The notes beneath the pieces are model-generated. The model was given only the letters and a program-made list of their open reading frames with translations, had not been told where the DNA came from and did not search any database. The translations under genes and the position numbers were made by a program. Below, piece by piece: positions 1 through 64,000 of a stretch of DNA of 64,000 nt. Numbering within the stretch: position 1 is the first letter of the stretch; each line of letters opens with the position of its first letter. The stretch comes from Heliocidaris erythrogramma. Lineage: Eukaryota > Echinodermata > Echinoidea > Camarodonta > Echinometridae. The stretch covers positions 13,733,880 to 13,797,879 of the forward strand of contig CM046855.1 of the NCBI GenBank assembly GCA_025617745.1. The letters run 5' to 3'.

Positions 1-1447
1 AGAGGGGAGAAGGGAGAGAAATGGGGAGATGGGGAGGTAGTGGTGTGCGGTGATATCGTTTATGTTGTCGCTATATATATATGATATCATCACGCTTATA
101 ATAAATCGCAACGATTCTTCTTATATCCTTGCACATTAATGAGATGAATAGTACAAGCATGTCATTCATGGCATCGAAATAATACGAAATGTGGCAAAAT
201 GAATGTGGTAATTACCGCTTTTTGTAGAGAGAATGTTAACAGCTCTGATGAGGTAAGACATACACTTGATCATGGTATAGGTGAATGATCGTCCTGAATA
301 ATCTGTTTTGGAACGGAAGGGGTGTGTTTGACATCATTAAGGTATAGCGTCCCAGCAGTCTGTTCAGGCAGAAATACGAGGGAGCTGAGCGACCGATTTG
401 AAGAGTGTGTGCGTGTATGGGCGTGGAGGGAGGGGGGGGGGGGGGTTGTGTTCTTGTCTCAGGTTCTATTTATCTTTCGCCTTCCTTCTCTACCATTCAG
501 TGAGAGGGGGGGGGGGGTGCCATTTCACCTCCGGTTCAACTCCACTGTCTGACATTACCTTTTCGTGTATCCTATTCTACTCTCGTTAACTTTTGCGATT
601 TGTAAAATATCATGCACAAAGCCAGAGGCATTTTATTTATTTTTTAACAAGAAAGAAAAACCAAAGTAAAAGACTGTAAACAATATACTGACCTTGTTAT
701 GGGGTTTTCGAGTGTTATGATGCAGTAATTATGCCAGACAAATTATATCAACACTTGAGAGGCAAGCAACATTTTTTTCCTTCAAACATGTTTGTAGCCG
801 GAGGCAAATTTGTAAAATGTGACCCCCTGAGAGAGATATTCATCATTCAAGATAACATTACAGTGTAGTTCCGCCGTTTTCCATGGGGTGGGTTGCCATG
901 TCTGGCATTGGGTCCTGAACTAAGTAATGTAGCTAGATTTAGCAGGATACACCACTTATAATGTCTGGATTCCACCTACGTGTGAATCAGTTTAGTGATC
1001 ACTGTCTTTTCAATTCAACTTTGTTATTTCACCGTTGTGGAAATAATTGTAAGAAATAGGAAACTATTACTAGCATAAGATGAATTGTCGGAGGATGTGT
1101 TGCATGCAGGTTTAGATCGCATTTTCATTTTTCCAACATGTGGGTTCCCCATGGAGGCCTCTGCAACCAAAAGGGGTGTAGCAATTGGTAAATGGCATCG
1201 AATTAACATTGTTCGATGTTGTTGAACAGGAACTTATTATTAACATGACTTCGTCATGATTATCTTAATTAAAGGGGTCCACACTTTTACTGGAGTCCCA
1301 TTATCAACACGCTCTACACCGTGGCTCAGAGTTGGCTACAATACAACAATTGTGATGTATTTCTTGTTTCCTTGTCATGCAGTTTACGTTTTTCTTGATT
1401 TAGGTCTACCAACTGCCGGCTGATTTTGTTTATTCTTCGGTACATTG

Positions 1448-1646
1448 CAGTGACGTATCCAGAAAGCGGAGGGGGCCGGAGTGGAATCCCCACCTTCATG
1501 ACCTATAACATAACGGGGGAGACTGAATGTATCTTGGCAGCCCAACGTAACTTAAAATAGTACCATCTTTTTTTATGTTAGGTCTTCAAACTGTGGGGGG
1601 GGGGGGGGGGGTACGCCGGCTCCAATTTGCACTGGATACGCCACTG
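1448..1646. mobile_element. CAGTG..CACTG miniature element
   Basis: CAGTGACGTATCCAG and CTGGATACGCCACTG termini, with a G-run at 1594-1611. Same architecture as 59945-60228. No clear target duplication. Confidence 0.7.
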
Positions 1647-3177
1647 TAGTATAGGGTCTTGATTTTGTTTTCGGTCAGACGTCATTTGGTCTCTGAAATA
1701 CCATCCAAGGGAGAAGACAAATTCCCAACTAATGATGATATCATCAATGAAACTATCATCCCGACTCGCGTGGGTATTCTCATTTCCTAAGCAGACTGCA
1801 TGGAGATACCTGTCAAGAACGAAACACGGATACTGAAACACCGTGGGGTTACACGTTGTCTATACACCAAGGATATGTAATATGTTATCAACAGATCCGA
1901 CCAGACACGAAAAGGGACAGGAAAAAAGTGAAACCTGGATATTGAAAGCAGCATGCTAAGATGATTAACGCGGAAATAAGAAATGTAAAAGTAATAAAAA
2001 ATTGCGCAGTAAAGATTTCCGTATAGTTAAGGCGGTACTCCATCTCAATGCCAAACAGTCACTCAGAATCAGGTTAAATAGTTCATACGACTACGTGAGA
2101 TATTCTCACTTAATATTACAGGCATTCAATATTGTCAAAGATACTTAGGGGTCTTGGATTAATTTTGCACAATTTCCGAATTATGGTTTTCGGATAACAT
2201 AACAAATTAAAACATTGTTCCGAACCGCAAGCGTTTGCTTTTTTGGTTTGTTGTATTTTTCTTCAGATTTATCATTTTTGTGTGAGACTATAGGAAGAAC
2301 CCATCGGAAAATTTCGGAACTTGAAAACATATTTTTGTCAAGAAAGAAGGGAGGGCGTTATCGTGCAGGTCGCCCCACATTTGCTCTCCCAATCTCTCTC
2401 CTGTTTCCCTCCCCTCCGCCCCCCCCCTCTGTCTCTCTGTCTCTGTCTCTTCATCCCTCCCCTCTCTCTTTCTCAATTACTCTCCCACTTTCCGTCTCAG
2501 CCCCTCTCCTCCCTTTTATCATCTACATATCTGTCTCTGTCTCCCACTATCTCTCTATTTCTCTTCCTTCCTATCTTTCCTTCTCCATCACCCGTCTCTC
2601 TTTCCTCAACTCGATCTGCTCGTCTTCTGCATCTCCATTGGCTACGTCCCTGGTGATGTCTCCTGTTTGTGATGACGTGTGATGTAGGCAGCATGACGAA
2701 ATGAGGTGTGAACATAGTGATCAGTTATAACATGATTCAGCCTCCCGATCACTTCCGCTCAAATCATATTCAGGTTGGTAGGTCGGTGGCTTTTAAAGGG
2801 AAATCTGCTGGGATCATTCAAGCAACAGTAAAGTATGTTCATAGATCATCAGTTTAGACAGTACAATCATGGCAACTCTCCCAATAATTCATTGATTATA
2901 ATTATATTGTATATAAATGACATAATTTTTTATCAGTCGGCAAACTAGAAATTGCTTAGGCTCAAGCCTTTGAACATGTTGAAAAAGGCCGAGACATGCC
3001 AGTAGACCGACAGCCCATGGACACATTCCCTGTCGAACTGATTATTTCTCATAAAGGTTGTCAGAAGCCCCAAGAAACAAACACAGTCGTCTCGTGGACT
3101 AGTCGAAAAACAACTTTTTTTCGAGTGGAAAAAGGGATGGTAGGCGAAAATGAGAAAATGTGAGAAAAAGAGAGATA

Positions 3178-3262
3178 GAAAGAGAGAGAGAGAGAGAGAG
3201 AGAGTGAGTGAGAGAGAGAGAGAGAGAGAGAGTGAGAGAGAGAAAGAGAGAGAGAGAGATAG
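3178..3262. repeat. GA microsatellite
   Basis: Nearly uninterrupted GA dinucleotides with a few GTGA and AAA interruptions. Confidence 0.9.
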
Positions 3263-4152
3263 AAAGGGGGGACAAAGGTGAGAAAGGGAGAGAGGGAATG
3301 GAAGTGTAAAGCGATATACATCAATACATCATTACGTGGAAATTATAAGAAATAATAAAAACTGTTTTTTCAACGAGTGTTGTGTTTTTAAATTCATAAA
3401 GAAATAAGCATTGACTGGAGGGGTCCACCTGGCTTTGATTTTGTATTTTTAAAACATAAATACTGATAACCGTATATGTCCCGACGTCGGTGTAACATGG
3501 TGAATGACCTGTAGTATTGTTAGACCACCGCACACGAAATCACATTTTTAGCCGATTGATGCTACGTTCAGGCTAAATGAAGTTGAAAATTAAAGAGAAA
3601 GATTAAAACTCTATTTCGTGTCTCATACCATCGTATTGATATGTGATTAAAGAAGTAAAAACAAGGATCTTTAAAAAAAAATTACAATTATGATAGAAAG
3701 GCAGTGAGGGGAAAACCCATGGGGAGGGCTCGAGTCTGTCAGTAGTCACGGTCAAGCATGCGTGCAGCCATTTACCGCCATGACTGGTCTGATTGTTTCA
3801 TGAGCAGACAACAATAACATCTGAAGTTTTGAGGGGCAGAGCCGACTGACTGCCCCGTAGCCCCACGGGGGCAACTTCATGGTTCAGCCATAAGAGTGAC
3901 GGTGATGCGACTGGTATAATATTGCACTTGACAATCAAGAAAGACATAGGACCTACAAGTCATGTACCTTGGATAAGGAGCGCCAGGACAGACCAACATT
4001 CAGAATACATCCCTTGATTATAGAGTAAAACTTATTGTGCCCCTTTTGAAAAGCGTATGGTAAAAGAAAGAATAAAATATTATTATTATCATTGATTACA
4101 GAGCAGAAATGTGATGTATCTTCAAATAATCACACGACTCTCCAGATACCTC

Positions 4153-4154
<2 letters not shown>

Positions 4155-4192
<38 letters not shown>
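4155..4192. repeat. C-run followed by CT microsatellite
   Basis: A run of about 11 C then about 13 CT units, 175 bp before exon 1. Confidence 0.9.
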
Positions 4193-4194
<2 letters not shown>

Positions 4195-4366
4195 ATTTTT
4201 CATAATAGACCCGTTTCTTGGAAAAGGATTCACATTTGTCAAGATCAACACATTTTCCTCGTTAATTCTTAATTGTTTTACTTTCTCACAAAGGCAACTT
4301 AAATAGTAATATCGCATGTTTATCCTTCAATGACTAATTGTACCGTCTCTTTCTGTGTTTCTGTAG

Positions 4367-4519
4367 TGTCAGTGAAGCAGATGTGTTACACACGGGTGAT
4401 CAATGGACAGTGCTACGGAGGGAGTGGATCTCGGATGCCTACCACTCAGATGCAATGCTGTTGCAGTTTAGGAGCTGCCTGGGGATCCACCTGTGAACGA
4501 TGTCCACAGCAAGGCTCGG
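4367..4519 (+). CDS. LTBP: Exon 1 seen: TB domain A, first part
   Basis: Acceptor ttctgtag before 4367, donor gttagt at 4520, phase 1-1, 51 codons. It encodes seven of the eight TB cysteines: CYTRVINGQC, QMQCCCSLGAAWG and TCERCPQQG. Cys6-Cys7 spacing is two residues (C-E-R-C), the usual fibrillin/LTBP value. Confidence 0.9.
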
Positions 4520-7500
4520 GTTAGTTAAAGGGCTTAGAGGTTAATGAAAAGATGGTATACTTATATTAGTTATTCAAAGGCATGTGTATGTAAAAACATG
4601 GCTGGTGCTATAGCAACGACATGATATGACATAATCCAACCGCTGCCACCTTGACATTATTGAATGACTACCAGTCACAATAAGAAGTTTACCAAAACGG
4701 CAGCCTCATAAGAAGGTTTATTATAGACTTGGTACTTATACAACCACCTCTGGTACAATACTACTACCGATTCATTATCACCATTGCTACTACCACCACT
4801 GTATAAAAAAAGACTTATTTCTACACAGGCATTGCAGCGGCAGCCCCCCCCCCCCCCAATAATCTTAGAACTACGTGTATACATAAGGGGCATATTATTC
4901 TACTGAACCCAATTGCTGCTCAGCCCCATCCAAATTCTGAAGTTGGATTTTCGCCCCTGTTATGCAGTAGAAGTAGCGGTTACATGACGTTTTGCGAAGG
5001 TTCATAATTTCGAAGGTTCGTATTTCCGAAGGTCTGTTACTCCGACGGTTCGTAATTCCGAAAATGAAATAGGGTTCATCTTTCTGAAAATGAAAATGGA
5101 TTCATATTTCCTTTTTCGGAATTACGAACCCTATTTCATTTTCGGAATAATGAACATTCGGAATAAAGCATCAAAATGTTCGGAATTATGAACCCCTGCT
5201 ATATATGAGAAATTTGTGTTTCGGAATTCGGAATTACGAACCTTCGGATTTATGAACCTTTCGGAAAAAACGAACCTTCGGAAAAACGAATACCCCCGAA
5301 GTAGCAGCAGGAAAGGAACAGTGAACATTGTTATGAGAAAAATAAGAGAGAATTCTGATAAATAAAAAAGAAAATAAACTGATAAATGAATTATTTGATC
5401 TGTCAAATCGTTGAAGTTCTAAACCGTTTGAGTAGGCCTATTCATTTTTGTTACCGTTAATCAGGGTGTTAATTATTCGTAATGTTTTTGTATTTCTTTT
5501 TCATTACAGCTGAGTTCCGTGCCATGTGTCCACAAGGTACAGGATACCATTATAAGCCATCCAACGGATACAATCACGGTAGGACAAACCCCTTCTGGTT
5601 TTCACTTCGCAAATCGCCTCCACGCCATCTCCTTTCGTCTTTAAATTAAAACAAAAGGAAAAGCTCATCTAAAATTCAGCACCATGCAATATCACTCGCC
5701 ATTTTCATCTCTAAGTTTTCAAAATGAGAATAATAACACCTTCCTACTCCCCTCCATTGATATATAACCAGATGTGCAAATCAGAGGATAAAAAGCTATT
5801 TTTAAGTTGTCGAAAATTTGCAAATTATGTTGGAAATGCAAAGCCGCATTTTAGTAATATCATTCTGTTCATGATCAATTTAAGTGCGTCACGCAATGAA
5901 CAAATTCTAATTAATGGACTCTTTTCTTTTAATAATAATAATAATAATAATAGCTGTGTTTCTTATAGACAAGACTATATTTATAATAAAAAAATGCAGT
6001 GTGCAAACTAGATCCTTTCTCTATAAGGACTGTAAATTAAGGACAGAAATGACAATAGGAAAAAAACCGCCAGCAAAGCTTGTAAATATAACACACATGT
6101 AGGTGTATCGCACTGAATTGTTGTTGTTTTCTTTTGTTGCACCTTCTATTAATACATCGCAATATGCATAATTATGAAGTAAAGTTTAAATTGATGATAT
6201 AAAGGGTATAAAGAGGAAAGCGTTAATTATATATCAACTGGGAACATTATAAAGGGAACTTATAAAGGTTTTTTTTTAATAGGCTTATTAATAATTCGAA
6301 CCTTGTTGATAAGGAACGTGACGTTTTAAACCTTATTAACAGTCATGGCAGTATGATGTCAGAAACAAATAGAGAGTCATATTCATTAAAGTTAATTGAA
6401 TAAAAAGTAAAACAAATTAAAAGTACAACAAATTAAAAGTTGAAAATTATACTCCTCCAATAAATAAACCCTAGGCGTCTATACATAGGTTCGTTGAAAG
6501 ATATTGAAGGACATCCAAAATCATTTGAATGGCACCAGGCCTACGTGAGCGAAACAAAGGAAACATTAGGACAAATTGATGTCAAAGTGTGAAGGGGTGG
6601 TTACCGTGATTTTCCGTTGTTTTCGTTTATGATGTTAACAAATTTTACATTGTTTTCAATATTATCTTTTTAATCAGCCTTCACCAGAGATTTTGCTTAT
6701 GACGTCAATGTGTAAACATAATGGCTTCTGTTTGGATTGATTGCTAATTAATCACCCTCGTTTATTCTGAAATTCATTAAATTTTATATTACAATCATCA
6801 TAATCGAACGTGAATTTAGAGATAGGTGAATGCTGGCGTTTCTCGTCTCTTTGTTTTTGTGTAAATTGAAATGACCTTAAGTGTATTAATATAATTGCCT
6901 TGATTATGCACACTGCACACTGTTTGTAGCACACACATCGCGTGGCAGGCGACCAGTTACGCATCGTGAGTTGTTCTATTAGAAAAGAAAACTGTTTGGG
7001 GTGCTGTGACGTCACGTAATATCCAGGGTTGCCGTGAATTTTATCAATAATTAGCTGTGTTTGTTCATGCATTTTTTTATGCCTTTTCCGCTCTAGACTA
7101 TCACTGCTCTCAAAACGTGCCTATCAGGTTTGAATGGGGGTATATTATAGTGATAATGAATTATATAAATATGGATTTAAACTTATCTTTAAATAAAGCA
7201 ATTTGATGCAAGATGTTAAATTATTGGGAAAAGTGCATGATTTTCGAAAAGAAACATGTGCTCTTGTTGAGTTCTTATTGTTTTGCTAAATGAAGCAAAA
7301 TGATTTTAAACGTCCATCCCAAATCTAGCAGCAGCTATTAATTGAAGTAGGAGACTTATTCGGGTATTTTTTCCTTCAAAATAAAATAACAGGGGACGTG
7401 TATCTGTATGGTAATAGTATGATTTTGCCTCTATCATTGACCGGTGTCTCAATGCTGTTGGCCCAGTTTACCTTATGTAACATGACAAGAAAATCATGGG

Positions 7501-10500
7501 GGTGGAATCCCTTCCAAACGGTAGATGAAATGTATATACATGTGCAGCTATACACCTTGGATGGGGCGAAGGGACTCCACGTTTGAGCACAATTGCCGTA
7601 AACAATTCTGTCAAATTATATAATGAGGCACAGCGTAACGGTGTATTATGTCAAGATAATTTTTCTGTATCCCACATTTTGGATGTCTGGTTTGCATGCT
7701 GTCCATCATACTAACACATTCATCATGTAACTACCTGTATTTTCACACCGTTTTTTGACTCTCTGCATGATTTTTCTTTTGTTTCTTTCTTTGTCTGGTG
7801 ACCTTTAAGCGAAAGGTGTAAAGTATCACCCAAAATGCTATCATCTGCTTTTCTAATTCTGGCATTATAATTTTGCTTTCCTGTAATGTTTATTGCAAAC
7901 TACTATATAGTACATAATTATATAATTATGCATATTTTGCATGTTACGATCTTTTGAAGAAGAAAGAAAAAACACAATATTTTATGTTTTCTACCTTTTT
8001 CTTTGAAGTCAGATTTTATTGCTGTCCAGACGAAGTAAGATATTACTGTCATAATTTGAGGCAACACCCTTTTCCTAATAATAGAATAGTATATCTTATT
8101 GATGTTTGTTATTCATTAATTTAAACGAATATGAATTCTTGATAAACTACACGAACAAGTTCAATACCCTCAAATGGAGACATAAATTAATAAGTGATAA
8201 AGAAAATAATAAAGAAAAATCACTCACAAACTACACCACCCTGCTCCATTATGTTATAGCAATGCGGCTGATTTTGCGTTCAGACTTCAAGTTCTGGGGA
8301 GAAAAACCCCGGCCTCCCCCCCCCCCCCCCCCCCACTCGGAGGTCGAAGGGACCGCATGCGTGTTCCCAAAATCTCCGGTAAAGGGGTACTTTTTGGGCG
8401 ACACAATCCGGCCCGTGAATTGTAAAAAAAGGGGGTGTTTTTTATCTTTCACCCGGAGATTTCATTAAAAAAGGGGGTGCTTTTCTTTCTCTCTCTCTCT
8501 CTCTTCGACACCTGAGAAATTAAAAAAGGGGGGTTATGAAATATCTTGAAAAATTGATCAAATCCCAGGATCAAATTCCTGAAATTCCTGCTAGTTTTGA
8601 TATCTCATTCAGCCAGGATTATTTCATTTTGAAAAGTAGAAACACTGGCCCCCAGTCCCACCCAATCCTCCCTCGACTCGATATAGTACGGACTTTCCGA
8701 AATCTGTGACTAAGCAGGATAAGTAGTAACTTGGTGTCTGTCCTGAGATATGGGGTTGGAATGAGAGCTCACCTGAGATAAGGGGGTACATTGAGCAGTG
8801 GTCTCCAAGGCAGGAAAAGCCCGCGCAAAGCCCGCGATAGGGGGGTTCAGAAATTTTGGCAGCCCTGAGATAGGGGGATGCTTTCAAAGGGAGGGAACAA
8901 GCATACGCGTACCCTAAATAATACTGAGTGGGGGGGGGGGGGGGGGGGGGGCCGGGAGAAACAAAGCTGGAGAAAAAGGTAGTTACCATGGTTACAGGGG
9001 ATTCGATCAGTTAGTCTTGTCCCAGAATCAGTGCTTCTGAGTGATCCCATCACCTGTTCTATAAGCAGTGGGGTTTTTTTTGTTTTTGTTTTGTTTGCTT
9101 GTTTATTTGCTTGTTAGTTTGTTGGTGTTGGTTTGTTTGTTTGTTTTTTGAGGGGGTTAATTATCTCAAGTTACCGTGCCCCTTCAATGGATAATTGTAA
9201 CCTAGCCTTTCATTTCAACTTCAAGGTGCCCTATCCTGTCTTTTACCGTCAACCAAAACAAACAGAACAAATATTTTTTTTCGGATCCCCCCCCCCCCAT
9301 TTTCTATCTTATCTGAACGATTCGGGGTGTACTAGAAGGAGCAAATCAGTTTGCTGGATAGATGGGCGTGGTTTTTGGGTGTGGCTTTATCAGCTTCATC
9401 CAGAGATCCACACAACAATTAACAGAACAGAGAGAGAAGTTAATTCTGTCCAGACTCCAGAGCAGGGTGGTAAAATAAAATTAGCATTCGTGTTGTGAGT
9501 TCTTTTTATCATTATTTTCTTTATTCGTAGTCATTTTATGTGGCCATTTGATTAAAGTACTATACCGATGTTTGGCGTGTCAAACTGCAGGAGAATTTTG
9601 TTTGATAAGCGATTTTAGCGTTAAAGTATTGCAGTACTCAGTAGTCCCATTGCTTGGTTATGGTGTAAGTTGTTTGAGAGAGAAACCTCAATGCGCTTTC
9701 ACTGTGCTACATTGGATATCTCACAAACTCGATATGGTATCAAGATTTGGCCCAATGCAGGTCCTTTTTTATTTCTGTCAGAATTTTCTCTCAGTATTCT
9801 CAGGGCGTTTTCATTGAAAACTATTAATAGAGCCTGGACAGAATGTCTGTAATTTTTCTGATAGTCTAGTTTTCAATGAAATTTTTGTGCAACTTTCCGA
9901 TCTTGATTTTGACCAGTAAGTTTTGGTGAAGATTTGTTTTGTCATTATAGTTTTATCTTGTTTACTTTGGAGCTCTGTGATGTTGCTTTTAATGAATATG
10001 AATTGAATCATGTAATGTTGCTTTGTTGCTGTTGACATGTAAGTAAATTTCACGGGTTCTCATGAGTCATGTAATCTCCAGACTCCATCTTTTGAAATCT
10101 GTTCTTCTTTTTTAAATTTCATGCCATCTGCAAAATTTGATGCATTTGAATCTAATTATCTCATGACATATTCTATCCCTATGGGTCCCTCCTGATTCTC
10201 ATTTAGTCAGTGCTATCGTCAGTTCCGGCAATCCTCGTCCGACTCAGAATGTGGATCCATGTGTCGCAAACGCTCGGCTATGTCTCAGTGGGCAATGCAT
10301 TGGTACTGGGAACGGGGCCTACAGATGTGAATGTAGCAGAGGGTTCCGCCTTAGCTCCAGAGGAAATCAGTGTATTGGTAAGACTACTTCATCTTGGGAA
10401 AGATGCTATCTCATACACATCGTGCACAAGATTTCCATACAGCTATTATTTTATTAATTGATTTAATTCCATACAGTAAACAGCAAACAAAAATTGGTCT

Positions 10501-13500
10501 ACATGTTAGTGATCTTAATAATGGTGATAGGTTGTATTTTTGAATATAATATAGCATCATGAATTGCAGGTACCAATAGGTTCAACCAAAAGAGAAACTT
10601 GAGCACAGGATTAATGGCTGTTCTGAAGCATCTTTTATGATAATGCTTTTTATTTCAAGCTGAAACTATAAAATTCCCTTTCCAATTAATTTATTTGCAT
10701 AATTTTGCATATTTTGTGTGGTATATTTATTACATATCGTAACTCAGTTCTGGCATATATTGCGTGAAGTACAATTATGTGTATGGATTTCCATAAAATC
10801 ACTGAAATGCACCAATGTTGTGTGATTGCTCTGATCTTTGTATGGAAACAGATGTGAATGAATGCAGTGAGTCGAGAGACATTTGCAATGGTGGACGATG
10901 TCTGAACACCTATGGCAGTTTTCATTGTATCTGTTCCCAAGCAAGAGGGCTGGTATGGAGAGGAGGAACGTGTGACGGTATGTATTAAAGAAGCATATAT
11001 ATATATATATATATATATTCAGCATCGGCTGTTGAGAGCTAGATGGGCATTAACTCTGTTTTGAAGAATAAAGTTAATGTCCTTCTGGCCCTCAAAAGAC
11101 AATGGACAATTGAGATTGCCATTTGTGTAGTGCTCATCCCTGTCACCATTGGCGGATCCGGGGGGGGGGGGGGGGGGGGGCACTTCCGGCCCGTGCCCCC
11201 CCTTTTGAAAGAAAAGTATGCATTTTGATCATAAAGGATCCGCCCTTTTGTCGATTGTGCCCTCCCCCCCCCCCCCCCTTTTTTTTTTTTTTTGCTTGTC
11301 AGAGAATTATGGAGGGAAACTGGACCCCATAACCCCCCCCCCCCCCCCCCGAGCGAGTTTCGGAGGTCTGCCGAATTTTTTTTTTTGTTCCCCCCAAGGT
11401 GTATGTAAACTTTAGGTCCCAACTGTACTTCATCACGTTTAACATGAAAATCTGTGACACAACCATTGTTGTCAGCTCAGTTGAGGAGCTTGATATCAAG
11501 ATATAAGTCTATTTTAGAAAAAATGCAGGGCTAATCAATGCTGATCTTCCATACTCTCTTACAAAAAGTGTATTGTAATAGAAGGTGTCATGAATACAAC
11601 TCGCAATCGGATCCCTTTGGGAAATGTTACAAAGCTTTGAATCTTGGTAATATATAGGCCCTCTTTTCACATCTGGGGAGCGTTTCATCAAGCGCTTTGT
11701 CAGTGATTTTTACTGACAACTGTTATAAGCTACTGAAATCCTTGCATCTGATTGGCTGAGAGCAAATTTGTCAGTAAAAATCAAAACGCTTGATGAAACG
11801 CTCCCCTGATCCTCGCATTTGCAAAACATTTAAAAAGAAGAAATGAAAGGTTTCATGTGAACATTCATCCATCTTAAACTGAATCGAAGAACTGTCAGTG
11901 TTTTGAAACTTTTAAGCAGTTCTAAAACAAGCTGCCCCACAGTACCTGTGCTGTGAAGAAACATTCTGTTGGATGACACAAGTTGAATGCCCTTGATGAC
12001 ATGTATGAAGTGCTTTACACAATTGGTCAAACCCTTGATTAGTGGTCACTGCTCATCTATAAGGTGTGGATGGACAATTCATGTCTTCATTAGTAATGGA
12101 TACAATCATTATTTGAAGTCACTTGGCAATAGATAGATTTTTCTGGCTTTGTCAATTATTGTGGTAGCCCAGTGTGCTTTATCATTAAACAAAATCATTG
12201 TCTGTAACTTTTACAATTCTCTGTGTGTTAATGAGGAATACATTTTGGGGCCAAATTTGCCCCTTTCTGTTTATTTCCATGATGGCACTTCTGAAAGATT
12301 TGTGCTTGTTCTCAGTATCAATGACAACATTCCATGAGATATTTCAGAATGAGAAAGCACCATGTCCCTGAGTCTTCTTCCTAGGTATTCTTTTGGGTTT
12401 ACCAACGGTTTCATTAGTATAAAATATCATGTGAAGTTTACCCATGCAAACATTAACCTGTTGCCTAGGGAACCGGGTGATCCCTGTATTAAGCCTATGG
12501 GCATGAGAGAATTCAGTAGTCAATGGGTTAAGAACCAGTGATGTGCATTGTTCATTTCAAAATAATCCTGGTCATATTTTCCTTCATTTTCTAAATCAGT
12601 AAACATGTCCAGTAGGACACTACTGAAGAAAAAAGAAATTCTATTCTCAATCCATTGATACATTTCATTGTTCAACTAGATAGATAAAGCCACAGAGTAG
12701 TTTCCTTGCGTTAAGATCCAACGTCATGTTCATGATACAGACTGTTGATAACAAATATCTCTACAGGTCAGTCAGTCTTTCTTCTGTCTATATAGAGACA
12801 GGCCTACAGGAACATGATTAAAATCAAGGACATTTCGAGTAAACAGGAATAAGATAGAGGACGATGAACACTAATAAATTTAAAGATTATACTGAAAATC
12901 TTTATCTTAGAGCTGGAAGAAACTTAGTATGAGTGATCAAATGCCTTTTCCTGCAAGTAATTTTGAGATGTTTTCTCAAATAAAAAAAAAAAGCAAGGTT
13001 GTTTCCTCAATTATCTGATCATTTCAAAGTTGTTTATTTTCTCTCATACAGAATGTCAAATTTTCATATATCGATAGTATTATATCAATGTTAAGAGGGA
13101 TTACCGGTTTTCCTAAAATGAACAGAGATTCACATGACTGTGTCACATGGTGAGACAGTACAATGACATGGGAAGCAGAAATTATAGTCAAAAGATGATA
13201 CCAAACTCTTTGGAAATCTAAATCATTGGAATCTTAATAGTTCTGAGTAGATGGGAATAGAGCCAATTTGGACCTGAGCCTAGTCTCCTGCAGAATGAGG
13301 ATGAGTGAACAGAGGCAGCTTGGCATGTGCTCCAGTGTCTCATTAATGTCGCCAGATGGCATATTGTTGTTAAAGGGCACTAATCACCATAAATATTTTG
13401 CTCTGTAACTTTGGAGTTCCATGGGGGTCAACTGAATTGTTTTCAAAAAGATATTGCTAGTTCAATTCATTCTAAGTCATGTAAAAGTGAGTTATGTGTG

Positions 13501-16500
13501 GATTAGCAAAAGCACATGTATGTACATGCAAGAAAAGTAACTGAGTTAACTTCCGTGCTGGACTTGATATGAAATTATTCCCCCATCCTCCACTCTCTTT
13601 AATACTTAACCATTCGAGTGCTTCTTGTTGTTTTTTTCGGGGTGATTTTATATATATATGTTATTAGTGGGGGAATAATTGGTCCCCTTTTAGAAATATA
13701 GAGAAGAAAGGATAACAAAGGCAATGAAGGACGAAAAGGGGACACAGTATTCTTCATAAGAGGAGAAATGTATCTGACTAGAGAAATGATAAAAGAGTAA
13801 TAGGTAATAGTGAAACGTGATGGCACGTAAAACCGCAGGAAAGACACAAATGACAAAATTATTTAAAATCATATCTTTATTCCATAGAGGCAGAACCAAA
13901 ATAATAGGATGTATAATTAGTATTTAACTCAAATACTTTTAGGCAAAATAATATGAAAACTTTTATTCAGATAAGTCTGATTGTAATTTTAGATGCAAAG
14001 ATAAAAATAGCAATCTTGCTATTTGCCGCATCTTTCTTGACATGCCATAACATTTTGCTAAGCTACCTAAAATAATTTTCAAAATGTAAAGCTGATTAAA
14101 CTTTGAGAACTCCATGTATTTATAGCCTATTTTTGCCTGGATGAGCTCAAAGAATGCTCAGTTAATTTCCTTTTTGTCTGAAACTGTGCTAAGCTGATTT
14201 ACATCAATATTTTGAAATGCAGTATGGGAAACAGAATTTGTGTTCCCAGAAAGAGTCTTAGGAGATGCCCTTCTCACATTTCTTTTCATCCCCCTGTTTT
14301 TTACTGATGAGATAGGTGGGTATGTATTTAGGCTAGAGTCTAGACATATTACTCATTCATAGCTACATGCAAGAAGAAAACAATAGTTGGAATTTCTCCA
14401 TATATTATATAATTTCACCCCTTTTCAGAATATATCTTTGTCACTCTTGAATTCTTTTGCTCCGTTTCCATAGATCTTAATCTTTCTCATATACATGTAC
14501 AATATGTTGACCGTTTTGCATCTAAAAATTTACTTTTTCTTTACTTAGAAGTCATAAAATAATGATAGAAAATAGCTTCCATTGCCAGCAGGAATACACA
14601 CTCACAGACGCACATGTGTAATTGGTTGTAGCATATGTAGTAAAACACCAACATTTTGAAAAGCCTCTCTTCCTAAGTGTGTGATTTCTCACATGGTCTG
14701 GAGGAAAATATTTTGAAATGACTCGGCGGGTGGGGGAGGGAAACAAATTAGTGGCCTAAATCTTGACCTAATTCTACAGCAATTTAGAGAGATGGCATTT
14801 ACAAAGTTCTAACGTTGGTGAATGAGCTGTAAGGTTAATTGGCCATCACCAGACGTCTGTGGCCTTCAATTGTGAATTGATATGACTGATGCTTGTTTAA
14901 GTTGTTGCCAATTGATGGCATACATGATAATATGTCAGACCTCTCTCTCATCTGGAAATGTCACCTAGGGGGCACACAAGCTCACATGGTATGAGATTGG
15001 AATGAGGGTTTGAAATTCTGAAATTCAGCAGTACATGAAATTGAGGTTATGCCATATTTGAACCTCGGCTGAATGATTCCTATGTGTACTGGTATGTGTA
15101 CATCTCACAAATACATTATCTCCTCACAAAGAAATACAATTTTTTATGATGTTAAAACAACCCAGCAAATCTATCAGTGTTACATGAGTATCTGCTATGT
15201 ATGTTCTACTCTGACTTGTACATGCACTGTATTAACTCAATTTGTGTTTCCATAACATTCTATTTCAGTTTATACTTCTGAGTGATATTTTTTAGTTTTC
15301 AAATTTTCCAATTGAAATATTATGATTTTTGAAAATTATTTTTTAGTGGAATATACACTTTAAAGTTACACTCGTAGAAGTTGTAAGGCCATTTTTGTGT
15401 ATGCATATGTATCTCTTCATCCAATATTACTGTGTACCATTAAAGGACCTCAGTTGGTGCGGTGTTTGTATTTCTTTGTCTTTAATACTATACTAAATTT
15501 GTAATCTTTCCTCTCCTCTTCAATACAGACATTAATGAATGTACAAGCAGGAATGTGAACCCATGTGGAGAGTATGTGTGTCAAAACACATTGGGAAGTT
15601 ATCACTGTTCAAGCACTGAATGCAGTGATGGTTACAGATATGAGTTGTCACACCAAAGATGTGTAGGTAAGTACATCAAACTCTCAAGTTTGGGTACCGG
15701 AACTTGATTGTGGTCAGGATAAATGTGGTTTTAGAAAGAGATCTGAGCAACATTATCAGCATTTTCATACTAGAGCATGTAATACTTGTATTAATTTACA
15801 AGAAAGGGCAGCAATTCTGATAAGACATTAGTTCAATATTTTTAAGGTGAATTCCTGATTTCTTAGCTTTCCAGCTTTTTTTATGCCTCCGCCCACCGTA
15901 GGTGGTGCCGGAGGCATTATGTTTTCGGGTCGTCCGTCCCCTTTTCGTTCTCGCGATAACTTCAAAACCGTTTGGCGGATCAGTTTGTAACTTGGCCCAT
16001 GTATGCATATGGGAGGGACGATGAACTGATTAGATTTTGGGGTCTCAAGGTCAAAGGTCAAAGGTCATAGAGGTCATTATATACATAAAAATGGTTCGTT
16101 CTCGCGATAACTTCAAAACCGTTGTCCTCCTGTGCTTTTGAAGTGAAAAGATTTGTAATTTTGATGGACCAATCCTTTTTAAAGTGTACATGTATGATAT
16201 ACATTGCCAATCTGATGATGGCGGAGGCATAAATTCCAACCGCGCGTGGTCGGAGATTCATCTAGTATATAAATGTTTTTGTGTAGATGTCCATAATATT
16301 TTCCCTTGCAATTTTTGGTAAAAGAGTAATTAGTAATTTAAGTCACACTTTTTTGTCAAATGAATTTAAACTAGAGCCTAAGATATCAATTCATAGTGAC
16401 CATTAAAAGAATACTTTACTTGGGACTGATAATAACAATAATTTTCTGTACTTGTATATAGTGCATATCAAATTATGATATATGTGAATTCAAGGAATAA

Positions 16501-19500
16501 ATCCTACCAGGTACCCACGTACTACACAGTGATTGAGTGTAACCAATGTACTCGTCTTGCCAAAGGATGTAAGTTCAGCAGCAGGGTTCACACACCGTAC
16601 GTTGTTTGTTTAGTGTAGTATTGCATTGTTAGATGGCAGACCGTTTCAAGAAACCATTTAAAGTGATTTGGTAACTTTGTAGAGGCTTTGACAAATTCTG
16701 AGCTGCCTGGTCTTACATGCTATCAGTGTATGTAATATGGTGTAAAAATGAAGCCCAGGGGGGAAAAAGCACTTCAAAATCATCATATCCTTCACAAAAG
16801 TAAACATATGCAAGTGACCGGAAATACCAGACTCATTTCCCCCTATAGACTGTGTAAGACTAAACCATATGGCCATACGCTTTCGTAAATGGGAGTATTC
16901 AGTCATAGATATCTTAATAATAGCATGATATATTTGAAAACCTTTCTATGCCTGGCTATTTATTTATCCTTCTGAACAACATTATACAAGACAGATATCA
17001 AAATTCAACAATTTATTAAATCAAGCCTCCACAAAGTCACTGATTCCCTTTAATAAGATATCCTCCACGTTTGTAATGACTTGTCTCTCTACCTGTTATT
17101 TCTCAGATGTCAATGAATGTTCAGATGAAAACGTATGTGAGCATGGCCGTTGCATCAACGTAGATGGCTCCTACCGCTGTATGTGTCCACAAGGATTTAC
17201 TGCAAACCCCACAGAAACAGACTGCATAGGTCAGTATGATTTTATATTTATACTTCTGTGTTCACACTCCTCTATCAGTGCTATTACATTCCTGGGGTGG
17301 TAGTCTACATATTATCTTATTTTTAATATAGTGAAAAGATACTGATTTTCATAAAAAATATGAATTGCGTCTTCTTATTGGTGTTAGTAGTGATTTCTTC
17401 TGATAATGTTCAGTCATTAACCAACGATGAGCCATACATTTAGATTTGTTATAGCAATAGATCTGTCCCTGGAATAAAAATAAAATCATTTTCAGAATAC
17501 TACCCCTTAACATCCACTGGAATGTTTCCACAGATTCCCTTACAAAGTACAATATAGAGAAAATCTTTAAATACATATTTAGACTGATTGACATATTTCA
17601 TAAAAACAACAACTTCTCTATTGTCTCATATCAAATATGGTAAGCATAGAATATATCTGTCTTTTCTTTTCTTCAGTATTTCCATGTTCAGTAAATGTAT
17701 GTACGCATTGCTCCAGTTTCCATGCCTAAGTGGTTTCATTTTGAGATGGAAGACATCAACCAAGTTTCACATGAGCTAGTGATTCAAAACCTCTTCATCT
17801 TGTTGCCCCTAGGGTCATAAAAAGTAGTTTACAGCATCACAATAATCTCTTCTAGCTTTCTTTCTGTTATCTCTGCTTCTGTTCCTTTCTTGCTGAGCCT
17901 GAACAGTATTTGGCCACCAGAGCTGCCCCCTCTCAAGACAGCTTGATGTCTTCATTATGGACACCAACATGCTCTAAGAACAAGTGCAGTTTTTCCTGCA
18001 GAGCTTTCACAGACACATGGATCATATTTTATTGCTAGAATAGTTGCACAGTATTCTATAGAAATCTGAACCATATTCATGAAGAATAAGTGAATATTTA
18101 GTATATTATTGTAAATCTTTGTATCGAAATAGCTAACATTAGGCAATGTCATGTATCTGGTGGTATCATCAGTGGTGAATCCTAAGGAGGGACAGGGGTA
18201 ATCACAAGTACACCTGTCCCCCTCCCCCCCATTCTATATATGTAAATGTTTTTATACCCCCGCCAAACGAAGTTTGAAGGGGGTATATAGGAATCAGTCA
18301 ACGGTTGGGCGGTCGGTCGGGCGGTCGGTCTGTTGCAAATCTTGCGGATCGAACCACTTTCTCTTTTTTCGACCAAAGCTCATGAAATTTGGTACACACA
18401 TTGGTCTTGGTGGGAAGATGTGCAAGACATATTTTTTGGATGTGTCGGAAGCTGCGTTGCCATGGATAGTGATATTTCTAGTTTGTTATGGATTTTGCAA
18501 TAATAAACTTTTCTGAATCTCATAGATTCTGTTCACTGGTCTATAATGTTGGAGAAGTCGATCTACAGAAACCTTTTGAATCTAAACCAGTCATAAGCTT
18601 TTTGAAATATTTTGGCATATGAAAGTGCATGGGTTTATAATTCTGTGCTATCAGCAATTTTCTTACAGTATATCCATTGTGTGAAGAGATTCTTATTCAT
18701 ACATATGCTTCCTCCATCATGTCTTAATATCTTGCAATACTATTGTGGTTGCACATTTCTCATTACAATCAATTCCCGGGACTTCCTCACCACTAGATAA
18801 AGGTTTTAGCAATCTTTGAAATTCACTTGTGCATTGTGGTTGACTCATTGGTAGTTTCATTTCATTTCCTCCAACCACAATACTGGTACTATAAAAGGTT
18901 GTCAACCTCACTGAGGGACTCATTGAATAGTACTGCACTCTGTTTCTATTCCCTTGCCGCATTTGCAATGTTTTGTCATCCATCATGTTTTATTGAAAAG
19001 GATACTTAAGGTATTTAAGTTCTACCAGCGACTTTGTAGAATATGATGTACATGGAAAAGTTAAAGTAGTATTTAACATAAAATTTAACACAGTTATAAG
19101 ATTATTTTAAAATTGCAGAAAGGTATGTGTAAGAATCAATGAAACTAAGAAAGAACAAACTTCCGGATACAGACAGGACAGTATTGTTCATACCAGTATG
19201 TCTTCAAGAGAATATAAGTCATTAGGTTTCTGTTTGTGGAATAAATCAATATTAATGTGTATTTATAAATCTAAAATCCTAGTTTATTTGCTGATAGGCT
19301 TCTGATGTAATGTAGAATATAAAATGTATGCCAAATAAACATAAATGGACATATATATCTTTTGATTGTTATAGATATTGACGAATGTGGACAGACCCGA
19401 GACACACCCCTCTGTGGTGGAGAGGCCATCTGTGTGAATGAGGTGGGGGATTACAGGTGTGTTTGCACTGGAGATGCTATCTATAACAGGGAGTCAAGGA

Positions 19501-22500
19501 CCTGTCAGATCCCAGTGGTACAGAGCAGTCCTGAAATCGGTAAGGTATTTTCAGTGACATACAAGTTTATCTTTTTTTATGATTCCATGGGCATCATACG
19601 TGATAAATTGATTTGATGTGACAGCATTCATTAGGATAAACCTTCCGGCCCAAATTCACAAAGGAGGTTTAAACCTAAACCATGGTTTAAACCTCCGTAA
19701 GCGTACTGAAATAGGCGTAAATAAGCGCACATTGCCCATGCGCGCGCTCAAAGAAAATATATGATTGGATCGGATTCCGTGCGCACGTATGCTTAAAAAC
19801 CCCAGGAGGGGGTTTAAACCAAACCTTCTTTGTGAATTCGGGCCTCAGAGATCATTTTGATATTCATAATGGCTACTGTAGCGCAGTATTAGAGCATTAT
19901 CAAATAATGTTTTTAATTGCATAAATGTTTCTTGAAAGACACATTAACCAGAAATACATCTAGGAAAATGATTATGTATTTTTGTTGATACATCACTCTG
20001 TCAACTATTCAACAATAAAGGAACAGAGATTAATGACATTGTGATACTGCTAACAGCAAAAACTACAGAGAGAAAGGAAAACATATATCATCAATTCATC
20101 TGAAATAATGTGTCTGAACGCACTGTGCTACTGGTTAGAGAACATGTATACACATATTGATAACTAGCTCTGCAATCTTAATGTTCAGTTTATTCAGAAA
20201 AATTTGAAGCATCTTCATCTTTTCCTCCCTCCCTATGCAGTTGAGGTGGAGAGAAAGGACTGCTATGGCAGCATCAGTGATCTGAACTTCTGTTCCAATC
20301 TGCTTGGTTCTAACATCACTAAACAGCAGTGTTGCTGTAGCGTTGGGGCTGGGTGGGGTGATGATTGTGACCTCATGGTATGCCCCTCACAAGGCACACG
20401 TAAGTACAAGGATGGAGCAGGTAACACCTCTATATTTGCGTGTTTTGAGATATGGTACCTATAACTCTAAACTATCTAGTTGATAGGTTCATGCATTCTA
20501 ATGCCCTCTGCAGTCAGGATTTGTATAATATTAATTACAAAATAAAAGAATATTAGAAATCTTTTAATGTATGGATTATTTCTCAGCATTTTTGTATCTC
20601 TGATATCTATCTTTTCAGCATTAAAATTTGTTCTTCCTTTTTTTTCCAATTAAATGTAGAACTGCTAAAACTCCTCAAAAACCTTTTTCATTAGGGAAAG
20701 TTGGTTTCATCATGTACATTTTATTAGACATTAGAGAGAGATTTTGATATTAAGAAAGCAATCATGGGGCGCAGTTTTCCATAAAACACAACCAACAATT
20801 TGTTTACCCCTTCAGTGGCCTAGTAAGTTAAACCACCGCATTTTTATGTTATTTGATATTTGTGCTTGGAGAAAGTGTTTTCTTTCTTGAAATTCAAAAT
20901 GGGTTAGAGAATTGTGAAGCTGCAGATGTCAAGGAATAATAATTGTATATCAAGGTGAGCAGTGAGACAAGCACTATGACTCCAAACCTGTCTCACACAA
21001 TTTTCTTTAATAGTGATAAATTCTTTTAAACTTGAGACACTGGAAGGGTTAATTGGACGTACATCGTCAACGTTTGGTCTTGTTTGTAATTTGATTATGT
21101 GATGTAATATATTTTCAGTTGCATACAATGAGACATGTCCTGGGGGCCAGGGTAATCATGTGATCACACAGAGAAAGCCAATAGAAACCCTCAACTTACC
21201 AACAACATACCCTGAAGCTGCAGCTCATCCATCGGCAGGTCAGGAAGCTAGTATCTCAGGTAAGCTTTTTTTTTTAAAGAAAATTTATATTCTTTTCTGA
21301 TAATTACATTGATATGTGAGAAAGGAAGCGAGGGTTGCCAGAAAGCGCATGCTTGTGTTGAATACGTTTGGTTGCTCTGTCGTTTTTCTTTCTTTCTTTC
21401 TGTTTTGCTAGCCTTGGTGTGTGGGATAATCGCACACTTTCCTCCATCCTTTATTCTTGATTGAAAGGAAATTGATTTAGGTTCGTGTGTTAAGGTATCA
21501 TTTCATTAATCTCAATATATATTTTTTGTATTGTTTCCAATATTCATTTGTGTCATGAGATAGTTGTGAAAACACTACAGAAATCATATTAATATTGAAA
21601 GTAACTTACATGTGTAAAAGAGAGTTCATTTTGATATACTATCCATTCTGATGTAATTTGTATTCTTTAAAAACAGGTCCCAGAATGGATGAGGTTTAAT
21701 GTCATACTTTAATCATATCAATATTATTCGAAAATTACAGGACCTATGTTACTGAGTTCAGGCTTAAAAAACATTGAAGCTGTCGTCAGAAAAATGTGAC
21801 CTATGTTGATCTTTAATGGTATAGAATTAATCCGTTGGGTAACATGAAATAATGAAGTTAATTATTCAATTGTCTCCAACGGCCACCAATAATGAATAAT
21901 TAACTTCATTATTTATGTTGATCTTTGTTGCACGCACTTGCTATTCATTTACTTGTAAAAAAAATTGCTGCGATTTACCACGGCATATGTGAATGAGCCT
22001 TAGGTTTGATTTTTTTTTCATCACTTACATTTTTTTATTTTTTCTTTCTTTTGACAGGCATAAATGAATGTGATATCTTTCCAGAGATTTGTGGTACTGC
22101 AACTTGTGTTGACAGAGAATCAACTTTCGAATGCACCTGTGCTGAGGGATATAAATTTGATGATGAGAGGAAGACATGTATAGGTTTGTTCATTATTACC
22201 CTCTAATATTGGAAAGATGGTTGCTCTAGCATATCAGGCTGTGCCATGGAGCTTCAAACCAGACTAATGTAGTGAAAGCTTGGATTATTTTTATATCATT
22301 AACCCCTACTGGACCGTCCGCCCAAACATTTGAATGTTGAACAATTTGTTTAGGCTCAGAATGGCTTGAAAATTCCTCCTCATACAGAAACTTGTGCCTT
22401 CAGTATAATGTTTATTCCTATGCAATACATCTTTGCCCAGTTTGCTCAAGAAAAAAAGTTAATATTTAGCTCTTGAAAATCTATTTTCGACAATCTACAA

Positions 22501-24691
22501 GAGATCTACAAGAAACGTTTTGGAATGAATAAATACCAATAGTTAGTCTTTGCATGTCTGACTTGTTTCGTGTTCCATGTTTCAGCAAGCTTTCCTTTTA
22601 CCTTAGGCTCCTTAATATCCTCATTTCCAATTTTGTTAGTCATTATTTACAAGTAACGACAAGTAATCCAAAGTGATATAATATGTTTTTATGTACTTAG
22701 TTTTATTGAAAACACTCTGTATTATTCTTATCATTATTATTTCTTGAAAACAAAGCTGACAATATGTATTAAAATGAAATGTGAAATATGAATATGAAAT
22801 ACAAATAAACGTGAACCTGGACCTGATGTATGACACAAATTTCAATATGCTGGCTATACTTTAAATGCTGAAGTGAGAGGTTATCAATGGGTTCAATCAT
22901 AAGTATTTAATATATAGATCATCATCAGCAATGCTGTAAGAATTTGATTGTGGTATTAGAAAGTCAGGTTTCCTGTATACTTGAAATTCTGCTACATGAA
23001 GTAGCATGTTGTATTAAAGTACAGACTAAATGAGTTGAAACAAAAGAATGTATGTAGAAACATTATGGTATGTGTGTGAATTGATGGTTTTTCACTTCTT
23101 CTTTTTTTTTAGTGTATGACCACTGCTTTGTGAACCCTGGAGTGTGTGGAAATGGATCTTGTGAGAACACAGAAACCAGCTACAACTGCAAGTGTCCTGG
23201 GAATTATCAATTCGACTCCAGCCTAAGAAGATGCACATGTAAGAAAAGTATTCATCTCTTTTATACTCAGTATGTAGAGAAAATAAATTGAAATAATGGT
23301 CTAGACTAACAAATTTAGGAGAAACCTGTATTTCTATGAGACATTGCCTTTTACCTCACCTTGTGAATACTTGAGATGATGGCTTGCTCAGTGGCTATGT
23401 TTGGTAGCAAATCAAGGGTAGAGAGGAATGAACGTATGAAGAAGGTAGAAGTTGCAGAGATGAGATGCCTTTGAGCTGTGAGGAGTAACAAGATAGGATA
23501 AAGGGATGAATGATGAGGTGTGAAACAAAGTAGGGACAGAGATTGGATAGAAGATAAAAGAAAGTAGGTTTGGAAAATAGGTAATGATATTATGATAAAA
23601 GTGATCTTGTGTGCTATATCTAAACTGAGTTCCAGGATAGGTTGATCCCAGATAATAAGGATTTGGATGTTGTATTTCTGTTTGTATTGATAAGATACTA
23701 TAAGTGGTGTGGCTTTAACAAGATCTACGGCTATACAGATTGATCACTAAGACTTTTTTTTTCACCTTTATTAGAATGATTAATGTCCTATATGTAACAT
23801 TAATCTCCCCATTTGAAGGTAATCCTTACACCTCTTTGTTGCTCTGTCAGAGTATGGTAGTATCTCTCCCTGGAGTGTGCTGATAACAAAAATATAAGCT
23901 TGGTTCTTAAATAATAATAATAGTACATATGATTTATAATGCACCAAATCCATTCTGTAGAGTGCTCTAGGTGCAGTGTAAGATAAAGAAGTACCAGTAA
24001 AGGAATAAGACAGTAGAAATACAAAATAAGAATGTAATAAGGCTGAAGAATGTCAGTCTTAAAAGGATATTGAGATAATTTGAAGACGGTCTCCATGGGG
24101 AAAAGGAATACAGAGAGAGAGAGGGAGGGTATTAGGCGTGTCTAAATAAAATTTTATGAACCTGCTCTGTCTCATGCACACTTGTATTCTAGTATAAGTG
24201 CAGAGTACAAGATGCTCTGAATGTTCTGCATGGATCCAGCAGACCTATTTTGAAAAGAGGAAATGAAATGATTCAACTTGATTATTAAAAACTGGACATG
24301 ATGCAATCTAATTATGAATTTACTAATGGTGACTTCATGTTCATAGACACTAAGTTGGCAATAACATGCTTGAAGTGAAATGAAGCTTGTTTCTTTAGAT
24401 GAGTGATACCTCCATTTGGTAACAGCTACCTCTACCGGTATTTCTCTTTTTCATGATGTGCTCTAATTTCATTTTCTATTTCTGCTGAATCATCGCAAAC
24501 ATCTGCTTGCAAATAAGGTGGTCATATTTGATTGAATCAGACAATTATGATCTGTCCCATGGCGTTATGACTTCCTGTGACTAGTAGGTGTCCAATTGTG
24601 AATTGAATGAGGCTTGTTGACAGTAAGGTATTGCAATTTTGTTGAAGCCTTTGTGTCTTGTGAACTCTCATCCTGTTCCCCTGCACGCACG

Positions 24692-24725
<34 letters not shown>

Positions 24726-27700
24726 AGTTTTTCTAATATGTGCCCCTTTGTTTGCCTTCATGTGTTGTTTTACTTTTAAATAACTGCCTTAAGATTGAGG
24801 TTGAGGATATTTTATTACAGACTGACAGCTGTTACTTCATTCTTTATTACACAAAATCTTTGACTACCTTACCACCATAGATTGTGATGTGCACGTTTTG
24901 TTTCAAGCTCTATACAAGTTTGAAAGATTGTGATTATTCTTGTACTGTTGTAGAGATTTTTTGACATATTTTTATTTAATATTCCCAAATTACAAAAAGA
25001 ACCCAAATCAATGCAAGACAGATTTCAATAAAAATACCATTATATATGTTTGGTATGTTTTTGGAAGAATGACATGGAAAAACCATTTATGAAAAAGTGC
25101 TTCAGACTACTGTGCAATCGGTCTCTTTGGCTTAATTGATTATTTCAGATAGCTTTTTAGTATCAATAAAGATAATGATTTTAGTTAGATATTGTAAAAA
25201 ATGTTTAAAGTACAAGAAATCAGTGGATGGTAAATATTGCACTGATTCAAAAATTTACAGTCATGTCACACCTGATGCAGATATCTCATATTTACCACTC
25301 CACAAATCAAAATACTTCTCAACAAATTCAAACCTGCATTAAGCTGAATGTGTTTCTCCCATTTACCTTGTCTTCTTACTTTCTTTCAAATTACATAGTG
25401 ATGGATCATTGTGAATCACCTGGTGTATGTGGAAACGGTACATGTACCAGCACAGAGAGAGGCCCAGTGTGTAGCTGTCCAGAAGGTCATCAGTTCATTC
25501 CATCACTCAGGTTATGCGAAGGTAACCACTCAAGACATGTACTGGGTTCTTATAGAGTAGATTGGAAGATTAAATCACATCAGTTTTTAAAGAAAGTAAA
25601 GACCAAATGCATGTAGACCAATTCAGCGTCATGAGATCATTAATCCAGAGAAGGATGGTCTGATTGATTTTACAATTTCATCATAAAATACAATGATGAG
25701 TGTTGAAGATGTTGATGAAACTGCAAGAAAGCAGGGTCTTGGAGTATATTGAATCAGTGTTTTAGTATGTAACAGCATTAGAGACATGTATGTTGTTTGT
25801 GGAAACATGTCGTTGATTTCATAAATTGTGATGACATTTGTACTTTTGCTTATCCCAGTCCAGGATTATTGTATTGTATACAGTGGGGTCTGTGGGAATG
25901 GTACATGTGTGAACAGAACTGATGGCTATGACTGTCGTTGCCCTGAAGGACAGCGGTTTGATGAAAGGAGCAGTGCATGTGAAGGTACGTGTAAAGATCA
26001 CATAATCTATTGAATAACAAGCCTGAGATGTGACGAGAAATGGCTGAAATGTTTGGGCCGTACGTTCATGTCACTTTTTGTGCAGTCCCATATACCCATT
26101 TCTGTGTGCAGTACATGGGCCTTTCAGTGATATTGGGTCTATTTCTTTTGATGATTCCAAAACCTCACAGTATATAACAATTCCCGTATAGACATGATCG
26201 ACCTTTCCCAATTGAGACAGTTTCTTTCACAATGCAATTGCATGACCAGAACTCCATTTTATCTTTAAAGGGGACCAATAACCAAGAAATGTTTTGCCCC
26301 ATGTGGTTAGGGTTCCAAGCAGGTATTTGGAAAATCAGTATTCCTTCTTGAAAGACATATTGCAAGTTTACTGAGTTACCAAATTACTCTCTAAAGAAAG
26401 GTTAAAGTTACTTTCATTTTTCTTCCTCTTTCCAGTAACTAACTTCTGCGTAGTGCTAAGTGGTATCTGTGGTAATGGAACATGCATCCCAACTGAAAAC
26501 AGCTACACCTGTAGGTGTCCCAGTGGCTTCCAGTTTGATAGTGATACTGGCTTTTGTAAAGGTAAGATATAGCTCAACCAAATTAGGCACATCGAAGGTA
26601 TAATTAAGAGGGTGCAGTTATAAGCTCTAACATTATACTAACATAATTTAGATATCATATTGTATGACAGAGAAGAATAGAAATAACGCGAGAGTCCAAC
26701 TAAGGACAGGTCCACATGAATAGCATAATCCTTCCATAGACTGGCACTGAATGGACAGGAAGTTCTGTTTTGTATTCATGTGCTACCCTATAAACTGTTT
26801 ACTGTACTATACAAATATCACCTGTATTTGTATAAGATATCAGTATGAAATTTTTCTAGTCTTGAAAAGTAAGTGTATTAAATAAGTACATAAGTTTTCA
26901 TAGAGTTTGCTCCACATTTATTTTACATTTTTATGACAACATTTGATGTTATTGGAAGCCTGCTTTTATTCCACTAGTAAAAATAAATAACAGGTACACT
27001 TTTATTTTCATTGAAATTATGAGAAGGATAATGTGGTAAGGATGTTGCGCAAACAATATTTCTGCAGAGAGGAACATTTCTGTGCACGTTCTAGAGGGGA
27101 AATTCTTTGATCATGGTAGTAAATTTCAGATGCTGGTATCTTGTGCTGTTATTTATACTCTTTCCTTCCATGCTTGTATGTTTAATACAGACATTGATCT
27201 GTGTGTAGACTATTCTGATCTGTGTGGTAATGGTACCTGTGTGGATCAGGGACAGAATTTCATCTGTATCTGCCCTGAAGGATTTGATTTCTCCAATACC
27301 AAAGTCTGCATTGGTAAGTACAATTTTAGAAATCTGCTAAATATAAATATCTTACATATTAATTTCTGGTTATATAGATTTTATCATGGCATCATTATTG
27401 TGCTATATGTGTTTTTTTCCACTTTAGTTCTTTCCTGTGCATTTTATCTACCTGCTCAGATAAGAACCTTTAAATGTTTAGATATAATTAGTTCAGAATG
27501 AATCAATTGAATTCTATTTGTTTGTTTAATTTCATTCCAGACATCAATGAATGTTCTACATCCTCACATTCCTGTGGATTAGAAGCATCATGTATAAACA
27601 CACATGGCAGTCATCATTGTGCTTGTCCAGGTGGCTTTGAGTTCAATCCAGTAGCAAGAACGTGTGACGGTAAGGAAAATTTTAAGAGAGATTTAAAACC

Positions 27701-30700
27701 TGTCAAATAGATAATCTCAGTGTCCCTGTATAAGTTATGACTAACCAACCATGTAGCCAAGATTGAGAAGATGTGTGGTTGTCATGTCCCCCTTTTTATC
27801 CTTTTTTTGTGTGTAGGGGTCTTTTTTTCCTAGTCTTCCCCCCTTGCAGGTTTTGGGGGCTTTGGGGATTTTCGGCATTGAAGGCATCGAATGACCATTC
27901 CCATTGCCTCTGGCTATGTCAGATTTACCAAGCAAATGTGCTGAAGCGAAAACAGATGATGATCAGTTACTTTGATCAGAAGTTATGTAAAGACTACACT
28001 TTACAAGTCATGTATAACGTGGCTTGAAAAGATGAATATTTGTCAAAGCTTTAAAGGTTACAACTATACTTTTAGAATTTTTATTTTAAAACTATTATAT
28101 TGTCTTTATTTTGATTTGCAGATATAAATGAGTGTAGAATATCACCAGATGTATGTGGTAATGCAACATGCACCAATACACATGGTACTTTCCAGTGCTC
28201 CTGTGCTTTTGGTTACATATACAACCAAACACTTGGAATGTGCATAGGTAAGAAGTGCTTAGCATTTCCTTAAATCTTATAAAGAACCTGTTTGTTTTTC
28301 AAATAAGCAAGAAATGTAATGGGAGATATCATCTGTTTAGAACCAGAAGGGTGTTAACTTATATACTTTTACACAGAGTTATCTCACTTCTGGCTCTCAA
28401 CAGACGATATATCATTTTTAGAGTTGTCTAATAAGAGTTTTTATATACATTTAAAGGAAGTTTTATGTCATGGATAGAATCTTTCCTGAAGTTTAATCTC
28501 ATACTTCTGGTATATTTATTGTGACACTAGTTTCTATTAAATGGGATAGTGTTTATTTCATTATTCAGAAGTAATAATTTATATCATGACGTGAACTGAG
28601 CAATTCAAATGATTAACTTGTTCCAAGCAAGAATGCTATCCAATCGTCTTATCGAGTATGTAAATGTACCCATAAATCATAATACTACTAACTTTTAAAG
28701 GAACTTTTCATACCACAGAACTGTAAGTCCTCCAAAAGGAAAATAACTTCTGGTTTTCTTCTAAAACTTCTTTTTCCTTTCCTTATATTGTTAGATACCA
28801 ATGAATGTGCTGTATACAGAAGTATCTGCAGTAATGGTACCTGTATGAATACACAAGGGAGCTACAGATGTGTGTGTCCTAGAGGCTATAGATATGTCAG
28901 TGGCAATGGCAATGGATGTTTAGGTAAGACTGGCAATGAACATTGATGCCAGATGCTCGAGTATTCTTATAACTGTTGTGATTGAATTGTATCATTTGAA
29001 GAATATAAATGTAATACTGGCTGCTTATGTAGCACTTATGTCCATTTCACTCCGGGTGCTCTATTATTATTATCGGGTTATAGCATTGTGGCCAAATATG
29101 TAGCACTCCAGGATATGAGCTACCCATTTACACTTGGGAGGAGTATTACAAATGTAGATTAAGGATCCAAAGTGCCAGCAGATATTCAAACCCTCAACCT
29201 ATGGTTGAAAGTCAAGTGAATGAACAGTATACCACAACAACACCGCTACTTATGTTACTACTTGAAGCAGCCATAGAAATGGAATACAAATTGCCCAATA
29301 AACCCCTCCCCCTCCTTAGAATTTGTTCAAAGTATTATATACTGCAGTATTAATGCTTTCCAGAAAAAAACTCTCAAATGAATTCTTTACACATCTGTTC
29401 TCCTCTATTTTAGATGTCAATGAATGTACCACTGTACCTGGGCTTTGTGGAGATGCGACCTGTTTCAACAGAGAAGGGAGCTTTTTATGCAGATGTGATC
29501 CTGGCTACGACTTTGACGAACAGGAAAGGAGATGTCTTGGTAAAAATTTTAGTAGTCCATTCATTGCTGAAATGATGCTTTTGGTGTCGGACATTGTCTT
29601 GAATCTGGAAAATAACCTTTCTAAATTTTGAAAATGCAAGTTTAAATTGATTGCGAATGAGACAGAATATCCACTACTCAATTCCTCTTTCTCTCCTTTT
29701 CTGTCTTTTTTTCTCTTTTCTCTCAAACCAAATATATCAATTCAAGTTTCCTGTTACCCAAAATATGTGTATAATAAGGAGGGAAGTACCATTGACATTC
29801 ATTAATTTTCAGTCATATTCATTTTTTATTACCCAGTGAATTAGTTAAGTATTTTCCCGCTGAGGTGCAGTGATAAATCGGTTAAAACAAGACATGGTGT
29901 ATGTAGTACAACAATTTTCTTTCTTTTTCCCCTCTACACCAGATATCAATGAATGTTTCACATCAACAGGAGAGGTTTGTGGTAATGGTCAGTGTGAGAA
30001 CCGTGAAGGGTCCTTCAGGTGTATATGTCCCCAGGGAGCCAATTTTGATGAAGCCAGGAAACAGTGCATTGGTAAGGAAAGCTTTTGATTGTTTGCTTGA
30101 TTATAGACTTTTTTGTGGTTTCAGGAAGTCAAGGTGATTGCTGCAATCTGATTGAAAATCAGCAATGAGATTCAATAAAACTTGATGGTGATGATGAGGA
30201 TGTGAAAGATATCAATAGGCCAGTGAAAATACCACCAACACTAGGAAGGGAAGCACACCCTCGTCATTGTAGACAGGGGCGGATCCAGGAATTTGTAAAA
30301 GAGGGAGCACAGAGCCGGAAAAGTACACAATTAAGGGGGAAGTTTTTTTTCCATTGTGTACTTAAGGTATGCCAGTTGGGTTTCAAAAGAGGGGGCACGG
30401 GCCGGTTTCCCCCCCTATGTTGATCCGCCACTGATTGTAGAGATGATTGAATGAAAGAATACAAGAGAATTTATTAATAATATTAGGGAAAATAGAAAAA
30501 TTACTGGTTTATTGTTAAAATATCTTGCAAACAGTTAAGGATTTTATTGTCTTATGTCATGGATTGAAAATATTATTTAATATCAGTGGTGTAGCGTGAA
30601 TCAAGCCATTGGGGGGGGGGGGGGGGGGGGCGGGGGCACCGGTCTTACTCGAAAATTCAATGCAAATTTACTTTTCTTTTCCTTTTATCCCTTTCTCTCT

Positions 30701-33700
30701 TTTTCTTTTTTTCTTTTTTTTTCCTTTCTTCCTCTATTTCATGGGGGGGGGGGGGAATGTGCCCCCCATGCCTCCTGTAGTTACACCACTGATTAATGTA
30801 AAAAACATTTCCTAGTGAAATAATAACATTTTTATGTAGCCCTATTCACATTTAACTTCAGCATTAGAGAGCCACACTACATCTCGTGATCCAGAGACAA
30901 TAGAAGCTGATACTTGTTCAGCTCTTTGTGGAAATGCTACCTGTGCTACTGATGCTAGTGGACCTGTCTGTACTTGTCCAGCAGGCTATGAGTTTGATGC
31001 TTCTAGTAAAGCATGTGATGGTGAGTTATATTGGTGTATCAGATTTATTCTCTTTAAGCGCTCAGGAAGGAGGGAAATGTGTTTTTGAATATGTTTAGGA
31101 ACTTGTATATTTTGGACTTTTTTGACCTAGAGCTTCATACTTTGATAACTTTGATCCTTTTGCAGTATATCTGTTGTTTGTTATCTTGGATTGTAATCTT
31201 ATGCAATTTTGATAATGATGATAAATATAACAATGTCATTTCCAATAACTACCCACTTATCTTTAACAAGTCATATCTTCTTTTGGCTGTTCACATATTT
31301 AGGTTGGTACTAATTTCATTATTACATATTCATGATTCTTAATGTTTTACCTTTCAGGATTGATATTTTCTCCACAGAGGTGTGATTTTGTTACATACTG
31401 TTTTATGTGGTATTTAATCAAACTTATTTTTTTTATTGTGCAAAATTGTTTTTCGTTTGTAATTGTTTTTAAATGTTTGTCTCTCTTTGTTTATTGTTCA
31501 ATCCAGATGTTGATGAGTGTGAAAGGAACCCAGAGATATGTGGTACTGCCGTCTGCCAGAACAGGATAGGTGGTTATACATGTATCTGTCCTGAGGGCTA
31601 TGTCTACAAGAGGAAGAAGAAGAGGTGTGCAGGTTAGTGAATGGTGATTAGATGACAGATGATAATGACCAGTGATGATCTTGAAGATATTTTGTGAAGA
31701 ACCTTGACAGTGACAAGGAAAACTTTGTTCCAAATGATGCTGATAATGCTGACAATATAAGGACCATGATTGATGTATACAAGAAGCATAGTTCTCATTT
31801 TTTCTCATGAAAATTAGTGAATTAATGTTTGTATTGTCTGTTTATTTTTCATATTGTGTTATATTCGTGATTATATATTTATTGCTCCTCTGGTATTAGA
31901 TGTTTTATGTTTGTAAAGAAAACTAAAATGTTTTCATGCTGCCACCATTTCACGTTATCACTCATGCATACTCTGTGATTGCCTTCAGAAAGTGTTATGT
32001 AATGTGTTGTGGATGATGAAGTAAAGGAGTAGTAAAGTTTAGACAGTTGATGCTTTTATTGTATGTAAATGATTGTATGAAATTCCTGCTTTCCATCAGA
32101 GCAGTGCTAAAAAAAAGGTGTAAATTACTTCATTCCATTCAAAGCTACCCCACTTGATAAAGTAGTATGAGTAAACCAAGTGGTTTTAGAAAGCTTCTAT
32201 ACATTGATATGATTGGTAGGACAACTTATCTGTAAAATATTTAACATTTCAATAGCTCATTCCATTTATTTTTGTCTATTTTGTTTTATGTTGTGTCCAG
32301 TTAATCACTTGTTTTGCAAAGTGTCATACACATAATGCTAAATGTATTACATGTGTGTTTGGTAGTGAAATTATCAATAAAAATTTGTATGTTTGCCTAA
32401 ATACTGCAAAATTCATTTTTTTTATGCCAAAGTCATTAAACATGCATCATCTTCAAAACAATATTTAAAGAGATGAGTTTTTTGCCATGGATATTGATAA
32501 TGCTGAAAACCGTGTTGCTCCTTGGCTTAAATGTATTATTTGCTGTATTCTCCATGCTGCAGATTTTAATGAATGCAAGAAATATCGTACACTGTGTGCT
32601 AACGGTAGATGTGTGAACAAGAAAGGCACCTTTGCTTGCGTGTGTTCTCCTGGTCATACTTTCAGCTACGGTAGTCGCAGATGTGTGGGTAAGATATGAT
32701 CCATGTCTCGCTTCTTTCCCATCATTCACAAAGCAGGAAGTAAACGACCTAAAAAAATATATACATAGCGGCAGAATAAAGCTATGTTAGGTTTAAAGGA
32801 ATGGCAGGAGGGGGGGGGGGGTGTATGTTCGCACAACATAAGACTCTTTGCCGTATTCACATATTTGTATGTTACAAGGTACAGAAATGTGAATCTAGCT
32901 GTGCTTTAATATGTCATTTTATTTTGTCAAAGCTGCTTTTAGGTGGTTTACCATGTCTTCCGTGAATGAGGCTAAATGTTGTAATATCTGTGGATAGCTA
33001 ATTATGGAAATTCTGAATAAAAAATGAGATTTGCTGTAAGGCAGACCAGGCTACATAAAGTTTAATTTAGTCCATTTCCTAGCTGTATCATAGGTAATAC
33101 ATGACTGATTTTCTGGGGAATAGACAAAAATGTAACAATCAGCGTGCCCAATCCATGCATTTTTGTTTGTTGTTGTACAAAACCTGATTGGAAATGACAG
33201 TCTACAGCCGCTTTATAGAAGTGCCCTGCATTTATCTTTGAAAAAATAAAGCAACCCAACGCAATTTAGGATACCTTTAACGAATTGTGCCATAGAATTG
33301 TCTTATGCATCAACCTATTTCACTGCCCACTTTCCTTTTATATAGGCTGTATAGTATGACATCACCGACATTAGAAAATTGTACTATGCTTTTTATGCCT
33401 CCTTTTTAAACAGCATTTGTATTTAAAGAATATGTGTAATTGTCAGTTCTTCTTGAAAATATGACTGTATGTTCTATCTTCTTGTGTATCATATATTGTG
33501 AAAATTAGACAATGATTGCTGCTAATTTTGAAAGTGGCAGATCTCAATCAAATTCTACTTCTTCCACTTCTGCTACAATCTTGCTTTGATATATATATAG
33601 AGTACCGAAGTGTGACGTCATTAAATTTTGATTTTTGTATTTCCGTATTTTTATGACCATATTTAGGTAGAGCATGATGGAAAACGTTCACACATCAAAT

Positions 33701-33955
33701 TTGACACGAATCCGTTCATGGTGGCCCAAGGTATGGCTATATGAATATCTAATTAGCACCATTGAAGTCAGTGTTAAATTGGCCTGGTTCTAAACTGTTA
33801 AGAACCAGGCCAATTTACACTGACTTCAATGGGGCTAATTAGGTATTCATGCGGCCATATCTCGGGGCCCAATAAGCCAATTGCCATAAAATTTGGGATC
33901 TGGATATGGTATAAAACATGAAAAAATAGCTTTTTGTGACGTCATCACTTCGGTA

Positions 33956-33995
<40 letters not shown>

Positions 33996-36900
33996 TCAGA
34001 ACATTATAGTACCCAATCCATTGACTTTTTTTTTTTTTTTTTTTTTTTTGAAAAAAAATTGAAATTGTACTTACAAACATAGCTATGTCTTGCTTTTGTC
34101 CAATTTAATGGGATATTTGTTTTCTTTTACAGCTACTACCACAGCTCCATCAGATGTATGCAGTAGAAACCCAGGAATCTGTGGAAATGCAACATGTTCA
34201 GCTACAGGACATAGCATTCGCTGCTTGTGCCCAGCGGGATATGACTATGACCCATCAGTCAAAGGATGCAAAAGTAAGTCATGAATGTAATCAGGTATTT
34301 CAGAAGCAAAAAAAGAATATGCTTTCTTGTAAAAATTAATTAAGATACCTTTTTAAACCCAGCATTTTCATACTTTTACAATATAATTGAACACAGCCTA
34401 GTTTTAGAGAGAAATACATGTAGATCATCTAACCACTGGGGGAGCTTTGATTGACAGGTTGTATATTACACACAGGAAATACTTGTGTGAAATTTACACA
34501 TGCAGGTGCGAGCTTGATGATATGTACACTCATGGAATGAAGAAATCTACAAGAAATCAACAAGGAGCAATTTCTTGGCCAAAATTTGTAAACAAGGAGG
34601 AATGTGTAATTTACAAGGAGTCAGTAAGCTGTCAGAAATTGAAACTTATGCAGTTCTTGACATGATATGATATTAGAGAGAATGAACCTCAATAGGTTAC
34701 CTTTAATTCTTAAAGGGGAAATCCACCCTGATTACAAGTTGGTTTTAAAAGAAGCAGAAAAATTAAAGAAACATATCAGTGAAGGTTTTAGCAGAATATG
34801 ATAAGAAATAAGAAAGTTATGAATTTTTGAAGTTGCAATCAATCAAACACAAACTGGCAACTCCATGATCTTGCAAGCTCCTCTCCCATTTGCCCTGTAC
34901 CCCCAAAATCATTAATTTCCATTATCACTAAAGAAAATATTCAATCAGACATGCACCTTAAATAATGTATAATCATTGCTCATATGTTTTTACACAAAAC
35001 CTGTACGAAAATGAACATTTATGAAATTTTCTGTACTGAGCAAATGGGAGAGGAGCTCGCTAGGTACATACCTCACGGAGTTGCCAAAATGTGTTTGATT
35101 GATTACAACTTCAAACATTCAGTCCAAATGAACTTGAGAAGAACATATTCAACAAGTAACTTTTATACCTTTTGCAGCTAAATATAAGTTAATGTCAGTG
35201 ATGAACTAATCTAGTTTTCTTTTCTCAAACACATTGAAATATGGATTCTTATTATTCTTAACAATTTATATGATATTCTTTATGTTTTGAAAATCCCAAT
35301 TTGTTAGGTGACATATTTTCCTCATTCTTTCTTGTCATTTAGTTATCAGTGAGTGTGACCTGCCCAATAGATGTGGAGAGGGAGCTCTGTGTGAGGATAC
35401 TGTGGCAGGCTACAGATGTGCGTGTACTGCAGGATTTATTTATAACTACCAAGATCGTAGCTGTAGAGGTAAGATAACAACAGAGATAACTGCCGGTTAT
35501 AATCGTTTCTATTGTATGTTGATTATTCTTCTAAACCTTGTACACTTTATCCATCTTTGACTGCGAATATTGAACTTTCATATTCCTGTCAATGTCATGT
35601 AATAAATGCATGCATTTCAGTAATGATACAGAATACAATTCGACTTCCATAAAGACGTGAAGGTGTTTTGTCATGTTATTTAATTATATGATTATTAAAA
35701 GTTTTCATTATGAAGAGATTATAATCATTATTCCATACATCTCAGTTGGTGTAAAATGTATCTACTGGGTGCAACACATTGTTACATTGACTATTTTTGT
35801 TTCAACTTTCATTGAAATTATGAGGAAATATAAAAAAATAATCCATTTGTTATGTGTCCATTGCAGAGATTCCTCAGCCCCCTCCAGAGGCATCAGGTGG
35901 TCAAGGGTATCGACCAGCAGTCACAGAGACATCCCCTCCTAAGAGGGGTCCAAATGAGTGCAATTCTAGCCCCTGTATTAATGGGGTTTGCATTGACAGA
36001 CCAGATGGGTTTATCTGCCAATGTGTGGAAGGTTATCAGCATGTTGATTCGGTTACATGTGAAGGTAAATAGGATACATGATTAGAGCGAATTTTTAAAA
36101 ATCATTTAAAGATAAACTGAGCAAGTTTTATTCAACTGGAATGATAAATGTTTGTTTGTGGTCTTTAAAATGGCTTCAGCCTACATGTATATTGCCGCTA
36201 GCTTTCTGAAAAGTTAACCGACAGTTTTCAAGATGAATGGTCCAAAAGAATGACAGCTGCGAGCTGGACATGTCAATCCCACTGACTTTCTGACCACTTT
36301 TATGAGGGTTCAGAAGAGGGACAATGTCATATTTGTTGGCTGTCTGTCTACTTGCATGTCCCCCTTCACATTCACTTCACAAGCTAAAAAGGGATTTTCA
36401 TGCAAGACTAGATAAAGCTACAAAGAAAATTAATTCTGACTTTTTTTCCCTTTCCATTGGACAGATTTAAGACTGAAAAGGTTTCTGGAATCCCTCATGA
36501 ATATTGAACCTATTGACTACTGAATTCTCATAGACTTTGATATAGAAACCAGTGGGCAATGGGTTAAATGTCAAAATCTAAGTAGCCTATCAGATGTAAA
36601 AAATAACCACTTTCCCCCCTCATGAAACAACATTTGTACTAATATTAGCTATAGCAGCGATGAATACAAAACAAAATGTGTTCATCTAGTTCCAACTAGT
36701 CCAGTACTTTCCTTAATGTAGTTTGAAAATTCGAATAGAATGAAAAAAGGACAAATATAAAGCATTATTGTTGTAACTCTGTTCTTTTCCTTTCACAGAT
36801 ATAAACGAGTGTGAAAGTCCAGATGCTCATAACATGTGCATGTATGGAAATTGTGTAAATGAACCACCAGGCTCATACACATGTGAATGCACTAATGGAT

Positions 36901-39333
36901 TGATACTCGACAGTACAGGGCGTAGATGTATTGGTATGTATTTCAGTGAGAGATTGTAAAAAAAATTATCTTTGTTTCTGTCTTCAGAAACTTATACTGG
37001 GCCTGATAAATCAGTTATTGTTTTTCACACCCTGCAACTGTAATCATCAGTACATTGTAAATGGAATGAGGAGAGTTTAGAACAGGGGCAGATCAAGGAT
37101 TTAGTATAAGGGGGCCACACAAATGCAGGTTTGTTTTGGGGGGGGGGGGGGTTATAAAAAGGGGAGGGCACAATCAAGAAAATGGCGGATCGTCTATGGT
37201 CAAAATACATACAAAGGCCGGAAGTGCCCCCCCTGGATCCGCCAATGGTTAAGAAAGCAGTGCTGGTATCATATAAACTTTAATCTACGATACAAACCAT
37301 TTATTAACAAGAGCCCCGATCATGTGTTTTGGAGAAAAAGATCAGAATGTACATTTTGCCTGGCAGCGCCCCCCCCCCCTCCAGTAAGCTACCCCCACAG
37401 GGCCCCTATTGGGCCACTCAGAGAAATTTCATGAACAACATTCATTCTTCATCTATAGAGGTATCTCCATACACAATACCAAGTCTGAGCTATGCCTGGT
37501 TCTGGAGAAGAAGATGTTTGAAATTTACATAGCTTTTACAATTGGGGGCCTTCCCCCTGGGCCCCCCTGGGGGCCACATGTACCATTTTAGCAACTTTGG
37601 GTCCCCTACCCCTAAGGATGATTCCTACCAAGTTTGGTTGAATTCCGATTATGTGTTTTGGAGAAGAAGATCAGAATGTACATTTTGCCTGGCAGCGCCC
37701 CCCCCTCCAGTATGTTACCCCCACAGGGCCCCTATAGGGCCACTCAGAGAAATTTCATGAACAACATTCATTCTTCATCTATAGAGGTATCTCCATACAC
37801 AATACCAAGTCTGAGCTATGCCTGGTTCTGGAGAAGCAGATGTTTGAAATTTACATAGCTTTTACAATTGGGGGCCACATGTACCATTTTAGCAACTTTG
37901 GGTCCCCTACCCCTAAGGATGATTCCTACCAAGTTTGGTTGAATTCCGATCATGGGTTTTGGAGAAGAAGATGAAAATGTAAAAAGTTAACGGATGACGC
38001 ACGACGCACGACGGACAAATTTCCATCGCAAAAGCTCACTTTAGGAACATGTCAGGAAAATTTTTATCATTGTTGATGATATTATTTCCCTGATGAAAGT
38101 AGCAGATGTATTCCATGCCTTAGATTGAATTATGTATCTCGTCTTTGATAATCATTGCCTTAGCATTTCTACAGCTGAATTGAATGTAGAATAGATCATC
38201 GTTTGGTATTGCAGAAAATGTACATTGTGACTCGTACCTGCAGAAAATTAACTGAGCTTGTTATAAAATGTCATTATATGGCGAGTTTAGTTTTTCGCAC
38301 AAACATCTGTACAGCTATACAGTTTTAATTGAGAGCAAATAGAGTAGGAAGAACTTGATGTTGAAATGTACAAATACTCTCAAAGATTTAACGCCCATTT
38401 TTATTTCATCTAACATTCTCTTCACAGAACTTATTGGGCCTGTATCAGGAGGGATAAATGGAGGCATCCCTCAGGAGGAGCCCTTAGGTCCTTGTTGGGG
38501 CCAGCCAGGTCCAAATGAGGACATATGTAGTAATGTAGTCTCACAAGAGAGCACCTATCAGCAATGTTGCTGCAACACTGGCTTTAGCTGGGGCAATGAG
38601 TGTTACTCATGTCCTCTCAGACATAGTCGTAAGTGTGACGGCTGAAAATTATTTATATGTTTAAATAACAATAATGAGTGCATCAAGCCTTTAATAGCAT
38701 AGCCTTAAACTATTGAATAGTAAGCTTGAGATAACTTGAGCTGGAGTCTATGGCATGTGCTTGTTAACCCATTGAATACTGAATTTTCTAATTCCCATAG
38801 GCTTAATACAGGGACCATCCGGTTCCAGTGGACAATGTGTTAAATTAATGTAGATTTACATTCATGGGGTTAATATGTTCAATTTTTCACTTTGAAATTT
38901 GGGGGAATGTTTGTTGACAATATTAGATTGTCTTTTCTATACAAAAGAGAAAATAAGTATTGACTTTTTGATTTTGATTAACTGTAAATATAAAAACAGG
39001 ACAGATAACCGTATGCATCAACTCTCTTTTGTGTCAGACGTATGGAAGGGAAATAATGCAAATATAGAGCCAGATTGTAATTAAATAGATTGAAAGCAAA
39101 TGTCTCACTGGACTAATGACCAATCCATCTTCCCATAGGTATATCTAGAATTAGGATCATAGGATGTAGCATATTTTGCTCTTATCTTCTAGACTTCTAC
39201 CCTTAAAATTCTTGTTCACTAATAATGTATACAATTTTCATTGGTGCAGAGGAATACAGAATGCTGTGTGTAGCTCTTTCATCATTCAGTAATCAAGATG
39301 GAAGAATTAATCAACAAGTAGCAGAGCTACCAG
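4367..39333 (+). CDS. LTBP: LTBP-like (fibrillin/LTBP family) extracellular matrix protein, 3' part, 29 exons
   Basis: Secreted multidomain glycoprotein of the fibrillin/LTBP family, whose members build microfibrils and, for LTBPs, tether latent TGF-beta through the propeptide LAP. I placed 29 exons by reading frame, GT/AG junctions and Cys spacing. All are phase 1-1 and sum to 3930 nt (1310 codons). Domain order: TB-A (residues about 1-74), EGF 1-5 (75-315), TB-B (316-about 390), a Pro/Thr/Ala linker, EGF 6-23 (416-1215), TB-C (1216-1310). Each TB has eight Cys including the CCC triplet. LTBP is favoured over fibrillin because TB-B has two extra residues between Cys6 and Cys7, a SNITKQQCCC stretch, and a preceding EGF with a degenerate C5-C6 loop. 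The 5' end is outside the window and no signal peptide is seen. A fibrillin with a rearranged domain order is the alternative. Confidence 0.85.
4990..5292. repeat. GAAGGTTCGTAATTCCGAA repeat cluster
   Basis: Many direct and inverted copies of GAAGGTTCGTAATTCCGAA, with inverted long blocks TCGTAATTCCGAAAATGAAATAGGGTTC (5050) and GGAATTACGAACCCTATTTCATTTTCGG (5118). In the intron between exons 1 and 2. Confidence 0.7.
5510..5578 (+). CDS. LTBP: Exon 2: TB domain A, last part
   Basis: Acceptor ttcattacag, donor gtagga, 23 codons. Encodes AEFRAMCPQGTGYHY, carrying the eighth TB cysteine. A split of the TB domain over two exons just before Cys8 is usual in this family. Confidence 0.88.
5579..10206. 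other. 4.6 kb intron
   Basis: No exon with EGF or TB cysteine spacing is seen. It contains an AAT microsatellite (about 5930-5952) and a G/C-run-rich stretch (about 8285-9070) with a long C-run near 8315-8334, a CT tract at 8487-8504 and a long G-run near 8931-8951. The rest is AT-rich DNA without recognised structure. Confidence 0.7.
10207..10377 (+). CDS. LTBP: Exon 3: EGF module 1 with N-terminal linker
   Basis: 57 codons, phase 1-1, donor gtaaga. A Ser/Pro/Asn linker (VSAIVSSGNPRPTQ) leads into an EGF starting NVDPC; six Cys with CECSRGF. It lacks the D-x-[DN]-E calcium motif, as expected for a non-calcium EGF that starts an array after a TB domain. Confidence 0.9.
10852..10977 (+). CDS. 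LTBP: Exon 4: cbEGF module 2
   Basis: 42 codons, acceptor gaaacag, donor gtatgt. Starts DVNEC with CLNTYGSFHC, so it has the calcium-binding consensus and the Asp/Asn hydroxylation consensus. The C5-C6 loop (CSQARGLVWRGGTC) is unlike the common C-x-x-G-[FY] form. Confidence 0.92.
11147..11392. mobile_element. G/C-run element related to the hAT-like family, incomplete
   Basis: Starts CATTGGCGGATCCGG, then a G-run, CACTTCCGGCCCGTGCCCCC, and two C-runs. Parts are the inverse of 37083-37247; another part (AGAGAATTATGGAGGGAAAC) recurs at 62535. No right terminus seen. Confidence 0.55.
11675..11806. mobile_element. 132-bp miniature inverted-repeat element
   Basis: GGGGAGCGTTTCATCAAGCG at the left and CGCTTGATGAAACGCTCCCC at the right, continuing into TTTTTACTGACA / TGTCAGTAAAAA. 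A CTGATTGGCTGAG motif lies inside. Confidence 0.85.
12453..12531. repeat. TTAACC..GGGTTAA short element, copy 1
   Basis: TTAACCTGTTGCCTAGGGAACC ... GAATTCAGTAGTCAATGGGTTAA. Related copies at 36504-36566 and, inverted, 38764-38843. Confidence 0.65.
15529..15666 (+). CDS. LTBP: Exon 5: cbEGF module 3 with widened C4-C5 spacing
   Basis: 46 codons, acceptor tcaatacag, donor gtaagt. Starts DINEC; CQNTLGSYHC fits the hydroxylation consensus apart from the next step. Cys4 and Cys5 are separated by four residues (C-SSTE-C) instead of one. Some vertebrate LTBP modules also have widened C4-C5 spacing. Confidence 0.92.
15889..16265. repeat. GCCGGAGGC-type interspersed repeat
   Basis: Begins TTTATGCCTCCGC and has the inverted copy GCGGAGGCATAAA at 16221-16233. 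It contains two copies of a TTCTCGCGATAACTTCAAAACC segment (about 15951 and 16100) and GGTCAAAGGTCA repeats. It ends near CATCTAGT. A related copy lies at 58979-59772. Sits in the intron after exon 5. Confidence 0.75.
17107..17229 (+). CDS. LTBP: Exon 6: cbEGF module 4
   Basis: 41 codons, acceptor atttctcag, donor gtcagt. DVNEC start, CINVDGSYRC with the hydroxylation consensus, then CMCPQGF. A standard cbEGF. Confidence 0.93.
18250..18510. repeat. ATACCCCCGC-type interspersed repeat
   Basis: Starts TTTTATACCCCCGCCAAACG, then GAAGGGGGTATA forming a short inverted pair, followed by GGTCGGTCGGGCGGTCGG and a region resembling the 15889 and 58979 repeats in style. Non-coding, in the intron between exons 6 and 7. 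Confidence 0.55.
19375..19539 (+). CDS. LTBP: Exon 7: cbEGF module 5, immediately before TB-B
   Basis: 55 codons, acceptor tgttatag, donor gtaagg. DIDEC start; CVNEVGDYRC matches the hydroxylation spacing. The C5-C6 loop is degenerate (CTGDAIYNRESRTC, no G-[FY]) and is followed by a 13-residue linker (QIPVVQSSPEIG). From family knowledge, the EGF just before the LAP-binding TB of vertebrate LTBPs has the same kind of unusual loop plus linker, which supports the LTBP call. Confidence 0.92.
19647..19844. mobile_element. Miniature inverted-repeat element, about 198 bp
   Basis: Terminal inverted repeats GGCCCAAATTCACAAAGGAGG at the left and CCTTCTTTGTGAATTCGGGCC at the right, with inner GGTTTAAACC palindromes. 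No coding capacity. In the intron between exon 7 and TB-B. Confidence 0.7.
20241..20399 (+). CDS. LTBP: Exon 8: TB domain B, LAP-binding type
   Basis: 53 codons, acceptor cctatgcag, donor gtaagt. Encodes seven TB cysteines: KDCYGS, NFCSNLLGSNITKQQCCC, GWGDDCDLMVCPSQGT. Cys6 and Cys7 are four residues apart (C-DLMV-C), two more than in TB-A and TB-C. In vertebrate LTBP-1, -3 and -4 a two-residue insertion at this point (Phe-Pro) distinguishes the TB that binds the TGF-beta propeptide LAP. The acidic GWGDDCD segment is also of that type. Phe-Pro itself is not present. An N-glycosylation sequon (NIT) precedes the CCC. Confidence 0.93.
21119..21259 (+). CDS. LTBP: Exon 9: end of TB-B and Pro/Thr/Ala linker
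   Basis: 47 codons, acceptor tattttcag, donor gtaagc. LAYNETCPGGQGNH supplies the eighth TB cysteine, inside an NET sequon. It continues into a cysteine-free linker with LPTTYPEAAAHPSAGQ, likely flexible and possibly O-glycosylated or protease-accessible. Confidence 0.88.
22058..22183 (+). CDS. LTBP: Exon 10: cbEGF module 6
   Basis: 42 codons, acceptor tttgacag. The split codon gives GINEC rather than DINEC, so one calcium-motif position is weakened. ICGTATC, CVDRESTFEC (Asp hydroxylation consensus) and CAEGYKFDDERKTC follow. First module of the 18-module array. Confidence 0.92.
23113..23238 (+). CDS. LTBP: Exon 11: EGF module 7, no calcium motif
   Basis: 42 codons, acceptor ttttttttag, donor gtaaga. 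Starts VYDHC, so the D-x-[DN]-E motif is missing. VCGNGSC (sequon NGS), CENTETSYNC, CPGNYQFDSSLRRC. Confidence 0.9.
24689..24725. repeat. CT microsatellite
   Basis: Simple CT repeat after GCACGCACGCTCTCTCG, in the intron between exons 11 and 12. Confidence 0.9.
25399..25521 (+). CDS. LTBP: Exon 12: EGF module 8, no calcium motif
   Basis: 41 codons, acceptor ttacatag, donor gtaacc. LMDHC start; VCGNGTC sequon. CTSTERGPVC lacks both the Asp/Asn and the aromatic residue of the hydroxylation consensus. CPEGHQFIPSLRLC closes the module. Confidence 0.9.
25859..25984 (+). CDS. LTBP: Exon 13: EGF module 9, no calcium motif
   Basis: 42 codons, acceptor tatcccag, donor gtacgt. VQDYC start; VCGNGTC sequon; CVNRTDGYDC also contains an NRT sequon; CPEGQRFDERSSAC. 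Confidence 0.9.
26436..26561 (+). CDS. LTBP: Exon 14: EGF module 10, no calcium motif
   Basis: 42 codons, acceptor ctttccag, donor gtaaga. VTNFC start; ICGNGTC sequon; CIPTENSYTC; CPSGFQFDSDTGFC. Confidence 0.9.
27191..27313 (+). CDS. LTBP: Exon 15: EGF module 11, partial calcium motif
   Basis: 41 codons, acceptor tttaatacag, donor gtaagt. DIDLC start: the calcium-ligand Glu is replaced by Leu. LCGNGTC sequon; CVDQGQNFIC keeps the Asp hydroxylation consensus. Confidence 0.9.
27541..27669 (+). CDS. LTBP: Exon 16: cbEGF module 12
   Basis: 43 codons, acceptor ttcattccag, donor gtaagg. The intron before it is only 227 bp, the shortest of the gene. DINEC start, SCGLEASC, CINTHGSHHC (His in place of the aromatic residue), CPGGFEFNPVARTC. 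Confidence 0.92.
28122..28247 (+). CDS. LTBP: Exon 17: cbEGF module 13
   Basis: 42 codons, acceptor gatttgcag, donor gtaaga. DINEC start; VCGNATC sequon; CTNTHGTFQC; CAFGYIYNQTLGMC with a second sequon (NQT). Confidence 0.92.
28795..28923 (+). CDS. LTBP: Exon 18: cbEGF module 14
   Basis: 43 codons, acceptor attgttag, donor gtaaga. DTNEC start; ICSNGTC sequon; CMNTQGSYRC; CPRGYRYVSGNGNGC with a short Gly/Asn repeat. Confidence 0.92.
29414..29539 (+). CDS. LTBP: Exon 19: cbEGF module 15
   Basis: 42 codons, acceptor ctattttag, donor gtaaaa. DVNEC start; LCGDATC (the sequon Asn is Asp here); CFNREGSFLC; CDPGYDFDEQERRC. Confidence 0.92.
29943..30071 (+). CDS. LTBP: Exon 20: cbEGF module 16
   Basis: 43 codons, acceptor ctacaccag, donor gtaagg. 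DINEC start; VCGNGQC; CENREGSFRC; CPQGANFDEARKQC, with Ala where Gly-aromatic is usual. Confidence 0.92.
30274..30433 (+). mobile_element. hAT-like miniature element copy with perfect 8-bp target duplication
   Basis: CAGGGGCGGATCCAGGAATT and TGATCCGCCACTG termini; flanks ATTGTAGA on both sides. Contains AAGGTATGCCAGTTGGGTTTC, shared with 46161-46363 and 63209-63366. In the intron between exons 20 and 21. Confidence 0.88.
30584..30791. mobile_element. CAGTGGTGTAG..CTACACCACTG-type miniature element
   Basis: CAGTGGTGTAGCGTGA and AGTTACACCACTG termini, long G-runs at 30610-30630 and 30744-30755. Target duplication weak (TTTAATAT / ATTAATGT). Confidence 0.65.
30862..31020 (+). CDS. LTBP: Exon 21: EGF module 17 with acidic/Thr linker
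   Basis: 53 codons, acceptor aacttcag, donor gtgagt. About 18 linker residues (ALESHTTSRDPETIEAD) precede the first Cys. The first loop is very short (C-SAL-C), then CGNATC sequon, CATDASGPVC and CPAGYEFDASSKAC. No calcium motif, so this is probably a flexible break in the array. Confidence 0.9.
31507..31632 (+). CDS. LTBP: Exon 22: cbEGF module 18 with basic cluster
   Basis: 42 codons, acceptor caatccag, donor gttagt. DVDEC start; ICGTAVC; CQNRIGGYTC; CPEGYVYKRKKKRC. Six consecutive basic residues in the C5-C6 loop are unlike the other modules. Confidence 0.92.
32563..32688 (+). CDS. LTBP: Exon 23: cbEGF module 19
   Basis: 42 codons, acceptor tgctgcag, donor gtaaga. DFNEC start; LCANGRC; CVNKKGTFAC; CSPGHTFSYGSRRC. 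Basic overall. Confidence 0.92.
33600..33958. mobile_element. Palindromic miniature element inside a TA microsatellite
   Basis: Ends are GAGTACCGAAGTGTGACGTCA and TGACGTCATCACTTCGGTACTC, and an inner palindrome is centred near 33795 (AATTGGCCTGGTTC / GAACCAGGCCAATT). TA repeats lie on both sides (33590-33599 and 33963-33992), consistent with insertion at TA as in Tc1/mariner-type elements. No coding capacity. In the intron between exons 23 and 24. Confidence 0.7.
33963..33993. repeat. TA microsatellite
   Basis: About 15 TA units directly right of the 33600-33958 element; a T-run of about 23 follows at 34027-34049. Confidence 0.9.
34133..34273 (+). CDS. LTBP: Exon 24: EGF module 20 with Thr-rich linker
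   Basis: 47 codons, acceptor ttttacag, donor gtaagt. ATTTAPSDVC start without calcium motif; ICGNATC sequon; CSATGHSIRC; CPAGYDYDPSVKGC. The split codon uses A rather than G at its first base. Confidence 0.9.
34710..35120. repeat. TTAAAGGG..TCCACCCTG element, right end missing
   Basis: Begins TTAAAGGGGAAATCCACCCTG and shares long stretches with the element at 58863-60492 (AGCTCCTCTCCCATTTG, CAAATGGGAGAGGAGCTC, TTTGATTGATTACAACTTC). The right terminal repeat is not present. In the intron between exons 24 and 25. Confidence 0.65.
35343..35468 (+). CDS. LTBP: Exon 25: EGF module 21
   Basis: 42 codons, acceptor gtcatttag, donor gtaaga. IISEC start keeps only the Glu of the calcium motif; RCGEGALC; CEDTVAGYRC; CTAGFIYNYQDRSC. 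Confidence 0.9.
35867..36064 (+). CDS. LTBP: Exon 26: Pro-rich linker and EGF module 22
   Basis: 66 codons, acceptor ccattgcag, donor gtaaat. A Pro-rich segment (EIPQPPPEASGGQGYRP) and TSPPKRGPNEC precede the EGF (CNSSPCINGVC, CIDRPDGFIC, CVEGYQHVDSVTC). NSS is a sequon. The KR pair is a possible protease site. Together with the next module it matches the EGF-cbEGF pair that precedes the last TB domain in LTBPs. Confidence 0.9.
36799..36933 (+). CDS. LTBP: Exon 27: cbEGF module 23 (last)
   Basis: 45 codons, acceptor ttcacag, donor gtatgt. DINEC start; NMCMYGNC; CVNEPPGSYTC; CTNGLILDSTGRRC. Last EGF before TB-C. Confidence 0.92.
37083..37247 (-). mobile_element. hAT-like miniature element copy
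   Basis: Ends CAGGGGCAGATCAAGGAT and CCTGGATCCGCCAATG, with a G-run inside (about 37138-37150). Flanks GTTTAGAA (37075-37082) and GTTAAGAA (37248-37255) differ at one base, consistent with an 8-bp target duplication. Confidence 0.7.
37313..38030. repeat. Two-and-a-half-copy tandem repeat, period about 330 bp
   Basis: A unit starting TTTTGGAGAARAAGATCAGAATG occurs at about 37326 and 37657 and a diverged third start at about 37956. Shared blocks include GGCAGCGCCCCCC, GGGCCACTCAGAGAAATTTC and GAGCTATGCCTGGTTCTGG. It ends in ACGACGCACGACGGAC. Both copies keep ORFs in the same frames only because they are duplicates. In the intron between exons 27 and 28. Confidence 0.75.
38428..38628 (+). CDS. 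LTBP: Exon 28: Gly-rich linker and TB domain C
   Basis: 67 codons, acceptor cttcacag, donor gtaagt. A Gly/Pro linker (GPVSGGINGGIPQEEPLG) precedes seven TB cysteines: PCWGQPGPNEDIC, TYQQCCCNTGFSWGNEC, YSCPLRHS. Cys6-Cys7 spacing is two (C-Y-S-C). The PCW start and TYxxCCC resemble the last TB of vertebrate LTBPs. Confidence 0.92.
38764..38843. repeat. TTAACC..GTTAA short element, copy 3 (inverted)
   Basis: TTAACCCATTGAATACTGAATTTTC ... CCATAGGCTTAATACAGGGACC is the inverse of 12453-12531. In the intron between exons 28 and 29. Confidence 0.65.
39250..39333 (+). CDS. LTBP: Exon 29: end of TB domain C
   Basis: 28 codons, acceptor ttggtgcag, donor gtgaga. QEYRMLCVALSSF carries the eighth TB cysteine; the tail DGRINQQVAELP is hydrophilic. 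No further EGF exon follows within the window. Confidence 0.88.
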
Positions 39334-39885
39334 GTGAGAATTTTTTTTCTTTTCTTTTCTATTCAGTCCTAGGTAGCTTTTGGACATTGATACTACTCAT
39401 TTCTAATTTCCATGATTTTAAAAATATTTGTCTGTTAAAGGTTGTGTAGGAAATAGGAAGAAGAGCTTTGCATTGAGTAACAGACAGATCATTTCCAGTG
39501 AAAAAAAGAAAGACTTTGACATTACTATTGATATCTTTATTTTGAATATACACATGATTATTGATTAATGATGGTCTACATTTCAGTTCTATGACGATGT
39601 AAACAATGACAACAAATAGACTGGAATACCTTTGTTGAATATTTAGTGCTTTAGTAATTTTTGATAGATATTGATTCCTTCGTACATTATTTAAAGCATG
39701 CCAGACATTAACCCTTAAATTGTCACCTAGTTAATGAGCATAACTCAGAAATGAAATTAAGTGAGACAAGGTTCAGCCACAGTACCTTTTTATTGTTGTT
39801 CATCTTGATACGAATACAAATCATGAACCCATTTTAATTACAAGAAGAAAAACAAGCCATTTTTGTCCAAGAATGATATACAATT

Positions 39886-40175
39886 AATTGAAGAAAGTTA
39901 ATCAGTTGTCTCACGATGTGCAAACGTAAACGTAGGAAGTCTGACGTTTCGGATGCTATATACTGCTCGCCTTAGTCATAGACAATGGGCCGAGATCACG
40001 CTGAGCGGGTCTTAAATAGCGGCGGGAGCCGCCCGGAGCGGCCGGATGTACGCTCGGACCACTCGCGCTGTGATTGGTCGCTGCCGTTGACCTATCACCG
40101 GGCGCGGCATTGTTCCCTGCTGTGTCCTACGTTTACGTTTGCACATCGTGAGACAACTGATTAACTCTCTTCAAT
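39886..40175. mobile_element. Miniature element with about 51-bp inverted termini and GC-rich centre
   Basis: Left end runs AATTGAAGAAAGTTAATCAG onward to CGTAAACGTAGGA (about 39937), and the right end is its inverted copy from TCCTACGTTTACG to CTCTCTTCAATT, with one mismatch noticed. The interior is GC-rich (about 39990-40110), unlike the surroundings. No ORF. Confidence 0.8.
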
Positions 40176-40323
40176 TATTCTTCACCACGATGAACCTCTT
40201 CCAATCTAATGATATACAAGTTAAAAATCATCTTTCTACTACCATCCATCCTTTCTAATCACACACTTCTCTTCTCTTTGAACATCTTTCCCTTCCTGTT
40301 GGACACCTTGACCCAACCAACAG

Positions 40324-40346
40324 TACCAGGCATTCCTCGGTCATAG
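40324..40346 (+). CDS. LTBP: Candidate terminal exon of the LTBP-like gene (tentative)
   Basis: After the pyrimidine-rich stretch ending caaccaacag, a phase-1 continuation reads V-P-G-I-P-R-S and stops at TAG 40344-40346. A second AG six bases later gives the same frame. This would end the protein just after TB-C. An alternative acceptor at 42541-42548 (tctttcag) also gives a short tail ending in TAG. Neither has homology support. If correct, 3' UTR follows; an AATAAA occurs at 41376-41381. Confidence 0.3.
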
Positions 40347-43300
40347 TGCCTAGCCTTAGATCCAACCCAACAAATGATCTTCATCCTTCTCAACCAGCGG
40401 ACCAGTTTGCTGATGTACTTCTCACTGCCAACAGTCTAAAATGGATTGGTTTTAGAGGATTTCATAATACCCAACAAGAGATAACTCATTACACAGTCAA
40501 GTTTTTAGTCAATATTATATTTTCTTCTGTATTTATGAACTTGAGCCTTGTTCAGTGTCACAGCTGCCATGTAATGTCTTGCACTATCTTGGACACAAAT
40601 CAATGTTACCATCACCTAATTATTTAGCATGACACAGCTGCATTTACCCATGTGACAAGCTAGTACACTGCTTTTGATATTTCATCTCACTGTCCAATGA
40701 CCCGAAAATTGTTTTGACCATTGGTATGCTAAATCACTTGATGTACTGCAAAAAAAGGTCACTTGCTATGCTGAAGAAAGTATTTTTCACATCTTCGCAA
40801 ACTGTTGTGTGTGTATATTCTTTTCTTCAGCAACTCGTTTGTCTATCCAGTACCAGGTGGCTTGTATATTTTTGCTAAAGTGTTCTTCAAAGCTCATACA
40901 TTCAGATGGTTTGGATGGTGGGGGATGATGATATTAATACAGTATATTTCACATGACTGATTATTCATTTGTGTAATTTGATGGAAGTGAGGAATGTGCA
41001 AGTACATTACTGATTCTGCTGTCTTCTGAATTACGTCATTGACAGTCAAGATTTCAAGAATGTTTTTCAAGAAATTATTCACAAGTTTGGCTTCATATCG
41101 TCATGAAAATCCTAATGTTGAACAAGGCTTAACTTTCTACTTTCGTGATACAGCATTTAAAATATAACAATGGGAATATTAATCCATCTTTACAAATAAT
41201 ATTTATTCTGCCATGTCTCTTGTGACTCTGAGTTGCAGGATATCAAGTTAATATTGTGATAAGAATGCTACAGCAAATTCAGTACAACATACTTGTAGTT
41301 TAAGTGGTCAAAGCAGGGCAAAAATTCAAGATTTTGTAAAACAAGTTAGATTGAAAAAAAAAAATGCAATTATTAAATAAAGAGGGTATGATCAAGTGAC
41401 TGTGGCTAATTTTAGAACGATGTATATTTTTAAAATATTCAAAATATGAACCAATACTTTTCTTTATTTTTATCAAAGTGGTTACACAACTGGTTTTGTA
41501 GAGTTTTAATACATATTCAAACATGCCAATACGATAGTGACCGTTAGTCTGGTATGGTATGTGCAAAAAATATGTAGATTTTTGTTGGAATACAAACCAT
41601 GTAATATTAATTTATAGGAAGATGAATTTTAGCATATTTATTTGTTCTTGTAAAATATTGTTAAATAGTCATTTAATGTCAAGTATAATGTATTTGTTAT
41701 TACTAAGAAATTGAATGTTATATTCTTTGTACATGATTCATATTATTTCATAATCACTATCTATTTCATTCATTGTTAGCGGAAAGTAAGTAAAGAAGGA
41801 AATATTTATTGTACCATGTGATACAAAATTACTTGAAAATTATTGATGACAGTATGAATAAATCCCACAAACTCCCCATTTTTTATTATTATGTATATTA
41901 AAAACTCAAGTAGACAATGTAACACAAGCTGAAGGGTCTGAATATAAAGAGCATGTACATTATCTATTTTTTATCTCTGTAAATGTATTTCAGATCTTGT
42001 ACTTTTCACAAGAAAAACATTCAAACAAATCTGATTGAAAATGCATGTAGGTGGAAGAAAATTTTATTTTTTAGATTACAGAGTTGAAGTTCCATTAGTG
42101 TACAGTAAATCCAGGCAATTTAACCATATCATAATAGTATACACATTAATTTCCTAATTGTGACATGGCTGTATAAAACTTACTATGCTTTTTATTCCAC
42201 TGGAAATGTTTTCCTTCTCACACTATTCAAGGGATTGTCTGGGAGAGGTTTATTGCAAATTAAAACAGAAAGCTTCAGAAATCTGTTGGAAGATGAAAAC
42301 AAAAAGATAAATATTCATCAAAGGAGTCAAACTTTTACTGCTTTCTCACACTATAAGTCAGTGGCTTGTTTATGCAAATAAAATGTTAATCATAATGTAA
42401 TCACATTGCGGGCCAAGTAATGAAAGTGATCAAAGATTGACTTTGAATGCTTCTAGACGTCTTTTTAGTGTCAATATGAAGTTTGCTGAAGAAAACTGTA
42501 TTAATTGGTGAAAAGAAGCATTATCTGGGAGATATGTTTTTCTTTCAGTTAATTCTGGAATAATACATATGTACCGCTATTCTCGGTAGGTTTACGTGAA
42601 ACCACTATTTAATACTCATTACAGATACCTTATTTTAGGTAGGCTTTATAAAGAGGACATTGACCTTGTGTAAGATAGTTGAAAGCAAAGCTCATATTAA
42701 CCTGCTTTGCAGTCTAATGTATTCTTCTTGATCTGTATTTTGCTATACCTATTTCTTTCTTGCCAAAGCATTTTAAGTAAGTAGAGTCTTTGAATATTGT
42801 GAATACACTGTAAATGTACTGTTTTGTGAGGTATAAATAAATGGCTGTGCAAGAGACTCTGTTTTTGTGATACATTTCTGAAGCAGTAAATAAAGATTAT
42901 ATGCAAATTGGAATAAACATAAATGTCACTACAGGGACCGCGGAACCGTAAACACGTGCAAAAATGTGGTTATACACGCAGCCCCCCATTAAGCCCTTCC
43001 ACGGCCCCTGCACTATACATCAGACCATGGAGATCACAATATAATGGGGAGAAAATTGGCAACTCTTGTTAGCAATGTCATTCCCTATATATCAAATTAT
43101 ATGTCGATTTTGATATCACATATTTCCCATATAGTTCCCTTCAGTTTGATATGGTTTTATCAACACACATGCTACTGCATGTATGCTCTTTGACAAGGAA
43201 AGTCTTTTCCATGCATAGACTGTAGAAAAATGTTTTTATAACTGTTAATTTATGGGGGGTTTTTACAAAGTTGAAGTAAAATTTTCAAGTTTGTTTTCTT

Positions 43301-45363
43301 CATGTTTCGGATTTATTACATAATAGTGCAAACATGCAGAAACAAGTTACCATCAATAGAAATTGGGTAAAGGCATGAGGAAAGCACTTTCTGGGGAAAA
43401 ATTGGGAATAATTGGGATAAAAAATAAAATTAAAATTGATGAATAGAGAATAACATGACCAAACCATGAGAAAGTTCCCAGTTTGTGCCCATGAAATAGA
43501 GATCATCTTCTTATTAAAATGTCATAACTTTCTTAATGTTTGATTTTTCTCAAACTTATAAGATTTCTGTGATTTTTATGTTTTTAGTGCAAGCAAGTTA
43601 CTCTGGGACCAGAGGGTGACCTTTAATGAAAGCAAATATCTTTTTAATTAACCCTTACAAAAATGTAAAATAATCATCCTTCCCTGATTAAAAAAATATT
43701 AGCAAGGAGTAGATAAAAATCTGAAAGAACCTTTAACTCCTACAAGGCATATAACATATTTTTTAAAGCAATAATATCAAGATACATGTATATGATGCAG
43801 CTGAGGAGACAGATTTTTAAGACACATCAATATGATGATGATGATGGTGAGATGACTATGTACATGTACATGTATGTGCGAAAGAAAAATGAACATAATA
43901 CAATACTCCACAAATGACACACAAACTGAATAACATCCACGATTTTACATCCAGTCATTTGATATAAAAATAATTTAATTTGGCAAGGTGTTAAAGATTC
44001 AATCACTTATGGAAACAATCACCAATTGATCAACACCTTCCTATTGAACAAAAAGTAATTACAGCAAACGAACATCACATGTCCATGGCAGTCACAAACA
44101 CACTGAAGATAAATGAAAAAAAAGTTGCATCTTCAAATTACTGACTGCTAACAAACATACATTTGGAGACACACAAAAAATGTAGCTATTCCCCCTCAAA
44201 ATATTAAAAGGTATCAGCTCCAATACAAATGCCCATTAAATACATGTGATAGGTGAGCACTAGTAACTAGCTCATCCTAAAAATTGATTCTATGATCTGT
44301 ACAAAAATGTATGTATGACTTTCAATTACAGTACATGTACATGTACATGAGAAATAAGAGAGGTACATGTATATTGGTGATCATTTCAACAGTGTAAATG
44401 GAGAACTCTCCAGCCTATTCTTAACATAAGAACCCAATAAAAAAGGAGCGATGACTCTAGCTCTACATGTACACAGTCTAAAACATTTTAATCATGTATG
44501 AGATTGCATGTACACCCTGCATATGAAACAAACAGGAACACATGTTTCAAAGCATGAAATGTTTCAATCCATTGTTAAAGGAACATATGTTGTTGTATCA
44601 TGTATACCAATGCATTGGAGGCAAACCTGTAATGTCAAATGCACTCCAAATAGACCGGTTCAGTAATGTATTCTTATGCTCGGACTCGGACTCGACCAAT
44701 GGTGACTTGTGACTCGGGCGAAAATCGGGCCGAGACTGGTAACGAGACCGGTAATTTCTTCTCTGAGCACCTAGTGACGAGCTATTCCATTTACCTGCTT
44801 TTTATAAATTAGCCTCAATGCTTGGAATCCAGTTTGCATGCATTACTTGTTGCTATGTCCGGCAAGCTTTCAGGTTGTCAAAAACAACCTTTGTTTGAAA
44901 GGTATGTATAAAATTTAAATACATTACATAACCGGTCTATTAAATTTTTTACAAGTAAACTTCAATTTGATGGAGTTTCAACTTTTGATTTATTATCAAT
45001 TGAGTGTTAGATATAATAACTTTTTTACACACTAAACACAAAGCTGTTTATGTTTTTCATCTGGGAGAGCAGAGGGGATATGTAGAGAGTGTCAGTAGCC
45101 TTCAAATCATCTGATCCATGAGCAAGTATTCTGACTGCAAAGAGAAGAGACTTAAACAAAATTTCCATGTAAGTGAAACAATACCAACAGGTCCAACATC
45201 ACACCCTATTATCATGCAAAAACTACTTAAAGATTGGAAAAGTACCATAAAGCGCAGAAGTATATGATCCCTTATAAGCTGGATTAGTATTTGGGGTACA
45301 TCATTACAACATGTAAAGAAGCATGATAATATCGTCAAAGCAATTTCATTACAGATGAAATCA

Positions 45364-45475
45364 GAAAAATATACACAAAATCAACCAGTTAGTTTGCCTG
45401 CCAAAATGCAATTTCCTGACAAATGCAACCAGAAAATATGCACAAAATTAACCAGTTAGTTTGTCTGCCAAAAAA
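45364..45475. repeat. Tandem duplication, period about 67 bp
   Basis: The segment CAGAAAAATATACACAAAATC..GCCTGCCAAAA recurs 67 bp later with a few changes (CAGAAAATATGCACAAAATT..GTCTGCCAAAA). Two copies only. Confidence 0.65.
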
Positions 45476-46160
45476 GCTAGTCTCGGATAGAATGATGAGA
45501 AACCAGTCTGAGTTCTGCAGTACAAATTCAGTTGCATATACAACAAAGATAATTTGTTTTTAATTATTTACTTGAACTTTGAACTACATCATGGAATAGT
45601 CATGCACCATTGTGATCATGTCATTGTAACAGTATACATTACATGTACATTAACTCTTACATTTCTACATAAAGTAATTATGTATCATCAGTCTTGAAAT
45701 ATGAACTAACATTTGTTACCAATGTTATTACACCAGAATTTATAGCAAAAACTACATGTACCGTATGGCTTCTCAATACAACATGACTTTCATAAGGCAC
45801 TTCATTCCATAATACCTTGATTGATGTAAACAAGAACCATTTTGTTTTTTACATTGAATATTACTCTACATGTGTTCTACCAAAACTTCTTACATACTAC
45901 TCTAACTGAATCAAATTTTGTTTAGATTCCATTCCTACAAGATTCTGCTTACATGCAAAAGAACATCAATCTATATGTACATGTATAATCTACTAAAGTC
46001 AAAGATAAATCAACAATTAGATCACAAATATTTTAAGCACAACATTAAACCCTCAGTCAAATTCTTATCTCCAAATACTAGGGCATGCAGGTACGCATAC
46101 ATGTAGTATCTGTTCTTCTGCCCACGAGTATTTCTGATAATAAAGTTCTGTATTGGAGAA

Positions 46161-46363
46161 CAGGGGCCGATCCAGGATTTTGTAAAAGAGAGGGTACAAT
46201 GCTGTAAAAGTACACAATAAAGGGGGCAAATTTGTTTGTGTAATTTTAATGAAATAAATCAATTGAATTGAAATTGATTTGAAGGTATGCCAGCTGGGTT
46301 ACAACAGAGGGGGCAGGCTGGTTCCCCCCCCCCCCCCCCCCCACCCATTAAGATCTGCCACTG
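46161..46363 (+). mobile_element. hAT-like miniature element copy
   Basis: Starts CAGGGGCCGATCCAGGATTT and ends AGATCTGCCACTG. Flanks TTGGAGAA and TTGGAGAC make an 8-bp target duplication with one mismatch. Contains a C-run at about 46324-46342 and the family segment AAGGTATGCCAGCTGGGTT. Confidence 0.8.
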
Positions 46364-47624
46364 TTGGAGACCATGATTTCACATGTGATTAATTTTATGG
46401 AACAAATAAGGCCTACATAACCTGATAAAATTTGAAGTCTGATCTGAAGATCTGAAAACTGAAAAGCATACAATACTTAGATTTGAAAGCTTATTGTGTA
46501 TTTTTTCCTGTTAAATGTTTTCATCATATCCTTTTAAATACAGCATTAGTCACTTAGGTCATGATAGATATTGTGAAATTTTGTTTTCTTGGAGCATCCA
46601 TACCAGATCAGCAATCGCCTACTTCAGTAAGCATTGAAAGCCATTCAGCAGACAGTATAATTTATACTCATAAGAAGGTAGGGGTTATCTGTCCACCTAA
46701 ACAACTCTGTTTTCCCCTTTGAATTTTGAATACCCAGTTCTCTGGGATTTGGGAATTTCCATTTTGTTGTTTGATTTTACAACGTGAACTGAAACCTATG
46801 TTCAGATACTTTTCATAGACCTATGAAATATTGTTTTCCTTCTGAGGGCATTGGTATGTAGTAACACAACACTGAGTGCATCAGTAGTAACACAAATTTC
46901 ACAAAATATTTATTGACTAAGGATGAATCCTAAACATAAAACACTGAAAATGTAGAGTTGTCAAACCTCAAGGTGCTCTATAAAAAAAAACTTTACAGAA
47001 GGTGTGTGTAACTCCCATATACATGTACATGTATAGGGTGGATCTGAAATTCCAAATAATAAAAAAAATCTGAATTTGCTATTTTCATTTTATTTTGAAT
47101 TTTAACTTTTATCCACACTGTATATGAATTGCTTGTTGTAGTTTCATTAGTAGATTTAGGAACAACACAGTATCATTACTTATGATTTACAAATCTAATC
47201 AAATTTAAACCTCTATGAAAGTAAATGCTGGTAAGTTAACTCTATTTCTATTTCTTTCTCACTACTTAAAAATTCTAATGAGGTAATAAATTCACTTCCT
47301 ACATGCTACAAAGAAAAATAGACAAATTAGGGTACTTGGTCGTATTGATTATATTTCTACATATCATACAAATATAGCTTACTATTCCCAAATGCAAGTA
47401 GGACCTAAAACAATGACAAAGACAGATTAATTCAAGATCAATTGTAAAACTCCAATCAAACCCAAAAGACTACAATTCTATTATAAACCGTTATATATAT
47501 CCTTTGCATTGATTTTTAAAATTATATTCATACCACCATTTGACAATTACAAGGATTAGTGATAAACAAATTAACCAAGTTCCAAACTAGAATGGCTAAA
47601 GAAATAGAGCTATTTTGCTAGAGG

Positions 47625-48137
47625 CTAGAGTGCTACATCTAGTACAAACTCAAGTATTTTGAGCAGAAAGAGCCATCCTGGATGTTCATCTTCTTCAGGT
47701 GTTTCAAAATGATGTTGTTCTGGAAGATTAATATCACTCTGTGCCAGATCCCTGGTGTCCAAATAGACAGAACATCTGAACTTGGTTTCTGGAAACCTTG
47801 GATGCCCATAAATAGCTATGGCAGTAGGTCGTTTGAAGCTATCGGGGATATCCACATAGTCTTCGCCACAAGTGACTGATTTAAAATCGTAATCTTCAAA
47901 ACTGGGATTAGAATTGTTCTCTGATACATAAATGTCTGCATCTCCTTCCAATGTTTCCACAAATATTCGAACATTTCCTGGTCTGGACAGCTTGAAATAA
48001 CTGTAATTTCCTGGACCAATGTCATCAACAAAGGTCTGAAGAAGGTGAAAGTAATTTTCTACTTCCACTGAAAGGCAAGCCCCCATCTCCAAAGAAACAG
48101 CATAGACAACCACAATTACATATTTGGAGAACTTCAT
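47625..48137 (-). CDS. C6orf120: UPF0669 / C6orf120-like secreted protein
   Basis: A 170-residue protein read right to left from ATG 48135-48137 to TAG 47625-47627. Residues 1-21 (MKFSKYVIVVVYAVSLEMGA) look like a signal peptide. The body has the family signatures GPGNYSYFKLSRPG, EGDADIYVS, PSFEDYDFKSVTCGEDYVD and AIYGHPRFPETKF; NYS is an N-glycosylation sequon. The C-terminal GWLFLLKILEFVLDVAL is hydrophobic as in vertebrate homologues. Length is close to the human protein (about 190). The family is small, secreted and of poorly defined function. I chose Met at 48137, not the upstream in-frame Met at 48326, because an acceptor (ttctttattctag, AG at 48207-48206) lies between them, so the upstream codons are intron. 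The first 5' UTR exon was not identified. Confidence 0.88.
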   Translation of the reverse strand: MKFSKYVIVVVYAVSLEMGACLSVEVENYFHLLQTFVDDIGPGNYSYFKLSRPGNVRIFVETLEGDADIYVSENNSNPSFEDYDFKSVTCGEDYVDIPDSFKRPTAIAIYGHPRFPETKFRCSVYLDTRDLAQSDINLPEQHHFETPEEDEHPGWLFLLKILEFVLDVAL

Positions 48138-48205
48138 TTTGCTTAAAGCTGCAGTAGCATCTCCTATTTGGGTGATGGTAAACAGGATATCAAGCAGCCA
48201 CAGAT
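48138..48205 (-). other. C6orf120: 5' UTR part of the C6orf120-like exon
   Basis: Transcribed leader between the inferred splice acceptor (minus-strand ..ttctttattctag before 48205) and the ATG at 48137. In frame it contains no stop, but the pyrimidine tract plus AG upstream argues for splicing here. Confidence 0.55.
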
Positions 48206-48856
48206 CTAGAATAAAGAACAATATCAATGATGATATTAAGTTACTGCAAAGGTGGTCTTTCAAGTAAACTAATAGTAAAAGAATTATGAGATTTTTTAAC
48301 TGGCAATTTAAAATTACTAATTCCAATCTGGATTTGAATCATTAAAAAAAAATTAACTTTGAAGAAAAAGTATAAATCTAAGTGATTTTAAATTGATATT
48401 TAATTCAGATCTTGATTAGGAATTACAATAAATCACCCAAAATTAATTTGAAGACATACATGTACATGTAGGTCTATCTTATCACTTGCATTCTGCTCTT
48501 TCTGTCTTTTACATTCATCCGAAGAAAAAATGCATAATTTATGATTAATGACAAATGATGTGTGGTCTTCACTTGAATTTGAAATGAAAATTATCTTGAT
48601 GACAAGTAGAATCTATCTAATTAATTTGGAGCATAACTTGCACAACAACAAGTCATTTGATCATGTTGCTCATGTTAATTGGTTAGCTTGTGCATCAACT
48701 TCAACTTCAAGTTGGCCCCTGTCCTGACCCAGCGGTTACAGTCCCTACTCAAGACTAAGCCAAGAAGACACTGCAGCTGGACTGTTGTGACTCCAGGCTT
48801 GGAGTTCCACCGGTGGCAGCGGAGCTCCCTGGAGTAACTTACTACTTACTTATCAG

Positions 48857-49293
48857 TACGTATCTACGGTGCGTAACCATGTAGAGCGGCCTCACTAGTG
48901 CGCAACATATTGAGAGCAGTCGTCATCCGTATGGAGGTGTGGGTAACAAGTACGAAAAACAAGGCTGTAAATGTAAGTTTTTATCACATCAGCAAGCAAT
49001 GGTCATATTGACCATTAGGATCATATACATGTGTGTATACTGGGTATTGGGGATACAGATGTAATTTTGTTTGAAATGGAGGTTTTTGTGGGCAAACTGA
49101 TACTTAAGTATCATTCTTTAGATTTTAAGTTATCAGTTCGTTAAGATACAAAATGTAGAAAGTTATAAAAACTTACATTTACAGCCCTCTTTTTGGTACT
49201 TGTTACCCACACCTCCATACGGATGACGACTGCTCTCAATATGTTGCGCACTAGTGAGGCCGCTCTACATGGTTACGCACCGTAGATACGTAC
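48857..49293. repeat. Large hairpin: 127-bp inverted arms, 183-bp loop
   Basis: Left arm 48857-48982 (TACGTATCTACGGTGCGTAACC ... GTAAATGTAAGTTTTTA) is repeated in inverse at 49166-49293. The arms are nearly identical apart from a short stretch near GTACGAAAAACAAGG / CCCTCTTTTTGGTAC. Confidence 0.9.
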
Positions 49294-49771
49294 GCAGAAT
49301 GTTACGCACACAAGCTATTCTACGAAGACCTGGAAGGGCCAAACTGACGACGAAAAAAAATAAAAAATATTACGTACGTACGTAATATTTTTAATTTTTT
49401 TACGTCGTCAGTTTGGCCCTTCCAGGTCTTCGTATGAGATCGACGAACCGATCGCGCCGGTACTACTACGAGCGCTGAGGGCTCCCTTCATCATAATCGT
49501 GAAAAATACAAACTGGATGCTGACGGGACAGTCTCGATAGCAGTTATCGACAAAAAGGACCCAAAATTTCAGGAAACCCTCTTCAAAGGTCACAAAACAA
49601 CCTGGTAAGTTTTAATCATCTATTATTCAACATAAGTATTTGGATTTAAGTAAACTGCAATATATGAGTTTCAATTAAATATAGCCAAAAATGCACAGTG
49701 ATGCAGTTTAGGTATGGGATGTGTGTTGGCTGCGTTACTACACAGTCGGCAATGGCGTGTACCTATGAGTG
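49050..49771 (+). repeat. Direct duplication unit, copy A
   Basis: Runs from GGGATACAGATGTAATTTTG to CCTATGAGTG and recurs at 50735-51496 with near identity. Includes the right arm of the 48857 hairpin, the 49321-49434 palindrome and a 55-codon open stretch ending at a GTAAGT donor. Confidence 0.9.
49321..49434. repeat. 114-bp near-perfect palindrome centred on TACGTACGTACGTA
   Basis: Arms TACGAAGACCTGGAAGGGCC.. and ..GGCCCTTCCAGGTCTTCGTA fold back with essentially no loop, joined by A/T tracts and an ACGTACGT core at 49371-49384. Confidence 0.92.
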
Positions 49772-49772
49772 G

Positions 49773-49943
49773 TTTTTATAACTTTCTACATTTTGTATCT
49801 TAACGAACTGATAACTTAAAATCTAAAGAATGATACTTAAGTATCAGTTTGCCCACAAAAACCTCCATTTCAAACAAAATTACATCTGTATCCCCAATAC
49901 CCAGTATACACACATGTATATGATCCCAATGGTCAATATGACC
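49773..49943. repeat. Inverted copy of the 48990-49170 loop segment
   Basis: TTTTTATAACTTTCTACATTTTG ... ATACCCAGTATACACACATG reads as the reverse complement of 49007-49170. It is followed at 49944-50017 by a direct copy of 48985-49058 (CACATCAGCAAGCAATGGTC ... GGGGATACAG). Confidence 0.88.
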
Positions 49944-50024
49944 ACATCAGCAAGCAATGGTCATATTGACCATTAGGATCATATACATGTGTGTATACTG
50001 GGTATTGGGGATACAGTTACTGCG

Positions 50025-50053
50025 GCAGCCCGAACACGTAGTGTTCGGGCTGC
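50025..50053. repeat. Short perfect hairpin, left border of unique block
   Basis: 13-bp stem GCAGCCCGAACAC / GTGTTCGGGCTGC with loop GTA. It lies 7 bp after the duplicated GATACAG sequence ends. Confidence 0.9.
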
Positions 50054-50269
50054 GATCAGCAGTCCTTTGATTGCGTGGATGTCTCTTAATTACAAGGTCG
50101 TTTGTCAAAATGATAGCCATGAAACATGACATTATTTGATTTTAGGCTACTTTAGGTACTTACAATACTTTACGATTGACTGTCGTCTTTCTTTTCAATG
50201 AGGATGATACAAAAAAGGCCTATTTATCTCCAAAAGCCTGTACTAAAAACTTCCGTAGGTCGGTGTTTT

Positions 50270-50480
50270 GCTTGCAATGCGCATGCGTCAGACAAGAATG
50301 GAGCATTATGAATATTCATTAAGACGAGTGGCAGGCAGGAGCTCGAGCGAATAGAGATCGCCGGATCACAGTGGATATATGAATATTCATTATTCCTGTG
50401 ATGAAAACTATGCCGTCATTGTAATAAATATTCATAGGTGCATGCGCAAGTGCCTATTTTCGCTTCTGCTTCAACAACAT
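50270..50480 (+). promoter_or_regulatory. Candidate promoter with two NRF1-like motifs
   Basis: TGCGCATGCGTCA (50278-50290) and GTGCATGCGCAAG (50438-50450) resemble NRF1 sites, which often drive nuclear genes for mitochondrial proteins. CAACAACATGGCG (50474-50484) resembles the YY1/initiator-ATG context. GAATATTCAT palindromes occur at 50310 and 50382. The next + strand gene is a DMAC1-like mitochondrial gene, which fits. Prediction from motifs only. Confidence 0.4.
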
Positions 50481-50578
50481 GGCGAATGGGACTGGTTTCG
50501 AAAATTGAGAGTAAAAAGTGACATTCATCGATTCTACACATTTTTTAGGAAAAGCTGATTTGCGGAAGGTCTGTTTAG
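50455..50578 (+). other. Candidate non-coding first exon with 9-codon uORF
   Basis: Ends at a consensus donor CTGTTTAG|GTAAGT (50579). ATG 50479 opens a 9-codon ORF that stops at TGA 50506-50508, so the exon would be 5' UTR. It could splice to the acceptor at 57700 of the DMAC1-like gene. Start position is a guess. Confidence 0.35.
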
Positions 50579-50700
50579 GTAAGTGGCATCGTATATATGA
50601 TACTTTAATTTCAAAAAATAACTTATATGGCTATATTTTCAATGGTCATTTGAACATTGGTAAATTGTGAGACCCACCGAATCGTACTGGTTTCACTCAG

Positions 50701-50725
50701 GACGCTGCCACTTCGTGGCAGCGTC
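50701..50725. repeat. Short perfect hairpin, right border of unique block
   Basis: 11-bp stem GACGCTGCCAC / GTGGCAGCGTC with loop TTC, about 10 bp before duplication copy B begins. Confidence 0.9.
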
Positions 50726-50734
50726 CCGGGGCTA

Positions 50735-51496
50735 GGGATACAGATGTAATTTTGTTTGAAATGGAGGTTTTTGTGGGCAAACTGATACATGTACTTAAGT
50801 ATCATTCTTTAGATTTTAAGTTATCAGTTCGTTAAGATACAAAATGTAGAAAGTTATAAAAACTTACATTTACAGCCCTCTTTTTGGTACTTGTTACCCA
50901 CACCTCCATAGTATACGGATGACGACTGCTCTCAATATGTTGCGCACTAGTGAGGCCGCTCTACATGGTTACGCACAGTAGATACGTACGCAGAATGTTA
51001 CGCACACAAGCTATTCTACGAAGACCTGGAAGGGCCAAACTGACGACGTAAAAAAATAAAAAATATTACGTACGTACGTAGTAATTATTACGTACGTACG
51101 TAATATTTTTTATTTTTTTACGTCGTCAGTTTGGCCCTTCCAGGTCTTCGTAGGAGATCGACGAACCGATCGCGCCGGTACTACTACGAGCGCTGAGGGC
51201 TCCCTTCATCATAATCGTGAAAAATACAAACTGGATGCTGACGGGACAGTCTCGATAGCAGTTATCGACAAAAAGGACCCAAAATTTCAGGAAACCCTCT
51301 TCAAAGGTCACAAAACAACCTGGTAAGTTAATCATCTATCATGTCTATTATTCAACATAAGTATTTGGATTTAAGTAAACTGCAATATATGAGTTTCAAT
51401 TAAATATAGCCAAAAATGCACAGTGATGCAGTTTAGGTATGGGATGTGTGTTGGCTGCGTTACTACACAGTCGGCAATGGCGTGTACCTATGAGTG
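50735..51496 (+). repeat. Direct duplication unit, copy B
   Basis: Near-identical to 49050-49771 with small insertions: an ACATGTACTT insert near 50787, a TAGTA insert near 50912, a longer ACGT core at 51068-51105 and CATGTCTATT near 51341. Contains its own palindrome (51017-51152). Confidence 0.9.
51017..51152. repeat. 136-bp palindrome with double ACGT core
   Basis: Same arms as the 49321-49434 palindrome, with two TACGTACGTACGTA blocks (about 51067-51080 and 51090-51103) in the centre separated by GTAATTAT. Confidence 0.92.
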
Positions 51497-51893
51497 AATA
51501 TGACCATTGCTTGCTGATGTGGACATGACTGAGTGTAACTGAGTTATGGACAGACATAGATATGAAGGTATGGGACCTATGAGTATGAAAATGACGTCCC
51601 TGCATTGATAAATCTACAACTTCTTGCTCCTGGAAATCGAGTGAAAATTTTATTTTAGTTTTAATCGACTTATTTCACATCAATAACAGGATATACTCTA
51701 CTTGAAAATTTACCTTAAATTCGTCAAACTTATTGCGAAGTGCCAAGGCGAAGCAACGTTAGGTCTTTCCATGTCTTTCCAACGACAGTCGGAACTGAAA
51801 TTTTCGACAAATTATATTGATTCGTACGAAGCCCTGGAAGGTTACGTACGAAGACCTGGAAGGGCCAAACTGACGACGTAAAAAAAATATATA

Positions 51894-51992
51894 TTACGTA
51901 CGTACGTGATAAATACTATGTACGTACGTGATAATATTACGTACGTACGTGATAATACTACGTACGTACGTAATAATTACTACGTACGTACG
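51894..51992. repeat. Five TACGTACGTACGT blocks, outer left end of foldback
   Basis: Blocks of TACGTACGTACGT, one with a small change (TATGTACGTACGT), are spaced 18-24 bp by GATAATA-type AT spacers. An equivalent cluster lies at 55605-55690 on the other arm. Confidence 0.85.
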
Positions 51993-53140
51993 TAATAAAT
52001 CACAGGTGAAAAAAGGTTGAAATTACACAGCTGCTTTATTATTATCAGTCGATTCCCGTTGATTTGCCACAATATTGTGAGCCTGTGGGCTCTAGCTTGT
52101 CTAGTGTGAAGAAACCTCAACATTTTGTGTGTGTGTGTTGGTGGATATGGGCTTACATGGATTCAGTAGTGGGGTACAGAGAACAATAGAGCACAATGAT
52201 GGCCTTTATTCCGTCATGCTTGTGGGGTACAAAATACAATGGGAGAAGTGCTTGAAGGGTACAAAATACAATAGGTTAGAACAATAATGTTCCCCACAAA
52301 TCAATGTGTGTGAGGGTGGGTTTGTGTGTGTGTGTCGCTTCATTTTCCCAGCGGCAAGTCCGGTCCCATGCAGACAAATCAAAACAGAATAAAGCAGTTC
52401 CACTCTGTTCGAGTAAAATCGAACAAAATGAAGTTATGAATCTTTATGACACTGAAAGCTACTGAAAACAAAGAAAATCACTAGACAAATTGGCCACTTT
52501 GTCATGAATTTGTAACGTCCCATATCCTCATCACAAGCGGTCAATGATTTTCCCAGAATATGATTTCCTCATAACTTGAACCTAATCATAGACGATTTAT
52601 AGTAATATGTTTTTACATGTATCCGGGAAAAAAAGTCAGTGAGACTGCTTTCAAAATATATTCCTAGTCATTGTTTATTTTTTTTAATTTTTATGTTCAT
52701 GCTATTAAGATTTTTTTTCAGTATTAATACACACATGTAAAAGTATATGAGTAAAATATAATTGCATTCAATTTATGACGAAATCATAGCCCTATTCTTG
52801 GACAAAACGTAAAATGTTTTATTAATAGGCATGTAGGAAACAGATACATGTAATTGCTTTTTCGTCAGCACTGATCTTTATATAAGATTTTTTTAACGTG
52901 TACAGAGATCACTGAGTGGTCGTGAGGGAATGACGTCAAACCTCATGACTAAATTGGCTAGTGATTTTATTTTTTGTTCATATTTATTCATGTCTTTGAA
53001 AAAATTCACATGTTAATTTTGTTATATGTCCGACTTTCGTCAATTTTTTTTGTAACAAAATCTGCTTTCTCCACCTAATTTTTAGGGTTCTGCGCCGGGG
53101 GCGGCGGAGCGTCTTTCAAAGTGTGTGTGTGGGGTGACGC

Positions 53141-53332
53141 GACATTTGCTCCTGCGACATTTGCTCCTCCGTTCATATCTCGAAAGGTCAAAGGTTAAGG
53201 TCAAGGTCATGATTTGTTTTTTTGTTAAGAACAATGTGAAGATTAGGATTATGGTTAGGGTTAGGGTTAGGTTTAGGTTTAGGATTAACATGGCAAAGTT
53301 AGACCGGAGCAATTGTCGCAGGAGCAAATGTC
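53141..53332. mobile_element. Inverted-repeat element with TTAGGG-like interior
   Basis: Ends GACATTTGCTCCTGCGACATTTGCTCC and the inverse GGAGCAATTGTCGCAGGAGCAAATGTC match at all but one position. The interior (53240-53287) has degenerate TTAGGG repeats: GATTAGGATTATGGTTAGGGTTAGGGTTAGG. Inserted within the interruption of the large foldback. Confidence 0.8.
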
Positions 53333-54048
53333 ATGGAACCGTGTGTTGGGGGGGGAGTACTAAAAAAAATACACCCGAGGGCACCTGCAAGGGGTGCATA
53401 TAAAGCGACATTGGTATTATTATCAAGCACCTTCTTATGGTAGTTCTGCTTCAGCTTCAGCTTCCACAATTAGCAGTTGTGTGCAATTGTCTAATGATGC
53501 ACGTGCGAGCCAGCAAAAATCTTAATAATTTTTCTAATGTTCATGTTGTTATATATGCATTATTTACAGCGATAGTGAAAATGACAACAAATTAATTTGG
53601 GTGAAATGTCGACTGATCTTTCATTTCTTACATTAACCCTGTGGTTTTTCTTCCGGAGATATTCAACATTATTATGGTATCTGCTTGATTTCATAGGCCT
53701 GCTAGCAAGCTAGTCTTGGGACATTTTCTGAAAATATTGACCTTATTAAATTGTGTAAGTTATGGGCACATTCGAGCGAGTGGAATATGAATTTCTTTGC
53801 TGGTGGTGGGGGGGGGGGGGGGGGAGCATTGTGCCACTCTGCCTCCAGCTCCGCTGGCTTATACATTCTAGTTGTAGTAATATGGGTAGGTACATGTTGC
53901 TACATAAAGCCGCACTGATTCTTGAAGCTAGATATGGCACTTTTTGTAATAAACAAAGGGAAATTATAGGGATGAGAGGTGGAAAGGGTTATTATAAGAG
54001 GTGAAAATTAAGTAGTTGTGAGAAGAGGAAAAGGGCATATATTAGATA

Positions 54049-54318
54049 GTAAAAGTGACACTTATCAAAAGTAAAGACGGGGAACTTATCAGATAAAAAA
54101 GAGGCACTAGAAGGGGGAAATGTGCACTTATTGAGGAAAAGGGGCACTTAACAGATTTAAAAAGAGGTACTTATCAGAAGGGGAAAGTGTTCATATTGGG
54201 GAAAAGGGGCACTTTTCAGATTTAAATGAGACACTTAGCAGAAGGGGAAATGTGCACGTATTGGAGAAAAGGGGCACTTCCAGTAGTAAACAGGGCACCT
54301 GTCAGAGAGAAAGGGGGT
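54049..54318. repeat. Degenerate minisatellite, period about 60-65 bp
   Basis: Variants of GGGGCACTTATCAGA..AAAGGGGAAATGTGCACTTATTG recur about four times. The last unit is also present in inverse at 55013-55070, so the array appears to be an expansion of foldback arm sequence. Confidence 0.65.
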
Positions 54319-54525
54319 ATTTTAAAAAGCGTGCGGGCACTGTGCCCCCTGCCACAGGTGTGCCACTTCTGATTTTAAAAAATTGTTTCTCGGAACGAAC
54401 TTTACTTTTACTTATTGACGCTGGAGCCCCAAAGATTAATTTTGGAATTCGGCCTAATGAGATTGTACTGTTTTATCTTACAAAATACATGTAGCAGACA
54501 TGGAAATATTTACATAATAAAGTTA

Positions 54526-54574
54526 TTACGTACGTACGTACGTAGTAAATATTACGTACGTACTAGTACGTAGT
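54526..54574. repeat. ACGT cluster at foldback centre
   Basis: TTACGTACGTACGTACGTAGTAAATATTACGTACGTACTAGTACGTAG-type palindromic stretch between the two inner arms (54228-54525 and 54770-55070). Confidence 0.85.
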
Positions 54575-55604
54575 ATTGATGACGATCAATGGCGGCGGCC
54601 GATCGAGAGGGACAGACCAGTGCATTTGTACTTTGAAATTGGTTTTACTCAGAGGGAAATACTGTATTATTTAATTTCCAAGCGTAGCCAGTCAAAAGCC
54701 ACAGAACCCTAAAGCGTGTCTTAAAAGGCCTTGCATTATTTCGAAGAAAACCATCAATGTCAGGCTCAGCCTGACACTTAATTATGTAAATATTTTCATG
54801 TCTGCTACATGTATTTTGCAAAACAAAACAGTACAATCTCCTTTGGCTTAGGCCCAATTCAAAAATTAATCTTTGGGGATCCAGCGTCAAGAAGTAAAAT
54901 TCAAGTTCGTTCCGAGAAACAATTTTTAAAAATCAGAAGTGGCGCACCCGGGGCAGGGGGCACAGTGCCCCCACGCTTTTTAAAATGCCCCCTTTCTCTC
55001 TGATAGGTGCCCTTTTTGACCCTTTTCCCCAATAAGTGCACATTTCCCCCTTCTGATAAGCGCCTGATATTTCCCGGATAAAAGTAAAAAGATATTACTA
55101 TAAATCGTCTATAATTAGGTTCAAGTTATGATGAAATCTTATCAGTGGGACATAAATTTAGGATATGAAAGAAAATAATTGTGATGAGGATATCGGACGT
55201 TATAAATTCATGACAAAGTGGCCAATTTGTCTAGTGATTTTCTTTGTTTTCAATAGTTTTCAGTGATATAAACATTCATAAACTTTCAGACTATACAGTT
55301 ATCAGATAGTTTTTATTGTTATAAAGATTCATAACTTCATTTTGTTCGATTTTACCCGAACAGAGTCGAACTGCTTTATTCTGTTTTGATTTGTCTGGGA
55401 CCGGACTTGCCGCTGGGAAAATGAAGCGCCACACACGTGCACTCACACATCCACCAACACACATCACACAAATTTTGAGAATTCTTCACATTTGACAAGC
55501 TAAAGCCCACAGGCTCACAACATTGTGGCAAATCAACGGGAATCGATGGATAATAATAAGGCAGCTGTGTAATTTCAACCTTTTTCATGTATTATTTATT
55601 ACGT

Positions 55605-55692
55605 ATTATTACGTACGTACGTAATAAATATCACGTACGTACGTAGTAAATATCACGTACGTAAGTAGTATTATCACGTACGTACGTAATAT
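55605..55692. repeat. Four ACGT blocks, outer right end of foldback
   Basis: TACGTACGTACGTAATAAATATCACGTACGTACG-type units, inverse to 51894-51992 and followed by TTTTTTTTACGTCGTCGGTTTGGCCC. Confidence 0.85.
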
Positions 55693-56059
55693 ATTAATTT
55701 TTTTTACGTCGTCGGTTTGGCCCTTGCAGGGCTTCGTAGATTCGTAATCTACGCACCCTCGCGCGCCTCTCTAATTCCAAAAACTTGTGGACAACTTCAG
55801 CGACAACTTCTGCATTGCAACGAAGCGCATTTCTTCTCTGTAAGTTAGACGTACAGAAAGAAATCAGGATCTGCTTTTGAAAAGGAAAGGTATTTAAATA
55901 CATTTACCTATTTAAATGTACGGCCAAATTTACCTGTTGATTATAAATGTACTATTAATTCAGGGATTCAGGCCAGATTACCCAATCATAATTGGGTAAG
56001 TCCCATGTGTAGAATTTCATGTCATGTTGTCAATGTCATTGTGTCAATGTCATTGGTAG

Positions 56060-56692
56060 ACTGTCGGCCTCGGCTAGCGACAGACGGGTTGCCATTCTCT
56101 GATTGGTCAGTTAAGACAGTGCGATATACGTGCGTGTGCGCTGTGTGTGTACGTGAGCCGTGGTGTGTGCTAAATGTTGTTTTTGTGGAGTTTCTTCAAA
56201 CTCTTTGACTCCGCCAGTTTGTTGCTGTTTGTATAGTTCTAGGCCTAATCATAATAATTAATATGTTATCTCTTAAGTCTTATGTTTTCTGTTTATTGGT
56301 TCTCCCATCAAAATCTCAAATCTAAATTACTCTTTCATTTCTGTCTCTAGAAAAATATTCTCTCCCTTGCTCTCTCCATCTCACCATCTCTTGATTTTTC
56401 TATCTATCTCTAAGTCTAAGTCTAATGATTTAGATGCCAGTCAATTAATAGACCCTATCTACCTGTATATAATGAAAATGGCAACATGCTGGTCAATGTA
56501 CCTATCTATCTGAAAATGGCAACATGCCGGTCAATATACCTATCTACCTGAAAATGGCAACATGCCGGTCAATTCTACCTGTATGTACTGAAAATCATAG
56601 CACACACCACGGCTCCCGTACACACGTACTACATCGCACTGTCTTAACTGACCAATCAGAGAATGGCAACCCGTCTGTCGCTAGCCGACAGT
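56060..56692. repeat. Inverted repeat with 95-113 bp arms around a 38-bp tandem array
   Basis: Left arm 56060-56172 (ACTGTCGGCCTCGGCTAGCG ... GCCGTGGTGTGTGCTA) matches right arm 56599-56692 in inverse. Both arms contain the CCAAT-type GATTGGTCAG. The loop holds three copies of TGAAAATGGCAACATGCYGG at 56473, 56511 and 56549 (period 38 bp). Confidence 0.85.
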
Positions 56693-57700
56693 AAGTTGTA
56701 CATGATAGTGGGGTGGGGGGAGTTCTATAAACCATGTTGAATAGCCTTCAATGGACCTCATTATGCCAAAGAAAACAATTCAGTCGACTCACCCACTTCT
56801 ATAGTATAAAAAAAATAAAGCAACTTAGTGTTACTTCCAATAGTCAGTAATGAGTAAACTAACTAAGTGCAATGCCATAAATTATAACTTGAACATGTTG
56901 TTGAATTGAATAATTATATATAAAAAAATATCCCTCGCTATCTGGCTATGGCATAGGCCGCCTGGCTTTGACTGTCAAAAAGCTAGTCCGTCATGTCCGT
57001 GCAATGCAAGAAAATTGGGCTCATTTCAGGGTCATTTGTACCATGCACTAATTACGAACTGTCACCAGTCCATTGTGCACGTGCTGTAGTGCTTCAACAG
57101 TGGAGAAAACAACCACGTAGCCAGGACTGAATTTAGTGTGTGGTAGTCGGATTAATAAATAGACCCTTTATAAAGCCGTGATTGAAAAAACAAAATTAAA
57201 AAAAATCTTTACAGCAATGTATTTTATACAAAACAATTAAAGTCTGCATGAAAAAAATTGGCATTAGGTCAGTTTCATTTTAAAAAATACATAGGGTTAT
57301 GAGAAGGGGCTGCGCAGTGTTTGTACAGGTTTCCATTTTCTCGTAAAATGGTTAGACTACAACAGTAATTGTTGATTTTTTCGGCATTCCAAGATCTACA
57401 TTTAAGCCAGTGTATATTGGGAAAATGATTTGGCCTTCCTTTCCTTTCTTCTCTTCTCCTCTCTCCTTCACCCTTTCTTCTCCCTTTCCCCTCATCTTGT
57501 TTTATTTTTATATTTTGTGATATATTTATTATTGCCTTCCTTTCATTGGAAAAAATAATCGTAAAATTCATCCTCCTTCTTGCAAGTTTATGAATTGTTC
57601 TTTTCAATTTACCCTGAAATGAATTTTCATTTGTTGGAATAAATGAACAGTCAACATTGCTTCTCTTTCTTTCTCTTTCTTTTTCTTTACTTTTTGCTAG

Positions 57701-57973
57701 ATCCAACAGAACTGACTACCAACATTATGGAGGCTGGTGGTGTTGCAACTGAGAACCAATGCCAAGGTGATTCCACTGGACCTGAAAGTTGGTGGGAGAA
57801 ACAGAAGAAAGAAACTACTTCTTTTTCTGTGGAAGACTGTGCAGAGTGTAGATATGTGGCAGGCTTAGGCATGTACGCAGCAGCACTGTATGTCGGATAT
57901 ACAAGTATTAAAAGGCAGAAACTCAGAGGGGCAAAAATATGGGGTGCTCTGCCAGCTCTGGCAGTATCGGGTG
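57701..57973 (+). CDS. DMAC1: DMAC1-like protein, coding exon 1
   Basis: Acceptor after a long pyrimidine tract (tttttgctag), donor gtaagt at 57974. Translation is taken from ATG 57727; the frame upstream in this exon is open, so an upstream coding exon cannot be excluded. With 58487-58638 it makes a 132-residue protein. A polar N-terminus (residues 1-38) is followed by VEDCAECRYVAGLGMYAAAL, which carries the CxxCR..GLG motif of the DMAC1/TMEM261 (DUF4536) family, and a first membrane segment. Family members sit in the mitochondrial inner membrane and help assemble the distal part of the complex I membrane arm. Sequence is otherwise diverged, so the family call is moderate. Confidence 0.65.
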
Positions 57974-58486
57974 GTAAGTATTTAGGAATTTAATAAGTGA
58001 AATATTAATGACACACAAAAAGAATCTGCTTTGATTGATTGCAGGAATGTTGAATTTGCCAAGAATATAATCAAGTGCTATAGATTGTTGATAAGAATGA
58101 TAAAAACATAATAGGTACAATAACCCTCAAATTGTAGATATCATTATAACTAGAGAAGCATCTTCAAAGAAATCCCACACCATTTTACCACCACATAAAC
58201 TTGTTTTTCATGATTATTATTTTACACCATTTGTTTTTCAACAGTTACTTTTAATAATAGTTAGACCTTAGTTGCAAATATACACCTTTTATGTAATCAT
58301 CAATTTGTGCTAAATTGCTATGTCTGTCAAACGTAAATGTATTACTGTATTTCCTAATTTGAGAAACTTATATACATCTGTACCAACAGGACTTTTATAG
58401 ACTTGTCTTCAGTTGACCGCCCCCCCAAAAAAAAAAAAGAAAAAAAAGAAATCACAATAGTCATTTTCCTTTTGATTCTCTTGCAG

Positions 58487-58638
58487 TAATGTTTGGTCTT
58501 GGAACTGCACGCCTGCTTCGCATTAACCCATTCAGCCACAGTGGAAGTGAGTTAGGAATAGACATAGTTGACCAGGCTATACAGAAACTTGCGCAACCAT
58601 CAGACAGTGGAAGCAAAGAGGACAATGTGGAGAGATGA
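58487..58638 (+). CDS. DMAC1: DMAC1-like protein, coding exon 2
   Basis: Acceptor ctcttgcag, phase-1 join to 57973, stop TGA 58636-58638. Completes a second membrane segment (ALPALAVSGVMFGLGTARLL) and adds a C-terminal tail ELGIDIVDQAIQKLAQ and SKEDNVER. The tail after the second membrane segment is longer than I would expect for the vertebrate protein. Confidence 0.7.
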
Positions 58639-58684
58639 TAAAAAGCATGGAAAATATATCAGAGACAATTTTGTGCTTAAAAAG

Positions 58685-58690
58685 AATAAA
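58685..58690 (+). terminator. Polyadenylation signal AATAAA of the DMAC1-like gene
   Basis: AATAAA 47 bp after the stop codon, followed by T-rich sequence (CTTTTATGTAATTTTTAATTT). Confidence 0.65.
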
Positions 58691-58978
58691 TCTTTTATGT
58701 AATTTTTAATTTCACTGGCATTTTCAAGGACACCTAGACATGTGTGGAGAGCCAGAATGGTGTTAATTATTACTATCATTTTACATAGATTTTATCATGA
58801 TGCCCTTTTGGCTCATGGAAGAAGATAATATTATGAACATGTATTTGACTATTAAGTACCAGTTAAAGGGAAAATCCACCCTGGTATTTAGTTGAGTTGC
58901 CTTAAAGCAGAAAAACAAGAGAAACCGATTAGTAAACGTTTGAGCAAAATCCGATAAGAAATAAGAAAGATATGAATT

Positions 58979-59772
58979 TTTATGCCTCCGCTCACTGAAG
59001 ATGGTGCCGGAGGCAGCATGTATTCGGGTTGTCCGTCCGTTCGTCCGTCCTGCTTTCTTGTTCTCGCGATAACTCAAGAACCACAACCACATGAGGTATG
59101 AACTTCAAACTTGGTGCTAGTATGTATCACCGTAGGAAGATGATCTGAGTAGATTTTGGGGTACGGTATGTAGGTCAAAGGTCAGAGGTCACAGAGGCCA
59201 ATTTCTGAAATTGCAGGTGTTAGCCTTGTTTTCACGATAACTCAAGAACCATTTTAGGTATGAACATCAAACTTGGTGCTAGTACGGTATGTATCACCAT
59301 ATGAAGACGATCTAATTAGATTTGGGGTACGTAGGTCAAAAGTCAAAGGTCACAGAGGCCAATTTCTGAAATTTCAAGTGTTAGCCTTGTTAACGTGATA
59401 TCTCAAGAACTATTTGATCCATTAACTTCAAGCTTGGAACTAGTATGCATCACTATAGTGAGAAGAATTGATTAGATTTTTGCTCATGTAGGTCAAAGGT
59501 GACAGGTCATAGAGGTCATTATACAGGTGTATGTGAAATTAAAGGGGTTTTTTTACCTTTGTTATGACCATATCTCTTTTGTATTCATGACGAGGAGGAT
59601 ATAAAGTGATCTGACTTTGGGGTTATAAGGTGTAAGGTCAAATGTCAAAGAGGTCAATTAACATGTAATTAGAGGCTTTTTATTCTGATTATCACAATAT
59701 TTCAAGAACAGTTTGAGCCATCAACTGAATTTACGCCGAGGCATATGGGAGACGCAGTTGCATTCATCTTGT
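58979..59772. repeat. GCCGGAGGC-type repeat nested in another element
   Basis: TTTATGCCTCCGCTCACTG start, GTTCTCGCGATAACTCAAGAACC and AGGTCAAAGGTCA blocks in about three diverged internal copies (from about 59060, 59226 and 59390), ending at GCATTCATCTTG. Same family as 15889-16265. Confidence 0.75.
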
Positions 59773-59944
59773 TGAAGTTATAGTCAATCAGAAAAAAAAT
59801 TGGCAACTCTGTGACATATTTTGCGAGCTCCTCTCCCATTTGCTCAGTACAGAAAATTTCATAAATTTTCATTTTCATAGTTTCTGATGAAGGAATAGAT
59901 TTGTTTCATACAGGTTTTGTGTAAAAACATATTAGCAATGATAG

Positions 59945-60228
59945 CAGTGGCATATCCAGGATTTCCCAATAGGGGGGGCGCCAGGAATTATTGATCGCCG
60001 TCATGGGGGAGGGGTCTTTGGAAAATTTTTGCTTCTGAAGAAGGGCTGAGATGCAAAATAGTGCTATATGTGACCAATTTTGAAGCCTATTTAATGAACA
60101 ATATTTTCAATTGGTATGAGGATTTTTTTTTTTTTTGCTAGTTTTTTTTTTTTTTTTACGACGGCCAATAGTGGGGGGGGGGGGGGGGGGGGCGCGCGCC
60201 TGTTGAGCCCCCCCTGGATACGCCCCTG
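59945..60228. mobile_element. CAGTGG..CCCCTG miniature element nested in another element
   Basis: CAGTGGCATATCCAGG and CCTGGATACGCCCCTG termini flanked by GATAG on both sides. Contains a long G-run (about 60173-60192) and a GCGCGCGCC stretch. Confidence 0.75.
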
Positions 60229-60969
60229 GATAGTATATCTATAAAGGTGTATGCATGTTTGAATATTTTTCTTAAGAGAAAATGAAAATTAATGAATTTT
60301 TTGTAGAGGGCAAATGGGAGAGGAGCTCACAAGATATGTCACGGAGTTGCCAATTTGTGTTTGATTGATTACAACTTCAAAAATCCATAACTTTCTTATT
60401 TCTTATTGTATTCAAACCTTCACTGATCTGTTTGTTTAATTTTGCTGCTTCTTTTAAAACCAACTTTTTATCAGGGTGGACTTTCCCTTTAAGGTAATGA
60501 TAAACAGTAGAGGTATTATATACATGTACATGTATGTATAATTACTTGACAATTTTCAGTTGCCCTCAGATGATTCAAGAATACAAAGTGCATGTTATTT
60601 AGGCTGTATCCCTGCACTACATGTATGCCTAAGATGATTATGAGATATGTAATGTGTAACAAATTTCATCAGGAGCTATCCATTATGAATAATTATTACC
60701 TAACGCTTAATTCCCCATAGGCTACATGTATAAACTTGCCGTGCAATATTATGCCGTATTTTGTCTGGTCTGTTTGCGTGCGCGCAAATAATGCAACGCA
60801 TACACCCATACGCACATGACGTCATAAAGAGGTTAAGTTAAACTTGTGTGATCACAATGAAGTATGATGAGGGGCTCTATTAACTGAATGTGGTTGGTCA
60901 TGCTGGTTAAAATGATTTTTTATTAAGTTCTAAATCATTTTCCTGTAGGGTATAGATAATAATAATTAT

Positions 60970-61104
60970 ATTGGATGGCTTTATTTCATGGAATACCAGA
61001 AATATTCCACTCGTTAGGGCCAATATTGCACTCATCTTCGATTCGTGCAATATTGGCCCTAACTCGTGGAATATTCTCTGGTATCCCATTCAGAGCCATC
61101 CAAT
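60970..61104. repeat. 135-bp palindrome
   Basis: ATTGGATGGCTTTATTTCATGG ... CAGAGCCATCCAAT; inner arms CACTCGTTAGGGCCAATATTGCAC / GTGCAATATTGGCCCTAACTCG with a loop TCATCTTCGATTC. Confidence 0.85.
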
Positions 61105-62448
61105 ATAATATAAATGTATGTCCTTGTGGACTCCTGTCAAGTTGCATGGCATCCAGATCATGTGACAGTATTACTACTTCCTGATTCAAGAAATAAATAC
61201 TTGATACCCTTTATACTCTATTCAGTTTTGTGACGTGCAATTTCATTTACTTTGACTGCTGTTTGAACTACATGTGTATATATTTCAGCCCGACAAATTA
61301 TATGTGAAATGGGGAGCAAGTTGATGCATACAAACAGCATCATAATGTTTTGGCTTTGAGGGTTGGGTAATACACTTGAAAGAAATTTTTCAAAATGCAT
61401 GTTTTTTATTACAGTATTTGCAATTTGGATAAATTATGTAATCATCTTATGATTACGGAGCCAAACAGTTTGCTGGTTATATGCCTATGTGTAGTGCCTA
61501 TGAGGTCTTTGAAGATAGGCTGAAAGTAGGCAGCACCCTTCTTGGAAAGTTGGCTTGGCTGGAAGCAGAAATCAAGAGAAACAAATTTGTGAGGGATTAC
61601 ATAGAAATCAGACAAATGACAAGCAGATGAATTTTCGAAAGTAAAAGTTACTATGGCAATTGAAACTCTCGTTATGTACCCAAATTACTCAAATAATTCC
61701 TATTTTCCCCATTCTTATGATGGAAGAGACATACCTGAATATTTTATATGATAATCTATGTAAATTTTCAAATTCCACGATTTCCTTATGCTTTTCCTGA
61801 TATTTCTCAAATTTTCACCAATATGTTTCTTTGATTTTTTCTTTCTTTCTTTCCCTTTCTTCCCCTCCCTTTTTTGCTCCGGCCAGCTTTCTTAAAAGGG
61901 TTATTTCCCCTTTAGAGAAGTACATGTAGATGAGATAGAGATGTAAAAGGCTATGCAATAATTTTCCTTTGAAAAAAATATATGAGCACTTACTTTTTGG
62001 TCCTAAGTCAAATGTAGGCCAAAACAGTCACCCCATTTTTCATGAGATTTGACCCTTTAAAGTTCCATAGACCATCCATGTCATTCACAAAAAAGTTTGT
62101 CAGCCCAAACGAAGCTGCCAGGTTCGGCCAAAAGAGCCCCCAAGTCGGGTCGATTTCAACCCATCTAATATATGCGCCAAACTTTGTCAGAAGGAAGTTG
62201 TATGACTATACATTACCAAAACAAAAGCTGACATTTTCAGTCCAGATGGGTTGCCAGTCGGCCCCTAAAAAAGAATGGCAAAGTTTCCCATTAGACCCAT
62301 GGACCAAATTTTTTCAGAAAGAAGAAGTATGGGTGTACATTGCAAAATATTTAAAAGATTGATACAAATTTCCATCGGGAAGGAGGTGTACCGTGTAACA
62401 CGCCCCTGAATAAAAACCACCAAAGTGATATGGATGGTCTAAGTAAAT

Positions 62449-62728
62449 TTAAAGGGCAATCCTACTTTTTCAATAGTTTGATTCAGTGGCGGATTTAGGG
62501 GGCGTCCCCCCTTTTAACTGATAACCTCTTTTTCAGAGAATTATGGAGGGAAACTGGACCCCATAATCCCCCCCCCCCCCCCCCCCTCACTGAGCGACTT
62601 TTGGAGGGCTGGCGAGAATTTTTTTTCCGTCATCTCATTTTTCAAACATTCATAACTTTCTTCTTTTGTCCGATCCGATATCGTTAAAATCTTCACTATC
62701 CTGTTTCGGTTGGATTGCCCTTTAAGGG
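62449..62728. mobile_element. TTAAAGGGCAATCC element with nested CAGTGG insertion
   Basis: TTTAAAGGGCAATCC at the left and GGATTGCCCTTTAA at the right. A CAGTGGCGGATTTAGG insertion starts at 62484 and carries a C-run and AGAGAATTATGGAGGGAAAC, shared with the 11147 element. Confidence 0.7.
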
Positions 62729-63208
62729 TTGATATCTCATATGTAAAATGGGGTGACTATTTCCGGACAGGCTCCCAGACGAATGTACATGTACATGTAT
62801 GTATATTTCCAGCCTTCAGCAATGGGTAATCAGCTTTCCCGTCATATAAAATAAAAGGTGTACATGTGTATGACCAAAATGGTACTTTTTTACACGTATG
62901 TGTGATTGTACATAATCTTGTAAAGGAAAGATTTGTGGACCACCTTGCGTGAGCTGTTTCAAGAACAAATGTGGAATGGTTGAAAAGGAATGAGTTGGTT
63001 GGTTGGTTTTATTTTCCGTATAAAGTGATCAATACATATACAATATACATGCACAAGAATATATAAATCAAGAATTAAATCAAGAATTAACAAAAAATAA
63101 CGGCTGGAAAGCTCTATTCAGAGCCATTAATTTAATGGCTCTGTCGCCCCTGTGTCAAACTCGGCACGTTTACAAGTAGACCCAAGCGGCCTATTTAATA
63201 CATTTAGC

Positions 63209-63366
63209 CAGTGGCGGATCTACATAGGGGGAAAACCGGCCCATGCCCCCTCTTTTGAAACCCAACTGGCATACCTTAAGTACACGATGAAAAAAAAATG
63301 CCCCCTAAATTGTGTACTTTTCCGTCTCTGTGCCCCCTCTTTTACAAAATCCTGGATCCGCCCCTG
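63209..63366 (-). mobile_element. hAT-like miniature element copy with perfect 8-bp target duplication
   Basis: CAGTGGCGGATCTACATAGG and CCTGGATCCGCCCCTG termini flanked on both sides by CATTTAGC. It is the inverse of 30274-30433 (AACCCAACTGGCATACCTTAAGTACAC inside). Confidence 0.9.
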
Positions 63367-64000
63367 CATTTAGCAATACATTAAGAGAATACATGTAGGC
63401 ATATCTTCCATATTTCAAAGTACATTTCACAAGGCACGTTTTAAGACACGTGGAATGTTGTGATTTTAAGTATTCGAGAACATCTTGGAATAGAAACGAT
63501 ACGAGAAATTGATGCCGTCTAATGACTGTAAGACTTTCTTTCAAGTAATGTCCATGTGTGGGAAACCATACAAACTGTAATTATTGACACTATATCTGTT
63601 TTTTAACATCATGACATTTTATGGATGGCATGTCACCTTGTACATGTACTTAGCCGACATTTTATCATGTTCTTCACTTCACTTCCTTTTCATACTATGT
63701 ATGGCTTCATCTTGAATATTCTTAGAGGACTTAAGCAAAGATATGTTTTCCCCCACAAAGGGAAATAAGAACTGTAATTTGATTATGGATCACTAGCGCA
63801 GCCAAGATGCAACCCCCTTCCCCCATATTCCTTTTTTTTCCAGTTTTTGTGCAAATTTGTCGGTTGAAGTAAACAAAATTGCATGAAATTACCGACAAGA
63901 TGTTAGATATACCGGCAAACCTGATGAAATGAATATCACCGGCTATGATACAATGTCAAACTGTGAAATTTACCCATTTACAAATGTCTCTAAGATTTCA

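What the first reader, a model, noticed from the sequence alone, without database searches (positions are those of the whole stretch)
20241..21160. Invertebrate TB domain with the LAP-binding type Cys6-Cys7 expansion
TB-B has C-DLMV-C, two residues more than TB-A (C-ER-C) and TB-C (C-YS-C) of the same protein. In vertebrate LTBP-1, -3 and -4 a two-residue Phe-Pro insertion at this exact place is what lets the TB domain bind the TGF-beta propeptide. Here the length is kept but Phe-Pro is replaced, while the NITKQQCCC and GWGDDCD surroundings look LTBP-like. This could show an early or altered form of latent TGF-beta tethering.
Basis: partly seen in the sequence, partly recalled or inferred. Interest (0 to 1): 0.72.

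Follow-up and report, generated by a model that had tools for sequence, protein, structure and literature searches.

The report
Echinoderm LTBP with LAP-docking TB domain
An echinoderm genome carries a counterpart of the vertebrate proteins that tether inactive TGF-beta in tissue, with the telltale two-residue docking insertion but different residues in it, and the same genome has a matching TGF-beta.

Summary
Exon 20241-20399 plus 21119-21259 encodes a complete 8-Cys TB domain (TB-B) with C-DLMV-C. It is the reciprocal best match of human LTBP1 TB2, the LAP-binding TB, not of a fibrillin TB (77 bits, next 42; about 71 with the insertion cut from the query). Of 12 TB/hybrid exons found in the genome only TB-B has four residues between Cys6 and Cys7. 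It keeps 4 of 5 acidic LAP-docking positions; the other 11 keep 0-2. The gene reads like one LTBP: EGF1-like, hybrid, cbEGF, TB1, 5 EGFs, TB2 (TB-B), 18 EGFs, TB3. One of 16 TGF-beta-family matches in the genome is a true TGF-beta, with a Cys33-like cysteine, RGD and furin-type site. The mitochondrial contig marks an echinoderm. A 2023 review says LTBP1 is absent in echinoderms; other papers place LTBPs, with this insertion, in deuterostomes. So the insertion is a known hallmark. The new points are Met-Val for Phe-Pro, an 18-EGF TB2-TB3 spacer (LTBP1: 2), and no detected terminal EGF pair. Binding is untested; the tree is weak.

The parts
4367..4519 (+). TB-A = LTBP TB1 by position, first exon (Cys1-Cys7, C-ER-C); its Cys8 exon was not located
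   Evidence: Pfam TB 37.9 bits
10207..19539 (+). five EGF exons between TB1 and TB2 (10207-10377, 10852-10977, 15529-15666, 17107-17229, 19375-19539)
20241..20399 (+). TB-B = LTBP TB2 (LAP-binding type), exon 1: Cys1-Cys7 with C-DLMV-C, sequon NIT, acidic docking residues
21119..21259 (+). TB-B exon 2: Cys8 and linker
22058..36933 (+). 18 EGF exons between TB2 and TB3 (LTBP1 has 2); 9 of 18 carry an N-glycosylation sequon of the type CGN[GA][ST]C or CSNGTC
38428..38628 (+). linker plus TB-C = LTBP TB3, Cys1-Cys7 (C-YS-C)
39250..39333 (+). TB-C second exon with Cys8 (EYRMLC); last exon that could be placed

Best explanation
The gene is the LTBP of an echinoderm, the only one found in its genome. 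TB-B is its TB2, the domain that in LTBP1/3/4 docks the TGF-beta propeptide (LAP). Most likely the two extra residues (Met-Val, in the place of Phe-Pro) hold the C6-C7 loop open so that the Cys2-Cys6 disulphide can exchange with the LAP alpha-1 cysteines, while the acidic patch of TB-B attracts the basic LAP helix. The ligand would be the one true TGF-beta found in this genome (C3, about 13 Mb away), whose prodomain has the cysteine (GGQCKFDLQEYQQRRIAAIKGQIL), an RGD and a furin-type site. The product would be a covalent large latent complex in the matrix, released by RGD-binding integrins. Shown: the sequences, the orthology evidence, and ligand and LTBP in one genome. Inferred: disulphide exchange, complex formation, integrin release.
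For: TB-B vs PDB: LTBP1 TB2 80 bits, fibrillin-1 TBs 40-41 bits. Reciprocal best hits TB-B/LTBP1 TB2 and TB-C/LTBP1 TB3 among 12 own and 6 human domains. The insertion is in 1 of 12 own domains. Acidic positions 4 of 5, against 0-2 in the other 11 (positions from PMC9713452). A sequon just before the CCC is shared (NIT here, NVT in LTBP1). LTBP-like domain order, with an EGF1-like exon, a hybrid-type exon and a cbEGF exon upstream. A separate fibrillin gene on C8. Ligand: prodomain exon 46.8 bits to TGFB2; mature region 153 bits to TGFB3 against 69 for the best GDF, RGD aligned; it scores 140.8 bits to TGFB3, the other 15 family matches at most 59.3. PDB 9r3s holds LTBP1 and TGFB1 proprotein chains in one entry.
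Against: Phe-Pro is replaced and one acidic docking residue is Ser. The tree joins TB-B and LTBP1 TB2 only at 65/85 on 57 columns, and a forced TB-B/fibrillin group is not rejected (p 0.095). The 18-EGF spacer is unlike LTBP1's 2. The EGF3-cbEGF15 pair, reported in all complete LTBPs compared in PMC3906135, was not found. HMMER's pairing of the ligand cysteine with TGFB1 Cys33 has only middling column confidence and a one-residue offset, and the TGFB2 and TGFB3 alignments start after it. The bowtie CxC exon of the ligand was not located. No transcript, protein or binding data; no interface model.
Confidence: 0.75

Rival explanations
1. It is an LTBP orthologue, but its TB2 no longer binds LAP covalently (Met-Val instead of Phe-Pro), so it acts like vertebrate LTBP2, as a structural microfibril protein only.
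For: Phe-Pro is the residue pair named for binding in vertebrates (PMC9713452), and it is absent here. One of the five acidic positions is Ser.
Against: LTBP2 lacks the two-residue insertion altogether (PMC8322146), whereas here the length is kept, the residues are hydrophobic, 4 of 5 acidic positions are kept and a ligand with a cysteine before the LAP helix exists.
Confidence: 0.17
2. It is a fibrillin-like protein private to echinoderms, and the four-residue spacing arose independently.
For: A review proposes echinoderm-specific FBN-like proteins and states that LTBP1 is absent (PMC10381214). The tree support is weak and does not reject a fibrillin grouping. The 18-EGF array is unlike LTBP1.
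Against: Reciprocal best matches for two TB domains in the right order, for TB-B also with the insertion cut from the query. Long linker before TB-C, as in LTBPs. A separate gene with fibrillin-type hybrid and TB domains exists.
Confidence: 0.06
3. The four-residue spacing is an assembly or gene-model artefact.
For: No transcript was seen.
Against: The four residues lie inside one continuous exon, on a contig of 56.7 million bases, aligning without gaps to LTBP1.
Confidence: 0.02

Closest known systems
Human LTBP1 TB2 (also called 8-Cys3 or TB3; PDB 1ksq, and 9r3s with TGFB1 proprotein)
   Same: Four residues between Cys6 and Cys7, sequon just before the CCC, GWGD motif, 4 of 5 acidic docking positions, 48% identity over 62 aligned positions
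   Different: Met-Val instead of Phe-Pro; Ser instead of Asp after Cys2; 18 instead of 2 EGFs follow before TB3
LTBP-like proteins of invertebrate deuterostomes (acorn worm in PMC3906135; Robertson 2011 as cited in PMC3306419)
   Same: Insertion reported as conserved in all LTBP-like proteins of Robertson 2011; cbEGF-linker-TB3 arrangement
   Different: EGF3-cbEGF15 after TB3 reported as conserved there, not found here; their insertion residues were not seen by me
Vertebrate LTBP2
   Same: LTBP domain order (recalled)
   Different: Lacks the two-residue insertion and does not bind LAP covalently (PMC8322146, passage)
Fibrillins, including the one on contig C8 of this genome
   Same: TB, hybrid and EGF building blocks; phase-1 exons (recalled for fibrillins)
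   Different: All 8 C8 TB/hybrid exons found have two residues between Cys6 and Cys7; acidic positions 0-2 of 5

Membership tests
LTBP, TB2 of the LAP-binding type | 8-Cys TB domain with CCC | tested here: met
   Pfam TB 52.8 bits spliced, 47.6 for exon 1 alone, cut-off 22.2
LTBP, TB2 of the LAP-binding type | two extra residues between Cys6 and Cys7 | tested here: met
   DLMV; the 11 other domains found in the genome have two residues
LTBP, TB2 of the LAP-binding type | the extra residues are Phe-Pro | tested here: not met
   Met-Val. Phe-Pro is what is described for LTBP1; PMC3306419 defines the wider group by the insertion, not its letters. So it is not the vertebrate Phe-Pro form
LTBP, TB2 of the LAP-binding type | five acidic docking residues | tested here: inconclusive
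   4 of 5 acidic (D, D, S, D, D)
LTBP | EGF1, hybrid, TB1, EGF array, TB2, EGFs, linker, TB3 in order; one hybrid and three TBs | tested here: met
   the EGF1-like exon is marginal (EGF_2 22.3 bits, cut-off 22.1) and tied to the gene by place and strand only; TB1's Cys8 exon not located
LTBP | two EGFs between TB2 and TB3 (LTBP1 arrangement) | tested here: not met
   18 EGF exons; LTBP1 two
LTBP | EGF3-cbEGF15 pair after TB3 | tested here: inconclusive
   none found, both strands, to C3:13816999; a missed, split or more distant exon is possible
Fibrillin | seven TBs and two hybrids, two residues between Cys6 and Cys7 | tested here: not met
   one hybrid and three TBs found on C3; TB-B has four residues
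Covalent large latent complex | disulphide between TB2 Cys2/Cys6 and LAP Cys33 | not testable with these tools
   both partners present in the genome; bond not observed
True TGF-beta (ligand) | LAP alpha-1 cysteine, RGD, furin site, nine-Cys mature domain | tested here: met
   exons not joined by a transcript; bowtie CxC exon not located

The most novel reading that the evidence does not exclude
Echinoderms tether latent TGF-beta with an LTBP whose docking loop uses Met-Val in place of Phe-Pro, and whose matrix anchoring has been rebuilt: the TB2-TB3 spacer has grown to 18 EGFs, half of them with an N-glycan site between Cys2 and Cys3, and the C-terminal EGF pair of the fibrillin-binding region is gone. 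Latent TGF-beta storage would then differ mechanically from that of vertebrates, perhaps in connective tissue of changeable stiffness.
Probability: 0.25. Interest if true: 0.6.

Novelty: new variant of a known kind. Interest (0 to 1): 0.47.

Why it matters
It puts an LTBP with the LAP-docking insertion, and a TGF-beta with a matching cysteine, in one echinoderm genome, against a recent review that calls LTBP1 absent there. That makes the age of the covalent large latent complex directly testable. It also offers a natural test of whether Phe-Pro, or merely two extra hydrophobic residues, is what the docking site needs.

Tried and rejected
Rejected: a fibrillin identity for TB-B, though the AU test alone does not exclude it. 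Rejected: recent tandem DNA duplication as the source of the EGF array (no direct repeat family of 60 bases or more in 22000-37000); the copies are old or diverged. Not found: EGFs after TB-C, the bowtie CxC exon of the ligand, the Cys8 exon of TB-A. Tree: built once, with the insertion removed from both rows; 57 columns, 1 starred branch of 15, not decisive. The structure model of TB-B was never run: all 7 requests met a full queue. Papers wanted but not held: PMC3780968, PMC14949, 10.1042/BJ20101320.

Full report
What is there. Exon 20241-20399 (+) and exon 21119-21259 (+) encode a full eight-cysteine TB domain, TB-B...KDCYGSISDLNFCSNLLGSNITKQQCCCSVGAGWGDDCDLMVCPSQGT|LAYNETC.... The intron falls five residues after Cys7; the donor is GTAAGT and the acceptor ends in TTTTCAG. 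The Cys6-Cys7 stretch is DLMV, within one exon. A further candidate donor 21 bases downstream would only change what follows Cys7.

The gene. A script that scored splice sites, with four exons set by hand, gave 28 exons between 4367 and 39333; the 27 from 10207 on join into one open frame of 1220 residues. The scan asked for phase-1 borders, so that shared phase is partly by construction. Order in the window: TB-A (4367-4519), 5 EGFs, TB-B, 18 EGFs, linker and TB-C (38428-38628 with Cys8 on 39250-39333). Upstream of the window, in stretches of the same contig and strand, lie an EGF1-like exon (L019:8981-9406; Pfam EGF_2 22.3 bits, cut-off 22.1), a hybrid-type exon with CC instead of CCC (L014:2405-2782; Pfam TB 39.3 bits) and a calcium-binding EGF exon (L014:9363-9674; EGF_CA 44 bits). 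That is the order of an LTBP: EGF1, hybrid, cbEGF, TB1, EGFs, TB2, EGFs, TB3. The LTBP order is partly recalled; its C-terminal part is in PMC3906135 (abstract and passages seen, section 10 read). That the upstream exons belong to this gene rests on place and strand.

Which family. Against the PDB, TB-B matches LTBP1 TB2 (1ksq, 9r3s) at 80 bits and fibrillin-1 TBs at 40-41. TB-C with its preceding EGF and linker matches the cbEGF14-linker-TB3 stretch of LTBP1 (57.7 bits for that alignment; fibrillin-1 38.8). Among 12 own and 6 human domains, TB-B and LTBP1 TB2 are reciprocal best hits (76-77 bits; next best at most 42.4). With the insertion cut from the query alone the scores are 70.6 and 70.9 (next best at most 49.5). 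TB-C and LTBP1 TB3 are reciprocal best hits too (41; next best at most 36). A tree on 57 columns without the insertion puts TB-B next to LTBP1 TB2 with support 65/85, which is weak; holding TB-B together with four fibrillin TBs costs 10.75 log units, p-AU 0.095, not rejected. So the tree leans the same way but proves nothing alone. TB-A is nearest to fibrillin hybrid domains (31.9 and 28.4 bits; no LTBP TB1 was among the rows), so it is called TB1 by position.

The whole genome. The window's assembly (1.06 Gb, 26 contigs) has 12 scored TB-type exons: four on C3, which are this gene with its hybrid, and eight on C8 that look like one fibrillin gene (L012 and L009 match the fibrillin-1 hybrids best). 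The tool calls its counts lower bounds, and a fibrillin should have nine such domains (PMC3306419), so at least one was missed. Cys6-Cys7 holds two residues in 11 of these 12 and four only in TB-B.

Docking residues. PMC9713452 (passages seen and section 14 read) names, after Lack 2003 and Chen 2005, a Phe-Pro insertion and five acidic residues (E5, D12, D17, D39, E42) as what shapes LTBP1's binding of TGFB1. I matched that numbering to the PDB sequence by its spacings; the match is mine. TB-B has D, D, S, D, D there: 4 of 5. The other 11 own domains have 0 to 2; the human fibrillin domains and LTBP1 TB3 have 1 or 2, one of them (FBN1 TB6) with the first position missing from the row. Both cysteines named as LAP partners, the second and sixth, are present.

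The ligand. A propeptide search scored 13 exons. One (L032, C3:26765432) reads GGQCKFDLQEYQQRRIAAIKGQILSKLGL, the LAP alpha-1 helix; best match TGFB2, 46.8 bits. HMMER sets its cysteine opposite the TGFB1 cysteine with only middling column confidence and one residue closer to the helix; the TGFB2 and TGFB3 alignments begin just after it. Of the five N-terminal propeptide exons among the 13, only this one has a cysteine in the 15 residues before the helix. Further exons on the same strand give an arm-domain piece (L023) and, at 26799358-26799861, an RGD, an RRRR site and a nine-cysteine mature domain that matches TGFB3 at 153 bits, the best GDF at 69. Among the 16 TGF-beta-family matches of the genome it scores 140.8 bits to TGFB3 and the other 15 at most 59.3. 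These exons were not joined by a transcript, and the bowtie cysteines were not located. PMC8931421 (passages seen) reports a single true TGF-beta in sea urchins, acorn worms, sea squirts and amphioxus.

Which animal. The contig C24 carries COX1, tRNA-Arg, then reading frames that I take by eye for ND4L and COX2. In COX1 the codon AAA stands where bovine COX1 has Asn at 3 of the 4 AAA sites within the stretch compared. AAA for Asn is the echinoderm mitochondrial code (table 9, shared with flatworms), and the gene order is, from memory, that of echinoderms. I therefore take the animal to be an echinoderm; the class is not determined.

What is known. PMC3306419 (passages) says the two-residue insertion is critical for LAP binding, is conserved in all LTBP-like proteins of Robertson 2011 and is absent from the fibrillins inspected. 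PMC3906135 says LTBP and true TGF-beta arose with deuterostomes. Against that, PMC10381214 (passages and section 25 read) says LTBP1 is absent in echinoderms and that the extra fibrillin-like proteins are probably an echinoderm group of their own. The present gene contradicts that sentence for this species. The listings of searches showed no paper that I recognised as describing an echinoderm LTBP. Several were capped (25 of 75, 20 of 846, 15 of 20, 25 of 932, 25 of 350 papers), and the held library lacks most subscription papers, Robertson 2011 among them. So this is no proof that none exists.

How it probably works. By analogy with LTBP1, the hydrophobic pair in the Cys6-Cys7 loop exposes the Cys2-Cys6 bond, the acidic face meets the basic LAP helix, and the two LAP cysteines of the TGF-beta dimer exchange with that bond. 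Met-Val keeps length and hydrophobicity, so I expect binding, perhaps weaker. All of this paragraph is inference.

Differences that may matter. LTBP1 has two EGFs between TB2 and TB3; here there are 18. Nine of the 18 carry N-G/A-T/S just before Cys3, and by a simple rule 6 of the 18 have the calcium-binding consensus. No EGF was found after TB-C in the rest of the window or the next 19 kb (both strands), whereas PMC3906135 calls the terminal EGF pair conserved in all complete LTBPs compared. Because the region from TB3 to the C-terminus of LTBP1 is what binds fibrillin-1 (PMC3906135, passage), anchoring may differ here. A missed exon remains possible.

Verdict. It is a known hallmark in a phylum where its presence was denied, with altered residues and an altered gene around it. 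Interest is moderate.

Noticed in passing
window 22058-34273: Nine of the 18 EGFs between TB2 and TB3 carry an N-glycosylation sequon between Cys2 and Cys3 (CGNGTC, CGNATC, CGNGSC, CSNGTC); six EGFs in a row (22058-27313) fail a simple test for the calcium-binding head motif.
   Followed up: partly
window 38628-64000 and C3 to 13816999: No EGF-like exon was found after TB3, although the LTBP C-terminal EGF pair is reported as conserved; the 3' end of the gene is unresolved.
   Followed up: partly
window 39334-39449: If exon 39250 were read through its donor, the frame would add a hydrophobic stretch (FFSFLFYSVLGSFWTLILLISNF) before a stop; probably intron sequence.
   Followed up: no
window 47625-48338 (-): Homologue of C6orf120 (UPF0669, 113.3 bits).
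   Followed up: no
window 57643-57993 (+): Likely DMAC1 homologue (27.2 bits, cut-off 27).
   Followed up: no
L017:6811-7059: Exon of a TRAP-delta (SSR4) homologue downstream of the window (Pfam 53.2 bits).
   Followed up: partly
C3:26765279-26799861 (L034-L037): True TGF-beta gene with a LAP cysteine and an RGD aligned to that of TGFB3, on the same contig as the LTBP.
   Followed up: yes
C3:11144327-11191706: Two neighbouring BMP-like ligand genes (L024/L029/L041 and L025/L021/L042), BMP type by eye only.
   Followed up: no
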